Virus record (IMG/VR): IMGVR_UViG_3300046466_000672
Span: 1 to 47,625 of that record
DNA from: a virus
Direction: 5' to 3' (one strand)
Length of the DNA stretch: 47,625 nt
Below the pieces are notes generated by a model. It was not told where the DNA came from. It searched no databases and saw only the letters and a list, made by a program, of their open reading frames with translations. The translations under genes were made by a program, and so were the position numbers. Shown here one piece after another: positions 1 through 47,625 of this stretch (position 1 is its first letter; each line of letters begins with the position of its first letter).

Positions 1-2
1 AT

Positions 3-1358
3 GCAAAGTTTAAAATCTTTTCATCAATGTCATTATATGGTCAACAGAATGATCCATATCTTGAATTATATGAGGAATTAAAGAAACTTCCTAATGTAGA
101 ATACTCTGCGGCAGTCGATCAAGAAGAATTGATTGAGTGTTATCAAGAATCTGCATTTTTTATTCATCCAAATATTTGGGAGGAAGTTTTCTGTGTTTCT
201 ATGGCAGAGGCAATGAAATGTGGTACATATCCAATTATCACAAATATAGGAGCACTCTCCGAAGTTGCCGGTGATAACTTTGCTTCGGTTGTTCCTATTG
301 ATGGAACCCGAACACCCGCAAAATATGAAGTTACTGAAACCTTTCTAAATACATTTGCAGAGATTTGCTGTACTGCTTTAGATTATTTTGAGGGAGACAG
401 AACATATTATAACCAAATCTCAAAATCTCTTTCCAATCATATTTCACAGAAGTGTGACTGGAAAAAAATTGCACAACAGTGGAAAAAACTGATTACTAAA
501 ATTACAAGTGGAGAACCCATGACTACAGAAAACACTGAACTGTCTTATAATCCCGTCACTTCTGAGCAGGCAGTGATGGATGATGAATATCTTCAGCAAG
601 CATTTGCCAATGTTCTGAGATGGGAGGATAGTGATAAGGAACTTGCACAAGGCAGAACTAATTTTCAGTTAGAAAAGTTTGCACTTCTTGATACTCATAC
701 TCTTCCTGTTGCCTTTGAGAATACTCTGAAGTCTCGTCGTCAGATGGCAGAGGGTTATATGTACAAACTCATTGAGATGAAAGAAAAGGTCCGTGAGTTT
801 GACTTTAAGTGGGCAGAAAAAGATAAGACTCAACCAATTTTTTGGGAAGAAGGTGGACCAGGTGGTGGTTCTAAGAAACTGTGTTGGTTTGATTTAGATG
901 AACTTACACTATCTCATTATCTGAAGTCTTCTGAACTTGAGATTCGTGATCGTCTTCACCAGATGCAACATCTAGATAAGATTCTTGATAAATTGATGGA
1001 AAAGAATGATGGCAAACCAGTCACCCGAGAACAATTCCTTGATGCTGATGGGCAGTATTGGGAAAGAAGATTTGCCGATCAGGCTATGGATGAAATGATC
1101 GCGGCACAAACTGGCATCTCTATTGGTAATCTACATAGTATGCGTCGTGCTTCTGCACCTGCAATTGTTGATAAGAGAAATGAATTGCCAGAAGGTTATA
1201 TGCCTCTGAATAAGATTCTTGAAAGTCCTCAAGGTAAGATGGACTTCCTGAATGATCTGCAGAAGAAAGTTCTCACAGGTATCCAAGAAGTCACTGGTGA
1301 AAATCTTGGTATGATTTCCGGTTCTCCAGAAGAGGAGCAAAAGAAACTCCAAGGTTGA
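3..1358 (+). CDS. Glycosyltransferase (GT-B, group 1-like C-terminal half) fused to an unknown C-terminal domain; 5' end outside window
   Basis: The reading frame is open to the left edge, so the true start lies upstream. The first visible part resembles the C-terminal half of a group 1 (GT-B) glycosyltransferase. A serine-rich start leads to LYGQQND, followed by FIHPNIWEEVFCVSMAEAMKCG and an ITNIGALSEV stretch. This is the usual acidic nucleotide-sugar binding region, in which the glutamates contact the sugar donor. From about position 519 the protein changes character into a charged, helical region of about 280 residues ending near the stop; I do not recognise it. An in-frame ATG at 519 preceded by GTGGAG could start this second part separately. 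The next gene begins one base after the stop, which suggests co-transcription with the adhesin island. A role in glycosylating a virion protein or cell-surface glycan is inferred from context only. Confidence 0.7.
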   Translation, partial: AKFKIFSSMSLYGQQNDPYLELYEELKKLPNVEYSAAVDQEELIECYQESAFFIHPNIWEEVFCVSMAEAMKCGTYPIITNIGALSEVAGDNFASVVPIDGTRTPAKYEVTETFLNTFAEICCTALDYFEGDRTYYNQISKSLSNHISQKCDWKKIAQQWKKLITKITSGEPMTTENTELSYNPVTSEQAVMDDEYLQQAFANVLRWEDSDKELAQGRTNFQLEKFALLDTHTLPVAFENTLKSRRQMAEGYMYKLIEMKEKVREFDFKWAEKDKTQPIFWEEGGPGGGSKKLCWFDLDELTLSHYLKSSELEIRDRLHQMQHLDKILDKLMEKNDGKPVTREQFLDADGQYWERRFADQAMDEMIAAQTGISIGNLHSMRRASAPAIVDKRNELPEGYMPLNKILESPQGKMDFLNDLQKKVLTGIQEVTGENLGMISGSPEEEQKKLQG

Positions 1359-1359
1359 T

Positions 1360-1893
1360 ATGAACCAGAAGATTATTGTTGCCGATGACTTTTATGATAT
1401 GGCACATCCATATTATAAAGGTATCGTAGAAGGTGAACCAATTTTTACTGATGAGGCACCCCAGAAAATTTCACATCTTCTGGGTCGTGATATAAAAGTA
1501 GAGAACTTATTTAATGAAGTTGCTCTATCCAATACTCCAAATCCAATCACTGCTAATCTTGCCTGTGATTGGATTGCGGTTATCTATCTGACGATGCCTG
1601 GTGATTGTGTATCACAAAGAGGTATGAGTTTTTATAGTCATTTAAGTACAGGATTTGATGCATTCCCTGATGAGTATGCCCGTCAGTTACATGGAATACA
1701 GACACAAGAAGACATTATGGCAACATTTAATGTTGATAATAGAGAAGAGTGGAAAGAATATTCTAATGTATATGTAAAATATAATCGTATTGTATTATTC
1801 GGTGCGGATCTCTGGCATTCATATGGTAAAGGTTTTGGTGAGCAACTAAATAACTCAATGATATACCAGAAGCTGTTAATACAAAATGCCTAG
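1360..1893 (+). CDS. DUF6445/2OG-Fe(II) oxygenase-like protein, probably non-catalytic
   Basis: This 177-residue protein shares its frame with the intact DUF6445-type protein at 6640-7257. Both begin (I)IV-DDFYD, share AVIY about 70-95 residues in, and carry KYNRIVLF followed by LWHS near the C-terminus. The family adopts the jelly-roll fold of 2-oxoglutarate/Fe(II) dioxygenases. When the two are aligned on WxAVIY, the H-x-D iron-binding pair of the intact copy (H85, D87) falls on T64 and N66 here. The C-terminal Arg that should bind 2-oxoglutarate falls on Ser. The distal His (H153 in LWHS) is kept. I therefore infer loss of oxygenase activity and perhaps a chaperone or binding role. The stop overlaps the start of the giant repeat gene by 8 bases, so translation of the two is probably coupled. 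Confidence 0.6.
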   Translation: MNQKIIVADDFYDMAHPYYKGIVEGEPIFTDEAPQKISHLLGRDIKVENLFNEVALSNTPNPITANLACDWIAVIYLTMPGDCVSQRGMSFYSHLSTGFDAFPDEYARQLHGIQTQEDIMATFNVDNREEWKEYSNVYVKYNRIVLFGADLWHSYGKGFGEQLNNSMIYQKLLIQNA

Positions 1894-4800
1894 AGGAATA
1901 TTTAGATTAAAACAGGTATATGAAGAGCAGTTATCAGGTAACTGGTCCGAGAAAGAAGATGTCTGGAATACTCCAAGTCCTTTTACTAAGGCACATCCTT
2001 TTGGTTACTTTGGTGGTGGTCGTGCTCCAAGTGTAGTATCAACAGTAGATCGTGTTGATTATTCTAATGATACTGCTACCGCAACAGCAAAAGGACCATT
2101 AAGTGTTGCTATAAGCATTATGGGAGCAACAGGTAATGCCAACTTCGGTTACTTTGGTGGGGGTTATCCTGGCCCAACAGTATCATCAGTAGATCGTGTT
2201 GATTATACTAATGACACTGCCACAGCAGCACCAAAAGGGCCATTAAGTCTTTCTAGATATGGTGTAGCAGCAACCGGCAATACTTCCTTTGGTTACTTTG
2301 GTGGTGGTTATGCTGGTGGTGGTGTGTCAACAGTAGACCGCATTGATTATTCTAATGACACTGCAACGGCATCAGCAAAAGGACCATTAAGTGTTGTCAG
2401 ACACTATCATGGAGCAACAGGTAATGCAGACTTTGGTTATTTTGGTGGTGGTTCTGGTCCAAAATCATCAGTAGACCGTATTGATTACTCTAATGACACT
2501 GCCACAGCATCACCAAAAGGGCCATTAAGTCTTGCTAGAGGTGGTCCAGCAGCAACAGGAAATTCATCCTTTGGTTACTTTGGTGGTGGTTATCCTGGTC
2601 CAAGGTCAACAGTAGATCGTATTGATTACTCTAATGACACTGCCACAGCAGTAGCAAAAGGACCATTAAGTAGTGCTAGATATTCACAGGGAGCAACGGG
2701 TAGTGCTTCCTTTGGTTATTTTGGTGGTGGCGAACCTGGTCCAGCAGTATCAAATGTAGACCGTATTGATTACTCTAATGATACAGCAACTGCAGCAGCA
2801 AAAGGACCATTAAGTGTTGCTAGATTTCATCTTGCAGCATCAAGTTCTCAGGCTAATGGAATTACAACTCCAACATTATTCCCGGCATCATCAGTAAGAG
2901 AAAATGTAGCACCACAAGGAACTGACTTTGGTTACTTTGGTGGTGGTAGAACGCCGACTACAGTATCGACAGTAAACCGTATTGATTATTCTAATGATAC
3001 TGCCACGGCATCAACAAAAGGACCATTAAGTAGTGCTAGATATAATGTTGCAGCAACAGGTAGTGCTTCTGGTGGTTACTTTGCTGGTGGTAATCCTTCA
3101 AGTGCAGTATCCACAGTAGACCGTATTGATTACTCTAATGACACAGCAACGGCAGTAGTCAAAGGACCATTAAGTGCTACTAGTAATGGTGCTGCTACTG
3201 TAGGCAATTCTGATTTTGGTTATTTTGCTGCTGCTAGTAATAAATCAACAGTAGACCGTATTGATTATACTAATGACTCTGCAACGGCATTAGTCAGAGG
3301 ACCATTAAGTTATTCAAGTTATGGTAGGGCAGGAACAGGTAATGCTGATTTTGGATATATTGGTGGAGGTGGTCCTGCATATTCAACGGTAGATCGTATT
3401 GATTATTCTAATGATACGGCAACAGCATCACCAAAAGGACCATTAAGTCTTGCTAGACGTACTATGGGAGCAACAGGTAATAGTTCTTTCGGATACTTTG
3501 GTGGTGCTTTCCCCGGTCCATATTCAACGGTAGATCGTATTGATTATTCTAATGACACTGCAACAGCAGTAGCAAAAGGACCATTAAGTGATGCTAGAGG
3601 TCAATTTGTAGCAACAGGTAATGCTGACTTTGGTTACTTTGGTGGGGGTTATAATGATAATCCTAATCAAGTGTCAACTGTAGACCGTATTGATTACTCT
3701 AACGACACTGCAACGGCAGCAGTCAAAGGACCATTAAGTGAAAAGATTCAGAACCATGCAGCAACAAGTTCCAGAGCCAATGCAATCCCACTCAAAGGAC
3801 CTGGTAACTTAGAAGTTCCAGTTTTAATGGGTGCTTTTAATGTTATAACACCACAAGGAACTGACTTTGGATACTTTGGTGGTGGACTTGCTCCCGGTTC
3901 TAGCTCATCAGTAGATCGTATTGATTACTCTAATGACACGGCAACAGCAGTAGAAAAAGGACCATTCAGTGTTACTAGATATGGTGCGGCAGCAACAGGA
4001 AACCAATCATTCGGTTACTTTGCTGGTGGTAATGGTCCATTATCATCAGTAGACCGTATTGATTATTCCAATGACACAGCAACAGCAGCAGCAAAAGGAC
4101 CATTAACTGCTGGTAAACGATACTATGGAGCAACTGGTAATTCATCTTTTGGTTACTTTGGTGGTGGGTCTGGTTCTGGTGGTCCAATATCATCAGTAGA
4201 CCGTATTGATTACTCTAATGACACTGCAACAGCATCACCAAAAGGACCATTAAGTGCTGCTAAGTATGTCACAGGAGCAACAGGTAATGCCAACTTTGGA
4301 TACATTGGTGGTGGATATCAAAATCCCAATCTCTATTCAACAGTAGATCGTATTGACTATTCTAATGACACTGCAACAGCAGTAGCAAAAGGACCATTAA
4401 GTGCTGGTAGACGGAGACTAGCAGCAACAGGTAATTCAGACTTTGGTTACTTTGGTGGTGGTAATGATCCCGAGCAGTCAACAGTAGATCGTGTTGATTA
4501 TTCTAACGATACCGCAACAGCACCAGCAAAAGGACCATTAAGTCTTGCTAGAGCATACTTAGCAGCAACCGGTAATGCTTCATTCGGTTACTTTGGTGGT
4601 GGTGAGTCACCACCTGGTCCAGGTGCAGTATCAACAGTAGATCGTGTTGATTACTCTAATGACACCGCAACGGCATCAGCAAAAGGACCATTAAGTGTTA
4701 CTAGAAGATATTTTAGAGCAACAAGTTCCAGAGACAATGGAATCCCGACCGAAAATATTGTAAATTATGCTGCAGGAACTCTAGCAACTCCTAACACCGG

Positions 4801-6610
4801 TTACTTTGCCGGTGGACTGGATGGTCCAGCAAAATCAATGATAGATCGTATTGATTACTCTAATGACACTGCAGCAGCATCAACAAAAGGACCATTAAGT
4901 GCTGCTACAGGTCGTCATGCAGGAACAGGCAATGCTTCTTTTGGTTACTTTGGTGGTGGTGAACCTGGTCCTGGTGCAAAATCAACAGTAGACCGTATTG
5001 ATTATCTAAATGATACCGCAACAGCATCACCAAAAGGTCCATTAAGTGCTGCCAGATATGGTTTATCAGCAACCGGTAATGCTAATTTTGGTTACTTTGG
5101 TGGTGGTATTCCTGCTCCTAATGCGTCAACAGTAGATCGTATTGATTATTCTAATGATACTGCAGCAGCAGTAGCAAAAGGACCATTTAGTATTGAGAGA
5201 AGAAATGGGGCATCAACAGGTAATCAATCATTTGGTTACTTTGCTGGTCATTTTCCTGCAAAATCAACAGTAGATCGTATTGATTATTCGAATGATACTG
5301 CAAATGCACCGGCAAAAGGTCCATTAAGTCTTGCTAGAGGATACTTAGCAGCAACCGGCAATGCTTCATTTGGTTACTTTGGTGGTGGTAATAGTCCTGA
5401 GGTGTCATCAGTAGACCGTATTGATTACTCTAATGACAGTGCAACGGCATCACCAAAAGGACCATTAAGTGCTGCTAGAAGATACTTAGCAGCAACAGGT
5501 GATGCTAATTTTGGATACTTTGGTGGTGGTATAAACCCCACAAAATCAACAGTAGACCGTATTGATTATTCTAATGATACTGCAACGGCATCACCAAAAG
5601 GACCATTGAGTACTACTAGATATTACCTCGGGGCAGCAAGTGCCAGAGCCAACGGATTTACTGTGGTCGGTCCAGCAGTGGTTTCTAATGCTGCTGCAGT
5701 CGCAGGATCATTTAACCCAACAACATTTGGTTACTTCGGTGGTGGTAGATCTCCAAGTTATGTAACAACAGTAGATCGTATTGATTACTCCAATGATACG
5801 GCAGCTGCGACAACAAAAGGACCATTGAGTGCTGCTAGAAGTTATCTTGCAGCAACAGGTAATAGTTTCTTTGGTTACTTTGGTGGTGGATATCAAGGTT
5901 CGGCCAAACAAACCATAGTAGACCGTATTGATTATACTAATGACACTGCCACAGCATCACCAAAAGGACCATTGAGTGTCATTAGAAATAAATTAGCAGC
6001 AACAGGTAATACTGACTTTGGATACTTTGGTGGTGGTATTATCTCCGCACATGCGTCAACAGTAGACCGTATTGATTATTCTAGTGATACTGGAACAACA
6101 CCAACAAAAGGACCATTAAGTGTTGCTAGATATGATTTAGCAGCAACAGGTAATGCTTCCTTTGGTTATTTTGCTGGTGGTGAGTCAGCACCTGGTCCAA
6201 TATTATCAACAGTAGACCGTATTGATTATTCTAATGATACCGCAACAGCAGTAGCAAAAGGACCATTAAGTGCTGCCAACGATCGGTTAGCAGCAACAGG
6301 TAATTCTTCCTTTGGTTACTTTGGTGGGGGTTATCCTGAAAAATCAATAGTAGATCGTATTGATTACTCTAATGATACGGCAACAGCAGTAGCAAAAGGA
6401 CCATTAAGTGTTGGTAGAAGACTATCGGGAGCAACAGGTAATGCTTCCTTTGGTTATTTTACTGGTGGTGCGACTCCTGGTGTAGCATCATCAGTAGACC
6501 GTATTGATTACTCTAATGACACGGCAACGGCATCAGCAAAAGGACCATTAAGTCTTGCTAGATATAGTTTAGGAGCAACTTCAGCAGGAGCAAATGCACT
6601 TCCATCATAG
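1886..6610 (+). CDS. Giant kelch-like repeat protein 1: five predicted six-bladed beta-propellers
   Basis: The protein has 1574 residues. After a 38-residue N-terminus containing RGIF and DVWNTPSPF, nearly all of it is a repeat of 45-50 residues with the core FGYFGGG, a variable loop, STVDRIDYSNDTATA, two variable residues, KGPLS, variable residues and ATGN. I count 30 repeats. After every sixth repeat the ATGN end is replaced by an S-x-ANxxP-type segment and a linker of about 15-35 residues, giving five blocks that start near 2000, 2927, 3866, 4799 and 5726. Repeat length and the GGG/tyrosine pattern resemble kelch blades, so five consecutive six-bladed propellers are inferred. No signal peptide or membrane segment is visible. 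Length, repetition and the island context suggest a virion adhesin or tail-fibre-associated protein. The ATG overlaps the previous gene's stop, with no clear Shine-Dalgarno. Confidence 0.85.
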   Translation: MPRGIFRLKQVYEEQLSGNWSEKEDVWNTPSPFTKAHPFGYFGGGRAPSVVSTVDRVDYSNDTATATAKGPLSVAISIMGATGNANFGYFGGGYPGPTVSSVDRVDYTNDTATAAPKGPLSLSRYGVAATGNTSFGYFGGGYAGGGVSTVDRIDYSNDTATASAKGPLSVVRHYHGATGNADFGYFGGGSGPKSSVDRIDYSNDTATASPKGPLSLARGGPAATGNSSFGYFGGGYPGPRSTVDRIDYSNDTATAVAKGPLSSARYSQGATGSASFGYFGGGEPGPAVSNVDRIDYSNDTATAAAKGPLSVARFHLAASSSQANGITTPTLFPASSVRENVAPQGTDFGYFGGGRTPTTVSTVNRIDYSNDTATASTKGPLSSARYNVAATGSASGGYFAGGNPSSAVSTVDRIDYSNDTATAVVKGPLSATSNGAATVGNSDFGYFAAASNKSTVDRIDYTNDSATALVRGPLSYSSYGRAGTGNADFGYIGGGGPAYSTVDRIDYSNDTATASPKGPLSLARRTMGATGNSSFGYFGGAFPGPYSTVDRIDYSNDTATAVAKGPLSDARGQFVATGNADFGYFGGGYNDNPNQVSTVDRIDYSNDTATAAVKGPLSEKIQNHAATSSRANAIPLKGPGNLEVPVLMGAFNVITPQGTDFGYFGGGLAPGSSSSVDRIDYSNDTATAVEKGPFSVTRYGAAATGNQSFGYFAGGNGPLSSVDRIDYSNDTATAAAKGPLTAGKRYYGATGNSSFGYFGGGSGSGGPISSVDRIDYSNDTATASPKGPLSAAKYVTGATGNANFGYIGGGYQNPNLYSTVDRIDYSNDTATAVAKGPLSAGRRRLAATGNSDFGYFGGGNDPEQSTVDRVDYSNDTATAPAKGPLSLARAYLAATGNASFGYFGGGESPPGPGAVSTVDRVDYSNDTATASAKGPLSVTRRYFRATSSRDNGIPTENIVNYAAGTLATPNTGYFAGGLDGPAKSMIDRIDYSNDTAAASTKGPLSAATGRHAGTGNASFGYFGGGEPGPGAKSTVDRIDYLNDTATASPKGPLSAARYGLSATGNANFGYFGGGIPAPNASTVDRIDYSNDTAAAVAKGPFSIERRNGASTGNQSFGYFAGHFPAKSTVDRIDYSNDTANAPAKGPLSLARGYLAATGNASFGYFGGGNSPEVSSVDRIDYSNDSATASPKGPLSAARRYLAATGDANFGYFGGGINPTKSTVDRIDYSNDTATASPKGPLSTTRYYLGAASARANGFTVVGPAVVSNAAAVAGSFNPTTFGYFGGGRSPSYVTTVDRIDYSNDTAAATTKGPLSAARSYLAATGNSFFGYFGGGYQGSAKQTIVDRIDYTNDTATASPKGPLSVIRNKLAATGNTDFGYFGGGIISAHASTVDRIDYSSDTGTTPTKGPLSVARYDLAATGNASFGYFAGGESAPGPILSTVDRIDYSNDTATAVAKGPLSAANDRLAATGNSSFGYFGGGYPEKSIVDRIDYSNDTATAVAKGPLSVGRRLSGATGNASFGYFTGGATPGVASSVDRIDYSNDTATASAKGPLSLARYSLGATSAGANALPS
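2000..6607 (+). repeat. Array of 30 coding repeats (about 140-150 bp each) in five groups of six
   Basis: The DNA of the first giant gene is a long imperfect direct repeat with a period of about 135-155 bp. Stretches such as GATTACTCTAATGACACTGC recur with few changes, while two windows per unit, after the GGTGGTGGT run and after AAAGGACCATTAAGT, vary freely. Groups start near 2000, 2927, 3866, 4799 and 5726. The near-identical units make this region prone to recombination and assembly collapse. Confidence 0.9.
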
Positions 6611-6643
6611 TATGCTATAATAAACAAAAGATTGATTATATGA
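6608..6643 (+). promoter_or_regulatory. Extended -10 promoter within a 36-bp segment duplicated at 12824
   Basis: The segment runs from the stop codon of giant gene 1 through the start of the next gene and is identical to 12824-12859. It carries an extended -10, TATGCTATAATA, with TATAAT at 6616-6621. No good -35 lies 17 bases upstream. The predicted transcript start would be about 12 bases before the ATG at 6640, leaving a very short leader without a Shine-Dalgarno sequence. Confidence 0.6.
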
Positions 6644-7257
6644 GACAGAACATTATTGTTGTTGATGACTTTTATGATAATCCAGAAGAGGTCAGGAACT
6701 TTGCACTGAACGCAGAGTTTCCTGATCCTGGTGATGACTATACATATCCTGGAAGAAACTCAGAAGGTGCTTATTATTCTGAACAAATTCATAGAAAGTT
6801 TGAGGATCTTGCCAAGGAACCATTGATTCCTGCAGATAAAAATGGATACTTTCGTATTTCATTAGAGAATGCCTCACATAAACAAGACGTTCATGTAGAT
6901 CCATCATGGGAATGGGGTGCCGTAATCTATATGTCAGACCCAAAGGATTGTGTTGATGAAGGTGGCACATCATTCTGGAGACATAATACTCTAAAGTATG
7001 AGAACATTCCCAAGACAGATTTTGAGGCACAACATCACGGATGGCCAACATACAAAGAGTGTTGGTGGACGATGGTCTATGGTGATGGACTAGATAGAGA
7101 TAAATGGACACGATACTTTCTGTGTCCGATGAAGTATAATCGTTTAGTATTATTCAGAACTCATCTGTGGCACTCACATAATTATAATTTTGGTGATACA
7201 CTAGAGAATGGTCGTATGGTCCAGTTGTTCTTTTTTAATCCAGTGAAGGAGTGGTGA
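6640..7257 (+). CDS. DUF6445-type 2OG-Fe(II) dioxygenase-like protein
   Basis: This 205-residue protein opens with IIVVDDFYDNPEEVRNFAL, a typical DUF6445 N-terminus, and has YPGRNS near residue 37. The candidate iron ligands are H85 and D87 (VHVD) and H178 (LWHS), with R192 in GRMVQLFFF as the likely 2-oxoglutarate contact. A GGTSFWRH segment sits near residues 108-115. This is the complete set expected of an active dioxygenase, which would couple decarboxylation of 2-oxoglutarate to hydroxylation of a substrate. The substrate is unknown. The gene lies between two giant repeat genes and abuts the sulfotransferase gene (TGA then ATG), so modification of the repeat proteins is a reasonable but untested guess. 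Expression probably starts from the extended -10 at 6616-6621. Confidence 0.75.
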   Translation: MRQNIIVVDDFYDNPEEVRNFALNAEFPDPGDDYTYPGRNSEGAYYSEQIHRKFEDLAKEPLIPADKNGYFRISLENASHKQDVHVDPSWEWGAVIYMSDPKDCVDEGGTSFWRHNTLKYENIPKTDFEAQHHGWPTYKECWWTMVYGDGLDRDKWTRYFLCPMKYNRLVLFRTHLWHSHNYNFGDTLENGRMVQLFFFNPVKEW

Positions 7258-8091
7258 ATGAAAACATATCATTTTATGGCAGGTCTTCCACGATCCGGAA
7301 GCACCTTATTGAAGAGTTTGATTGACCAGAATCCAAACATTCATACAGAACCTGTGAGTTCTGTAATGGAATTGATGTATCATACGGAAGAATACTTTAA
7401 GAAATCAGAACAGTATCAGGGATATCAAAAACCACAGAATGCTCATAAGATTATCAGTAGTTTTATAGAGAATCAATATTATGAAAGAGAAGAAGAGATA
7501 ATCATTGACCACTGCCGTGCCTGGCCAAATAATATAGAACGATTAAAGACTTATATTACACCTAATCCAAAAATCATATGTCCTGTCCGTAATATCACAG
7601 AAGTATTGACTTCATTTATTACAATGATACATCGCAACTCCGATGAATTTAATTTTATTGATAAGGCACTGATTGATGGTGGGTTCAGTGTGGATGATGA
7701 TAATCGTTGTCAGTATTTGATGGGTGATGATGGTATTGTGGAACAGGCACTATGGGCACAGTCTCAGGCATTCGTTCGGCACGATGATAAGTATTTGTTG
7801 ATGGTTGAGTATGATGATTTAGTCAATACTCCAGAAGAAACGATGAGAAGAATTTATAATTTCTTGGAGGTTGATTACTATCATCACGATTTTAATAATG
7901 TGCAGAATAATCATAGAGAAAGTGAAGACCAGTGGAACCTGAAGGATATGCATTATGTTCGTGATAAGGTCAAGAAAATATCAAAGAAACCCGAAGATGT
8001 TTTATCTCCTTTTATTCTAAATAGGTATAAGAAACTGGAATACTGGAAGTATCCGGACAGCCCCTATTTGATAAAAAATGGCAGTAACTAA
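7258..8091 (+). CDS. Sulfotransferase (tyrosylprotein-sulfotransferase-like P-loop)
   Basis: This 277-residue protein has the sulfotransferase 5'-phosphosulfate loop near its start: FMAGLPRSGSTLLKSLID at about residues 6-23. The form PRSGSTL followed by LIDQNP is close to the PRSGTTL...LDAHP pattern of tyrosylprotein sulfotransferases and the Sulfotransfer_3 group. The second PAPS-binding element is seen as CPVRNITEVLTS, with R111 and S119. The enzyme should move a sulfate group from PAPS to a hydroxyl on a protein, sugar or lipid. It starts directly after the DUF6445 stop, and its end overlaps the start of giant gene 2 by 14 bases, so all three are probably translated together. The giant proteins carry a tyrosine flanked by acidic residues in almost every repeat, making them candidate substrates. 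That link is inference. Confidence 0.8.
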   Translation: MKTYHFMAGLPRSGSTLLKSLIDQNPNIHTEPVSSVMELMYHTEEYFKKSEQYQGYQKPQNAHKIISSFIENQYYEREEEIIIDHCRAWPNNIERLKTYITPNPKIICPVRNITEVLTSFITMIHRNSDEFNFIDKALIDGGFSVDDDNRCQYLMGDDGIVEQALWAQSQAFVRHDDKYLLMVEYDDLVNTPEETMRRIYNFLEVDYYHHDFNNVQNNHRESEDQWNLKDMHYVRDKVKKISKKPEDVLSPFILNRYKKLEYWKYPDSPYLIKNGSN

Positions 8092-11000
8092 TACAAGAGG
8101 AATATTTTCATTACTTGATGTAAGAGAAAGACAGGGTGCCGGAGTTTGGTCTACGAAAGGAGATGTTTGGAATACTCCGAGTCCTTTTTTGGTGCCACAA
8201 GGATTTGCTACTGGATATTTTGCTGGCGGGGCATATACAATTTCAACAGTAGATCGTATTGATTACTCTAATGACACTGCAACGGCATCGGTAAAAGGAC
8301 CATTAAGTGTTGGTAGAAATTCTCTAGGAGCAACAGGTAATAAGGACTTTGGTTACGTTGGTGGTGGTGCGAGTCCTTCTGTAGTATCAACAGTAGACCG
8401 CATTGATTATTCTAGTGATACTGGAACAACACCAGCAAAAGGACCACTTAGTGATGTTAGAAGACGTCAAGCAGCAACAGGTAATGCTTCCTTCGGTTAC
8501 TTTGGTGGTGGTACTCCATCATCACAGGTTAGATTAACAATAGTAGACCGCATTGATTACTCTAATGATACTGCAACGGCATCACCAAAAGGACCATTAA
8601 GTTCTGCTAGATCATACCATGCGGCAACAGGTAATTCTTCCTTTGGATACTTTGCTGGTGGTTCCACTCCAAGTAAAGTAACAACAGTAGACCGTATTGA
8701 TTATTCTAATGACACGGCAACAGCATCAGTCAAAGGACCATTAAGTCTTGCTAGAGATACTTCGGGAGCAACAGGTAATGCTGATTTTGGTTACTTTGGT
8801 GCTGGTTATGGATCTAGCATATTTTCAACAGTAGATCGTATTGATTATTCTAATGATACTGCGACAGCAGCAGCAAAAGGACCATTGAGTGCTGTTAAAG
8901 CAGCTTTAGGAGCAACTGGTAATAGTTCCTTTGGATACTTTGGTGGTGGTTATCCTGGTCCTGCATATTCAACAGTAGACCGTATTGATTACTCTAATGA
9001 CACCGCAACGGCATCAGTCAAAGGACCATTAAGTGTTGCCAGATCATTCATGAAAGCATTAAGTTCCAGAGCTAATGCAATTCCCGCAAAATTATTACAA
9101 CCGGCATCATCAGTAAGAACGGGTGAGATAGCACCACAAGGATCTGACTTTGGTTACTTTGGTGGAGGTTATGATGGTTCTACTACCGTATCAACAGTAG
9201 ACCGTATTGATTATTCTAATGACACTGCAACGACAGTGGCAAAAGGACCATTAAGTGTTGCTAAAAATGGTATGGGAGCAACAGGTAATGCTCCCTTTGG
9301 ATATTTTGGTGGTGGTAGTCCTGGACCATTATCATCAGTAGACCGTATTGATTACTCTAATGACACTCCAACGGCATCAGCAAAAGGACCATTGAGTGTT
9401 GCTAGATATTATTTGGCAGCAACAGGTAATAGTGATTTTGGTTATTTTGCTGGTGGTGATACGATTATTTCAACAGTAGATCGTGTTGATTATAATAATG
9501 ACACTGCAACAGCAGCAGTAAAAGGACCATTGAGTACTGCTAGAGATGAATTAGCAGCAACAGGTAATACTTCTTTCGGTTACTTTGGTGGAGGTGCAAC
9601 ACCTACTGTAGTATCATCAATAGATCGCATTAATTATGCTAATGATACTGCTACTGCATCACCAAAAGGACTATTGAGTCAAGGTAGAAAAGATTTAGCA
9701 GCAACAGGTAATGCTTCTTTTGGATACTTTGGTGGTGGAGCTTCTCCTAGTAATGTATCAACAGTAGATCGTATTGATTACTCTAATGATACTGCTACGG
9801 CATCACCTAAAGGATCATTGAGTACTGCTAAGTTTTTTCTAAGTGCAACAGGTGATCAGAACTTTGGTTATTTTGGTGGTGGTCTTAATCCTGCTCTAAG
9901 TCCGGCTAGAAAAACAACAGTAGATCGTATTGATTACTCTAATGATACTGTAACAGCATCACCTAAAGGTTCATTAAACACTGAAAAAACTGCTTTAGGA
10001 GCATCAAGTTCCAGAGCCAATGCAATGCCACTCAAAGGACCTGGTAACCTAGAAGTTCCAGTCTCATTGGGTGGGTTTAGTGCTCCTGGTCTTGTTCCTG
10101 TTTCTGGTGGCATTGGTTATTTTGTTGGTGGAACTAGCCCTACTACGTCAGTAATAGATCGTATTGATTACTCTAATGACACCGCAACGGCAGTAGAAAA
10201 AGGACCACTAAGTGCTGCTAGATATGACCATGCCGGAACAGGTAGTGCGGATTTTGGATACCATGGTGGTGGTCGTCCTTCTCCACATAATCGGGTAGAG
10301 CGTATTGATTATGGTAATGATACCGCAACAGCAGTAGTAAAAGGACCATTAAGTGGAACTCATTATAGTTTATCAGCAGTAGGTAATAAGGACTTTGGTT
10401 ATTTTGCTGGTGGTTTTTTAAGTATATCGAGAGTGAGTCGTGTTGATTATTCCAATGATACTGGAACAGCACCAGCAAAAGGACCATTAAGTGTTGGTAG
10501 AGGAAGTGCCGGGGCAACAGGTAATCAAGACTTTGGTTACATTGCTGGTGGTAATCTTCCTTCTGGGTTCTTATCAACAGTAGATCGTATTGATTATTCT
10601 AATGATACTGCAACGGCATCACCAAAAGGTCCATTAAGTGTTGCCAAATATCGTCTAGCAGGAACGGGTAATAGTGAGTTTGGTTACCTTGCTGGTGGTT
10701 CTCCTAATTCTGGGACACTAGTAGAGCGTATTGATTATTCTAATGATACTGCTACAGCATCACCAAAAGGAAACTTGGAGACTAGTAAAGAACTTCTTGC
10801 GGCAACGGGTAGTGAAAACTTTGGATACTTTGGTGGTGGTTTGAGTAATGGATCAATAGTAGACCGTATTGATTACTCCAATGATACTGCTACAGCATCA
10901 CCAAAAGGACCATTGACTGTTGCTAGATATCAACGATCTGCGTCAAGTCGTACTGCTAATGGAATTGCATTAAAGGAGGCAGGAGAAATAAATTATGCTG

Positions 11001-12826
11001 CAGGAACTCTAGCAACTCCTAACACCGGTTACTTTGGTGGTGGTTATACTCCTAGTGCAAGATCATTAGTAGATCGTATTGATTATGCTAACGATACTGC
11101 TACAGCAGTAGCAAAAGGACCATTAAGTGTTGCCACATATCAATTTGGAGCAACAGGTAATGCTTCCTTTGGTTACTTTGCCGGTGGTATTCCTGGAATA
11201 TCAACAGTAAACCGTATTGATTACTTAAATGACACTGGAACAACGCCAACAAAAGGACCATTAAGTGCTGGTAGACGAAATGTGTCGGGAACAGGTAATG
11301 CCGACTTCGGTTACTTTGCCGGTAGCTACCCTCCAGCAACAACAGTAGACCGTATTGATTACTCCAATGATACTGCAACGGCATCACCTAAAGGACCATT
11401 AAGTGCTGCTAGATATAGTGCGGCCGCAACAGGTAATCAATCTTTTGGTTACTTTGGTGGTGGTAATTTAACTTCAATATCAACAGTAGATCGTATTGAT
11501 TATTCTAATGACACTGCAACGGCATCACCAAAAGGACCATTAAGTTCTGCTAAACGAGGTGTAGGAGCAACAGGTAATGCTTCCTTTGGTTACTTTGCTG
11601 GTGGTGTTGGTTCAGGACCAATATCAACAACAGTAGATCGTATTGATTATTCTAGTGATAGTGTAGATGCATCACCAAAAGGATCATTGAGTGCTGTCAG
11701 ACGTTCACAAGGAGCAACAGGTAATAGTTCTTTTGGTTACCATGGTGCTGGATATGGTTCTCCTGCAACTTTATCATCAGTAGACCGTGTTGATTATTCC
11801 AATGATACTGCAACGGCATCACCAAAAGGACCATTGAATACTGCTCTATATGGTTTGGTAGCAGCAAGTGCCAGAGCCAACGGATTCGGTCCAATAGTAG
11901 GTCCATCAGTCGTTTCTAATGCTGCTGCAGTCGCAGGGTCATTTAATCCAACAACCTTTGGTTACTTTGGTGGTGGTTATAGTCCAGACCGTTCAACAGT
12001 AGACCGTATTGATTACTCTAACGACACTGCAACAGCAGTAGCAAAAGGACCATTGACTGCTGCCAGATATAACTTAGCAGCAACTGGTAATTCTTTCTTT
12101 GGTTATTTTGGTGGTGGTGAATCTCCAATAATATCAACAGTAGACCGTATTGATTATTCTAATGACACTGCAACAGCAGTAGCAAAAGGACCATTAAGTG
12201 TTGCTAGATGGGGTTTAGCAGCAACAGGTAATTCTTCTTTCGGTTACTTTGCTGGTGGTGTATCTTCTGGATACACTTCAGTAATAGATCGTATTGATTA
12301 TTCTAACGACACCGCAACGGCAGCAGCAAAAGGACCATTAAGTGATGAAACATATTACTTAGCAGCAACAGGCAATAATGACTTTGGTTACTTTGGTGGT
12401 GGTATTCATCCTGGTTCAAAATCAACAGTAGACCGTATTGATTATTCTAATGACACTGCCACAGCAGTCAAAGGTCCATTAAGTCTTGCTAGAAATCGTT
12501 TAGCAGCAACCGGTAATGCTTCCTTTGGTTACTTTGGTGGTGGTGGTTATCCTAGTGCAAAATCAACAGTAGATCGTATTGATTATTCTAACGACACCGC
12601 AACGGCATTAGCAAAAGGTCCATTGAGTGTTGCTAAAAGAGATTTGGCAGCAACAGGTAATCAGGACTTTGGTTACTTTGGTGGTGGTGCTCCTGGTCCA
12701 AAATCAACAATAGACCGTATTGATTACTCTAATGATACTGCAACGGCACCATCTAAAGGACCATTGAGTCTTGCTAGACATGGTTTGGGAGCAACTTCAG
12801 CAGGAGCAAATGCACTTCCACAATAG
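8078..12826 (+). CDS. Giant kelch-like repeat protein 2: five predicted six-bladed beta-propellers
   Basis: The protein has 1582 residues and is a paralogue of the protein at 1886. Its N-terminus again has RGIF and DVWNTPSPF. It then carries 30 repeats of the FGYFGGG...VDRIDYSNDTATA...KGPLS...ATGN type, in five blocks of six starting near 8210, 9149, 10112, 11027 and 11957. Linkers match the other giant by rank: LKGPGNLEVPV after block 2, NYAAGTLATPNT after block 3 and SNAAAVAGSFNPTT after block 4. The end ATSAGANALP is shared. Repeat 4 of block 5 lacks one residue before KGPLS. Block 3 repeats deviate most from the consensus, for example VERIDYGNDT and VSRVDYSNDT. The start ATG lies inside the sulfotransferase gene. 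A surface adhesin is the best guess; no enzymatic motif is seen. Confidence 0.85.
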   Translation: MAVTNTRGIFSLLDVRERQGAGVWSTKGDVWNTPSPFLVPQGFATGYFAGGAYTISTVDRIDYSNDTATASVKGPLSVGRNSLGATGNKDFGYVGGGASPSVVSTVDRIDYSSDTGTTPAKGPLSDVRRRQAATGNASFGYFGGGTPSSQVRLTIVDRIDYSNDTATASPKGPLSSARSYHAATGNSSFGYFAGGSTPSKVTTVDRIDYSNDTATASVKGPLSLARDTSGATGNADFGYFGAGYGSSIFSTVDRIDYSNDTATAAAKGPLSAVKAALGATGNSSFGYFGGGYPGPAYSTVDRIDYSNDTATASVKGPLSVARSFMKALSSRANAIPAKLLQPASSVRTGEIAPQGSDFGYFGGGYDGSTTVSTVDRIDYSNDTATTVAKGPLSVAKNGMGATGNAPFGYFGGGSPGPLSSVDRIDYSNDTPTASAKGPLSVARYYLAATGNSDFGYFAGGDTIISTVDRVDYNNDTATAAVKGPLSTARDELAATGNTSFGYFGGGATPTVVSSIDRINYANDTATASPKGLLSQGRKDLAATGNASFGYFGGGASPSNVSTVDRIDYSNDTATASPKGSLSTAKFFLSATGDQNFGYFGGGLNPALSPARKTTVDRIDYSNDTVTASPKGSLNTEKTALGASSSRANAMPLKGPGNLEVPVSLGGFSAPGLVPVSGGIGYFVGGTSPTTSVIDRIDYSNDTATAVEKGPLSAARYDHAGTGSADFGYHGGGRPSPHNRVERIDYGNDTATAVVKGPLSGTHYSLSAVGNKDFGYFAGGFLSISRVSRVDYSNDTGTAPAKGPLSVGRGSAGATGNQDFGYIAGGNLPSGFLSTVDRIDYSNDTATASPKGPLSVAKYRLAGTGNSEFGYLAGGSPNSGTLVERIDYSNDTATASPKGNLETSKELLAATGSENFGYFGGGLSNGSIVDRIDYSNDTATASPKGPLTVARYQRSASSRTANGIALKEAGEINYAAGTLATPNTGYFGGGYTPSARSLVDRIDYANDTATAVAKGPLSVATYQFGATGNASFGYFAGGIPGISTVNRIDYLNDTGTTPTKGPLSAGRRNVSGTGNADFGYFAGSYPPATTVDRIDYSNDTATASPKGPLSAARYSAAATGNQSFGYFGGGNLTSISTVDRIDYSNDTATASPKGPLSSAKRGVGATGNASFGYFAGGVGSGPISTTVDRIDYSSDSVDASPKGSLSAVRRSQGATGNSSFGYHGAGYGSPATLSSVDRVDYSNDTATASPKGPLNTALYGLVAASARANGFGPIVGPSVVSNAAAVAGSFNPTTFGYFGGGYSPDRSTVDRIDYSNDTATAVAKGPLTAARYNLAATGNSFFGYFGGGESPIISTVDRIDYSNDTATAVAKGPLSVARWGLAATGNSSFGYFAGGVSSGYTSVIDRIDYSNDTATAAAKGPLSDETYYLAATGNNDFGYFGGGIHPGSKSTVDRIDYSNDTATAVKGPLSLARNRLAATGNASFGYFGGGGYPSAKSTVDRIDYSNDTATALAKGPLSVAKRDLAATGNQDFGYFGGGAPGPKSTIDRIDYSNDTATAPSKGPLSLARHGLGATSAGANALPQ
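8210..12823 (+). repeat. Second array of 30 coding repeats in five groups of six
   Basis: The organisation is the same as at 2000-6607, with a period of about 135-155 bp and groups starting near 8210, 9149, 10112, 11027 and 11957. Conserved core DNA alternates with two variable windows per unit. Units from the two arrays are similar enough that inter-array recombination is plausible. Confidence 0.9.
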
Positions 12827-12859
12827 TATGCTATAATAAACAAAAGATTGATTATATGA
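12824..12859 (+). promoter_or_regulatory. Second copy of the duplicated extended -10 promoter
   Basis: This copy is identical to 6608-6643, from the stop codon of the giant gene to the ATG of the following dioxygenase gene. TATAAT is at 12832-12837, preceded by TGC. As in the first copy, no -35 and no Shine-Dalgarno is apparent, and the ATG follows the -10 by about 18 bases. Confidence 0.6.
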
Positions 12860-13518
12860 TTAATAATCCACTGACACATATTTTGATCCGACCGAATGTA
12901 ATTTCTCCTGAAGGTATTCGGGAGATGGTGGATCATATTAAACAATCACCCTGTGAAGACTTATCTGTTTTTGATTCGGAGACAACGAATAGAACAGGTG
13001 AGACATCATGGCAGGTTGATAAGAAGACAAGAGACACACAAATTGTTCCTATGGGAGATTTGTATCCCAAGATTACGGAACTTCTTCGTCATGCCGTAAA
13101 AGAAGTTATCAATCCTTTCTATGGTATTGAGGTAACCAGTAGTGAAGTCCCACAGGTTCTATCCTATGGTATTGGTGGACACTACAAACCTCATATTGAT
13201 GGTGAGAGTATCTGGGTCACACCAAGAGGTGAAAAGATTTGGAAGAAATCTACGGATAGAGATATCTCTATGGTCTTTTATCTCAATGATGATTTTGAGG
13301 GTGGAGATTTTATTTTTCCAGAACATCATATTCGTGTAAGACCTGAACCTGGTATGATGGTTTGCTTCCCTTCCAGTCATTATTATATGCACGGAGTAGA
13401 ACCAGTGACAAGAGGAAAAAGATATAGTATAGTGTGTTGGGCTACGGTAAAAGGTCAACCAAGTATGGACGAAATTAATAATCAGTTATCTCAAGAGTAT
13501 GGAGTCAAAGTAATTTAA
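12856..13518 (+). CDS. 2OG-Fe(II) dioxygenase, prolyl-4-hydroxylase-like
   Basis: This 220-residue protein matches the P4H/PKHD-type 2-oxoglutarate dioxygenases. GGHYKPHID gives the iron ligands H113 and D115. The YLNDDFEGGDFIFP strand pair (about 142-155) is typical of the family. PGMMVCFPSSHYYMHGVEPV gives the distal His H179, and GKRYS gives the 2-oxoglutarate Arg R189. All catalytic residues are present, so activity is likely. Family members hydroxylate proline or other residues of proteins, or small molecules; the substrate here is unknown. The gene uses the duplicated promoter, follows giant gene 2 by 29 bases and lies three bases before the carbamoyltransferase gene. Hydroxylation of the repeat proteins, which have a proline in the KGPLS core of most repeats, is inference. 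Confidence 0.85.
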   Translation: MINNPLTHILIRPNVISPEGIREMVDHIKQSPCEDLSVFDSETTNRTGETSWQVDKKTRDTQIVPMGDLYPKITELLRHAVKEVINPFYGIEVTSSEVPQVLSYGIGGHYKPHIDGESIWVTPRGEKIWKKSTDRDISMVFYLNDDFEGGDFIFPEHHIRVRPEPGMMVCFPSSHYYMHGVEPVTRGKRYSIVCWATVKGQPSMDEINNQLSQEYGVKVI

Positions 13519-13521
13519 ATT

Positions 13522-14931
13522 ATGGCAAACATTTTAGGAGTGCAATTTGGACATGATGGATCCGTTTGCCTTGTTAAGAATGGTAAGTTAGAGTTTGCCA
13601 TTGGAACAGAAAGAATTACTGGTATTAAAAAGCAACAAGGATTTACAGACGAGGTTATAAATTATGCTTTGGACTCTTGTGGTTTAACAGTTGATGATAT
13701 TGATTGTGTTGCCACCAATGATTTTAAGCAAGAATTTTTTGGTAATGAATACCTTGTAGATAATTTTATTATTCAGGGTAGAGAGATTAAGTGTTATATT
13801 ATTTCTCATCATCTGGCACACTGTGCCTCTGCATATTATACTAGTCCATTTAATGAGGCACATTGTTTCAGTATGGATTGTAGTATGGGAAAGATGGAAG
13901 CAAACTCTTTGGTGGCATATGGTAAAGGGAAGAAACTTTTTGCCGAATATTGTCCCGGAGAAATGGTCGGAGTATTATATGGTGAAGTAACAGAGAAGTT
14001 AGGACTCGGACCTGCACTTCATAAGGCAGGAACAACAATGGGTCTCTCATCATATGGAACACCATTTGATTTTGATTATCAATCTTATACTGATGATATC
14101 AAACATAAGATGAATGTGGCAGCATCCGTTCAGAATTTGTTTGAGGATAAAGTATTGAGTGTCTTAAATGATATAGATCAGGAGTCCGATAACCTTTGTC
14201 TCTCCGGAGGATCATTTTTAAATTGTAATGCTAACTCAGAGGTCGTAAGAAAATCTAAATTTAAACAGTTTCATCACTTTCCGGCATGTGGTGATGATGG
14301 AACGGCAGTTGGTTCTGCACTTTATGTTGCTCATCATATTCTTGGAGAGGCAAGGTATGATTATGAACCACAAGACATCTGTTATACCGGAAGAGATCAT
14401 CCAAGTCAGACACCGGACTATAATTACATAGCAAGACAAATTGCCGATGGTAAAATCATTGGTTGGTTTCAAGGCAAATCAGAGTTTGGTCCAAGAGCAC
14501 TAGGTAATCGTTCTATTCTTGCTGACCCAAGAAACTTTCATAATCGTGAACTCATCAATCATGTTGTGAAGAATAGAGAATGGTTCCGTCCTTTTGCTCC
14601 TGTTGTATTAGAAGAATGCTATCAAGATTGGTTTGATTTTCCTATATCCAGTCCTTATATGCTTTATACTGCACAGGTGAAGCAACCAGAAAAAGTTCCA
14701 GCCATAACTCACGTTGATGGGTCTGCTAGATTTCAGACAGTCACAGAGAAATCTAATAAGCACTACTATAATATTATCAAAGCATTTGGAGAACTAACTG
14801 GTGTGCCTGTTCTACTGAATACAAGTTTAAATGGAAACGGACAACCTATATTAGAAACCGAAGAGGACGCACAAGAGTTTTACAAGAATTCTAAACTTGA
14901 TATGATGATTATCAATGGTATAAATATTTGA
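13522..14931 (+). CDS. Carbamoyltransferase (NodU/CmcH family)
   Basis: This 469-residue protein has both parts of the family. The N-terminal Kae1-like domain begins ILGVQFGHDGSVCLVKNG and contains SHHLAHCASAYY with the metal-binding histidines (about residues 94-105). The C-terminal region includes GWFQGKSEFGPRALGNRSIL, FRPFAPVVL and LLNTSLN, all hallmark motifs. These enzymes make carbamoyl-adenylate from carbamoyl phosphate and ATP and transfer the carbamoyl group to a hydroxyl, often on a sugar. In this island the acceptor could be a glycan or hydroxyl group on the giant adhesins, or a host polysaccharide; neither can be decided from the sequence. The gene follows the dioxygenase by 3 bases and ends just before a T4-type late promoter. 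Confidence 0.9.
   Translation: MANILGVQFGHDGSVCLVKNGKLEFAIGTERITGIKKQQGFTDEVINYALDSCGLTVDDIDCVATNDFKQEFFGNEYLVDNFIIQGREIKCYIISHHLAHCASAYYTSPFNEAHCFSMDCSMGKMEANSLVAYGKGKKLFAEYCPGEMVGVLYGEVTEKLGLGPALHKAGTTMGLSSYGTPFDFDYQSYTDDIKHKMNVAASVQNLFEDKVLSVLNDIDQESDNLCLSGGSFLNCNANSEVVRKSKFKQFHHFPACGDDGTAVGSALYVAHHILGEARYDYEPQDICYTGRDHPSQTPDYNYIARQIADGKIIGWFQGKSEFGPRALGNRSILADPRNFHNRELINHVVKNREWFRPFAPVVLEECYQDWFDFPISSPYMLYTAQVKQPEKVPAITHVDGSARFQTVTEKSNKHYYNIIKAFGELTGVPVLLNTSLNGNGQPILETEEDAQEFYKNSKLDMMIINGINI
14919..14926 (+). promoter_or_regulatory. T4-type late promoter TATAAATA
   Basis: An exact TATAAATA lies at the end of the carbamoyltransferase gene, 22 bases before the ATG of the gene at 14948. This is the usual position for a late promoter read with the phage late sigma factor gp55 and coactivator gp33. 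Confidence 0.6.
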
Positions 14932-14947
14932 AAGTTATCTTATAAAA

Positions 14948-15337
14948 ATGGCAAAATATCTAAAGCACTATTGGAAGAAAAATGGTTCTTGGTTAACCGA
15001 TCCCGGTACATATGTAGAACAACATCACCCCGAAGCAGACTATCCTGGTCTTGGAGTAAAGGTCTGGATGCACGACTCTGATGGTGTTGATGTCTGCCTT
15101 TCTGAAGTTCCTGATAGCACTACGATTTCTACTATTAATGTAGGTTCTAAGAAAGCTGTTATGGAACTGACTGAAACGCAATTTAATTCTGTCAAAACTC
15201 CTCTTGATGAAGAATCAGTTCTTCGTCAGGCAGCAATGGAGGCAACAATGAGTGGTGATACTGACACCGCAGCAGCTAAGAATACTGCAGCAGCAGCAAA
15301 AGCAACCGAAGCACAGAATGCACTGAATGCACTCTGA
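14948..15337 (+). CDS. Conserved phage hypothetical protein, late expressed
   Basis: A 129-residue protein of unknown function. The first 70 residues are globular, rich in aromatic residues and glycine (YLKHYWKKNGSWL, YPGLGVKVWMHDSDGVDV). The last 40 are a low-complexity Ala/Thr-rich helix-former (DTAAAKNTAAAAKATEAQ). The late promoter at 14919-14926 and the alanine-rich tail suggest a minor virion protein, but no family was recognised. Confidence 0.7.
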   Translation: MAKYLKHYWKKNGSWLTDPGTYVEQHHPEADYPGLGVKVWMHDSDGVDVCLSEVPDSTTISTINVGSKKAVMELTETQFNSVKTPLDEESVLRQAAMEATMSGDTDTAAAKNTAAAAKATEAQNALNAL

Positions 15338-15373
15338 TTTGACGTAAAATCAAAGATGGTGTACAATATGTAA

Positions 15374-15428
15374 GTCTTCAGCATCTTCGTAATTTTGAGA
15401 CTGAAGACCCTTTCTGTGGTGGGAAAGG
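15374..15428 (+). other. Two adjacent hairpins in an intergenic region
   Basis: GTCTTCAG at 15374-15381 can pair with CTGAAGAC at 15401-15408 (8 bp). CCTTTC at 15409-15414 can pair directly after it with GAAAGG at 15423-15428. Both hairpins lie between the gene at 14948 and the terminator at 15451. No ORF of useful size lies here. They could form a structured 3' UTR or a small RNA; I recognise no known family. Confidence 0.4.
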
Positions 15429-15450
15429 TGAGTTGGTGATATACTAAGTA

Positions 15451-15482
15451 GGGGGGGGAAAGAACTTCTCCCCCCCTTTCTT
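15451..15482 (+). terminator. Rho-independent terminator
   Basis: A run of eight G (15451-15458) pairs with seven C (15470-15476) and is followed by TTTCTT. It should end transcription of the late gene at 14948 before the glutaredoxin gene. Confidence 0.75.
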
Positions 15483-15517
15483 ATCTTATAAATTAATTTG
15501 CAATCCCTTATAGACGT

Positions 15518-15754
15518 ATGAATTTCACGGTATTTTCTAAAAACAATTGCCCATACTGCGAGAAAATTAAAAAAGTTTTAGAGTTGACAAAAAGTGAATT
15601 TGTGGTCTATACTCTAGGAGAAGATTTTGATCGGGAATTATTTTTTGATAAGTTTGAAGAAAACTCTACCTTTCCACAGGTTTTATGTGATGATAAAAAA
15701 TTAGGAGGTTGTGTTGACACCATTAAATTCCTCCGAGAAAACAACGTCATCTGA
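15518..15754 (+). CDS. nrdC: Glutaredoxin (NrdC-like)
   Basis: A 78-residue glutaredoxin. The redox site CPYC is at residues 11-14, preceded by the beta-strand FTVFSKNN. TFPQV near residue 52 supplies the cis-proline, and GGCVDT follows in the glutathione-binding position. T4-like phages use such proteins to donate electrons to ribonucleotide reductase during phage DNA precursor synthesis. The size matches short phage glutaredoxins. The 3' end overlaps the next gene. Confidence 0.9.
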   Translation: MNFTVFSKNNCPYCEKIKKVLELTKSEFVVYTLGEDFDRELFFDKFEENSTFPQVLCDDKKLGGCVDTIKFLRENNVI

Positions 15755-16088
15755 TTCTCCACTAAATAAAGACACTCATCAAGTTAATCGTGGTATTGAG
15801 TTTATACTAAACAGGAGAAGAAAAAGTCTAAACGAAAAAATTAGTCCTGAGGTAAGATCTATGTTAGCAGTAAGTTTAGTCTTTGGTTCATTTCTGACCG
15901 TTTTGTTTCTAATACTAGGACTCGTAATTGGTTGGACTGCTAGAGAATATATGATGAACTATCGGGAAGTACCCAGACCTCACCCCGAAATGTTTGATGA
16001 ACAGGGCAACCTGATTCCAGATGAGGTCATAGCATTTAATTTTGAAAACTATCATGACGACAGCGAAGAAGATGACAACAACGACTAA
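15711..16088 (+). CDS. Small single-pass membrane protein, unknown function
   Basis: A 125-residue protein with a basic, serine-rich N-terminus, one clear transmembrane helix at about residues 51-75 (SLVFGSFLTVLFLILGLVIG) and an acidic C-terminal tail ending EEDDNND. The start is probably GTG at 15711 or TTG at 15714, because a strong AGGAGG at 15703-15708 lies just ahead; 15714 has the better spacing. It therefore begins inside the glutaredoxin gene in another frame. Positive residues before the helix suggest the N-terminus stays in the cytoplasm. Function is not recognised. Confidence 0.7.
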   Translation: MLTPLNSSEKTTSSDSPLNKDTHQVNRGIEFILNRRRKSLNEKISPEVRSMLAVSLVFGSFLTVLFLILGLVIGWTAREYMMNYREVPRPHPEMFDEQGNLIPDEVIAFNFENYHDDSEEDDNND

Positions 16089-16665
16089 GGCAAAGACAAC
16101 CACTAAAAAGAAGACAACTTCATTTGTGGTGGATAATCTTCCAAGAAATCCACTAGCATTTGAAGTTTTTGACTTGGTATCTCGTTCAAGAACAAAGGCA
16201 AAAAAGATTGAAGTATTGAAGAAGTATAATGATCCTTCACTAAGAAGACTCTTTGTCTGGAACTTTGATGAATCCATCGTCTCTATTCTTCCTGATGGAC
16301 CTGTTCCTTATGTTGGATATGATCAGCAAAACACTTATTCCGGAACTCTAACAACTAAAATTGACCATGACATTCGTACAATGTATGAATCTGGAAATTT
16401 CTCTCTAGGTATTAGTGATAAACAGGGGCACACAACTATTCGTAGAGAATCAAAGCACTTCTATCACTTTGTTAAAGGTGGCAATAGCGGAATTAATGCA
16501 ATTCGTCGTGAAACAATGTTCATTAATATTCTTCAAGGACTACATCCACTTGAAGCAGAAATTTTAACTCTTGTTAAAGATAAACAACTAGAAACTAAGT
16601 ATAAGATTACAAAAGATGTTGTTTCGGCAGCATATTCTGATATTATTTGGGGTGATCGCACATGA
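16054..16665 (+). CDS. DUF6433-family phage protein
   Basis: A protein of about 200 residues. A Thr/Lys-rich N-terminus is followed by a domain I recognise as similar to DUF6433 of T4-like phages: FEVFDLVSRSRTKAKKIEVL, YNDPSLRRLFVWNFD, FYHFVKGGNSGINAIRRE and HPLEAEILTLVKDKQL. Function is unknown; the family is common in T4-like phages. I chose ATG 16054; ATG 16072 is an alternative, and a TTG further upstream is less likely. The start overlaps the membrane protein gene. Confidence 0.75.
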   Translation: MTTAKKMTTTTKAKTTTKKKTTSFVVDNLPRNPLAFEVFDLVSRSRTKAKKIEVLKKYNDPSLRRLFVWNFDESIVSILPDGPVPYVGYDQQNTYSGTLTTKIDHDIRTMYESGNFSLGISDKQGHTTIRRESKHFYHFVKGGNSGINAIRRETMFINILQGLHPLEAEILTLVKDKQLETKYKITKDVVSAAYSDIIWGDRT

Positions 16666-17003
16666 CAACAGCAGTAGAAGAAAAACAAACAACGCCAGAG
16701 GCAGGACAAGAAATGATTTCAATTAAAGAATCTGATTATGGATGTCAGATTCTTTTAGAAAAAACTACTATTGAAAAGGCAAAAGACAAGAGTTTTCCTA
16801 CTGATGCCAAATTGATTTGGTATGTTGTTGATGGAGTAACGTGTATAGATCTTACCCGTTGTGGAAAAGACTCTAGACTTTTTGATATGTACTATGATAA
16901 GTATGGCAAAGGTGCCGTTCAGAAGATTGATTTTGGATATGGTGGGGTCAATCCAAAGAGTTGGGGATATGAACCACCACCACCAACCAAAAAACGAAAA
17001 TAA
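16662..17003 (+). CDS. Conserved cyanophage-type hypothetical protein
   Basis: A 113-residue protein whose ATG overlaps the preceding stop in an ATGA arrangement, so translation is probably coupled. It contains a beta-rich core (KLIWYVVDGVTCIDLTRCGK, DFGYGGVNPKSWGY) and ends in a proline stretch plus a basic tail, PPPPTKKRK. No enzymatic motif is seen. A terminator-like inverted repeat follows the stop. Confidence 0.7.
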   Translation: MTTAVEEKQTTPEAGQEMISIKESDYGCQILLEKTTIEKAKDKSFPTDAKLIWYVVDGVTCIDLTRCGKDSRLFDMYYDKYGKGAVQKIDFGYGGVNPKSWGYEPPPPTKKRK

Positions 17004-17022
17004 TTCCAAAAATAGTCGAAAA

Positions 17023-17059
17023 AAAAATCCCGGCAAAATTTTGACCTGTAGGGATTTTT
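17023..17059 (+). terminator. Terminator-like inverted repeat
   Basis: AAAAATCCC at 17023-17031 pairs with GGGATTTTT at 17051-17059, a 9-bp stem with a 19-base loop. The A- and T-rich arms make it a possible bidirectional terminator separating the upstream genes from the strong promoter at 17069. Confidence 0.5.
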
Positions 17060-17068
17060 AAAAATTAC

Positions 17069-17097
17069 TTGACTATATATTAAAGAGGGTCTATAAT
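17069..17097 (+). promoter_or_regulatory. Strong sigma70-type promoter
   Basis: TTGACT at 17069-17074 and TATAAT at 17092-17097 are separated by exactly 17 bases, near the consensus. Transcription should start at about 17103-17105, directly before the riboswitch-like RNA. This is an early-type promoter usable by host RNA polymerase. Confidence 0.85.
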
Positions 17098-17103
17098 AGA
17101 CCT

Positions 17104-17160
17104 GTCGTTCATCTCACATTGAGTGAGACGCAAGTAAGTCGCGGAACGGAGCGTTCATCC
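17104..17160 (+). ncRNA. Probable glutamine riboswitch (downstream-peptide/glnA class)
   Basis: The leader begins at the predicted transcript start. CGTTC at 17106-17110 pairs with GAACG at 17144-17148 as the closing stem. TCTCAC (17112-17117) pairs with GTGAGA (17123-17128) as an inner hairpin, followed by the characteristic GACGCAAGTAAGTC. This matches my memory of the downstream-peptide/glnA RNA class, which binds L-glutamine in cyanobacteria and marine phages and sits upstream of short peptide genes. Here a 53-codon gene begins two bases after the element. Confidence 0.72.
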
Positions 17161-17161
17161 C

Positions 17162-17323
17162 ATGATTGAATTTCTTTTATACTCATCACTTAGTTGTTCC
17201 GATGCCGATGCAATTATGCTGAGGATGAAGAATAATGAAAATCTTAACAATGAAGTTAGGATTGAGTTAATTGAGGTTATGAAGGAGTCATCTCCTGATT
17301 GCTATTGGGACGCAAACGACTAA
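17162..17323 (+). CDS. Short peptide downstream of the riboswitch
   Basis: A 53-residue acidic peptide beginning MIEFLLYSSLSCSDADAIML, with a helix-prone charged second half (NNEVRIELIEVMKESSPDCY). It is the only gene directly behind the glutamine-riboswitch-like leader, and its length fits the short downstream peptides after which that RNA class was named. Its function is unknown. Nitrogen-status-dependent synthesis during infection would be expected if the RNA is a working glutamine sensor. It is too short to be found by length cut-offs, but the ATG, leader and promoter support it. Confidence 0.75.
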   Translation: MIEFLLYSSLSCSDADAIMLRMKNNENLNNEVRIELIEVMKESSPDCYWDAND

Positions 17324-17357
17324 AGGAACGGACCTAAAAATCCAACTACTTTAGGAG
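17320..17357 (+). promoter_or_regulatory. Hairpin region that can hide a Shine-Dalgarno site
   Basis: CTAAAG (17320-17325) or CCTAAA (17333-17338) can pair with overlapping CTTTAG/TTTAGG (17349-17355), which runs into AGGAG (17353-17357), the ribosome site of the next gene. The two pairings exclude each other. The octamer GGAACGGA occurs both here (17325-17332) and inside the riboswitch (17143-17150). Confidence 0.4.
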
Positions 17358-17364
17358 TAAACAA

Positions 17365-17532
17365 ATGAACACACTTCAAATGATTAAAAAGCAGATCAAT
17401 AAAGCATCTGCACTGCATGACGCACAAATTTCTCACACCTCATATCGTGGTGTTGAGTATGATACTCGTTGTGTAGAATCAAGAGAAATGCACGGTACAT
17501 TCTGTTATCGTGGTCATATCTACAATAAGTGA
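17365..17532 (+). CDS. DUF4278-like small protein
   Basis: A 55-residue protein with SYRGVEYDTRCVESREMHGT followed by FCYRGHIYNK. The repeated YRG-x-x-Y pattern is typical of DUF4278, a small family common in cyanobacteria and their phages and of unknown function. AGGAG at 17353-17357 gives a spacing of 7 bases to the ATG. It lies between the riboswitch peptide and a strong terminator, so the two small genes probably form one short early transcript. Confidence 0.8.
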   Translation: MNTLQMIKKQINKASALHDAQISHTSYRGVEYDTRCVESREMHGTFCYRGHIYNK

Positions 17533-17553
17533 GTCACTTACGTTAAAATTGTT

Positions 17554-17580
17554 AGGGGGGTTGACTAACCCCCCTTTTTT
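17554..17580 (+). terminator. Rho-independent terminator
   Basis: GGGGGG (17555-17560) pairs with CCCCCC (17569-17574), with an 8-base loop followed by six T. It ends the riboswitch-peptide-DUF4278 transcript. Confidence 0.85.
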
Positions 17581-17592
17581 ATGTAAAATACC

Positions 17593-17598
17593 TATAAT
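17593..17598 (+). promoter_or_regulatory. Weak candidate -10 element
   Basis: TATAAT lies 13 bases before the ATG at 17612 and just after a strong terminator, where a new promoter would be needed. No -35 is visible at the right distance, and there is no TG extension. Confidence 0.35.
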
Positions 17599-17611
17599 CA
17601 TATACAATTTT

Positions 17612-17782
17612 ATGGAAAAGGATAGATTAAAACTAATTGTCCGGAATTTAGAATTGTTAGTCGATGCTCTAAAATCCGAAGTATATTCTGACAGAGAGTT
17701 ATGTGTTTCCAAACAGGAAAACTTTGATGACCCAGCTTCTAACTATATCATGGACTATGACGAAGTTTTTGAGGATGATTGA
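17612..17782 (+). CDS. Small conserved phage protein, unknown function
   Basis: A 56-residue acidic protein (MEKDRLKLIVRNLELLVDAL, ending YDEVFEDD). The frame is open further upstream, but that would run through the terminator, so the ATG at 17612 is chosen. The N-terminal half should form an amphipathic helix. It overlaps the next start by one base, beginning a tightly packed run of genes leading to thyX. Confidence 0.6.
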   Translation: MEKDRLKLIVRNLELLVDALKSEVYSDRELCVSKQENFDDPASNYIMDYDEVFEDD

Positions 17783-17943
17783 TGAAAACTAAGCAATTGA
17801 TTAAAAATCTTAGAAGTGCAATTTCTCAAGATCATTTGTATAATAGTGATGAGCTTAAATACATGCAAGAGCAACTTGACCAACTGGAACTATCAGTAAA
17901 AAGAACTCCAAGAACAAAACCTAAAGGATTTGGTGAAAAATGA
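17782..17943 (+). CDS. Small basic phage protein, unknown function
   Basis: A 53-residue protein, MKTKQLIKNL at the start, a helical middle (DELKYMQEQLDQLELSVK) and a basic tail (RTPRTKPKGFGEK). It overlaps the previous stop by one base and thyX by four (ATGA). Coupled translation with thyX is likely. No family is recognised. Confidence 0.6.
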   Translation: MKTKQLIKNLRSAISQDHLYNSDELKYMQEQLDQLELSVKRTPRTKPKGFGEK

Positions 17944-18575
17944 ATGTTAAACTTATAAGTGTCACTCCTGATGCAGAACAGACCATGGCATATATTGCTA
18001 GGGTCTCTAATCCATCAAATCAGAACAATGAAAAGTATTCTGGTCTTCTGAAATACTGCATCAAACATAATCATTGGTCGGTATTTGAGCAATCTACAAT
18101 GACTCTGGAGATTGAGACTACTCGTGCAATCGCAGCTCAGATTTTAAGGCATCGTAGTTTCACATATCAGGAATTTTCACAACGATATGCTGATTCTTCA
18201 ATGCTATCAGAGAAAATTGCTTTGCCAGAACTACGTCGTCAAGATGATAAGAATCGTCAAAACTCTATTGATGACTTAGATCCTTTTATAGTCCAGAAAT
18301 TAGAACTTCAGATGCAAACTCTGTTTGATTCATCCATGGCACTTTATCAACAGATGCTTGCATCTGGAGTTGCAAAGGAATGTGCAAGAAATGTACTTCC
18401 ATTGTGTGTAGGGACCAAAATTTATATGACTGGTTCATGTCGTTCATGGATACATTACATCTCTCTGAGGTCCGCACACGGCACTCAGAAGGAGCATATG
18501 GACATCGCAGAAGCATGTAGAGAAATCTTTATTGAACAGTTTCCTGCTGTTTCTGAATCCCTTGAATGGGTCTAA
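17940..18575 (+). CDS. thyX: Flavin-dependent thymidylate synthase
   Basis: A 211-residue ThyX enzyme, which methylates dUMP to dTMP using methylene-tetrahydrofolate and FAD. The signature is RHRSFTYQEFSQRYA at residues 70-84, a variant of RHRxxSxNxxSxRY with the RHR triplet and the final S-x-RY intact. HWSVFEQ near residue 45 is also typical. The enzyme supports thymidine supply for phage DNA synthesis. The start overlaps the preceding stop by four bases. Confidence 0.93.
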   Translation: MNVKLISVTPDAEQTMAYIARVSNPSNQNNEKYSGLLKYCIKHNHWSVFEQSTMTLEIETTRAIAAQILRHRSFTYQEFSQRYADSSMLSEKIALPELRRQDDKNRQNSIDDLDPFIVQKLELQMQTLFDSSMALYQQMLASGVAKECARNVLPLCVGTKIYMTGSCRSWIHYISLRSAHGTQKEHMDIAEACREIFIEQFPAVSESLEWV

Positions 18576-18578
18576 ATA
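18572..18578 (+). promoter_or_regulatory. T4-type late promoter CTAAATA
   Basis: CTAAATA overlaps the end of thyX and lies 23 bases before the ATG at 18601, a normal distance for a phage late promoter. Confidence 0.5.
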
Positions 18579-18600
18579 TTTTTATATTGAATTTTTAACA

Positions 18601-18849
18601 ATGGCAACATATCCTGTAGTTAACAAAGAATCAGGTGAACAAAAAGAAGTAGTTCTGAGTGTTCATGACTGGCCTCAATGGTGTGATGATAACCCTGATT
18701 GGAAAAGAGATTGGTCTGACCCATCAACATGTCCTGGTGCAGGAGAGGTTGGTGAATGGAAAGATAAATTGGTTGCTAAAAATCCCGGATGGAATGATGT
18801 CCTTGCAAAAGCATCCAAAGCACCCGGATCAAGAGTAAAGAAGATTTAG
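18601..18849 (+). CDS. Conserved cyanophage-type hypothetical protein
   Basis: An 82-residue protein rich in tryptophan (VHDWPQWCDDNPDWKRDWSD, GEWKDKL). The two cysteines are too far apart for a clear zinc site. It has its own late-type promoter inside a block of replication genes, so it may be made late. It ends one base before phoH. Function unknown. Confidence 0.7.
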   Translation: MATYPVVNKESGEQKEVVLSVHDWPQWCDDNPDWKRDWSDPSTCPGAGEVGEWKDKLVAKNPGWNDVLAKASKAPGSRVKKI

Positions 18850-18850
18850 T

Positions 18851-19606
18851 ATGTCTAGAAGAAAAAAGACTTCAGAAGAATCTATTGGAGTAGGTATGAC
18901 TTCAATGAGAATGAAAAAGAAGAAACCTTTGAGTGCCAATTATTTGGTTGATATCAAACCTCTTACTGAAAATCAACAAAGACTGTTTGATTCATATAAT
19001 GACGACAAACATTTAGTCGCATATGGATGTGCAGGCACAGGTAAGACTTTTATTACTCTCTATAATGCATTGAAAGATGTTCTGGACGAGAATACTCCAT
19101 ATGAAAATGTGTATATCGTCAGATCTTTAATTGCCACTCGCGAGATTGGATTTCTGCCGGGAGATCATGAAGACAAGTCTTCTCTTTATCAGATTCCATA
19201 CAAATCTATGGTGAAGTATATGTTCCAGATGACATCTGATGTAGATTTTGAAATGCTGTATGGTAATCTCAAAGCACAGGAGACCATCAAATTTTGGAGC
19301 ACTTCTTTCCTAAGAGGAACAACTCTTGATAATGCAATCATTATCGTTGATGAATTCCAAAACTTGAATTTTCATGAACTTGATAGTATAATTACTCGTA
19401 TTGGTGAAAACAGTAAAATTTGTTTCTGTGGTGATGCCAGACAATCAGATTTGACAAAAACCAATGATCGTAATGGTATTATGGATTTTATGAGTATTTT
19501 GAGAAAGATGCCTTCTTTTGATGTTATTGAATTTCAAATAGAAGACATTGTTCGTTCAGGTTTAGTTCGAGAATACATCGTCGCAAAAATAGAAGCAGGT
19601 TTGTAA
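18851..19606 (+). CDS. phoH: PhoH-like ATPase
   Basis: A 251-residue PhoH-family P-loop ATPase. Walker A is GCAGTGKT at residues 59-66, and Walker B is IIIVDEFQN with D167 and E168. The sensor segment GDARQSDLT and the REIGFLPGD motif are also typical of PhoH. The family is widespread in marine cyanophages and is often treated as an auxiliary phosphate-stress gene, though its biochemical role in phage is not established. It overlaps the exonuclease start by one base. Confidence 0.92.
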   Translation: MSRRKKTSEESIGVGMTSMRMKKKKPLSANYLVDIKPLTENQQRLFDSYNDDKHLVAYGCAGTGKTFITLYNALKDVLDENTPYENVYIVRSLIATREIGFLPGDHEDKSSLYQIPYKSMVKYMFQMTSDVDFEMLYGNLKAQETIKFWSTSFLRGTTLDNAIIIVDEFQNLNFHELDSIITRIGENSKICFCGDARQSDLTKTNDRNGIMDFMSILRKMPSFDVIEFQIEDIVRSGLVREYIVAKIEAGL

Positions 19607-20286
19607 TGTTTAATCATGTTGATTTGAGTCTCCCTCAACTTGAGAGGGAGACTATTGATGGAGTCCGATACTATTCTGTTCCTCATGAAGAAGAACTCTT
19701 AAAACTAGTTTCCATCACTTCTGTAACCAGTCATTTTAATAAAGAGATTTTTGTTAAGTGGCGAAAAAAGGTTGGTGATGAAGAAGCAAATCGTGTCACA
19801 AAGGCTGCAACTGGTCGTGGAACGGATATGCATACTTTGGTAGAATATCATCTCAAAAATGAAAATCTTCCTAAAGTTCGTCCTATTTCCGAGTTTCTAT
19901 TTAAGATTTCTAAGGGAACTTTAAAGAATATTGATAATATTCATGCTCTGGAAACTTCCCTATATAGTAAGCAGTTAGGAATTGCGGGAACGGTCGATTG
20001 TATTGCAGAATATGATGGTGAGTTAGCAATAATTGACTTCAAGACTTCTAAGAAACCGAAACCAAGAAATTGGATCGAAAACTATTTTGTCCAATGTGCG
20101 GCATATGCATGTATGCTGTATGAAATGACTGGTATTCCGGTCAAAAAATTTGTAATCATTATGGCTTGTGAAAATGGAGAATGCGTCGTCTACGAAGAAC
20201 GAGACAAATCAAAGTACATCAAACTTCTTACCGAATACATTAGAAAGTTTGTTACAGATAAATTGGAACTCTATGGAACCGAATAA
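19606..20286 (+). CDS. PD-(D/E)XK exonuclease (RecB/MGME1-like)
   Basis: A 226-residue nuclease of the PD-(D/E)XK superfamily. GRGTDMH (about 70-76) matches the RecB-type histidine motif, E116 lies in the next motif, GTVDCIAEYDG gives D131, and AIIDFKTSKK gives D144 and K146. These residues bind metal and cut DNA. In cyanophages this gene is commonly found beside phoH and gp33, as here, and presumably degrades or processes DNA during replication or recombination. The last 14 bases overlap the gp33 start. Confidence 0.85.
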   Translation: MFNHVDLSLPQLERETIDGVRYYSVPHEEELLKLVSITSVTSHFNKEIFVKWRKKVGDEEANRVTKAATGRGTDMHTLVEYHLKNENLPKVRPISEFLFKISKGTLKNIDNIHALETSLYSKQLGIAGTVDCIAEYDGELAIIDFKTSKKPKPRNWIENYFVQCAAYACMLYEMTGIPVKKFVIIMACENGECVVYEERDKSKYIKLLTEYIRKFVTDKLELYGTE

Positions 20287-20533
20287 AGAACTAGAGAAAG
20301 CGTTAGAAAACAAATTTCTGACACCATCTAAGTTTTCTATGGAGATAGAAACCATAGTAGCAAAGGAAGGTATGAATTATATTGATGCCATTTGCTACTA
20401 TTGCGAAATTAATAATATTGAGGTAGACTCAGTAACAAAATTAATTTCAAAACCACTGAAAGAAAGATTAAAGTATGATGCTATTAATCTTAATTTCATG
20501 AAAAAAACTTCAAGGGCAAAACTTCCGCTATGA
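20273..20533 (+). CDS. 33: Late promoter transcription accessory protein gp33
   Basis: An 86-residue protein whose YIDAICYYCEINNIEVD, KLISKPLKERLK and KTSRAKLPL segments match gp33-like proteins of T4-related cyanophages. gp33 binds RNA polymerase and links it to the gp45 sliding clamp so that late promoters are activated. The ATG at 20273 is chosen because it gives the normal length and starts inside the exonuclease end; longer upstream extensions are not family-like. Confidence 0.82.
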   Translation: MEPNKELEKALENKFLTPSKFSMEIETIVAKEGMNYIDAICYYCEINNIEVDSVTKLISKPLKERLKYDAINLNFMKKTSRAKLPL

Positions 20534-20727
20534 TTTCTCATGATGAACTCCTACATCTTAAGATGCAGGCAGCAATAAGGGAACATAATATTCCCAAAAC
20601 CGAGATCAAATATATTGGTCCCGGTGAAGGAACACACTGGTATCTAATTGCCAATAAGCACAGTGTTCCTGTTAATATGATTGAAGAATTTGAAAGAGTA
20701 GATGATGTTGAAAGTGACTCCGTTTGA
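20530..20727 (+). CDS. Small conserved phage protein, unknown function
   Basis: A 65-residue protein with KTEIKYIGPGEGTHWYLIAN in the middle. It overlaps gp33 by four bases (ATGA) and gp59 by 26 bases, so it is part of a translationally coupled cluster. The C-terminus is acidic (EEFERVDDVESD). Function not recognised. Confidence 0.7.
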   Translation: MISHDELLHLKMQAAIREHNIPKTEIKYIGPGEGTHWYLIANKHSVPVNMIEEFERVDDVESDSV

Positions 20728-21310
20728 AACATACCAGCATTATCTTTCATTAAAGAATCATTTTACAAATCCAAAATATGATTTCTTTAAGTATGGTGCC
20801 AAGACCCGTGCGTCAATGGCATCATTTAATAAAAGGAAGGATAAGTATTGGTTTGAAAAAACTTCCCGAAAGTATTCTAATAAAGAAATCGTTAATTTCC
20901 TTGTATCTAATTTTGTTTCCACCGACAACCCACAAAACCTATGGATTGGAGAAATTATCAATTCTGGCGAAAGAAAGTACGCCGATTGGATGAAACGTCA
21001 GCAGAGTTTGACTTACTTATTCAAAGAACAAAGCAACGAATTACTATCGGAGAACGACTTGGAGAGTCTATTCGATTGCTCCAGGGGACATCCCAAAATC
21101 CTAAAAAAATTTCTAGGAGGGAACATCTCTCTAGAAACTTTAACAATCTACGAAATCATCTTCCATTTTTCAAAAAATTTCGATAAGAAGTTAAATGATC
21201 CGGTGTGGGAATCCGTCAATTTAAAAATAAAAAAATATACTCCCTTTCTAAATATTAATGTGTTCAACCATAAAAAAATAATAAAGGAGATTCTTGGTAA
21301 TGGCTCTTAA
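20702..21310 (+). CDS. 59: gp59-like DNA helicase loader
   Basis: A 202-residue protein starting with PFETYQHYLSLKNHF, the usual N-terminus of gp59-like loaders in this phage group. It is basic and mostly helical, with YFFKYG-like and KRKDKYWFEK segments fitting the DNA-binding N-domain. In T4, gp59 binds gp32-coated forks and loads the gp41 helicase. The position just upstream of gp32, with gp33 nearby, matches T4-like gene order. Confidence 0.8.
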   Translation: MMLKVTPFETYQHYLSLKNHFTNPKYDFFKYGAKTRASMASFNKRKDKYWFEKTSRKYSNKEIVNFLVSNFVSTDNPQNLWIGEIINSGERKYADWMKRQQSLTYLFKEQSNELLSENDLESLFDCSRGHPKILKKFLGGNISLETLTIYEIIFHFSKNFDKKLNDPVWESVNLKIKKYTPFLNINVFNHKKIIKEILGNGS

Positions 21311-21506
21311 AAATGATGAAGTTCTTGCTCGTTTGCAGGAACAACTTGTTCAAACAAATGAAGAATTAACTGTTTTATCTAACACCCGCTTAAAATTAAT
21401 GGGTGCTATTGATGTCTTAATGCAAATTGAAAATAGTAAAGTTCAAGAAGAACAAAGTGAAGAACAAGAAGAACAAGAAGAGAAAGTAGAAGAAGGAGAA
21501 GAGTAA
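21300..21506 (+). CDS. Small acidic coiled-coil protein
   Basis: A 68-residue protein with a heptad-like helix (VLARLQEQLVQTNEELTVLS) and a strongly acidic Gln/Glu tail. AAGGAGA at 21284-21290 sets the start at ATG 21300 rather than the TTG six bases earlier. It overlaps the end of gp59. Unknown function; the shape suggests a small structural or adaptor protein. Confidence 0.65.
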   Translation: MALKNDEVLARLQEQLVQTNEELTVLSNTRLKLMGAIDVLMQIENSKVQEEQSEEQEEQEEKVEEGEE

Positions 21507-21507
21507 C

Positions 21508-21834
21508 ATGAGTTTTTTTAACTCTGAAATTGTTCGGGAAGAACTAGAAATTATTAATGAATTGCAAAGTGAAATATTTGAAGAATTATCATCTTTTCCG
21601 ATTCTAACTACGCAACAAAAAAACGAACACATTGAGAAAATGACATCATTGTTGGAAAAACAACAACTGATGTATACAAGAGTGTCTCTTTCTGATGATC
21701 CACAAGCGATTAGAATGAAAGAAGAATTGCAGAAGTCACTTATCTTAATGGGATTCCCGCCCAATACAAATGTCAATACATTTTTTGAAACCATGACTCA
21801 GACAATTAAAAATCTGAAATTAAATGTTGACTGA
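21508..21834 (+). CDS. DUF1825-family protein
   Basis: A 108-residue helical protein starting MSFFNSEIVREELEIINELQ, with TRVSLSDDPQAIRMKEELQ and LMGFPPNTNVN, all characteristic of DUF1825. The family is largely restricted to cyanobacteria and their phages, so it supports a cyanobacterial host. Function is unknown. The gp32 promoter overlaps its last codons. Confidence 0.85.
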   Translation: MSFFNSEIVREELEIINELQSEIFEELSSFPILTTQQKNEHIEKMTSLLEKQQLMYTRVSLSDDPQAIRMKEELQKSLILMGFPPNTNVNTFFETMTQTIKNLKLNVD

Positions 21835-21855
21835 CTGCAAAATTTTTGCTATAAT
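21827..21855 (+). promoter_or_regulatory. Strong sigma70-type promoter of gp32
   Basis: TTGACT at 21827-21832 and TATAAT at 21850-21855 are separated by 17 bases, with a TG extension (TTGCTATAAT). It overlaps the stop codon of the DUF1825 gene. The leader of about 40 bases is rich in the recurring word AATCCAA and ends with GAGG before the ATG at 21901. Confidence 0.85.
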
Positions 21856-21900
21856 ATCCAAGTAAATCCAATCAATCCAACCCAATCCGAGGTAATCCAA

Positions 21901-22815
21901 ATGTCTTTCGCAGACCTTAAAAAGCAATCCAAACTGGGTTCTTTGACTGCCAAACTAGTCAAAGAAGTCGAAAAAATGAATAATGCAGGTAGTTCAGGTG
22001 ATGAACGCCTATGGAAACTAGAGTGTGATAAAGGCGGCAATGGTTATGCCGTTATTCGTTTCCTGCCTGCTCCTGAAGGTGAAGACCTTCCATTTGTAAA
22101 ACTATACTCCCATGCCTTCCAAGGTCCTGGTGGATGGTATATTGAGAACTCTCTGACTACTCTGGGTCAGAAAGACCCTGTGTCAGAATACAATACTTCT
22201 CTGTGGAACAATGGCACAGATGCAGGTAAAGAAACCGCACGTAAGCAGAAGCGTAAACTGACTTATGTTGCAAACATCTATGTTGTCAAGGATCCTGCTA
22301 ATCCTGATAATGAAGGTAGGGTCATGCTCTACAAATTCGGTAAGAAAATCTTTGACAAACTCACTGCTGCAATGCAACCCGAGTTTGAAGATGAGGAAGC
22401 AATTGATCCATTTGACTTCTGGCAGGGTGCTAACTTCAAGTTGAAGGCAAAGAACGTTGCCGGTTATCGTAATTATGACTCTTCTGAGTTTGCCCGTCAG
22501 GATGCTCTCCTAGACGACGATGATGCGATGGAAGGAATCTGGAAGAAAGAATATTCTCTTGCAGAATTCGTCGGTGCCGATCAATTCAAATCTTATGAAG
22601 ACTTGAAGAAGCGTCTTGGATATGTTCTAGGCAACTCAATTCGCAATTCCACAGACGAAGAACTTGAGGATGAAAGTGAAGGTCGCGGTCCTGTACCTTC
22701 TTCACTTCCAGAAAATCTTCAGGATGAACTTAACAGTCTAAAACCAACTACTTCATCTGCTTCGATTGAAGAAGATGATGATACGCTATCTTACTTTGCT
22801 AAACTAGCAGAATAA
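21901..22815 (+). CDS. 32: Single-stranded DNA-binding protein gp32
   Basis: A 304-residue protein. A basic N-terminal segment (SFADLKKQSKLGSLTAKLVK) is used in the family for cooperative binding. The OB-type core includes GGNGYAVIRFLPAPEGEDLP, an aromatic stretch GPGGWYIENSL and FDFWQGANFKLKAKNVAGY. The acidic C-terminal tail (EEDDDTLSYFAKLAE) recruits replication partners. gp32 coats single-stranded DNA in replication and recombination. It has its own strong promoter and terminator, consistent with high expression. Confidence 0.93.
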   Translation: MSFADLKKQSKLGSLTAKLVKEVEKMNNAGSSGDERLWKLECDKGGNGYAVIRFLPAPEGEDLPFVKLYSHAFQGPGGWYIENSLTTLGQKDPVSEYNTSLWNNGTDAGKETARKQKRKLTYVANIYVVKDPANPDNEGRVMLYKFGKKIFDKLTAAMQPEFEDEEAIDPFDFWQGANFKLKAKNVAGYRNYDSSEFARQDALLDDDDAMEGIWKKEYSLAEFVGADQFKSYEDLKKRLGYVLGNSIRNSTDEELEDESEGRGPVPSSLPENLQDELNSLKPTTSSASIEEDDDTLSYFAKLAE

Positions 22816-22820
22816 TTACA

Positions 22821-22844
22821 AGAGGTCTTCGGACCTCTTTTTTT
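22821..22844 (+). terminator. Rho-independent terminator after gp32
   Basis: AGAGGTC (22821-22827) and GACCTCT (22832-22838) form a 7-bp stem with the stable TTCG loop, followed by a T run. It separates gp32 from the converging gp53 gene. Confidence 0.9.
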
Positions 22845-23490
22845 ATGATGAGGTGACTCTAGTATTTTCTGTTCTTATCAGATTCTCATTCACATACTCA
22901 GATGATCTAGAGTAAATCATTTCTTCACGCATATCATTAAGGAATTGTTGTAGATATGATTCTTTTAGAAGATAAATTGATCTCTTGGCATCATTCTTTC
23001 TGACTTCATATTCATAGTTAGATATTCCATTGATTGGAGATATTGTTTCGATATAAAAGTCAGGATTTGGAATTTTAAAAGTAGAATCAACAACCTTACC
23101 TTTAGGTAAAATCAATCTACCATTAGCATCTTTTACTTCTCTAGTTTCATAGTGATGCACATCATTTAATTGAGTACCATAAATCTCTAATGAATAATTA
23201 TAAATCTGTCTATCCGAGAGTGGCCATTCATTTCTAACATTAATAATACCGGCAGTCATCAGAACAACCCAATCAAGTTCTGCATCACCATATAATTCTT
23301 CTGCCACAGTATCGGGTCTTGCACCTTCTACAATCTCATACTTATTGAAGATAGTAAAGACACTCTGCAAGTCATCACGAAGTTTGCATCTCCTGAAGAG
23401 ATTCTTGACTCTTAGATAGTTTGAAGATGAATCACTATCAGATAAAAATGACTGATAGTCTAGTTCTGGTAGTTCTCTGAAGTATCCCAT
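22843..23490 (-). CDS. 53: Baseplate wedge subunit gp53
   Basis: A 215-residue protein starting MGYFRELPELDYQSFLSD, with VEGARPDTVAEELYGDAELDWVVLM and NVRNEWPLSD segments that mark gp53/LysM-like wedge proteins of T4-like phages. gp53 joins neighbouring wedges around the hub. It is the last gene of a minus-strand late unit (gp4, unknown, gp48, gp53) and follows gp48 after one base. Confidence 0.88.
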   Translation of the reverse strand: MGYFRELPELDYQSFLSDSDSSSNYLRVKNLFRRCKLRDDLQSVFTIFNKYEIVEGARPDTVAEELYGDAELDWVVLMTAGIINVRNEWPLSDRQIYNYSLEIYGTQLNDVHHYETREVKDANGRLILPKGKVVDSTFKIPNPDFYIETISPINGISNYEYEVRKNDAKRSIYLLKESYLQQFLNDMREEMIYSRSSEYVNENLIRTENTRVTSS

Positions 23491-23491
23491 T

Positions 23492-24571
23492 TTAGTATCC
23501 TACTCCTCCTGGAGCTAATGTAATATCATCGCCCATGGCGTCACTTGTATAATTATCATCATAATCAATATCATAAATTGGTGCGAGTTCTTTAAATGCT
23601 AAAGTCATCTCCATAGAAACTGGTGTTCCATCATCATAAGTTGAATATACACCTTCACCAGTGTAATTTACAGAAATATTTTCCAGGAAACACTGTTTAA
23701 ATCTATGTAAGAACTGATGTTCTCCATTTCCTTGTCGATATCTTAATTCAAAAACATTTGGTGTTTTTAAGAATAAATTTCCAGAACCTGCTTTAGGAGC
23801 CATGCCTCTTTTGAAAAATCTAATTATATGTTTTATCTCTTCTGCTTCACTTGAACTTCTTGGCATCATCTTAAAGGTAAAATTAAAATTTCTCAGTGTT
23901 GGTCCATTGAAAAGTAACTCCATGTTTGGGTTAAAGACCTGACCACTTTCTCTTGCCAATAATTGATTAATAGAAACATTAGCACCAAAAAGGTTGACAG
24001 CTTGGGAGGCAAAATATTTTGTCGCTATATCTTGAGCGTTCTGAAGATCAATTCCACTTGCTTCCAATCCACCTCTAGCTTGTTCTACAAATACTTTTCC
24101 TGCTGTTCCAAAGTCTCCTCTGAGTACTGCTGGAGCCACACCTTTCATTATTCCCTCTACCGAACCCAAACCAGCACCAATTAATGAATTCATGCTGTCA
24201 TCAGTATAATTTACTGAATTGCCATCTTGAATATTTGAAGGTATTGGAAGTAGAATAGTTCCTAATGGTTGCTTATTGCCATTTCTTCTAAATCCTGATC
24301 TAGTATCCTTGGCATAACTACTATACTTAGTTCTGTTTGCGCCAGTATCGTATGTTTCTTTTCTAATTGCTTTTTCTGGATTTATAAAAGGTCCCAAAAA
24401 TACTTCTCTAGTTCCCATAACCGCTTCTTGCCCATCGGCCCGAGCCACAGGAGCATAATCCAACATATCAATCTGAAGGTAATCGGTCCCATCCGTAAAC
24501 ATCTTCAGTGGATATCTCAGAACTTGTTTATTGCGACCTCTACCACTACGATTAAATTTTACGGCTGCCAT
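23492..24571 (-). CDS. 48: Baseplate tail tube cap gp48
   Basis: A 359-residue protein matching gp48 of T4-like cyanophages: basic N-terminus, YLQIDMLDYAPV, ELLFNGPTLRNFNFTFKMMP near residue 215 and FKMMPRSSSEAEEIKHIIRF. gp48 sits on the baseplate hub and starts tail tube polymerisation with gp54. A minus-strand CTAAATA at 24598-24604 gives it its own late promoter. Confidence 0.9.
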   Translation of the reverse strand: MAAVKFNRSGRGRNKQVLRYPLKMFTDGTDYLQIDMLDYAPVARADGQEAVMGTREVFLGPFINPEKAIRKETYDTGANRTKYSSYAKDTRSGFRRNGNKQPLGTILLPIPSNIQDGNSVNYTDDSMNSLIGAGLGSVEGIMKGVAPAVLRGDFGTAGKVFVEQARGGLEASGIDLQNAQDIATKYFASQAVNLFGANVSINQLLARESGQVFNPNMELLFNGPTLRNFNFTFKMMPRSSSEAEEIKHIIRFFKRGMAPKAGSGNLFLKTPNVFELRYRQGNGEHQFLHRFKQCFLENISVNYTGEGVYSTYDDGTPVSMEMTLAFKELAPIYDIDYDDNYTSDAMGDDITLAPGGVGY

Positions 24572-24596
24572 TACATGACTATTTTCGTTTCCATAT

Positions 24597-24944
24597 TTAT
24601 TTAGTCACGAATTTCGCATAATTAATATTTTTCAAATCATCAAACTCATCAATATCAACAATATAAAGTTGTCCTGCAAGTTCTGCCCATGTATATGCTC
24701 TAGATTGTTTCCAGTGCATGTTAATGCCTACGAATCCCCACTGATAAACTCCGGTGCAGGCAATAAGTGGATGTTGATCATATTCAATGTTAGGTGTCTT
24801 TGCATTATAAACAAAAGTATAATAACCGCCCGGATCAGGAACAGGAGTCACTGTTCTATTCAGAGCACTCATGATTTCCATCATTTTGTCTTCTGGATCA
24901 GTCATTCCGATAATCTTATCTTTAATCCTTTCTATACGATTCAT
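24597..24944 (-). CDS. Conserved phage hypothetical protein
   Basis: A 115-residue protein with a helical N-terminus and a mixed core containing NIEYDQHPLIACTGVYQWGF and HWKQSRAYTWAELAGQLYIV. The pattern is that of a small beta-rich structural protein. It overlaps the end of gp4 by four bases and is followed by gp48, so a role in head or tail completion is plausible. I do not recognise the family. Confidence 0.65.
   Translation of the reverse strand: MNRIERIKDKIIGMTDPEDKMMEIMSALNRTVTPVPDPGGYYTFVYNAKTPNIEYDQHPLIACTGVYQWGFVGINMHWKQSRAYTWAELAGQLYIVDIDEFDDLKNINYAKFVTK
24598..24604 (-). promoter_or_regulatory. T4-type late promoter CTAAATA (minus strand)
   Basis: On the minus strand this reads CTAAATA and lies 26 bases before the gp48 ATG. 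It overlaps the stop of the preceding gene. Confidence 0.55.
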
Positions 24945-25378
24945 CTGATACCCAACTCATCCTCTGTTAGAACTTTGAACTCCCATTGTCTATCTTCACA
25001 GAATTCTTTTGCTGCTTTCCACTTTGCCTGATTCTTGGCATACTCGCAAACTTCATAGACATAACCCTTAGTTTTTCTTTTCTGAACTTTGGGTTCAATG
25101 CATTGTTTTTTAGGTTTGATTTCAATCACGTATTTTTTAATCTTACCACCTCTTTCTTTAACCTTGATATAGAAGTCTGGAAAGTATCTGTGATATCTAT
25201 TATCAATGGGCGAAACATATGGCAACACAATCTCTTCACTTCCCCATTCTAATATATTCTCATTAGAATCACAATATTTCATAAACTTTAATTCCCACAA
25301 AGACCTATAAACAATATTAGTATAATCACCTCTATATTTTTCTGGATATGATGGACGATATTTTCCCTTATAAGACAT
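24941..25378 (-). CDS. 4: Head completion protein gp4
   Basis: A 145-residue protein with the gp4/TnsA-like nuclease pattern: YKGKYRPSYPEKYRGDYTNI, YRSLWELKFMKYCDSNE, RYFPDFYIKVK and KYVIEIKPKKQC. The E-x-K and PD elements resemble a PD-(D/E)XK fold. T4 gp4 (also called gp50/65) finishes packaged heads before tail joining. The gene heads the minus-strand late unit. Confidence 0.88.
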   Translation of the reverse strand: MSYKGKYRPSYPEKYRGDYTNIVYRSLWELKFMKYCDSNENILEWGSEEIVLPYVSPIDNRYHRYFPDFYIKVKERGGKIKKYVIEIKPKKQCIEPKVQKRKTKGYVYEVCEYAKNQAKWKAAKEFCEDRQWEFKVLTEDELGIR

Positions 25379-25385
25379 CTAAATA
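25379..25385 (+). promoter_or_regulatory. T4-type late promoter CTAAATA for gp54
   Basis: CTAAATA starts directly beside the gp4 start codon and points towards gp54, whose GTG is at 25420. Confidence 0.55.
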
Positions 25386-25411
25386 CTTAATAATGTAATA
25401 CTCCTGAAAGG

Positions 25412-25418
25412 TATTTAG
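25412..25418 (-). promoter_or_regulatory. T4-type late promoter CTAAATA for gp4 (minus strand)
   Basis: On the minus strand this reads CTAAATA and lies 33 bases before the gp4 start. It sits just before the gp54 start codon, so two late promoters face away from each other across 40 bases and each overlaps the other's leader. Confidence 0.55.
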
Positions 25419-25419
25419 A

Positions 25420-26472
25420 GTGGCAAATAGGATAGTTAAAAAGTTTGCGATGAAGGATATGAGAGAATTGGTCGGTGACCTTTCTCAGACAAATCATTAT
25501 ATGGTAAGTTTTTCTACATTGAATTCCACTCTGATGAGTTATATTCAAAAGAGAATTGGTTTTCAAGAAGATGTAAGAAATTTTTTATCTAGAAAAACTG
25601 GTCTCCTTTGCTCTGAGGCATCATTGCCAACGAGTTCATTTGCAACTGGTGAAGTACGAGATAATTTCATGGGTATTCCTCAGGAGTTTGCTCATACTCG
25701 TTTATATACTGATATTGACTTTACATTCTATGTTGATACGAATTATGTCAACCTAAAAATATTTGAATCATGGATGGACTACATTGCCGGGGGATCAGAA
25801 GCAGAAATATCGGAATTGAATGAGGACTATTATAGAAGGATGAGATATCCTGATACTTATAAAGTTCAGACGATGTTCATCTCAAAGTTTGAAAGAGATT
25901 TCAACTCTCAAATAGATTATCAATTTATTAATGCGTTTCCAAAATTAGTCACCGCAATTCCTGTATCGTATGGTGCGGCAGATTTACTAAAAGTTTCTGT
26001 TCAATTTACATATGACCGATACATTGTGAATCCCAGAGGATCTATTAGAAAATCAAACACAAGTGGATTTAATGATATTGCTCGTGTGTCAAATGATACA
26101 ACTGCTACTTCCACCACTCTTCCGTCAACTGGATCAGCAGCTGCCGATGAATACTTTAAGGATAATAGAAATAGTTTACTTAACGATCCACGCGGAATCC
26201 CCTTTGATTATGATCCAACCAGATTAGGATTTCAAAATATTGATATTCCATCAAAGAAAGTATTAGAAAGAAAACCTGAATCCGGCGCACAGGTGACATC
26301 ATTACAAGTAACGCCACATCAAGCACCGGCAATAACACCAGAACAACAACGAGGACTAGATGCAGCATCAACAGAAAGCACTAGAACAGGATATGTTGAT
26401 CCATATAAACAGATGCGAAAAAATCAGGCAGATAGAGAAAAATTTAAAAATCGCCCCGATTTATTCTTTTAA
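25420..26472 (+). CDS. 54: Baseplate tail tube initiator gp54
   Basis: A 350-residue protein starting at GTG. It contains GLLCSEASLPTSSFATGEVR, FAHTRLYTDIDFTFYVDTNY and KIFESWMDYIAGGS, all typical of gp54 and of tube-like beta-barrels. gp54 joins gp48 on the baseplate and triggers assembly of the tail tube. The C-terminal 90 residues are low-complexity (Gln, Pro, Ala-rich), which is longer than the core domain. Confidence 0.9.
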   Translation: MANRIVKKFAMKDMRELVGDLSQTNHYMVSFSTLNSTLMSYIQKRIGFQEDVRNFLSRKTGLLCSEASLPTSSFATGEVRDNFMGIPQEFAHTRLYTDIDFTFYVDTNYVNLKIFESWMDYIAGGSEAEISELNEDYYRRMRYPDTYKVQTMFISKFERDFNSQIDYQFINAFPKLVTAIPVSYGAADLLKVSVQFTYDRYIVNPRGSIRKSNTSGFNDIARVSNDTTATSTTLPSTGSAAADEYFKDNRNSLLNDPRGIPFDYDPTRLGFQNIDIPSKKVLERKPESGAQVTSLQVTPHQAPAITPEQQRGLDAASTESTRTGYVDPYKQMRKNQADREKFKNRPDLFF

Positions 26473-26478
26473 ATTGCC

Positions 26479-26486
26479 TATAAATA
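26479..26486 (+). promoter_or_regulatory. T4-type late promoter TATAAATA for gp26
   Basis: An exact TATAAATA, 29 bases before the gp26 ATG, just after the gp54 stop. Confidence 0.65.
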
Positions 26487-26514
26487 AAATTACTGAAGTG
26501 TTATTACAATTACC

Positions 26515-27237
26515 ATGCCTTTACCCAAGATTAATACACCGACCTATGAGTTGGTGTTGCCTTCTACCGGAAAGAAGATTAAATATAGACCCTTCCTTGT
26601 AAGAGAAGAAAAAATTCTTATTATGGCAATGGAATCTGAGGACATGAATCAGATTACCAGTGCAATCATTCAAATTATTAGTGATTGTCTTCTTGCAAAA
26701 GATATCAAGGTAGAATCTTTGGCAACTTTTGATATGGAATATTTGTTTTTGAATATTCGTGCAAAGTCTGTTGGTGAGACTGTAGAAGTCAATGTGACTT
26801 GTCCTGATGATAATGAAACTCAGGTTGAGATGTCTATCAATATTGATGACATCAAAGTTAAAAAGACCAGAGGACATAAGAACATCGTTAAACTTGATGA
26901 CGAACTTTCAATGAAACTTAAGTATCCATCACTGGATCAGTTTATTGAAAATAATTTTGACACCGGGCAGACAAATAATGATATCTCCCAATCCCTTTCA
27001 ATGATTACTTCATGTATTGAAATGGTCTATAATCAAGAAGAAAGTTGGGAAGCAAAAGACTGCTCTCAGAAAGAACTCAGTGAGTTTGTAGAGCAAATGA
27101 ATACAAAACAGTTTAAGCAAATTGAAAAGTTCTTTACTACAATGCCTAAACTATCACATGAGATTGCAGTGAAAAATCCAAATACTGGTGTTGAATCTGA
27201 AGTAGTTCTTGAGGGATTAGCATCTTTTTTCAGTTAG
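26515..27237 (+). CDS. 26: Baseplate hub subunit gp26
   Basis: A 240-residue protein starting MPLPKINTPTYELVLPSTGK, with YRPFLVREEKILIMAMES and NVTCPDDNETQ segments. These match gp26-like hub proteins of T4-related phages. In T4, gp26 takes part in hub assembly together with gp51, and here the gp51-like gene follows directly, supporting the call. Confidence 0.85.
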   Translation: MPLPKINTPTYELVLPSTGKKIKYRPFLVREEKILIMAMESEDMNQITSAIIQIISDCLLAKDIKVESLATFDMEYLFLNIRAKSVGETVEVNVTCPDDNETQVEMSINIDDIKVKKTRGHKNIVKLDDELSMKLKYPSLDQFIENNFDTGQTNNDISQSLSMITSCIEMVYNQEESWEAKDCSQKELSEFVEQMNTKQFKQIEKFFTTMPKLSHEIAVKNPNTGVESEVVLEGLASFFS

Positions 27238-27239
27238 GT

Positions 27240-27419
27240 ATGTCTCATACGAATCTTGAGTCATACTTTAAGATAAATTTTGCTTTGATTCAGCATCATA
27301 AATACTCTTTAACAGAGATTGAAAATATGATTCCTTGGGAGAAGGATATCTATCTAACACTACTTCAGCAATATATTGAAGAAGAAAATCTAAAGGCACA
27401 ACAAAATAGTGGAAACTAA
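27240..27419 (+). CDS. 51: gp51-like baseplate hub assembly protein
   Basis: A 59-residue protein: FKINFALIQHHKYSLTEIEN then MIPWEKDIYLTLLQQYIEEE. The QHH-Y-S and PWE motifs are the pattern of gp51-like hub assembly factors found after gp26 in T4-like phages. It begins two bases after the gp26 stop and overlaps the following tape-measure-like gene by 11 bases. Confidence 0.72.
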   Translation: MSHTNLESYFKINFALIQHHKYSLTEIENMIPWEKDIYLTLLQQYIEEENLKAQQNSGN

Positions 27420-29049
27420 CTTAGGGCAACAAACACCAAAACTAAATGTCACGAATATCTCATCGGCAGTGTTCGGAAAAGAAGAAGGTGCTGCTTTAGG
27501 TGGGGAAAGTAGTATTGGAAAACTTGCAAGAATTTTAAGAACCACTCGTCTTAAAGTAAATGAAGTTGAAAAAAGTATTACTGGAATATCTGCAAAATTT
27601 CTTGAAATAGAAAAAAGAATTACATTAAACCCTGAGAATATAACAGGTAATATAAAAAAAACCGAAACAAACGCTGAAAAAATTACAAGACTCAAAAATA
27701 TAATTCAAAATCAAAAAAGTAATATAGGAGAAAAATTACCCGGAAGCACCGAAGAAAAAGAAAAGGCAAAGTTAAATACAACACTGACAGAAACCAATAG
27801 AATTCTTGTAGAGATTCAGAAGCAACTTGCTTATGACTTTGCCATGAGAGTGGCAGAGGATAAACAAGAGGTAGCAGAGGATAAGGAAGCAACATCTAAG
27901 GAAAGATTTAAGAGAGAAGAAAGTGCTCTAGAAAAATCTGCAAAAGCCATGGTCTCCACAGTTAAAACCGCAACCAAGAAAGTTGTTTCTCCGATTGGAA
28001 ATATCTTCCAAAAACTACTAGCATTCATAGGAATTCTTGGTAAAGGTATAGCACTTAATGCTGCTTTTGAGTGGTTCAAAGATCCAAAAAATCGGGAAAA
28101 AATAACTAAGTTCTTTAATATTTTAAAGCAAAACTGGAAGTTGCTGCGAAATATATTATTGACCGTAGTTGCTGCCGGAATAATAGTAAAAGTAGTAAGT
28201 GCTCTTACAGCATTAGGAGGTGTTCTTGCATTTTTAGCTTCTCCTATTGTATTAAAAGTTTTGGCGGCAATTGCTGCTGGCGTAGTAGCTTATAAAGCTG
28301 GAAAATTCCTAGTAGATGGGATTAGAAATTTAGCAGATGGAGGCGAAAATTTTACTAAAGCATACGATCAATTAAATCAGCAATTAGAAGATGCTGGTAT
28401 GACTTCGGCAGGTGTGAGTAAAAACAGAAGTCGTCAAGGGAATCGTAGATCCAGTAGTATAGGTGGTAGAAATGAGGAACAAGAAAAAGTATTTAAAGAA
28501 GTTTCGGGAAAAAGAGATAAATTGAAAGAATTAAGAAAGACTATGGATTCCGAAGTAAAAACAAAACAAGGAGAAATAGATTATACAAAGTTGGGAGATA
28601 AACCTGGAACCGTGGGAGCAATGGGAAGTGGAACTGGATCTAATAAAAGTGCCGCACAAGCAAAAGTTAAAGCAGAAGTTGAAGAATCATACATTCCAAA
28701 AATTCAATCTATAATCGCTCCCGGTGGGATAGAAGGAAGAGCAATGGGTGGTCCTGTAACAGCAAAAACTCCATATCTCGTGGGAGAAGCTGGACCAGAA
28801 ATCTTTACTCCAAATGTTGATGGTTCTGTAATTAATAATATGAGAACAGAAAAAATATATCAAATGCTTGCATCTGGAAAAAAAGGTAGGACGAGAATTG
28901 TAGAGTTGCCACCACAAACAATTGAAGGACCAAAACCAGAGATTAAAATGCCAAGAGGTCCGGCAACCAAGGCACCCAAAATTTCCAGTTCTAATTCTTT
29001 AGATGGTTATAGAAGTGTGAGTTCTGGAATTTACGGTATAATGGTGTAG
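27409..29049 (+). CDS. Tape-measure-like tail protein
   Basis: A 546-residue protein with GTG start. The N-terminal half is strongly coiled-coil and charged. Residues about 195-305 are hydrophobic and Ala/Gly-rich (VVAAGIIVKVVSALTALGGV, LAAIAAGVVAYKAGKFLVDG). Near residues 446-467 is AMGGPVTAKTPYLVGEAGPE, a motif often seen at the C-terminal end of tail tape-measure proteins. Length is near that of T4 gp29 (590 residues), and its place among the hub genes fits. Setting tail length and aiding DNA entry through the hydrophobic part are family knowledge; the gp29 equivalence is inferred from position. Confidence 0.7.
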   Translation: METNLGQQTPKLNVTNISSAVFGKEEGAALGGESSIGKLARILRTTRLKVNEVEKSITGISAKFLEIEKRITLNPENITGNIKKTETNAEKITRLKNIIQNQKSNIGEKLPGSTEEKEKAKLNTTLTETNRILVEIQKQLAYDFAMRVAEDKQEVAEDKEATSKERFKREESALEKSAKAMVSTVKTATKKVVSPIGNIFQKLLAFIGILGKGIALNAAFEWFKDPKNREKITKFFNILKQNWKLLRNILLTVVAAGIIVKVVSALTALGGVLAFLASPIVLKVLAAIAAGVVAYKAGKFLVDGIRNLADGGENFTKAYDQLNQQLEDAGMTSAGVSKNRSRQGNRRSSSIGGRNEEQEKVFKEVSGKRDKLKELRKTMDSEVKTKQGEIDYTKLGDKPGTVGAMGSGTGSNKSAAQAKVKAEVEESYIPKIQSIIAPGGIEGRAMGGPVTAKTPYLVGEAGPEIFTPNVDGSVINNMRTEKIYQMLASGKKGRTRIVELPPQTIEGPKPEIKMPRGPATKAPKISSSNSLDGYRSVSSGIYGIMV

Positions 29050-29053
29050 TATC

Positions 29054-30706
29054 ATGCCTTTACCTTTATTAGGAGCAGGAATAGGAAAAGCACTAGTTGT
29101 GGGGACGGCAAAAGCAGCTGTCGTAGGAGCAAAAGTTGGTGCTAAGGCAGCAGTTTCTTCGGGTAAGTTTTTTGCAAAGGGTGGTGCCAGTCTTGCTCGC
29201 GGTAGTGCCAGTCTTGCTCGCGGTGGTGCTAGAGTCGCAAGACAAGGTGGTAGGCAAGTTGTAAAAGGAGCAAAATTTTTCAAAAAGAAAGTTGGCGGTG
29301 TAAAAAGAAAAGGTGGTGAGATTTCTAAAAAACTCAAAGAAAATGCAACCAATCTTAGAGATTCTCTTAAAAAGGGAAACAAAAATCAAGAAAAGTTGAG
29401 AGTAAAAAGAGTAGAAAGAAAGAAAAAGAAAGCAAGTATTGAAAAGAAACGAGAAAAAGAAAAAGAGTTAGAGTCAAAAAAATCAACCTCTGGATCAAAA
29501 AATATTTTATCGGGTTTGGCAAAATCTCCGTTGAGTATTTTTAATAAATTATTTGCCTTTGGTGGATTATTACTTGGTGGTATTCTTATCAATGCCACAA
29601 AGGGTCTTATAGACAAAGGCAAAAAGTTCATGGAAGACAATAAAGAACTTTTTGACACCATTGGAAACTTTCTCAGTGGTATAAAAGATGCTGCTGTTGG
29701 ATTTTTTGATTCTATCACCGGTCCAGAATCAGAAAAGGGTGCCTTTGATGATTTTGCTAAATTTGATGATTTGGGAAATTTGGAAAGTGGCAAACTTAAA
29801 GATGTAGAAAATATTTACAATGGTTTTGGTGAATTAATTAATAAAATTGATAAAGCAATGGGTGGAGAAGGAACTGCAGGAAATGCTCTTATAGCTGATA
29901 AAAAAGTTCTTGCAGAAAAAGGTGGTAAAGAAGGAGTTCTTAATCAGACTACTGACGAATTTCAGGAAATGAAATTTACTAAGGAGCAAAGACAAAGATA
30001 TGAACAAACTAAATCTGGTGTTAAACCAGACACAGTTACTGAAGACAAACCAGATGTTCCCTTAGAAATGAAAAAAGGGCATTATTATTTTCCTTTACCT
30101 AATGGACAGTTCAGTGGAGAGTCTGGGCAATATTATGGTGCAGGGAGATCTTATGGTGGTCATGCCGGAATTGATCTAACAGAATCTCCACCATTTGGAT
30201 CTAAAGCAAATATAGATGTTGTTGCAATGGTAGGTGGAAAAGTTATAGGTGATAAGTATCTTGCCGGAAAAAAATATATGTCCGGAATGATGATAAAAGG
30301 AAACGATGGGTATGATCAGAGATATCTTCATATGACTCCCATGGTATCAATTGGAGATTCTGTAAAAGCAGGTCAAAAAATTGGTGAGTTAGTTGATATG
30401 ACAAATGTGACTGGTAATATTGATGAAACACATTTACATTTTGAAGTATATAAAAGGGGTCAAGGTGGACACTTAAGTCCTCATAAAGCATATCCACAAT
30501 TTTTTGGAGCACCAAGATCTGCTCCCAAATCTCTTGACACCAGAGAAAAGGCAAGTGGCGGAAGAGTTTTTAGATCTATTGAAAATTCTAAAAAAGATAT
30601 GATGACGAGTTTAATTAATCAACCAATGGATGATGAAGGAGGAGAAACCATCTTCATTCAACGTGTAAATAATATACAATATATTCCAATCCCAGTAACA
30701 GCATAA
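29054..30706 (+). CDS. Tail protein with M23 (LytM) peptidase domain
   Basis: A 550-residue protein. Residues 1-150 are basic with Gly/Ala and Lys-rich helices, residues 165-190 are hydrophobic, and residues about 340-490 form an M23 metallopeptidase domain. HAGID gives zinc ligands H370 and D374, RYLHM has a supporting His, and HLHFE gives H460 and H462. M23 enzymes cut peptide cross-links in peptidoglycan, so this is probably the tail-borne enzyme that opens the cell wall during infection. T4 instead carries a lysozyme domain in gp5, which I do not find here. It follows the tape-measure-like gene after four bases. Confidence 0.85.
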   Translation: MPLPLLGAGIGKALVVGTAKAAVVGAKVGAKAAVSSGKFFAKGGASLARGSASLARGGARVARQGGRQVVKGAKFFKKKVGGVKRKGGEISKKLKENATNLRDSLKKGNKNQEKLRVKRVERKKKKASIEKKREKEKELESKKSTSGSKNILSGLAKSPLSIFNKLFAFGGLLLGGILINATKGLIDKGKKFMEDNKELFDTIGNFLSGIKDAAVGFFDSITGPESEKGAFDDFAKFDDLGNLESGKLKDVENIYNGFGELINKIDKAMGGEGTAGNALIADKKVLAEKGGKEGVLNQTTDEFQEMKFTKEQRQRYEQTKSGVKPDTVTEDKPDVPLEMKKGHYYFPLPNGQFSGESGQYYGAGRSYGGHAGIDLTESPPFGSKANIDVVAMVGGKVIGDKYLAGKKYMSGMMIKGNDGYDQRYLHMTPMVSIGDSVKAGQKIGELVDMTNVTGNIDETHLHFEVYKRGQGGHLSPHKAYPQFFGAPRSAPKSLDTREKASGGRVFRSIENSKKDMMTSLINQPMDDEGGETIFIQRVNNIQYIPIPVTA

Positions 30707-30712
30707 TTTAAT

Positions 30713-31999
30713 ATGTCAAAGGCATCTGCAGCATCAAAATATGAAATCATGGTCATCTCCAAGAAAGGAACAGAAGTTCGTTTGGAGGGAAAAACAGTTG
30801 CCTTTGATTATTATGAAAGTATATTATCACCTAATGTAAGTGCAACAATGGCAGTTGTGGATACTGGCGGTTCAGTAGCATATACAAAAGATTATGATAA
30901 GCAGGAAAGATTAGGTTCAATTTATAATGCACTTCCTATTACTGGGAGAGAAGAATTAAAATTTAAAATTCGTTCTACATTAGGTCTACTAGATTTTTCT
31001 AGAAAACCATTATTTGTGAATGCTGCAGTAAATCCAGATCAAAATTCTCAGAGAGAATCAATTATGCTGAGTCTTTTTTCTGAGGGAGCAAAACTCAATT
31101 CAGAATCCACTGTAATGAGAAAATACCAGGGTAATATTGGCGACTCTGTTAAAACCCTTATTAATCAATTTTTAACAGGTAAAAGTGATAGAGTCAAAAT
31201 TAATCATATCCAGAATACTGCAAATGCATATAGTTTTATCGGAAATAGTAAATCTGTTTTTGAAATATGTTGCAATCTCGGATCAAAATCTACTGCCGCA
31301 AAAGATAGTGCCGGGTTCCTTTTCTTTGAAACACAGGATGGATTTAATTTCAAATCAATTGATAGTTTAGTTTCTAAATCAGTATCTGCGAGATATTATA
31401 GATCAGAAGTGTTGCGAGAAAATATGAATAGTCCTGAAAACGATTTTAAAATTTTATCATGCATTGTCAGAAAAAATCAAAATGTTCTGAATGCTTTAAA
31501 TGCAGGAGTTTTCTTTTCTAGAAACATTTATTTTAATCCAAAAACTTTTGAAGAAACAGAGAATACATATCAATTTACTGATGGCAAATTAGTAAAATCA
31601 TTAGGTAAATCCGCAGAAGCACCTGATGTGAATGCATATACTAAAACAAATTATAATATTTTAGATATCGGCACACTTGAACCAACTGTTAAAGGTGGTG
31701 ATAATAATGATCCCAACGATTATCAGGCGCAGGCAGCAATGAGATATAATATATTATTCAGTCAATTAGTTGATATTCAAGTTCCCTGCAACCCGAATCT
31801 AAGGGCAGGAGATACAATTAGATGTGAATTTGAAATGATTACACAATCTAAAATAGAACAAGGATCTATGGACCCTGTTCAAAGTGGTAAATACTTAATA
31901 GTTGATTTATGCCATCATTATGAACCAACAAGGTCTATTACATCATTAACACTGGCTCGTGATAGTTACGGTCTATATACGGAGAAAAATAAATCATGA
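30713..31999 (+). CDS. Baseplate hub protein, gp27-like by position and size
   Basis: A 428-residue protein. It has the beta-rich, low-charge composition of hub proteins and ends with SGKYLIVDLCHHYEPTRSIT, a pattern common in hub C-terminal domains. T4 gp27 has 391 residues and is partnered by the gp5 OB domain; here the following gene encodes just such an OB-like domain and overlaps by four bases. The gp27 assignment rests mainly on size and neighbours. Confidence 0.62.
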   Translation: MSKASAASKYEIMVISKKGTEVRLEGKTVAFDYYESILSPNVSATMAVVDTGGSVAYTKDYDKQERLGSIYNALPITGREELKFKIRSTLGLLDFSRKPLFVNAAVNPDQNSQRESIMLSLFSEGAKLNSESTVMRKYQGNIGDSVKTLINQFLTGKSDRVKINHIQNTANAYSFIGNSKSVFEICCNLGSKSTAAKDSAGFLFFETQDGFNFKSIDSLVSKSVSARYYRSEVLRENMNSPENDFKILSCIVRKNQNVLNALNAGVFFSRNIYFNPKTFEETENTYQFTDGKLVKSLGKSAEAPDVNAYTKTNYNILDIGTLEPTVKGGDNNDPNDYQAQAAMRYNILFSQLVDIQVPCNPNLRAGDTIRCEFEMITQSKIEQGSMDPVQSGKYLIVDLCHHYEPTRSITSLTLARDSYGLYTEKNKS

Positions 32000-32550
32000 A
32001 AAGCGCAACATTACCAGACGGTTTTTTCCTAGGACAAGTCCCACCTAATTGGACTGAATATCTTCAAAATGGAACATGGAGTGATGCACATAACAATAGA
32101 GTAAAAGTTAGAATACCAGGAAAACATTCCAAAGGACCTGAAATTCTTGATAAGGATTTGCCATGGGCTATTGTATCTCAATCAACTTCTGCTGGAAATC
32201 GTAATGGAGCATCAACCGGACTATCAGGTGGTGAATGGGTTATAGGATTTTATCTTGATGAAGATGAGCAACTTCCAGTCATCATGCAGGTATTGGGAAA
32301 AAATGAAGTATCGGGGGCAAAGATAAAAGCATCAGAAAATGGCACGACACAATTCAGAGATACTTCTAGATTTTCTAGTTTCATTGCACCAGCAACAATG
32401 TTGAGTGGTGGACCAAAACCAAAAGCACCTGCTGTTCCATCCATAGAAGACATTAAGAAAGGAACACAGAGTCCACCACCACCTCCGGCACCAGAACCAC
32501 CTATTGTGGCACCAGCATTTGCACCAGTTAATCCCAACGACGTAGCATGA
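31996..32550 (+). CDS. gp5 N-terminal OB-fold-like protein without lysozyme
   Basis: A 184-residue protein. Residues 5-105 (FFLGQVPPNWTEYLQN, NNRVKVRIPGKHS, LPWAIVSQSTSAGN, GEWVIGFYLDEDEQLPVIMQ, VLGK) match the OB-fold domain at the start of gp5/VgrG spikes. The rest is a proline-rich tail (PPPPPAPEPPIVAPAFAP). No lysozyme catalytic segment and no beta-helix follow, so only the first third of T4 gp5 is present. It would plug the hub trimer. Confidence 0.72.
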   Translation: MKSATLPDGFFLGQVPPNWTEYLQNGTWSDAHNNRVKVRIPGKHSKGPEILDKDLPWAIVSQSTSAGNRNGASTGLSGGEWVIGFYLDEDEQLPVIMQVLGKNEVSGAKIKASENGTTQFRDTSRFSSFIAPATMLSGGPKPKAPAVPSIEDIKKGTQSPPPPPAPEPPIVAPAFAPVNPNDVA

Positions 32551-32569
32551 CTTTCATTACTACATGGAC

Positions 32570-32577
32570 TATAAATA
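32570..32577 (+). promoter_or_regulatory. T4-type late promoter TATAAATA
   Basis: TATAAATA is followed by AAGGAGG (32585-32591) and the ATG at 32603. It gives the large structural gene its own late start. Confidence 0.65.
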
Positions 32578-32602
32578 CGAGCATAAGGAGGTAAAATCAT
32601 AG

Positions 32603-35071
32603 ATGTCAATACCAACAGCAGATCAACAGGCAGTTGCACGAAAAGAAAAAATAGAAATATCCAATCCCAAAGAGTTGAGTCAAGAAGCACTTAGGAGTGT
32701 AAATGCAATTAATGCTCAAGTAGATGTTGTTAATAAGTTAATAAAAGATAATGAAGGAACTGCCTATGCTCAGTGGAGTGATGAACTAAAAGCAGAATAT
32801 AATAATGAACTCAACAAATTAGCAGAACTAGATGAAAAATTAAAAGAACTTGCATCCGATAATGATTCTGCTAATTGTTTGGCAAGAGAAACTATAGGCA
32901 AATCATGGAGTCTTCCAGAAGCTCCTGACTGCACAACATTCAGAAAGACTGAGGCATATCAAAAAGCACTTAGTCTTTTAAACTCCCCAGTAGATTTACC
33001 AGATCCATGTGGGAAAAGTGATCTATCCAAAATTAATACTGCATTATTAAAATTTTTCAATGATCTTAAAGCAATAAGAAAATTTGGAGACACCTATATT
33101 AATAGTTCATTTAATGAAATATACAGGGTTACAAATTTAGTTAGAAATACGGCATCAATAATTGGTGCTGTTATGAAGGGATTGATGCAAAATCTTCGCA
33201 ACTGGTTACTAGACAAAATTAGGACAGGAATTCAAGAACTGATTGATAATCTATTTCCGACTCTTGCCAAACAATTTAAGAATACAATAATTGGACAAAT
33301 TATTGACAACATTCTATGCATATTTAAAGATATAATAAAAAATCTTCGCAATCTCGTTGGAGATTTCTTATTTGAACTTATTGGTAAAGTTGTAAATGCT
33401 CCTCTTTGTGCGGTTCAACAATTTACAAATGGATTAATTAACAACGTTGTTGCCAAAGTAGATGAAGCACTGGGACCAATACTGGATAGCATTAGTGATC
33501 TTCTAGGTGGTGTTGGCAAAATTGCAGGATCAGCATTTGAGGCACTTGATTTTATTCTTGGATTTGAAGCATATCTTTGCCAAAAACCAAATTGCCCCGA
33601 AATTAAATCAACAGTATTAGGACCATGGGCAAACTCCCCCAACAAACCTTTTGGAGATGGGTTTGATAATTTTATTGACAATGCCGAAGAAGATTTCTCA
33701 GAGGAGGGAATACAAAAATATGTAAATGGTCTTTCTATTTTTGGTGGCACACTAGGAGACTTGGCAGATGCTCCTGCAACAGCATTCCCATGTGATACAA
33801 ATCCATTCCAATGTGGTCCGCCTAGTGTTGAAATTTTTGGTGGCGGTGGTATTGGTGCCGTTGGAAAGGCAGTTATTAATGATCTCGGACAAATTTATGG
33901 TATCAACATGGAAAATGGAGGTTCTGGATATTCAAAACCTCCATTTGTAAGTATTATTGACCCGTGTAATAATGGTAATTATGCTTCTGGATATGCAGTG
34001 ATTGATTATGAAACTGGACAAGTTATTGATATTCCAATAATTAATCATGGAAATGGATATCCAAATGCACCAACTGGTCGTGATGAATTTGGCAATTCGG
34101 TAGATTCAACATCGCCTGGTGTTGGAACTCCTGGTGGTATAACTCCCGGAACTCCTGGTGGTATAACTCCCGGAACTCCTGGTGGTATAACTCCTGGAAC
34201 TCCTGGTGGTATAACTCCTGAAACTCCTGGTGGTATAACTCCCGGTGATGGAACTCCCGGTGATGGAACTCCCGGTGATGGAACTCCCGGTGATGGAACT
34301 CCCGGAACTCCTGGTGGTATAACTCCTGGTGGTGGAGTTAATGATTATATTGTTTGTTTAGAAGGATTTGATATTATTTCAACAGGAATTGGATATTCTC
34401 AATTGGATAAAATGATAATTACACCAGATCTCCCCAATTTAGAGGCATCTGTGAGAATGACAGAGGCAGGTCAAATTATAAGTATAACCCTGGCAGAAAG
34501 AGTTTGTGGTCTCACTGATATTCCAACTATCCTAATAGAGAGTTTAACAGGAGAGGGTGCTAAGATTAAACCAAAATTCTCCTTTATCAAAATTACTGAT
34601 GATATTGAAGAAGAATTGCCACCACAAACAATTATTCCTATTGATAGAACAACTGCTAGCGATGAAAGTATTGCCGTTCTTGCACAAAGAAATGTTGTTC
34701 GTGTAATTGATTGTGTTGGTAATACACCTCCTATCGTTGGATATGTTAATGGTAGACCATATTCTGGTCCGTTCCATGTTCATCCATCTACTGGTGTGAA
34801 GATGGTTGGTGCCTTCCACATTTCGGGATATCATGATACAATTTATGATACTGCTCAAGAGAGCTTAAATAGAACGAAACCATCTGCTCAATATTCCAGC
34901 ACATCTACGCCTACATCCACACCATCAACCCCCGCATCATCAACTCCTGCTCCGAGACCCACTCCAAGTCCTTCTCCTGCACCATCTCCTGCTCCGAGAC
35001 CCACCCCAAGTCCTTCTCCCTCTCCCTCTCCACCACCCTCCGGAGGAGGTGGATATGGTGGTGGATATTAA
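32603..35071 (+). CDS. Large structural protein with Pro/Gly repeats
   Basis: An 822-residue protein of unknown family. Residues 1-110 are helical and charged, and about 150-320 include long amphipathic helices (RNWLLDKIRTGIQELIDNLF). Residues about 405-500 and 580-690 are Gly-rich beta segments with a repeated style (ENGGSGYSKPPFVSIIDPCN; GNGYPNAPTG). Between them residues about 508-577 are repeats of GTPGGITP and GDGTP. Near residue 720 NGRPYSGPFHVHPSTGVKMV resembles a motif seen in cyanophage structural proteins. The end is a Pro/Ser/Thr-rich stalk finishing GGGGYGGGY. It is probably a baseplate or tail-tip component, judging from neighbours. Confidence 0.65.
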   Translation: MSIPTADQQAVARKEKIEISNPKELSQEALRSVNAINAQVDVVNKLIKDNEGTAYAQWSDELKAEYNNELNKLAELDEKLKELASDNDSANCLARETIGKSWSLPEAPDCTTFRKTEAYQKALSLLNSPVDLPDPCGKSDLSKINTALLKFFNDLKAIRKFGDTYINSSFNEIYRVTNLVRNTASIIGAVMKGLMQNLRNWLLDKIRTGIQELIDNLFPTLAKQFKNTIIGQIIDNILCIFKDIIKNLRNLVGDFLFELIGKVVNAPLCAVQQFTNGLINNVVAKVDEALGPILDSISDLLGGVGKIAGSAFEALDFILGFEAYLCQKPNCPEIKSTVLGPWANSPNKPFGDGFDNFIDNAEEDFSEEGIQKYVNGLSIFGGTLGDLADAPATAFPCDTNPFQCGPPSVEIFGGGGIGAVGKAVINDLGQIYGINMENGGSGYSKPPFVSIIDPCNNGNYASGYAVIDYETGQVIDIPIINHGNGYPNAPTGRDEFGNSVDSTSPGVGTPGGITPGTPGGITPGTPGGITPGTPGGITPETPGGITPGDGTPGDGTPGDGTPGDGTPGTPGGITPGGGVNDYIVCLEGFDIISTGIGYSQLDKMIITPDLPNLEASVRMTEAGQIISITLAERVCGLTDIPTILIESLTGEGAKIKPKFSFIKITDDIEEELPPQTIIPIDRTTASDESIAVLAQRNVVRVIDCVGNTPPIVGYVNGRPYSGPFHVHPSTGVKMVGAFHISGYHDTIYDTAQESLNRTKPSAQYSSTSTPTSTPSTPASSTPAPRPTPSPSPAPSPAPRPTPSPSPSPSPPPSGGGGYGGGY
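34124..34335 (+). repeat. Tandem coding repeats GTPGGITP (24 bp) and GDGTP (15 bp)
   Basis: About five copies of a 24-bp unit (GTPGGITP, one with E in place of G) are followed by four copies of a 15-bp unit (GDGTP) and a final GTPGGITPGGG. DNA identity among copies is very high, with C/T changes only. It probably forms a flexible extended linker that can change length by slippage. Confidence 0.85.
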
Positions 35072-35083
35072 ATATAAAACATT

Positions 35084-35674
35084 ATGACATTTATCCCAGA
35101 AACTTTAATTACAGATAATCCTCATGGAGTATTATGCTTCGGTCCCATAGCACCAGAGGATAAGGATGATAATACTGCAATGCTTTTGTCCTTAGATGGG
35201 GGGCATACTATTTTATGTAACAAAAATGGAAATAAAGCAGAAATTAATCCAGGAAAATCTGAAGAACTTTGTGGAACTGAATTGGTAAAAGGTGATCAAC
35301 AAGAGGCATCAGAAGAAGCAATTGCAAAAATTATTACTGCGAGAAATGGCGACATCTGCATCATTGCCGAAAATGGAAACATCAAATTGAAGGCAAAAAA
35401 CATATACGCAGAGTGTACGGGTGCTGATAATGATGGGTCATTTTTGTTAAAAGCAAATGATCACATTAGCATGATTGCTGGTGAACAAATGACTATGGGA
35501 GGATCAAAAATATGCATGGTTTCATCTGATGCCATTACTTTGAATGCACAAGGAGTTATTAATCAGATTTGTGCTGATGTGGTAAAATCATCTCCTGTTA
35601 ATGTGGTTTCAAAAATATTAAAGGGAGATGTTCTTGGTGCGTTTATAGATACAGTTAGAAAAACTTGTGGATAA
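35084..35674 (+). CDS. Spike beta-helix protein, gp5 C-terminal/VgrG-like
   Basis: A 196-residue protein. From residue about 85 it has short, regularly spaced beta-strand repeats, such as NGDICIIAENGNIKLKAKNI, GSFLLKANDHISMIAGEQMT, GGSKICMVSSDAITLNAQG. This style is typical of the triple-stranded beta-helix at the C-terminus of gp5 and VgrG spikes. It lacks OB and lysozyme parts. A role as the separate membrane-piercing needle below the OB-domain protein at 31996 is inferred from sequence style and position. Confidence 0.6.
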   Translation: MTFIPETLITDNPHGVLCFGPIAPEDKDDNTAMLLSLDGGHTILCNKNGNKAEINPGKSEELCGTELVKGDQQEASEEAIAKIITARNGDICIIAENGNIKLKAKNIYAECTGADNDGSFLLKANDHISMIAGEQMTMGGSKICMVSSDAITLNAQGVINQICADVVKSSPVNVVSKILKGDVLGAFIDTVRKTCG

Positions 35675-35683
35675 GGAGTAGAA

Positions 35684-36493
35684 ATGGCATACGATTATCT
35701 AGAAGCAAATCATATAGATGTTTTCAACTCTTTTGTGGGTGGAGGTCTTGTATTTCCAAAAGGACTTACAGAACCCGGTGGAGGTGTTCTATCGGCATAT
35801 AAGGGACACTTTGGACAAGGATCTAGTACAATTCCTTATAGTGCATCATTAGTTTCTGGACCTTCTGGTGGTCCTATTCCTACTCCATTATCATGGAACT
35901 TTTTGGGTCTTGGTGCTGAAATAGGGGTGAGAAATTTAGTTGGTGTAGATGTAAAGATTGGTTCTGATATATCACTAGGTGCAATCTCGGCAAGATATAG
36001 TGCAATCTTTAATAAAATAACCGGAAAAGAAGTAACTGTAGCTCCGGCAGATACTTCTGTGACACCGAAAGAAACACATACATCTGCTCTTGGAAATTTA
36101 TTTGGAAACTGGTTCGTTGATGGCGTTCCTTTTAAAAGTATAATAGGTCACATTGCCCATTCAGATGGAAGATTAAAAGATAATATTGAACCTATTTCTA
36201 GTTCCACATCTTTGACAAAGGTGCTACAATTAAATCCTGTATATTATAAATGGAGAAAAGATATTGTCCCATCTTCTTTTTTGAAAGCTTATGGAGAGGG
36301 AAGACAAATTGGTTTAATTGCACAAGAAGTTGAAGACATCATTCCCGAAGTTATAAAAGACGGAACACTTTATGATAAACAATGGAAGGGTATTAACTAC
36401 TCTAAACTCACTGCTATGTTGATTGGAGCAGTCAAAGAACAACAAGAACAAATTGAAGAACTAAAAACTAGAATTACTGAATTAGAATCATGA
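35684..36493 (+). CDS. Structural protein with C-terminal S74 chaperone domain
   Basis: A 269-residue protein. The first about 155 residues are Gly-rich beta structure. From S160 it has the S74 intramolecular chaperone: SDGRLKDNIEPI, LNPVYYKW, GLIAQEVEDIIPEV, NYSKLTAMLIGAVKEQQEQI and a coiled-coil end. These domains trimerise tail spikes and fibres, then cut themselves off before the conserved Ser with a Ser/Lys pair. If so, the mature protein is about 159 residues. It follows the spike gene after nine bases and overlaps the next gene by four. Confidence 0.85.
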   Translation: MAYDYLEANHIDVFNSFVGGGLVFPKGLTEPGGGVLSAYKGHFGQGSSTIPYSASLVSGPSGGPIPTPLSWNFLGLGAEIGVRNLVGVDVKIGSDISLGAISARYSAIFNKITGKEVTVAPADTSVTPKETHTSALGNLFGNWFVDGVPFKSIIGHIAHSDGRLKDNIEPISSSTSLTKVLQLNPVYYKWRKDIVPSSFLKAYGEGRQIGLIAQEVEDIIPEVIKDGTLYDKQWKGINYSKLTAMLIGAVKEQQEQIEELKTRITELES

Positions 36494-37413
36494 ATGAAAA
36501 TTTAACAAATAGGGCTCTTGAAGTTTTAAATAGGGACCAGGATCAATTAAAAGGTGTATATGAAAATCAATCGGAATATACTGCTCCCGAGAAAATAGAA
36601 AAAATAACTGTCACAGAAAACTCCGATGGAACTTGGAGTCAAAATAAAGAAATTGTTGATAGTGGATTAAAAGATGGTGGAGTGATTGGTGTAAGAGAGG
36701 CAGAAATTGAAGAGGAAGCAGAAGTATTGCAAGAATTTTGTGCCGATGTAGACAATAAAATTATTGGCATTTTAACTCAAATTGATGATAAGAAAAGAGA
36801 AATTGTTACTCTATCACTCACAGCAGGAATTTCAACTGGAACAGTAGATAGTCCGCTTAATTTTTGTAATTCATCGGCAGGTATTGGTCTTACATTATTT
36901 AATATAAGAGAAGAGACGGAGACCGTTCACATATACACCAAGATGGCAGGTCCTAATGTTGATTATGGAACACAAAATCCATTTGAACCTGATACTACTA
37001 TTTCATTAAGTGGAATAACAACACATTATGCAGGATTTGGATACGAAAATGATGCAGAACCATTAATTTATAAAAATAGTGCCGGATCTGTGACCGGACT
37101 AAAAACAGATGGAAGTGGACCAGTTATTTCAACAAGTGGCAGACTTGATTTATCTGGAACCGGAACACCTATTAGTGGTTCTTTGACATGTTCTCAAATA
37201 AAAACTCAAATCGATTCCTTATATGATGATATTATTGTGCTCCGAAATGAAATAGGAACACTTCGAGGTAATCTTAATACTATAAAGGATAAAAAATCCG
37301 AGAAAGAACTACAAAATTGGGGATGCAAAAATACTAAGTTTGAGGTTGATGCTAGAGCAACTTCCGAATCAGCTACAATAGATGCAATAACTGGACTATC
37401 AACAGCTATATAA
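36490..37413 (+). CDS. Phage structural protein, unknown family
   Basis: A 307-residue protein with three parts: a charged helical N-terminus (about 1-115), a beta-rich middle (ISLSGITTHYAGFGYENDAE) and a helical C-terminus (IKTQIDSLYDDIIVLRNEIG). The helix-beta-helix layout resembles a fibre attachment or whisker-like trimer. It overlaps the S74 gene and is part of the same late unit. No family recognised. Confidence 0.65.
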   Translation: MNENLTNRALEVLNRDQDQLKGVYENQSEYTAPEKIEKITVTENSDGTWSQNKEIVDSGLKDGGVIGVREAEIEEEAEVLQEFCADVDNKIIGILTQIDDKKREIVTLSLTAGISTGTVDSPLNFCNSSAGIGLTLFNIREETETVHIYTKMAGPNVDYGTQNPFEPDTTISLSGITTHYAGFGYENDAEPLIYKNSAGSVTGLKTDGSGPVISTSGRLDLSGTGTPISGSLTCSQIKTQIDSLYDDIIVLRNEIGTLRGNLNTIKDKKSEKELQNWGCKNTKFEVDARATSESATIDAITGLSTAI

Positions 37414-37435
37414 TGCCAGATATGGATGTATTCAT

Positions 37436-37654
37436 ATGGGGACTGAAAATGTCAGCAACATTTTAATTGATGTTTGCAAAAGAACCGTCATTGTGCTCGG
37501 TAATGAAGGCGACACAAGATTAGTAGAATGTGAAACCGTAAATGAGTTTATGAACGTTCTAAAAATTATTGAAAAACATATTGATCCGGAAATGGTGTTG
37601 TATGCCAAACCTTTAGTACTTAAGAGAAAAAAATCAATTAATAAAGGTAACTAA
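37436..37654 (+). CDS. Small hypothetical protein
   Basis: A 72-residue protein with a compact alpha/beta look (NILIDVCKRTVIVLGNEGDT, then VNEFMNVLKIIEKHIDPEM) and a basic end. The ATG at 37436 is the only in-frame Met near the start. ATG triplets at 37413, 37422 and 37426 are in other frames, and one opens a 17-codon frame that overlaps the start. No family recognised. Confidence 0.6.
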   Translation: MGTENVSNILIDVCKRTVIVLGNEGDTRLVECETVNEFMNVLKIIEKHIDPEMVLYAKPLVLKRKKSINKGN

Positions 37655-37657
37655 ATA
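37651..37657 (+). promoter_or_regulatory. T4-type late promoter CTAAATA for the long fibre gene
   Basis: CTAAATA overlaps the end of the preceding small gene, 34 bases before the ATG at 37692. Confidence 0.55.
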
Positions 37658-37691
37658 GAATATAGAAATATTTCAGCAGTAAAATAATCCC

Positions 37692-40600
37692 ATGCCTCTG
37701 AATAAACTAGATAATTTCATCAAGAATACTGAAGGTCGAATCTTATATGTAAGTCCATCGGATTTGGATGCAACTGATAGTATTAATAACCAGGGCAATT
37801 CCCTTGCTCAACCATTCAAAACTCTTCAGAGAGCACTCTTAGAGTCGGCAAGATTTTCTTATGTGCAAGGAAATAGTAATGATTTGGTAGAGAAGACCAC
37901 TATTCTTCTCATGCCCGGAATTCATGAAGTTGATAATAGACCTGGATTTGCAGTAAAAAATGATGGCGGAGTTGCAAAAGTAATTTCTCCTGGTGGTGGA
38001 GAAACTGCGGCATCGGATACTTTAAATTTACAACTTGATTCTAATTTTGATATTAACCAAGAAGATAATATTCTTTATAAGTTCAATAGTGTCAATGGTG
38101 GTATTATTATCCCCAGAGGAACATCCGTTGTTGGTCTTGACTTAAGAAAGACCAAAGTTCGTCCAAAATATGTTCCCAATCCTACAGATTTAGCAGTTGC
38201 TGATTCGGCAATCTTTAGAATTACTGGCACATGTTATTTTTGGCAGTTCTCCTTCTTTGATGGAGATGATGCAGGTGTAGTATATACCGACCCCGTTGAT
38301 TTCTCAGTAGATAATAGGTCTAAACCAACATTCTCACACCACAAACTTACTTGTTTTGAGTATGCCGATGGTGTTAATAATGTCAGTGGTTATGATCTCA
38401 CTGACCTTGACATGTATTATGCAAAACTTGGTAATGCATATAATCAGGCATCGGGTAGAATTATTGACCAAAAATATCCTGCCAACCCACAAGGATTTGA
38501 GAAGCAAAGACCGGAATGGGAAATTGTTGGTGCTTTTGCATCTGACCCACTAGAGGTTAGTGCCATTGTATCTGGTTCGGGTGGAACTCCTACGAGTGTG
38601 GTTACTGTAACCACGGCAACCGATCATAAATTGCAGGCAGGAACTCCAATAAAAATTAAAGGAGTTGTTCCTGACGACTACAATATTTCAACGAAAGTTC
38701 AGAGTGTTTCTACAAGTAATCCAAAAGTATTCACATATTTACTTCCAGATTTTAGAAAGAATTTAGAGACACCTGGTAATACATCAAGTGCCACTGTAAC
38801 GATTGAAACTGATACTGTAACTGGTGCATCACCATACATCTTTAATATCTCTCTGCGTTCTGTTTTTGGTATGAACGGAATGAAAGCTGATGGTGCTAAG
38901 GCATCCGGTTTCCGTTCGATGGTTGTGGCTCAATTTACTGGAGTCAGTCTCCAAAAAGATGATCGTGCCTTTGTAAAGTATAGCAAGTCAAATAGAACAT
39001 ATGAAGGCATTGGTATTGGTAAAGTAACTGGATCTGCATTATCCACACAATCATCATCTACCAACGCCAGCACTGTTTATCATTTAGATTCAGGTGCCGT
39101 CTACAGAAAAGACTGGGAGACCGCACACATTTCAATGATAAATGATGCAATCCTTCAGATTGTTTCTGTCTTTGCTATTGGATATAACCAACATTTCTTT
39201 GCCGATACTGGTGGTGATGCATCTATCACCAACTCAAACTCAAACTTTGGACAACTAGCTCTTATATCTGCAGGATTCAAGAAAGAGGCATTTGCAAAAG
39301 ACAATAAAGGATTTATTACTAATATCATTGCTCCTAGAGCAATTACGAGTTCAGAGGAGAATATTGACTGGCAAACAATTGATGTTGGTGTCACAACTTC
39401 TGTTGCAAATAACAAAAGACTATATCTCTTTGGTTTCACAGAAGCAGACATCAAACCATCAATTCTCACTCAAGGTTTTAGAGTTGGTGCAAAAGTAGGA
39501 GATGTATTAAGTGTAGACTTCAGTGCCGTCACAGGTTATGGTATAAGTGAAGCAAACATTTTGATGAGTGATGAGGAAACAAGTAGTGTTAAAGAATATA
39601 GAGTAGTATCAGGTCCAACATCAAATCAGTTTGCGATTGGTGCTCATAATTTATCAACGGGCGAGAAAATTATCATCAAGAGTGATGATGCCGACTTACC
39701 AGAAAACCTTACTCCAGAAAGAACTTACTATGTAATTGATAGTGGAGATAATAATAATATTAAGTTAGCATCTTCCTATGCAGCATCTATTAATGGAACT
39801 CCAATTACTGTTTATGGCGGAACAAACCTTGTAATTTTGAGTAGAGTATCTGATAAAGATGCAGGAGACATTGGTCATCCGGTTCAGTATGACTCTACAC
39901 AAGGTCAATGGTATATTAATACCAATGCAGGCAGTGACATTTATAATGCTCTAACTCAAGTTGGTGTTCAAACTAACAATGGTTTAGATACAAGAACCGA
40001 AGTTTCATTCTTAAAGAGAACATCAGATACTAGAAGTCTTGATGAAAAGATTTACAAACTTAGAGTTGTAATTCCAAAAGAAGTTTCTAATGGAAAGAAT
40101 CCAGAAAGTGGATTCATTCTTCAAGAATCTAGCACAACTGGATTAAGAACTGATGCCGATGCATCTCTTTCATCCATTACAATAGATGATTATGACTTCA
40201 ACAAAAATTCAAGATTCATTGGTAGTTGCACATTCTCTGGCGGAACAGTAACTGTTAGATCTGAATTGCCACACAATGTATCTGTTGGTGATGTAATCAT
40301 TACCAAGAATATACAAGATACATCCAATACTGTTGGCACTGCTAATAGTGGATACAACGGAACATTTACCGTTGTATCAATTCCTAATGATATGGAGTTC
40401 ACCTATGAAACAGGTGCGTCTCTTGGACCTGCATTGACAAATGATTTAACCAATAGAACAACATCTCTGCCGAGATATGAGGTAAATGATTTACAGAATA
40501 AACTTTTTGTTTATAGAAATGAAATTATTACTGACTATATTCAAGATGTTCAGGATGGAATCTATCATCTGTATGCATTAAATGCAAACCTTAGTGTTCC

Positions 40601-43181
40601 GACTGAATTTACAAATTACGAATATAATCAAAATGTTGTTGATCTCTATCCTCAGTTAGATAGAGATAATGTCAATGATAATCCACAATCTGCTAAATCA
40701 TTTGCACTGAGAGAACCACTTGGGGAAGTTCAAACTAATGATCTTAAGAAGAGTATCACAAAAGAATCTACTGACTCGTTCAATAAGAAGTTCAGAAAGC
40801 ACCTAGAAGTATCTGCCGAATCAGATTTGAGTGTTGTTGCAGGTATTGCCACACTAACATTCACTAGAAATCATGGTTTATCGGGAATTGTAACTCATGA
40901 AGGTGCAATTACTGGTGGTTCTGGTCATACAAATGGAACACACTATAACGTAAAACTCTTTAATGAGGTTGGATTATCCAGTTGGAATGGTGCCACTGCT
41001 ATCGTCGGTGTATCTGGTGGTGCTGTTGTCAGCATGGATATTCAATCACCTGGTTCTGGTTATCAATCTGGTGCCACATTATTCTTTGATACCGCAGTAA
41101 TTGGTGGATCTGCTGATGCAACAATCACAGTTGCTCAAAGGGGATTATCTGCCAGTAGTCTTTCTGCAACTGATGGTGCCGTTGTTCAGGTTACTGGTAT
41201 TGGAACAACTGCATTTGGTCTTTATAGAACTTCTAGTATTCCTGCCAAAGATAAAGTTGCTATTGCAAAAACAGCAGGAGATCCTGAAAGTATTCTTGGG
41301 CAGTATGTTTATATTGTTGCTCCAACAGGAAAAGTTTCATCCAATTCATATAACTCTACCACAGGAATTCAACAATTCAACTGCTCCACTCCTCACGGAT
41401 TAGTTGCAGGAAGTAGATTCAGAGTTCTTGATAGTAGCAATAATAATCTTGGAGATTATCTGGTTAAGTCTAGAGTTGGTGTCAATACATTTACTGCCAT
41501 CACCAATTCAAGTCTGTCGGCACAATATGTTCTCAAGCATGGTATGTCGTCAAATGAAGGTATATCCGATCAAAGCGAAGAGAATATTGATGCTCGTGGT
41601 GTCTCTCTATTTGATACCGAATCTCTAACACTTGGTGGATTCAATGGCGATACTAAGTTACAAGTAGCTTCGCCTTATTCTGGTATTGCAACAACCAAAA
41701 GATTTCCACTTGGTTCATATCTTCAGGTTGATGAAGAGATTATGAGAGTTGTAACTGATACCATCACTGGTACTGGTAGCAATGAAATAACTGTAGTACG
41801 AGGAGCATTAGGCACAGGAATCTCTACTCATGATTCTGGTTCTTTACTGAATAAAGTAGATCCAATCGCGATTGAATTCCGCAGACCATCTATCATTCGT
41901 GCATCCGGTCATACATTTGAGTATCTTGGATATGGTCCTGGCAACTACTCAACGGGTCTTCCACAAGTTCAGGACAGAACACTCACAGAGACCGAAGAAT
42001 TCCTCTCTCAGGCGCAGGAAAGAAGGGGTGGTATTGTTGTTTATACGGGTATGAATAACAAGGGCGATTTTTATGTTGGAAATAGAAGAACATCATCTTC
42101 AACAGGCGAAGAAAAAACTTATGACATTCCAGTTTCAACAGTTACTGGTGAAGATCCATCTAGTCTCAGTGTAGTTTTTGATGAAGTTATCGTCAAAAAT
42201 AATCTTGTAGTTGAGGGTGGAGATTCGGGACAGATTCTTTCACAATTTGATGGTCCAGTTACACTTAATGGAGAAGTCACCTTTAAAGATAATTTAACGG
42301 CAAAAGGTCCAGTCAAGATTGCAAATACTACACAATCAACAACTAAAACTACCGGAGCACTTGTCATCGATGGTGGTGCTGGTATTGTTGGCGATTTAAA
42401 TATCGGAGGAAACATTACCTTTGACAATAATGTAACTGGTGCTGGTGCTACTTTCGGTAATATTCAGATTGCAATCACTGAAGACAATACGATTGATACT
42501 ACCACGGGCGATTTAATCCTCAATTCTGCTTCTGGTGAAGTTGAAATTAATGACAACCTAGATTTAAACGGAACATTAAATGTTTCTTCAACATCAATAT
42601 TTGCAGGACAGGCAGTATTTAATACTGGTATCGTCCCAGATGCTGATGAGGGTGCATATCTTGGCACTGCATCATTACCATTCTCCGAGGCACACATTGA
42701 CGAGATTAGAATTGGTGTAAGTGGCAATGGAGAAATTGATACTGCATCTGGCAATTTAACACTTGATTCTACTGGTGGAACAACAACAGTTGATGATAAC
42801 TTGATTGTGAGTGGCACATCTACATTACAGAGCAACACTGCCATCACCGGAACATTAACAGTTACCGATGACATCACCGCATTCTTCTCATCTGATGAAA
42901 GATTAAAATTAGATATTACACCGATTAAAGAACCTCTTACCAAGATTCGTTCAATCAGTGGTAATACATTCACCTGGATTGAGGGTGGTGTTCATGAAGG
43001 TGAAGATACCGGTGTTATCGCACAAGAAATTGCTGCTCTTGGACTTCCCGGACTCACTACTATCAGAGAGACTGGTTATATGGCAGTCAAATATGACAAA
43101 CTCACTGCACTACTTATTGAAGCAGTTAAGGAATTATCAACTAAGGTTGAAATTCTAGAGCAAAAATTATCAGATAAATAA
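37692..43181 (+). CDS. Long tail fibre-like protein with S74 chaperone
   Basis: An 1829-residue protein. The N-terminal 200 residues (GRILYVSPSDLDATDSINN, QPFKTLQRALLESARF, PGIHEVDNRPGF) resemble pectate-lyase-type right-handed beta-helices and a virion-binding base. The long middle is beta-rich with repeats of VTTATDHKLQAGTPIKIKGV style. Residues about 1490-1730 contain short fibre repeats (GVTTSxxx-like, ALVIDGGAGIVGDLNIGGNI). From about S1734, SSDERLKLDITPI begins an S74 chaperone, with GVIAQEIAALGLPG and KYDKLTALLIEAVKEL. Self-cleavage would remove the last about 95 residues. Proteins of this make-up form host-recognition fibres in T4-like cyanophages. Confidence 0.82.
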   Translation: MPLNKLDNFIKNTEGRILYVSPSDLDATDSINNQGNSLAQPFKTLQRALLESARFSYVQGNSNDLVEKTTILLMPGIHEVDNRPGFAVKNDGGVAKVISPGGGETAASDTLNLQLDSNFDINQEDNILYKFNSVNGGIIIPRGTSVVGLDLRKTKVRPKYVPNPTDLAVADSAIFRITGTCYFWQFSFFDGDDAGVVYTDPVDFSVDNRSKPTFSHHKLTCFEYADGVNNVSGYDLTDLDMYYAKLGNAYNQASGRIIDQKYPANPQGFEKQRPEWEIVGAFASDPLEVSAIVSGSGGTPTSVVTVTTATDHKLQAGTPIKIKGVVPDDYNISTKVQSVSTSNPKVFTYLLPDFRKNLETPGNTSSATVTIETDTVTGASPYIFNISLRSVFGMNGMKADGAKASGFRSMVVAQFTGVSLQKDDRAFVKYSKSNRTYEGIGIGKVTGSALSTQSSSTNASTVYHLDSGAVYRKDWETAHISMINDAILQIVSVFAIGYNQHFFADTGGDASITNSNSNFGQLALISAGFKKEAFAKDNKGFITNIIAPRAITSSEENIDWQTIDVGVTTSVANNKRLYLFGFTEADIKPSILTQGFRVGAKVGDVLSVDFSAVTGYGISEANILMSDEETSSVKEYRVVSGPTSNQFAIGAHNLSTGEKIIIKSDDADLPENLTPERTYYVIDSGDNNNIKLASSYAASINGTPITVYGGTNLVILSRVSDKDAGDIGHPVQYDSTQGQWYINTNAGSDIYNALTQVGVQTNNGLDTRTEVSFLKRTSDTRSLDEKIYKLRVVIPKEVSNGKNPESGFILQESSTTGLRTDADASLSSITIDDYDFNKNSRFIGSCTFSGGTVTVRSELPHNVSVGDVIITKNIQDTSNTVGTANSGYNGTFTVVSIPNDMEFTYETGASLGPALTNDLTNRTTSLPRYEVNDLQNKLFVYRNEIITDYIQDVQDGIYHLYALNANLSVPTEFTNYEYNQNVVDLYPQLDRDNVNDNPQSAKSFALREPLGEVQTNDLKKSITKESTDSFNKKFRKHLEVSAESDLSVVAGIATLTFTRNHGLSGIVTHEGAITGGSGHTNGTHYNVKLFNEVGLSSWNGATAIVGVSGGAVVSMDIQSPGSGYQSGATLFFDTAVIGGSADATITVAQRGLSASSLSATDGAVVQVTGIGTTAFGLYRTSSIPAKDKVAIAKTAGDPESILGQYVYIVAPTGKVSSNSYNSTTGIQQFNCSTPHGLVAGSRFRVLDSSNNNLGDYLVKSRVGVNTFTAITNSSLSAQYVLKHGMSSNEGISDQSEENIDARGVSLFDTESLTLGGFNGDTKLQVASPYSGIATTKRFPLGSYLQVDEEIMRVVTDTITGTGSNEITVVRGALGTGISTHDSGSLLNKVDPIAIEFRRPSIIRASGHTFEYLGYGPGNYSTGLPQVQDRTLTETEEFLSQAQERRGGIVVYTGMNNKGDFYVGNRRTSSSTGEEKTYDIPVSTVTGEDPSSLSVVFDEVIVKNNLVVEGGDSGQILSQFDGPVTLNGEVTFKDNLTAKGPVKIANTTQSTTKTTGALVIDGGAGIVGDLNIGGNITFDNNVTGAGATFGNIQIAITEDNTIDTTTGDLILNSASGEVEINDNLDLNGTLNVSSTSIFAGQAVFNTGIVPDADEGAYLGTASLPFSEAHIDEIRIGVSGNGEIDTASGNLTLDSTGGTTTVDDNLIVSGTSTLQSNTAITGTLTVTDDITAFFSSDERLKLDITPIKEPLTKIRSISGNTFTWIEGGVHEGEDTGVIAQEIAALGLPGLTTIRETGYMAVKYDKLTALLIEAVKELSTKVEILEQKLSDK

Positions 43182-43203
43182 CTCCATGGAGATGCACAAG
43201 TAG

Positions 43204-45561
43204 ATGGCAAATTATAGAAAGTCTTTTAATTTTCGTAATGGTGTTCAGGTTGATAACGACAACTTTATTGTAGATGCAAATGGACTGGTTGGAATTGGCA
43301 CCTCTATTCCTTCCGAGTTTCTTGATGTAAGAGGAACTGCAAAAATTAGTGGTATTGTATCAACTGCGGACTTATTTGTCACCGAGGACGTATTTGTATC
43401 AGGTGCCTCAACAGTAACAGTGTTAGATGCAACCAGTCTTAATGCAACTGGTATTGTAACAGCACAACAATTTTTTGGTGATGGTAGTCAATTATCTGGT
43501 GTTGTTGCCGTTGCAAGAACCGGATGGTCTATTACTGATGCAGGAATCTCCACAATAGCTAATGTTGGGGTAGGCACCACTAATCCTGCAACTTTATTAC
43601 AAGTTGGTGATGATCCAACATCGGCAACTTATGGTGTTGGTATTGATTCAACTGGACAAGGAAACTTTACAGGTATTTTAACAGCAGGTTCATTTCAATC
43701 TACCGGTATTATAACTGGTTCCAATTTGCTTGCATCGGGATTCTCTACATTCTTCTCCAGTGTTCAGATAACGAATGATGTAAATGTTGGTGGTGTTGTA
43801 ACTGCAACCACCTTCATTGGAGATTTGACCGGAGAAGTTAATGCCGCAAAATTTGATACAAATTCTACGGGTATCGTTGTATCTGGTATTGCAACTTTCA
43901 CCGATGATGCACAAATCACTGCTGGTGGATTAGTCGTTACTGGTGTCACCACTTCAACGAGTTTTGTTGGTAATATCACTGGTAGTGTAACTGGAAATGT
44001 TACTGGTGATGTAACGGGTAATGTCACAGGATATTTGAGTGGTGTTGCACAGACAGCAGGTTTTGCATCAACTTCATTCGGACTTGATGGCACACCTGAT
44101 ATTACAGTAGGAAATATTGTTGGTTCATCTGCAACTGTAACCGCACTGGTAGTTGATAATAAACTCGGTATTGGTTCTGATACTCCTGCCTCTGATATTG
44201 AAATCAGAAAGATTACAAATACAGCAATAGATGTTATTACATCCAGCAACACTTCTAGAATCAGTGTCGGACAATCTGTCGGAACAGGTAATAGCAGTGG
44301 TGTCTTAAGTTTCAACTCTGGAACACTGAGTCTCTCCAACTACGATCTTGGTGGAGTTAATATCAATCTCCATTCTGGATCTGGTGCCGGAACAACAGAA
44401 AGTTTCAAGGTTAGATACGACGATAATACTAAATTTGAGACCACATATGATGGTAAGGTAGGTGTTAATCGTCATGGTATTACATTAACACGAGAACTGG
44501 AAGTCGGTGGAAATACATTCATAAGTGGTTATGGACAGGTTGCAGGTATTCTTACCGTAGGACAAGGTGCTAATCAACTCACTCTTGGTGATGGTAGTGC
44601 TCTACCAATTTCTAGTAGTGCTGTTATTAGCGTAACCAGTGGTATTTCAACATTCAATGATCTTCTTGTTAGTCGCAATTTTCAAGTTGGAAGTGGCATC
44701 GGAACGTTCTTAGGAGATACTTTTGTTGGTGGAAAGTTGGGGATTGGTACAGCATCTGATACTGGATTTCCTGATAGTTTTGACTCTACTATCTTTGGAG
44801 ATTTTTACTCAGATGGAAGAATTATTTCTAAAACACAACTTGGAATGTCCACTAGTGCTGATGGTTCATTCGTAACTGATCCAAGACCAAGTGTAGATGC
44901 ATTGGGGCAAATTGTTCCCGGTTTTGCAAGTGGAAGTTTCCAAACACAAAATAGTTTCGTCATGTTTGGCGGAAGTGGATTATTTGTTCCCACTGCTCCT
45001 ATTATTGCGGCAGGATATGGACAAACTAATCAAGCATTAGTTACTACTGATGCAGGTACTTCAAAATATTTGACTAGAATCGGAATCAATACTTACTTTG
45101 CCAGATCTGTTCTTGATGTTGGTATGGCAAGCACCACGATGAACAGTTATGTCATTATGCCTTCAGTTAATACTGAAGAACTTGACATCATTGCAAATCT
45201 CTGGTCCGGCAATGCTGGTGGTAATCAGAATGTAAATCCGGTTCAATCTGGATTTGGAACGGAACAGTCCAAGAAACTTCTTGCACCTAATGGTGTTCCT
45301 GGTGGTTCAATCGTTTATAACAATGAATCCAGAAGACTTAATGTTAGCACAGGTGGCACAGTATTCTGTGGTGTTGCAACATTAACACAAAACCAATCTG
45401 GATATGATTCACTTGCAATTCCCACATTCAATACTACTAAGAGAAACTTAATGAGTGGTTATGGCAACCTTCCTAAAGGTGCAATCATGTATAACACAAC
45501 CACAAACAAACTTAACTTCTGGAATGGTTCTGCATGGGAGGCAGTAACAAGTTCAACGTAA
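43204..45561 (+). CDS. Tail fibre-like structural protein
   Basis: A 785-residue protein. It opens with FNFRNGVQVDNDNFIVDANG and GLVGIGTSIPSEFLDVRGTA, a base found in many phage fibres. Repeats follow: TGIVTAQQFFGDGSQLSGV and short GN-V-TG turns (ITGSVTGNVTGDVTGNVTG) typical of trimeric beta-structured shafts. The end GNLPKGAIMYNTTTNKLNFW is a common C-terminal cap. Unlike the previous gene it has no S74 domain, so trimerisation may rely on another chaperone. It starts 22 bases after the long fibre gene. Confidence 0.8.
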   Translation: MANYRKSFNFRNGVQVDNDNFIVDANGLVGIGTSIPSEFLDVRGTAKISGIVSTADLFVTEDVFVSGASTVTVLDATSLNATGIVTAQQFFGDGSQLSGVVAVARTGWSITDAGISTIANVGVGTTNPATLLQVGDDPTSATYGVGIDSTGQGNFTGILTAGSFQSTGIITGSNLLASGFSTFFSSVQITNDVNVGGVVTATTFIGDLTGEVNAAKFDTNSTGIVVSGIATFTDDAQITAGGLVVTGVTTSTSFVGNITGSVTGNVTGDVTGNVTGYLSGVAQTAGFASTSFGLDGTPDITVGNIVGSSATVTALVVDNKLGIGSDTPASDIEIRKITNTAIDVITSSNTSRISVGQSVGTGNSSGVLSFNSGTLSLSNYDLGGVNINLHSGSGAGTTESFKVRYDDNTKFETTYDGKVGVNRHGITLTRELEVGGNTFISGYGQVAGILTVGQGANQLTLGDGSALPISSSAVISVTSGISTFNDLLVSRNFQVGSGIGTFLGDTFVGGKLGIGTASDTGFPDSFDSTIFGDFYSDGRIISKTQLGMSTSADGSFVTDPRPSVDALGQIVPGFASGSFQTQNSFVMFGGSGLFVPTAPIIAAGYGQTNQALVTTDAGTSKYLTRIGINTYFARSVLDVGMASTTMNSYVIMPSVNTEELDIIANLWSGNAGGNQNVNPVQSGFGTEQSKKLLAPNGVPGGSIVYNNESRRLNVSTGGTVFCGVATLTQNQSGYDSLAIPTFNTTKRNLMSGYGNLPKGAIMYNTTTNKLNFWNGSAWEAVTSST

Positions 45562-45650
45562 TAGCTTGACAGAATCATGAAAACCCTATAGACTACCTTT
45601 GTCCGGGTTGAAGAGGAAACTTTAAGACACTATAGAAACCGGTTGTAAAA

Positions 45651-45692
45651 CTGTCACACCACCTCCTAATCGGGGTGGTTTTCTGCTATAAT
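45651..45692 (+). promoter_or_regulatory. Extended -10 promoter with upstream CTGTCACACCA element
   Basis: TATAAT at 45687-45692 is extended by TG (TCTGCTATAATA). The word CTGTCACACCA begins exactly 36 bases before TATAAT, as it does at 46896. Between them lies an inverted repeat that also forms a terminator. No normal -35 is seen. Confidence 0.6.
45658..45683 (+). terminator. Rho-independent terminator overlapping a promoter
   Basis: ACCACCTC (45658-45665) pairs with GGGGTGGT (45672-45679), with a 6-base loop followed by TTTTC. It should stop late fibre transcripts just before the helicase promoter -10. The rest of 45562-45657 holds a weak AACCC/GGGTT inverted repeat and nothing else recognised. 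Confidence 0.7.
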
Positions 45693-45717
45693 ATATTCAT
45701 ACCAAACAGGAACGAAC

Positions 45718-46893
45718 TTGGTCACCCTTCGCCCACACCAGAAGAAAGCACTGAATGCAATGCTGGCATATGACAAGGGTCAGGTCATCATCCCTACGGG
45801 TGGTGGCAAGACTATGTGTATGATACATGATATTATTGAGAATCAAAAGTATATTGATAATGGTTCTACTATTGTTGTTGTAGCACCTCGCATTCTTCTG
45901 GCAGAGCAACTCTGCAAAGAGTTTCTTGAAGTGATTGATACTACTCATACTCATGTGATGCAGGTTCATAGTGGTGATGTTGAGTATTTCAGCACCACCA
46001 AAGCAGACACGATTCACTTGTTCAACAACACTGCAAGAACTGCTGGTGAGAATGTCATCATCTTCACCACATATCACTCACTACATCGTCTTGTAGAGGC
46101 AGACATTGAAGTGAATACAATTTACTTTGATGAGGCACATAACTCCGTTCAACGTAATTTCTTTCCTGCAACTGAGTTCTTCAGTAATGATTCTGATCGT
46201 TGCTATTTCTTCACTGCGACTCCTAAGCACTCGTTGTCTGTATTCAAACCAGGAATGAATGATCCTGAGGTTTATGGTCAGGTCATCTGCAATGTTCCTG
46301 CACCTCAACTTGTCAAAGAAGGTTATATCCTTCCTCCTAAGGTTGTGGTTCATCAACTACCTCAGGGTGATTTCAAACTATCTGACGATAAGAATCTGTT
46401 GAATACGATTGATGCAAACTCACTCAATAAGATTCTGATTGCAGCACGTTCTACCAAGCAGATTTTGCGTATGGTAAGTCAGTCTGATTTTTGTCAGCAA
46501 CTACATGAACGTGGATACAACTGGATGTATATTACATCTAAAACCGGTGCAATCATCAATGGCAAGAAGGTTTCCCGTGAGGAATTCTTCAAGACTTTGA
46601 ATGCCTGGGGTCAGGATGATACTCGTTTTGTTGTCATGCACCACTCTATTCTGTCTGAAGGCATCAATGTCAAGGGACTGGAAGCAGTCCTATTCATGCG
46701 TAATATGGATTATGTAGGATTGTCGCAAAGTATTGGACGGGTCATTAGGTTAGGTGGACCCCAGAAGACCTTTGGACTGGTTTGTGTGCCAGTCTTTGAC
46801 AAGGTGGGCATCAGCACTGCCAGGAGTGTTCAGGCGGTCGTAGAGACGATTTTTGAGAGGGGTGAGGCAGCGATATCCGTAGTGAGGAAGTAG
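45718..46893 (+). CDS. SF2 DNA/RNA helicase (UvsW-like core)
   Basis: A 391-residue superfamily 2 helicase. LRPHQKKALNAML precedes motif I, PTGGGKT (residues 26-32). Motif II is DEAH at 138-141, motif III is TAT at 166-168 (FFTATPKH), and motif VI is QSIGRVIR near residue 337. The start is TTG at 45718 with AGGAA five bases ahead; no ATG gives the conserved LRPHQ start. T4 UvsW (587 residues) has an extra N-terminal domain absent here, so this is a short relative rather than a clear orthologue. A role in unwinding recombination or replication intermediates is expected from the family. Confidence 0.82.
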   Translation: MVTLRPHQKKALNAMLAYDKGQVIIPTGGGKTMCMIHDIIENQKYIDNGSTIVVVAPRILLAEQLCKEFLEVIDTTHTHVMQVHSGDVEYFSTTKADTIHLFNNTARTAGENVIIFTTYHSLHRLVEADIEVNTIYFDEAHNSVQRNFFPATEFFSNDSDRCYFFTATPKHSLSVFKPGMNDPEVYGQVICNVPAPQLVKEGYILPPKVVVHQLPQGDFKLSDDKNLLNTIDANSLNKILIAARSTKQILRMVSQSDFCQQLHERGYNWMYITSKTGAIINGKKVSREEFFKTLNAWGQDDTRFVVMHHSILSEGINVKGLEAVLFMRNMDYVGLSQSIGRVIRLGGPQKTFGLVCVPVFDKVGISTARSVQAVVETIFERGEAAISVVRK

Positions 46894-46895
46894 AA

Positions 46896-46937
46896 CTGTC
46901 ACACCAGGAGTAGAACGCTGCTCCACTCTGCTATAAT
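46896..46937 (+). promoter_or_regulatory. Extended -10 promoter with upstream CTGTCACACCA element, second copy
   Basis: CTGTCACACCA at 46896-46906 and TATAAT at 46932-46937 have the same 36-base spacing as at 45651, with TCTGCTATAATA shared. GGAGTAG (46907-46913) can pair with CTGCTCC (46918-46924) between them. The ATG at 46963 follows with GGGGA as ribosome site. Confidence 0.6.
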
Positions 46938-46962
46938 ACAAAAGTAATCAGGGGAACATCCC

Positions 46963-47103
46963 ATGAAGTGCAAAGTTCAACTCTACGTGTCTGGCACCGT
47001 CTTTGATGAGATTGTCATCGCACGGAACTATGAAGAAGCAAGAAAAACTGCACTTGCACGTAATCCTACGGCAACAGTTGTAAGTGTTACTGCCGTCTTC
47101 TAA
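46963..47103 (+). CDS. Small hypothetical protein
   Basis: A 46-residue protein, MKCKVQLYVSGTVFDEIVIA followed by RNYEEARKTALARNPTATVV. Beta-hairpin plus helix; no family recognised. GGGGA lies about 8 bases before the ATG, and a promoter with two recognisable elements stands directly upstream. The stop overlaps the next start (TAATG). Confidence 0.7.
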   Translation: MKCKVQLYVSGTVFDEIVIARNYEEARKTALARNPTATVVSVTAVF

Positions 47104-47336
47104 TGAGTGAATCAAAAGATTACCGAAAGTTCTATACTTGTCCTAACAAAGACATTTTAGAAAACAAAGTTGGGTATCCGAGTGGTTATGTAACCAAGGA
47201 TGGTATGTGGGCCGCTGTGCCACTTGCAAAATCAAAGAAGTTTGTGATTATCAACAACGGATCAATCGTTCACACTTCAAAAAATTATCCATCTGCTGTC
47301 TCATACATAGAAAAAAATATGAAGAAAAAACGATGA
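47103..47336 (+). CDS. Small hypothetical protein
   Basis: A 77-residue basic protein containing NKVGYPSGYVTKDGMWAAVP and KFVIINNGSIVHTSKNYPSA, which suggests a small beta-sheet domain with a helical end (VSYIEKNMKKKR). It overlaps both neighbours (TAATG upstream, ATGA downstream), so it belongs to a coupled small-gene run. Unknown function. Confidence 0.65.
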   Translation: MSESKDYRKFYTCPNKDILENKVGYPSGYVTKDGMWAAVPLAKSKKFVIINNGSIVHTSKNYPSAVSYIEKNMKKKR

Positions 47337-47530
47337 AGGATCAAAACAGCATTGAAGATTGCGAAAGCAAACAAGAAAAGTGGAATCGCGGACTTGATAT
47401 TTTTATTGAATCCGTGATTAAACCTGATGCATCTCTTCGTGATTGTGCTCGTAATCAAAAATGTTATCATGAACTGATGGATGTTCGCAATGATGTTTTG
47501 GATTATCTCAAAACAAAAAGATGGCAATAA
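47333..47530 (+). CDS. Small hypothetical protein
   Basis: A 65-residue helical protein, MKDQNSIEDCESKQEKWNRG, with a C-terminal HELMDVRNDVLDYLKTKRW. The ATG at 47333 overlaps the previous stop by four bases; an upstream GTG in the same frame would overlap the preceding gene much more and is not chosen. No family recognised. Confidence 0.65.
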   Translation: MKDQNSIEDCESKQEKWNRGLDIFIESVIKPDASLRDCARNQKCYHELMDVRNDVLDYLKTKRWQ

Positions 47531-47560
47531 TATAACTAATAAAGAACTATAGTTAAAGTT

Positions 47561-47625
47561 ATGGACCCCGAAGAAATTACTTTAAATACCACAAGCAGGC
47601 AATTTACCTATGAAAAGATGTCTCG
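47561..47625 (+). CDS. Start of a gene running off the right edge
   Basis: An ATG at 47561 opens a frame (MDPEEITLNTTSRQFTYEKM) that is still open at the end of the window. Only 21 residues are visible and no family can be named. No clear Shine-Dalgarno is seen in the AT-rich 30 bases before it. Confidence 0.45.
   Translation, partial: MDPEEITLNTTSRQFTYEKMS

Follow-up and report, generated by a model that had tools for sequence, protein, structure and literature searches.

Kelch repeats are marked by a double glycine after the second strand followed by spaced Tyr and Trp residues; propellers built from them usually bind proteins, and some are enzymes. Phages carry them too: vB_PcaM_CBB encodes the kelch-like proteins CBB_550, CBB_552 and CBB_554, and the accessible text of the CBB report places the propeller protein CBB_552 in the virion (PMC5259590). 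The two proteins studied here, A and B, share their repeat family with phrog_19111, a family of unknown function whose PHROGs entry gives no function, fold or repeat architecture (profile match E values of 1.5e-269 for A and 7.6e-271 for B). By tblastn, A is matched over 76% of its length at 40% identity by SWZG_00289 and its neighbours in Synechococcus phage S-SKS1, which are annotated as hypothetical proteins. The S-SKS1 neighbourhood resembles ours in holding sulfotransferase and 2OG genes, but its propeller genes are short, broken frames (9, 3, 3, 5 and 9 repeats) with a propeller gene piece at each end of the record; an assembly artefact may be the cause.

We analyzed a 47,625-nucleotide window, the whole stretch of IMG/VR record IMGVR_UViG_3300046466_000672, from a marine cyanobacterial virus, in which the ORFs of A and B are interleaved with genes for putative modifying enzymes:

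3–1358 (+): glycosyltransferase, running off the left edge of the window; a recurrent cassette member
1360–1893 (+): DUF6445-type protein without the HxD pair (DUF6445a)
1886–6610 (+): protein A, type-I N-terminus, five predicted six-bladed propellers (30 repeats), 1574 aa
1886–1999 (+): A N-terminal 38-residue segment (RGIFRLKQVYEEQLSGNWS..DVWNTPSPF), predicted helix 8–16
2000–2854 (+): A propeller 1, six repeats, predicted closed six-bladed ring
2855–2926 (+): A linker 1
2927–3778 (+): A propeller 2
3779–3865 (+): A linker 2 (..LKGPGNLEVPV..)
3866–4735 (+): A propeller 3
4736–4795 (+): A linker 3 (..VNYAAGTLATPN)
4796–5650 (+): A propeller 4, modelled jointly with propeller 5 as the first of the pair
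5651–5725 (+): A linker 4 (..VVSNAAAVAGSFNPTT)
5726–6592 (+): A propeller 5, predicted closed six-bladed ring
6640–7257 (+): DUF6445b, putative 2OG-Fe(II) oxygenase with an HxD...H...R pattern, directly after A
7258–8091 (+): sulfotransferase, nearest solved relatives protein-tyrosine sulfotransferases; overlaps the start of B
8078–12826 (+): protein B, type-II N-terminus, five predicted six-bladed propellers (30 repeats), 1582 aa
8078–8209 (+): B N-terminal 44-residue segment (TRGIFSLLDVRERQGAGVWS..DVWNTPSPF)
8210–9073 (+): B propeller 1
9149–10018 (+): B propeller 2
10112–10957 (+): B propeller 3
11024–11878 (+): B propeller 4
11957–12808 (+): B propeller 5
12856–13518 (+): 2OG-Fe(II) oxygenase, directly after B; closest NCBIfam models Fe2+-dependent dioxygenase and PKHD-type hydroxylase
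13522–14931 (+): NodU/Nol-like carbamoyltransferase

Two simple patterns matched 29 and 30 times in A and 30 and 29 times in B, and a repeat HMM resolved 30 units of 45–50 residues in each protein, grouped 6,6,6,6,6, with linkers of 22–32 residues after units 6, 12, 18 and 24. The sixth repeat of each group ends in an SSRANAIP-like segment in place of ATGN. A first-pass annotation of this DNA had counted five times six repeats per protein and an altered end with a linker after every sixth, and both descriptions hold. The array is unlikely to be an assembly collapse because exact DNA repeats are short: the longest internal repeat in A is 46 bp, none of at least 45 bp was found in B, and the longest match between the two genes is 55 bp. 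B is encoded again on a separate IMG/VR contig (L007), where none of its 30 blades differs in the aligned repeat columns; on this evidence we rejected an assembly artefact as the source of the repeat count. Recent gene conversion between A and B was also rejected, long identical tracts being absent.

AlphaFold2 modelled A propeller 1 as a closed six-bladed kelch-type ring (pLDDT 91) that superposed on the designed protein SAKe6 with a VIA Z score of 39.5 and an rmsd of 1.7 Å over 270 residues. In a two-propeller model of A propellers 4 and 5, propeller 5 likewise formed a closed six-bladed ring, and both propeller 1 and propeller 5 matched six-bladed kelch structures over their full length; among the VIA matches listed for this model all fell on propeller 5, and its pTM of 0.57 does not fix the relative orientation of the propellers. 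Rings were thus matched individually, as predictions, for two of the ten propellers in the window, and neither an open solenoid nor another blade number appeared in either, in agreement with the closed six-bladed β-propeller originally proposed. The linker had been thought to join the first and last blades of a ring; it instead joins propellers, and the model aligns with Keap1 over its complete ring, where blade 1 is closed by the final strand of the chain.

Profile matches of the A/B family included SAKe6FR (3.3e-16) and KLHL12 (5e-8). The double glycine of the kelch motif is present (Gly at columns 6 and 7 in 0.90 and 0.91 of 1446 repeats) and its Tyr/Phe is retained at column 21; the Trp is absent from the four commonest residues at each of columns 22–35 in the same repeats, and no Pfam family, kelch models included, matched A or B at E values up to 1. 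The label "kelch-like" therefore suits the predicted fold and not the sequence, which lacks Pfam matches and the canonical Trp. RCC1 or another known Pfam repeat as the identity of A and B was rejected for the same want of Pfam matches. Support for a kelch-type six-bladed fold is strong.

Repeat counts were 6, 12, 18, 24, 30 or 36 in 79 of 81 distinct complete relatives, a pattern far beyond chance. Propeller number ranges from one to six among relatives, which shows that five is no constant, but neighbouring paralogues have the same number in 20 of 25 contigs (shuffle mean 6.0), or in 8 of 13 with the all-two contigs removed. Between A and B, the blade of the same index is the best match in only 1 of 30 cases, and likeness at the same index (0.661) barely exceeds that of random pairs (0.646). 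Since six is kept even though the blades of A and B have lost one-to-one correspondence, these comparisons strongly support selection on six blades per ring. For propeller number the original claim of selection must be qualified by the range among relatives and the match within contigs, where ancestry or recombination could be the cause instead. The equal counts of A and B might reflect mere duplication or recombination between paralogues with the number itself unselected, which we regard as possible if rather unlikely: the linkers of the two proteins correspond by position and propellers appear to be exchanged in relatives, whereas the blades are scarcely more alike by index than at random and six per ring is held nonetheless. 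Low likeness by index means that the duplication is old or that blades were replaced afterwards; for the number of propellers, this alternative may apply.

Apparent exchange takes the form of identity blocks. A propeller 2 and propeller 2 of the type-III protein in contig L006 have six blades that are 0.89–0.98 identical, and a blade-by-blade match was found in 28 of ~27,000 propeller pairs; in 24 of these 28 the match was raised in five or all six blades. Whole propellers thus appear to have been exchanged between genes and phages. Linkers, in a sample of 23 hand-picked proteins in ten sets (one a pair from two near-identical contigs), had a likeness of 0.53 at the same position within genomes, 0.56 between genomes and 0.36 at other positions; within-genome homogenisation of linkers was not supported, positional likeness being equal within and between genomes. 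The short N-terminal segment is probably an anchor. Searching the non-propeller ORFs of the fetched loci for it gave six ORFs, none convincing (best E 4.7), so it matched no known virion docking site, and tblastn of the first 43 residues of A against phages returned 35 records, all with E values of at least 2.

To locate variation on the ring, we mapped the repeat alignment onto Keap1. The most variable of its 48 columns are 8–13 and 36 and 39–41, corresponding to the two loops that follow the FGYFGGG and KGPLS strands, and the residue combination at columns 8 and 39–41 is distinct in all 60 blades of the window. VIA end pairs equate A37 with Keap1 325 and A321 with Keap1 609, which places column 8 at Tyr334 and column 39 at Ser602, provided that there is no gap near the ends. 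Both belong to the Nrf2/inhibitor site in the accessible text of a Keap1 study (PMC6891428). Pooled dN/dS over 65 blade pairs, picked for identity, was 1.79 and 1.55 in the loops, compared with 0.10–0.18 in strands b and c and 0.09 in the c–d turn (columns 22–27); when A was compared with L012 alone, the value was 1.58 for the d strand but no more than 0.87 for the BC loop. Each propeller is most variable on its probable binding face, as assigned by the Keap1 alignment, and this suggests swappable recognition arms. Side scans found no Rfam match at the gathering threshold in the window, and no diversity-generating reverse transcriptase among the ORFs scanned, in a scan not specific to it.

The loop data bear on two other functions. 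Propellers could be stiff beads in structural whiskers or spacers, setting arm length while loop variation is neutral; the shifts of propeller number in whole units and the matched paralogue lengths would suit this, but the focus of variation in two loops aligned with the Keap1 ligand site, the elevated pooled dN/dS and the constrained c–d turn make it decidedly unlikely. An enzymatic role for the propellers, such as galactose-oxidase-like or glycan-cleaving activity, is highly improbable: enzymatic kelch propellers exist and phage proteins named galactose oxidase occur in the fold list, yet the best matches are to propellers that bind (Keap1/KLHL and the SAKe designs), and variability peaks on the face expected to hold a pocket.

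In cyanomyoviruses the propeller genes belong to a conserved cassette that also encodes 2OG oxygenases, a glycosyltransferase and a tyrosine-sulfotransferase-like enzyme. Looking up to 1 kb downstream of each propeller ORF, the first gene recognised was a 2OG oxygenase (33), DUF6445b (24) or a glycosyltransferase (22) in 79 of 81 cases. 2OG-Fe(II) oxygenases carry an HxD...H metal triad and a downstream Arg, and these residues are present, each more than 85% conserved, in the products of 12856–13518 (H113, D115, H179 and R189; 39 sequences) and 6640–7257 (H85, D87, H178/H180 and R192; 37 sequences). Among solved chains, those of protein-tyrosine sulfotransferase 1 come nearest to the sulfotransferase (E 4.7e-5). 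The NoeE model was matched over 30 residues (E 5e-6), far under its cut-off. We infer that these neighbouring enzymes probably modify the propellers. Among the open-access papers listed for tyrosine sulfation with bacteriophage, none appeared relevant. A sulfotransferase homologue in S-SCSM1 has no propeller gene annotated within 7 kb.

A late-promoter-like ATAAATA motif lies upstream of 21 of 31 2OG genes and 19 of 30 DUF6445b genes in relatives and of none of 38 replication/metabolism genes; it precedes only 10 of 78 propeller genes and none of 32 sulfotransferase genes, and in the window it was found before neither A, B nor their enzymes. In three relatives (L002, L006 and L071) the propeller genes are preceded upstream by ORFs resembling the tail-fibre proteins of the window, and S-SKS1 has an annotated tail fibre gene ~5 kb upstream of its propeller genes. 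Kelch propellers, as protein binders, might alternatively serve as intracellular scaffolds for host or phage proteins during infection, like eukaryote and poxvirus kelch domains, and not as virion parts. Poxvirus kelch proteins are indeed among the viral fold matches, but the tail-fibre-like neighbours, the late-type motifs on partner genes and the diversification of one face all fit adsorption better, and the kelch protein of CBB is virion-borne in the accessible text of its report; we consider scaffolding unlikely.

On balance we favour the reading that A and B are late-made, modular, diversifying recognition arms, most likely attached to the virion and possibly chemically modified; virion location and ligand binding are what we infer from tail-fibre-like genes adjoining in relatives, the late-promoter-like motifs before partner genes and the concentration of diversity on a single face. 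A and B would be two of up to three (in relatives) paralogous cyanomyovirus proteins, each with a short probable anchor at its N-terminus and closed six-bladed kelch-like propellers strung behind it, and each propeller would combine a constant scaffold with one variable face formed by the FGYFGGG-strand and KGPLS-strand loops. Linkers would hold positional identity while whole propellers swap between paralogues and phages, so that binding specificity could change in modules with ring closure intact, and the cassette enzymes would modify the propellers. A more ambitious version, which we rate as improbable, is that three paralogues form one in-register virion assembly, whence their equal propeller numbers: an antibody-like array of dozens of faces whose Tyr/Gly/Ser/Arg-rich hypervariable loops are tyrosine-sulfated and hydroxylated or glycosylated by dedicated late-cassette enzymes, with whole propellers re-assorted to track changing Synechococcus surfaces.

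From the sequence one can read the structural unit (six blades), the probable exchange unit (one propeller) and where diversification occurs (two loops, probably on one face), which gives a function-level hypothesis for an unannotated phage family known from dozens of viral contigs. It also offers a candidate substrate, in place of host metabolism, for a group of "auxiliary" genes (oxygenase, sulfotransferase and glycosyltransferase) and, if true, opens host recognition by cyanophages and the modification of phage proteins to direct testing. We found no published description of this propeller family among the open-access papers listed, the scope of our search. A cellular origin was rejected: one pattern scan of 84,980 bacterial/archaeal genomes matched 72 stretches, none a relative by tblastn.

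Freshwater Synechococcus phage S-SRM01 resembles the window in having three propeller genes beside a homologous sulfotransferase, 2OG oxygenase and glycosyltransferase, but its propellers belong to a different repeat family, RCC1, with one ring's worth per protein (6–7 stretches each; Pfam E 5e-64 to 2e-77). Two CBB proteins that occur among the fold matches, A0A1L2CVR1 and A0A1L2CVR7, have 285 and 280 residues, the length of one propeller; CBB is not one of the four phage records to which tblastn of A gave matches. Keap1, KLHL12 and designed SAKe6 (VIA Z 37.5–39.5 among the matches listed) form the closed six-bladed ring predicted here; the A/B family differs in lacking the Pfam kelch match and canonical Trp and in stringing one to six rings per chain with no other Pfam domain. 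Kelch propellers in phages were already known, and what is new here is the string architecture.

Two repeat-bearing genes, A and B, lie among enzyme genes at the left end of the window, a 47.6-kb record of a T4-like cyanomyovirus that carries gp32, gp59, PhoH, ThyX, baseplate and tail-fibre genes and shows an 87% DNA match to Synechococcus phage S-SKS1 across part of the gp59-gp32 region:

3-1358, glycosyltransferase gene, upstream of A
1360-1893, DUF6445 gene (DUF6445a), upstream of A
1886-6610 (+), A, 1574 aa, type-I N-terminus
6640-7257, DUF6445 gene (DUF6445b, putative 2OG-Fe(II) oxygenase), between A and B
sulfotransferase gene, between A and B
8078-12826 (+), B, 1582 aa, type-II N-terminus
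12856-13518, 2OG oxygenase gene, downstream of B
carbamoyltransferase gene, downstream of B

Elsewhere in the window, short tandem DNA repeats (24, 30 and 42 bases) at 34115-34333 and 34941-35031 fall within a baseplate-hub/tail-lysozyme-like ORF (32603-35071).

Repeats in both proteins take the form FGYFGGG-(variable)-STVDRIDYSNDTATAS.KGPLS-(variable)-ATGN, and the first-pass annotation's count of five times six was borne out, with 30 repeats per protein and a linker after every sixth, whose ATGN is replaced by an SSRANAIP-like end. To place this count among relatives, we searched with an iterated 48-position repeat HMM. Two viral-contig scans supplied 73 loci, many of which overlap others from their own contig, and the HMM was applied to every ORF of 78 loci, including two from the window's own record and three from a phage collection. 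The search returned 159 repeat-bearing ORFs. Of these, 28 truncated by a locus end were removed together with 42 near-duplicates, and a further eight, from S-SKS1 and AG-345 viruses, were set aside; one of the 81 that remained is a copy of B (on L007) that passed the near-duplicate filter. The 81 carried 6 (3 ORFs), 12 (39), 17 (1), 18 (12), 24 (8), 25 (1), 30 (10) or 36 (7) repeats, so that 79 of 81 hold a multiple of six, and in 78 of those 79 breaks occur only at six or twelve. The exceptions are an L012 gene split across two frames (25 repeats; its 6-repeat piece is counted among the 79) and an L027 ORF one repeat below 18. The ORFs set aside have 9, 3, 3, 5 and 9 repeats in broken frames (S-SKS1) and 18, 13 and 15 repeats (AG-345 viruses), the latter being divergent enough that the HMM may miss some. 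We consider the six-repeat rule well supported. Assembly of the S-SKS1 record (NC_020851.1; L001 and L081) appears to have been disturbed by its repeats: the propeller genes are broken up into short frames, and pieces of them are found at either end of this linear sequence.

The annotation had also proposed that each group of six closes into a beta-propeller, and structure prediction agrees. An AlphaFold2 model of the A N-terminus and propeller 1 (68 aligned sequences) reached pLDDT 91.1 and pTM 0.87, and its closest solved structures by Foldseek were the designed SAKe6 proteins and Keap1 (best E 1.3e-19 and target TM at most 0.92, among the matches listed). Because it aligned by VIA with SAKe6AC (Z 39.5, 270 aligned, rmsd 1.7 Å) and with Keap1 325-609, the entire Keap1 ring (Z ~38), propeller 1 is predicted to be a closed six-bladed ring. 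The order of strands in the model begins and finishes at the same points as in Keap1, where the last strand of the chain completes blade 1. Propellers 4-5 of A gave a weaker model (pLDDT 82.6, pTM 0.57), from which propeller 5 matched with Z 39.0; individual structure matching covered propellers 1 and 5 of A. A propeller sequence profile matched SAKe6FR (3.3e-16) and KLHL12 (5e-8), and A and B match no Pfam family. The predicted six-bladed kelch-type fold is well supported.

Across 1446 repeats, entropy peaks at columns 8, 9, 12, 13 and 36, 39, 40 (3.4-3.9 bits) and is mostly below 2 bits in strand columns; in kelch terms, the high-entropy columns are the b-c and d-a loops. If there is no gap near the ends of the VIA alignment, A46 (column 8) pairs with Keap1 Tyr334 and A314 (column 39) with Ser602, which PMC6891428 places in the Keap1 ligand pocket. 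Tyrosine makes up 19% of columns 8, 39 and 40 overall and 25% in the window, versus ~5% in constant columns. Pooled dN/dS over 65 near-orthologous blade pairs was 1.79 in the b-c and 1.55 in the d-a loop, and 0.10 (b), 0.18 (c), 0.09 (c-d turn), 0.56 (d) and 0.31 (a) in the rest; the noisier A/L012 set (18 blades) gave 0.87 and 2.85 in the loops, and 0.17, 0.12, 0.04, 1.58 and 1.01, respectively.

Blades of the same index in A and B are scarcely more alike than background (0.661 vs 0.646), and for 1 blade in 30 the counterpart of equal index is the best match; the linkers, by contrast, correspond position by position. Compared with a type-I relative on L012, A matches by index in propellers 1-3 (0.73-1.00) and is mostly at background in 4-5 (0.56-0.77); compared with a type-III gene on L006, from the same contig as L012, the agreement is in propeller 2 (0.89-0.98), and values in the remaining propellers are mostly at background level (0.51-0.83). 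Among ~27,000 propeller pairs (233 propellers, 75 proteins), 28 showed a same-index match whose excess was greater than 0.10, and 27 of these kept their position counted from one end. Raised values extend to all six blades in 18 of the 28 pairs and to five or more in 24, indicating that the propeller behaves as an exchange unit. Proteins contain 1-6 propellers, and complete paralogues have the same number of propellers on 20 of the 25 contigs (mean 6.0 on shuffling, 0 of 10,000) or, with all-two contigs removed, 8 of 13 (mean 1.7, 2 of 10,000), under a shuffle that leaves shared ancestry in.

As many as three propeller genes, differing in N-terminal type, are present in relatives, so a third may lie past the window's left end. 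By eye, a short G-[IV]-F-x-L-like motif opens most propeller proteins. Among paralogues of the two-propeller group, one (L051:16982-19237 and similar ORFs on L037, L050, L052, L055, L057, L058, L059, L062, L073 and L077) has a ~140-residue N-terminal region before its propellers, ~100 longer than in the others.

The enzyme genes recur with the propellers. Counting only genes resembling the window's own, the nearest one within 1 kb downstream of a propeller ORF was, in 81 cases, the 2OG oxygenase (33), DUF6445b (24), the glycosyltransferase (22) or another propeller piece (2). Both the 2OG protein and DUF6445b retain HxD...H...R residues; the HxD pair is missing from DUF6445a, which may therefore be an inactive partner of the active oxygenases. 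The closest solved relatives of the sulfotransferase are protein-tyrosine sulfotransferases. A search of 50,697 phage records found homologues of it in eight, representing five phages. They accompany propellers in S-SKS1, AG-345-L05 and AG-345-O18 and adjoin three RCC1 propeller genes in S-SRM01; in S-SCSM1 no annotated propeller gene lies within 7 kb, which argues against strict linkage. Homologues of DUF6445b (10 records) and especially 2OG (290) are more widespread, so 2OG presence alone says little. S-SRM01 has a cassette similar to the window's but with a second propeller type: its three propeller genes (L079:555-1589, 2253-3470 and 7801-8982), annotated "regulator of chromosome condensation", have a long tail fibre gene upstream of them, and the sulfotransferase homologue, a glycosyltransferase and a 2OG oxygenase alongside.

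ATAAATA is the core of T4-type late promoters. It is rarer than chance in the window (6 observed, 16.9 expected), and all six sites (14920, 24594(-), 26480, 27298, 32571 and 43174) fall in the ~110 bases ahead of an ORF start. At four of them the ORF is a tail or baseplate gene; neither A nor B is preceded by a site. Among relatives it precedes 21 of 31 2OG and 19 of 30 DUF6445b genes, mostly by 25-30 bases, as well as 10 of 78 propeller, 6 of 32 glycosyltransferase and 1 of 19 DUF6445a genes, and none of 32 sulfotransferase, 10 carbamoyltransferase or 38 replication/metabolism genes. Judged by motif placement, this pattern fits late expression of the cassette oxygenases, and points more weakly to late expression of the propeller genes themselves.

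The best reading of A and B is a modular, diversifying recognition arm, whose propellers may sit on the virion, bind a ligand and be modified. Searches of the open-access literature listed no account of six-bladed propellers joined in chains, of whole-propeller exchange or of the oxygenase/sulfotransferase cassette. Kelch propellers are reported in phage CBB, one of them in the virion, in PMC5259590, which cites earlier reports for giant Pseudomonas and Yersinia phages; two further papers mention a kelch-repeat protein in cyanophage P-HM2 (PMC3037559) and enrichment of kelch repeats in long-read marine viral data (PMC9238414). Phage kelch propellers are already known, and it is their chaining as six-bladed units that appears new within the open-access literature.
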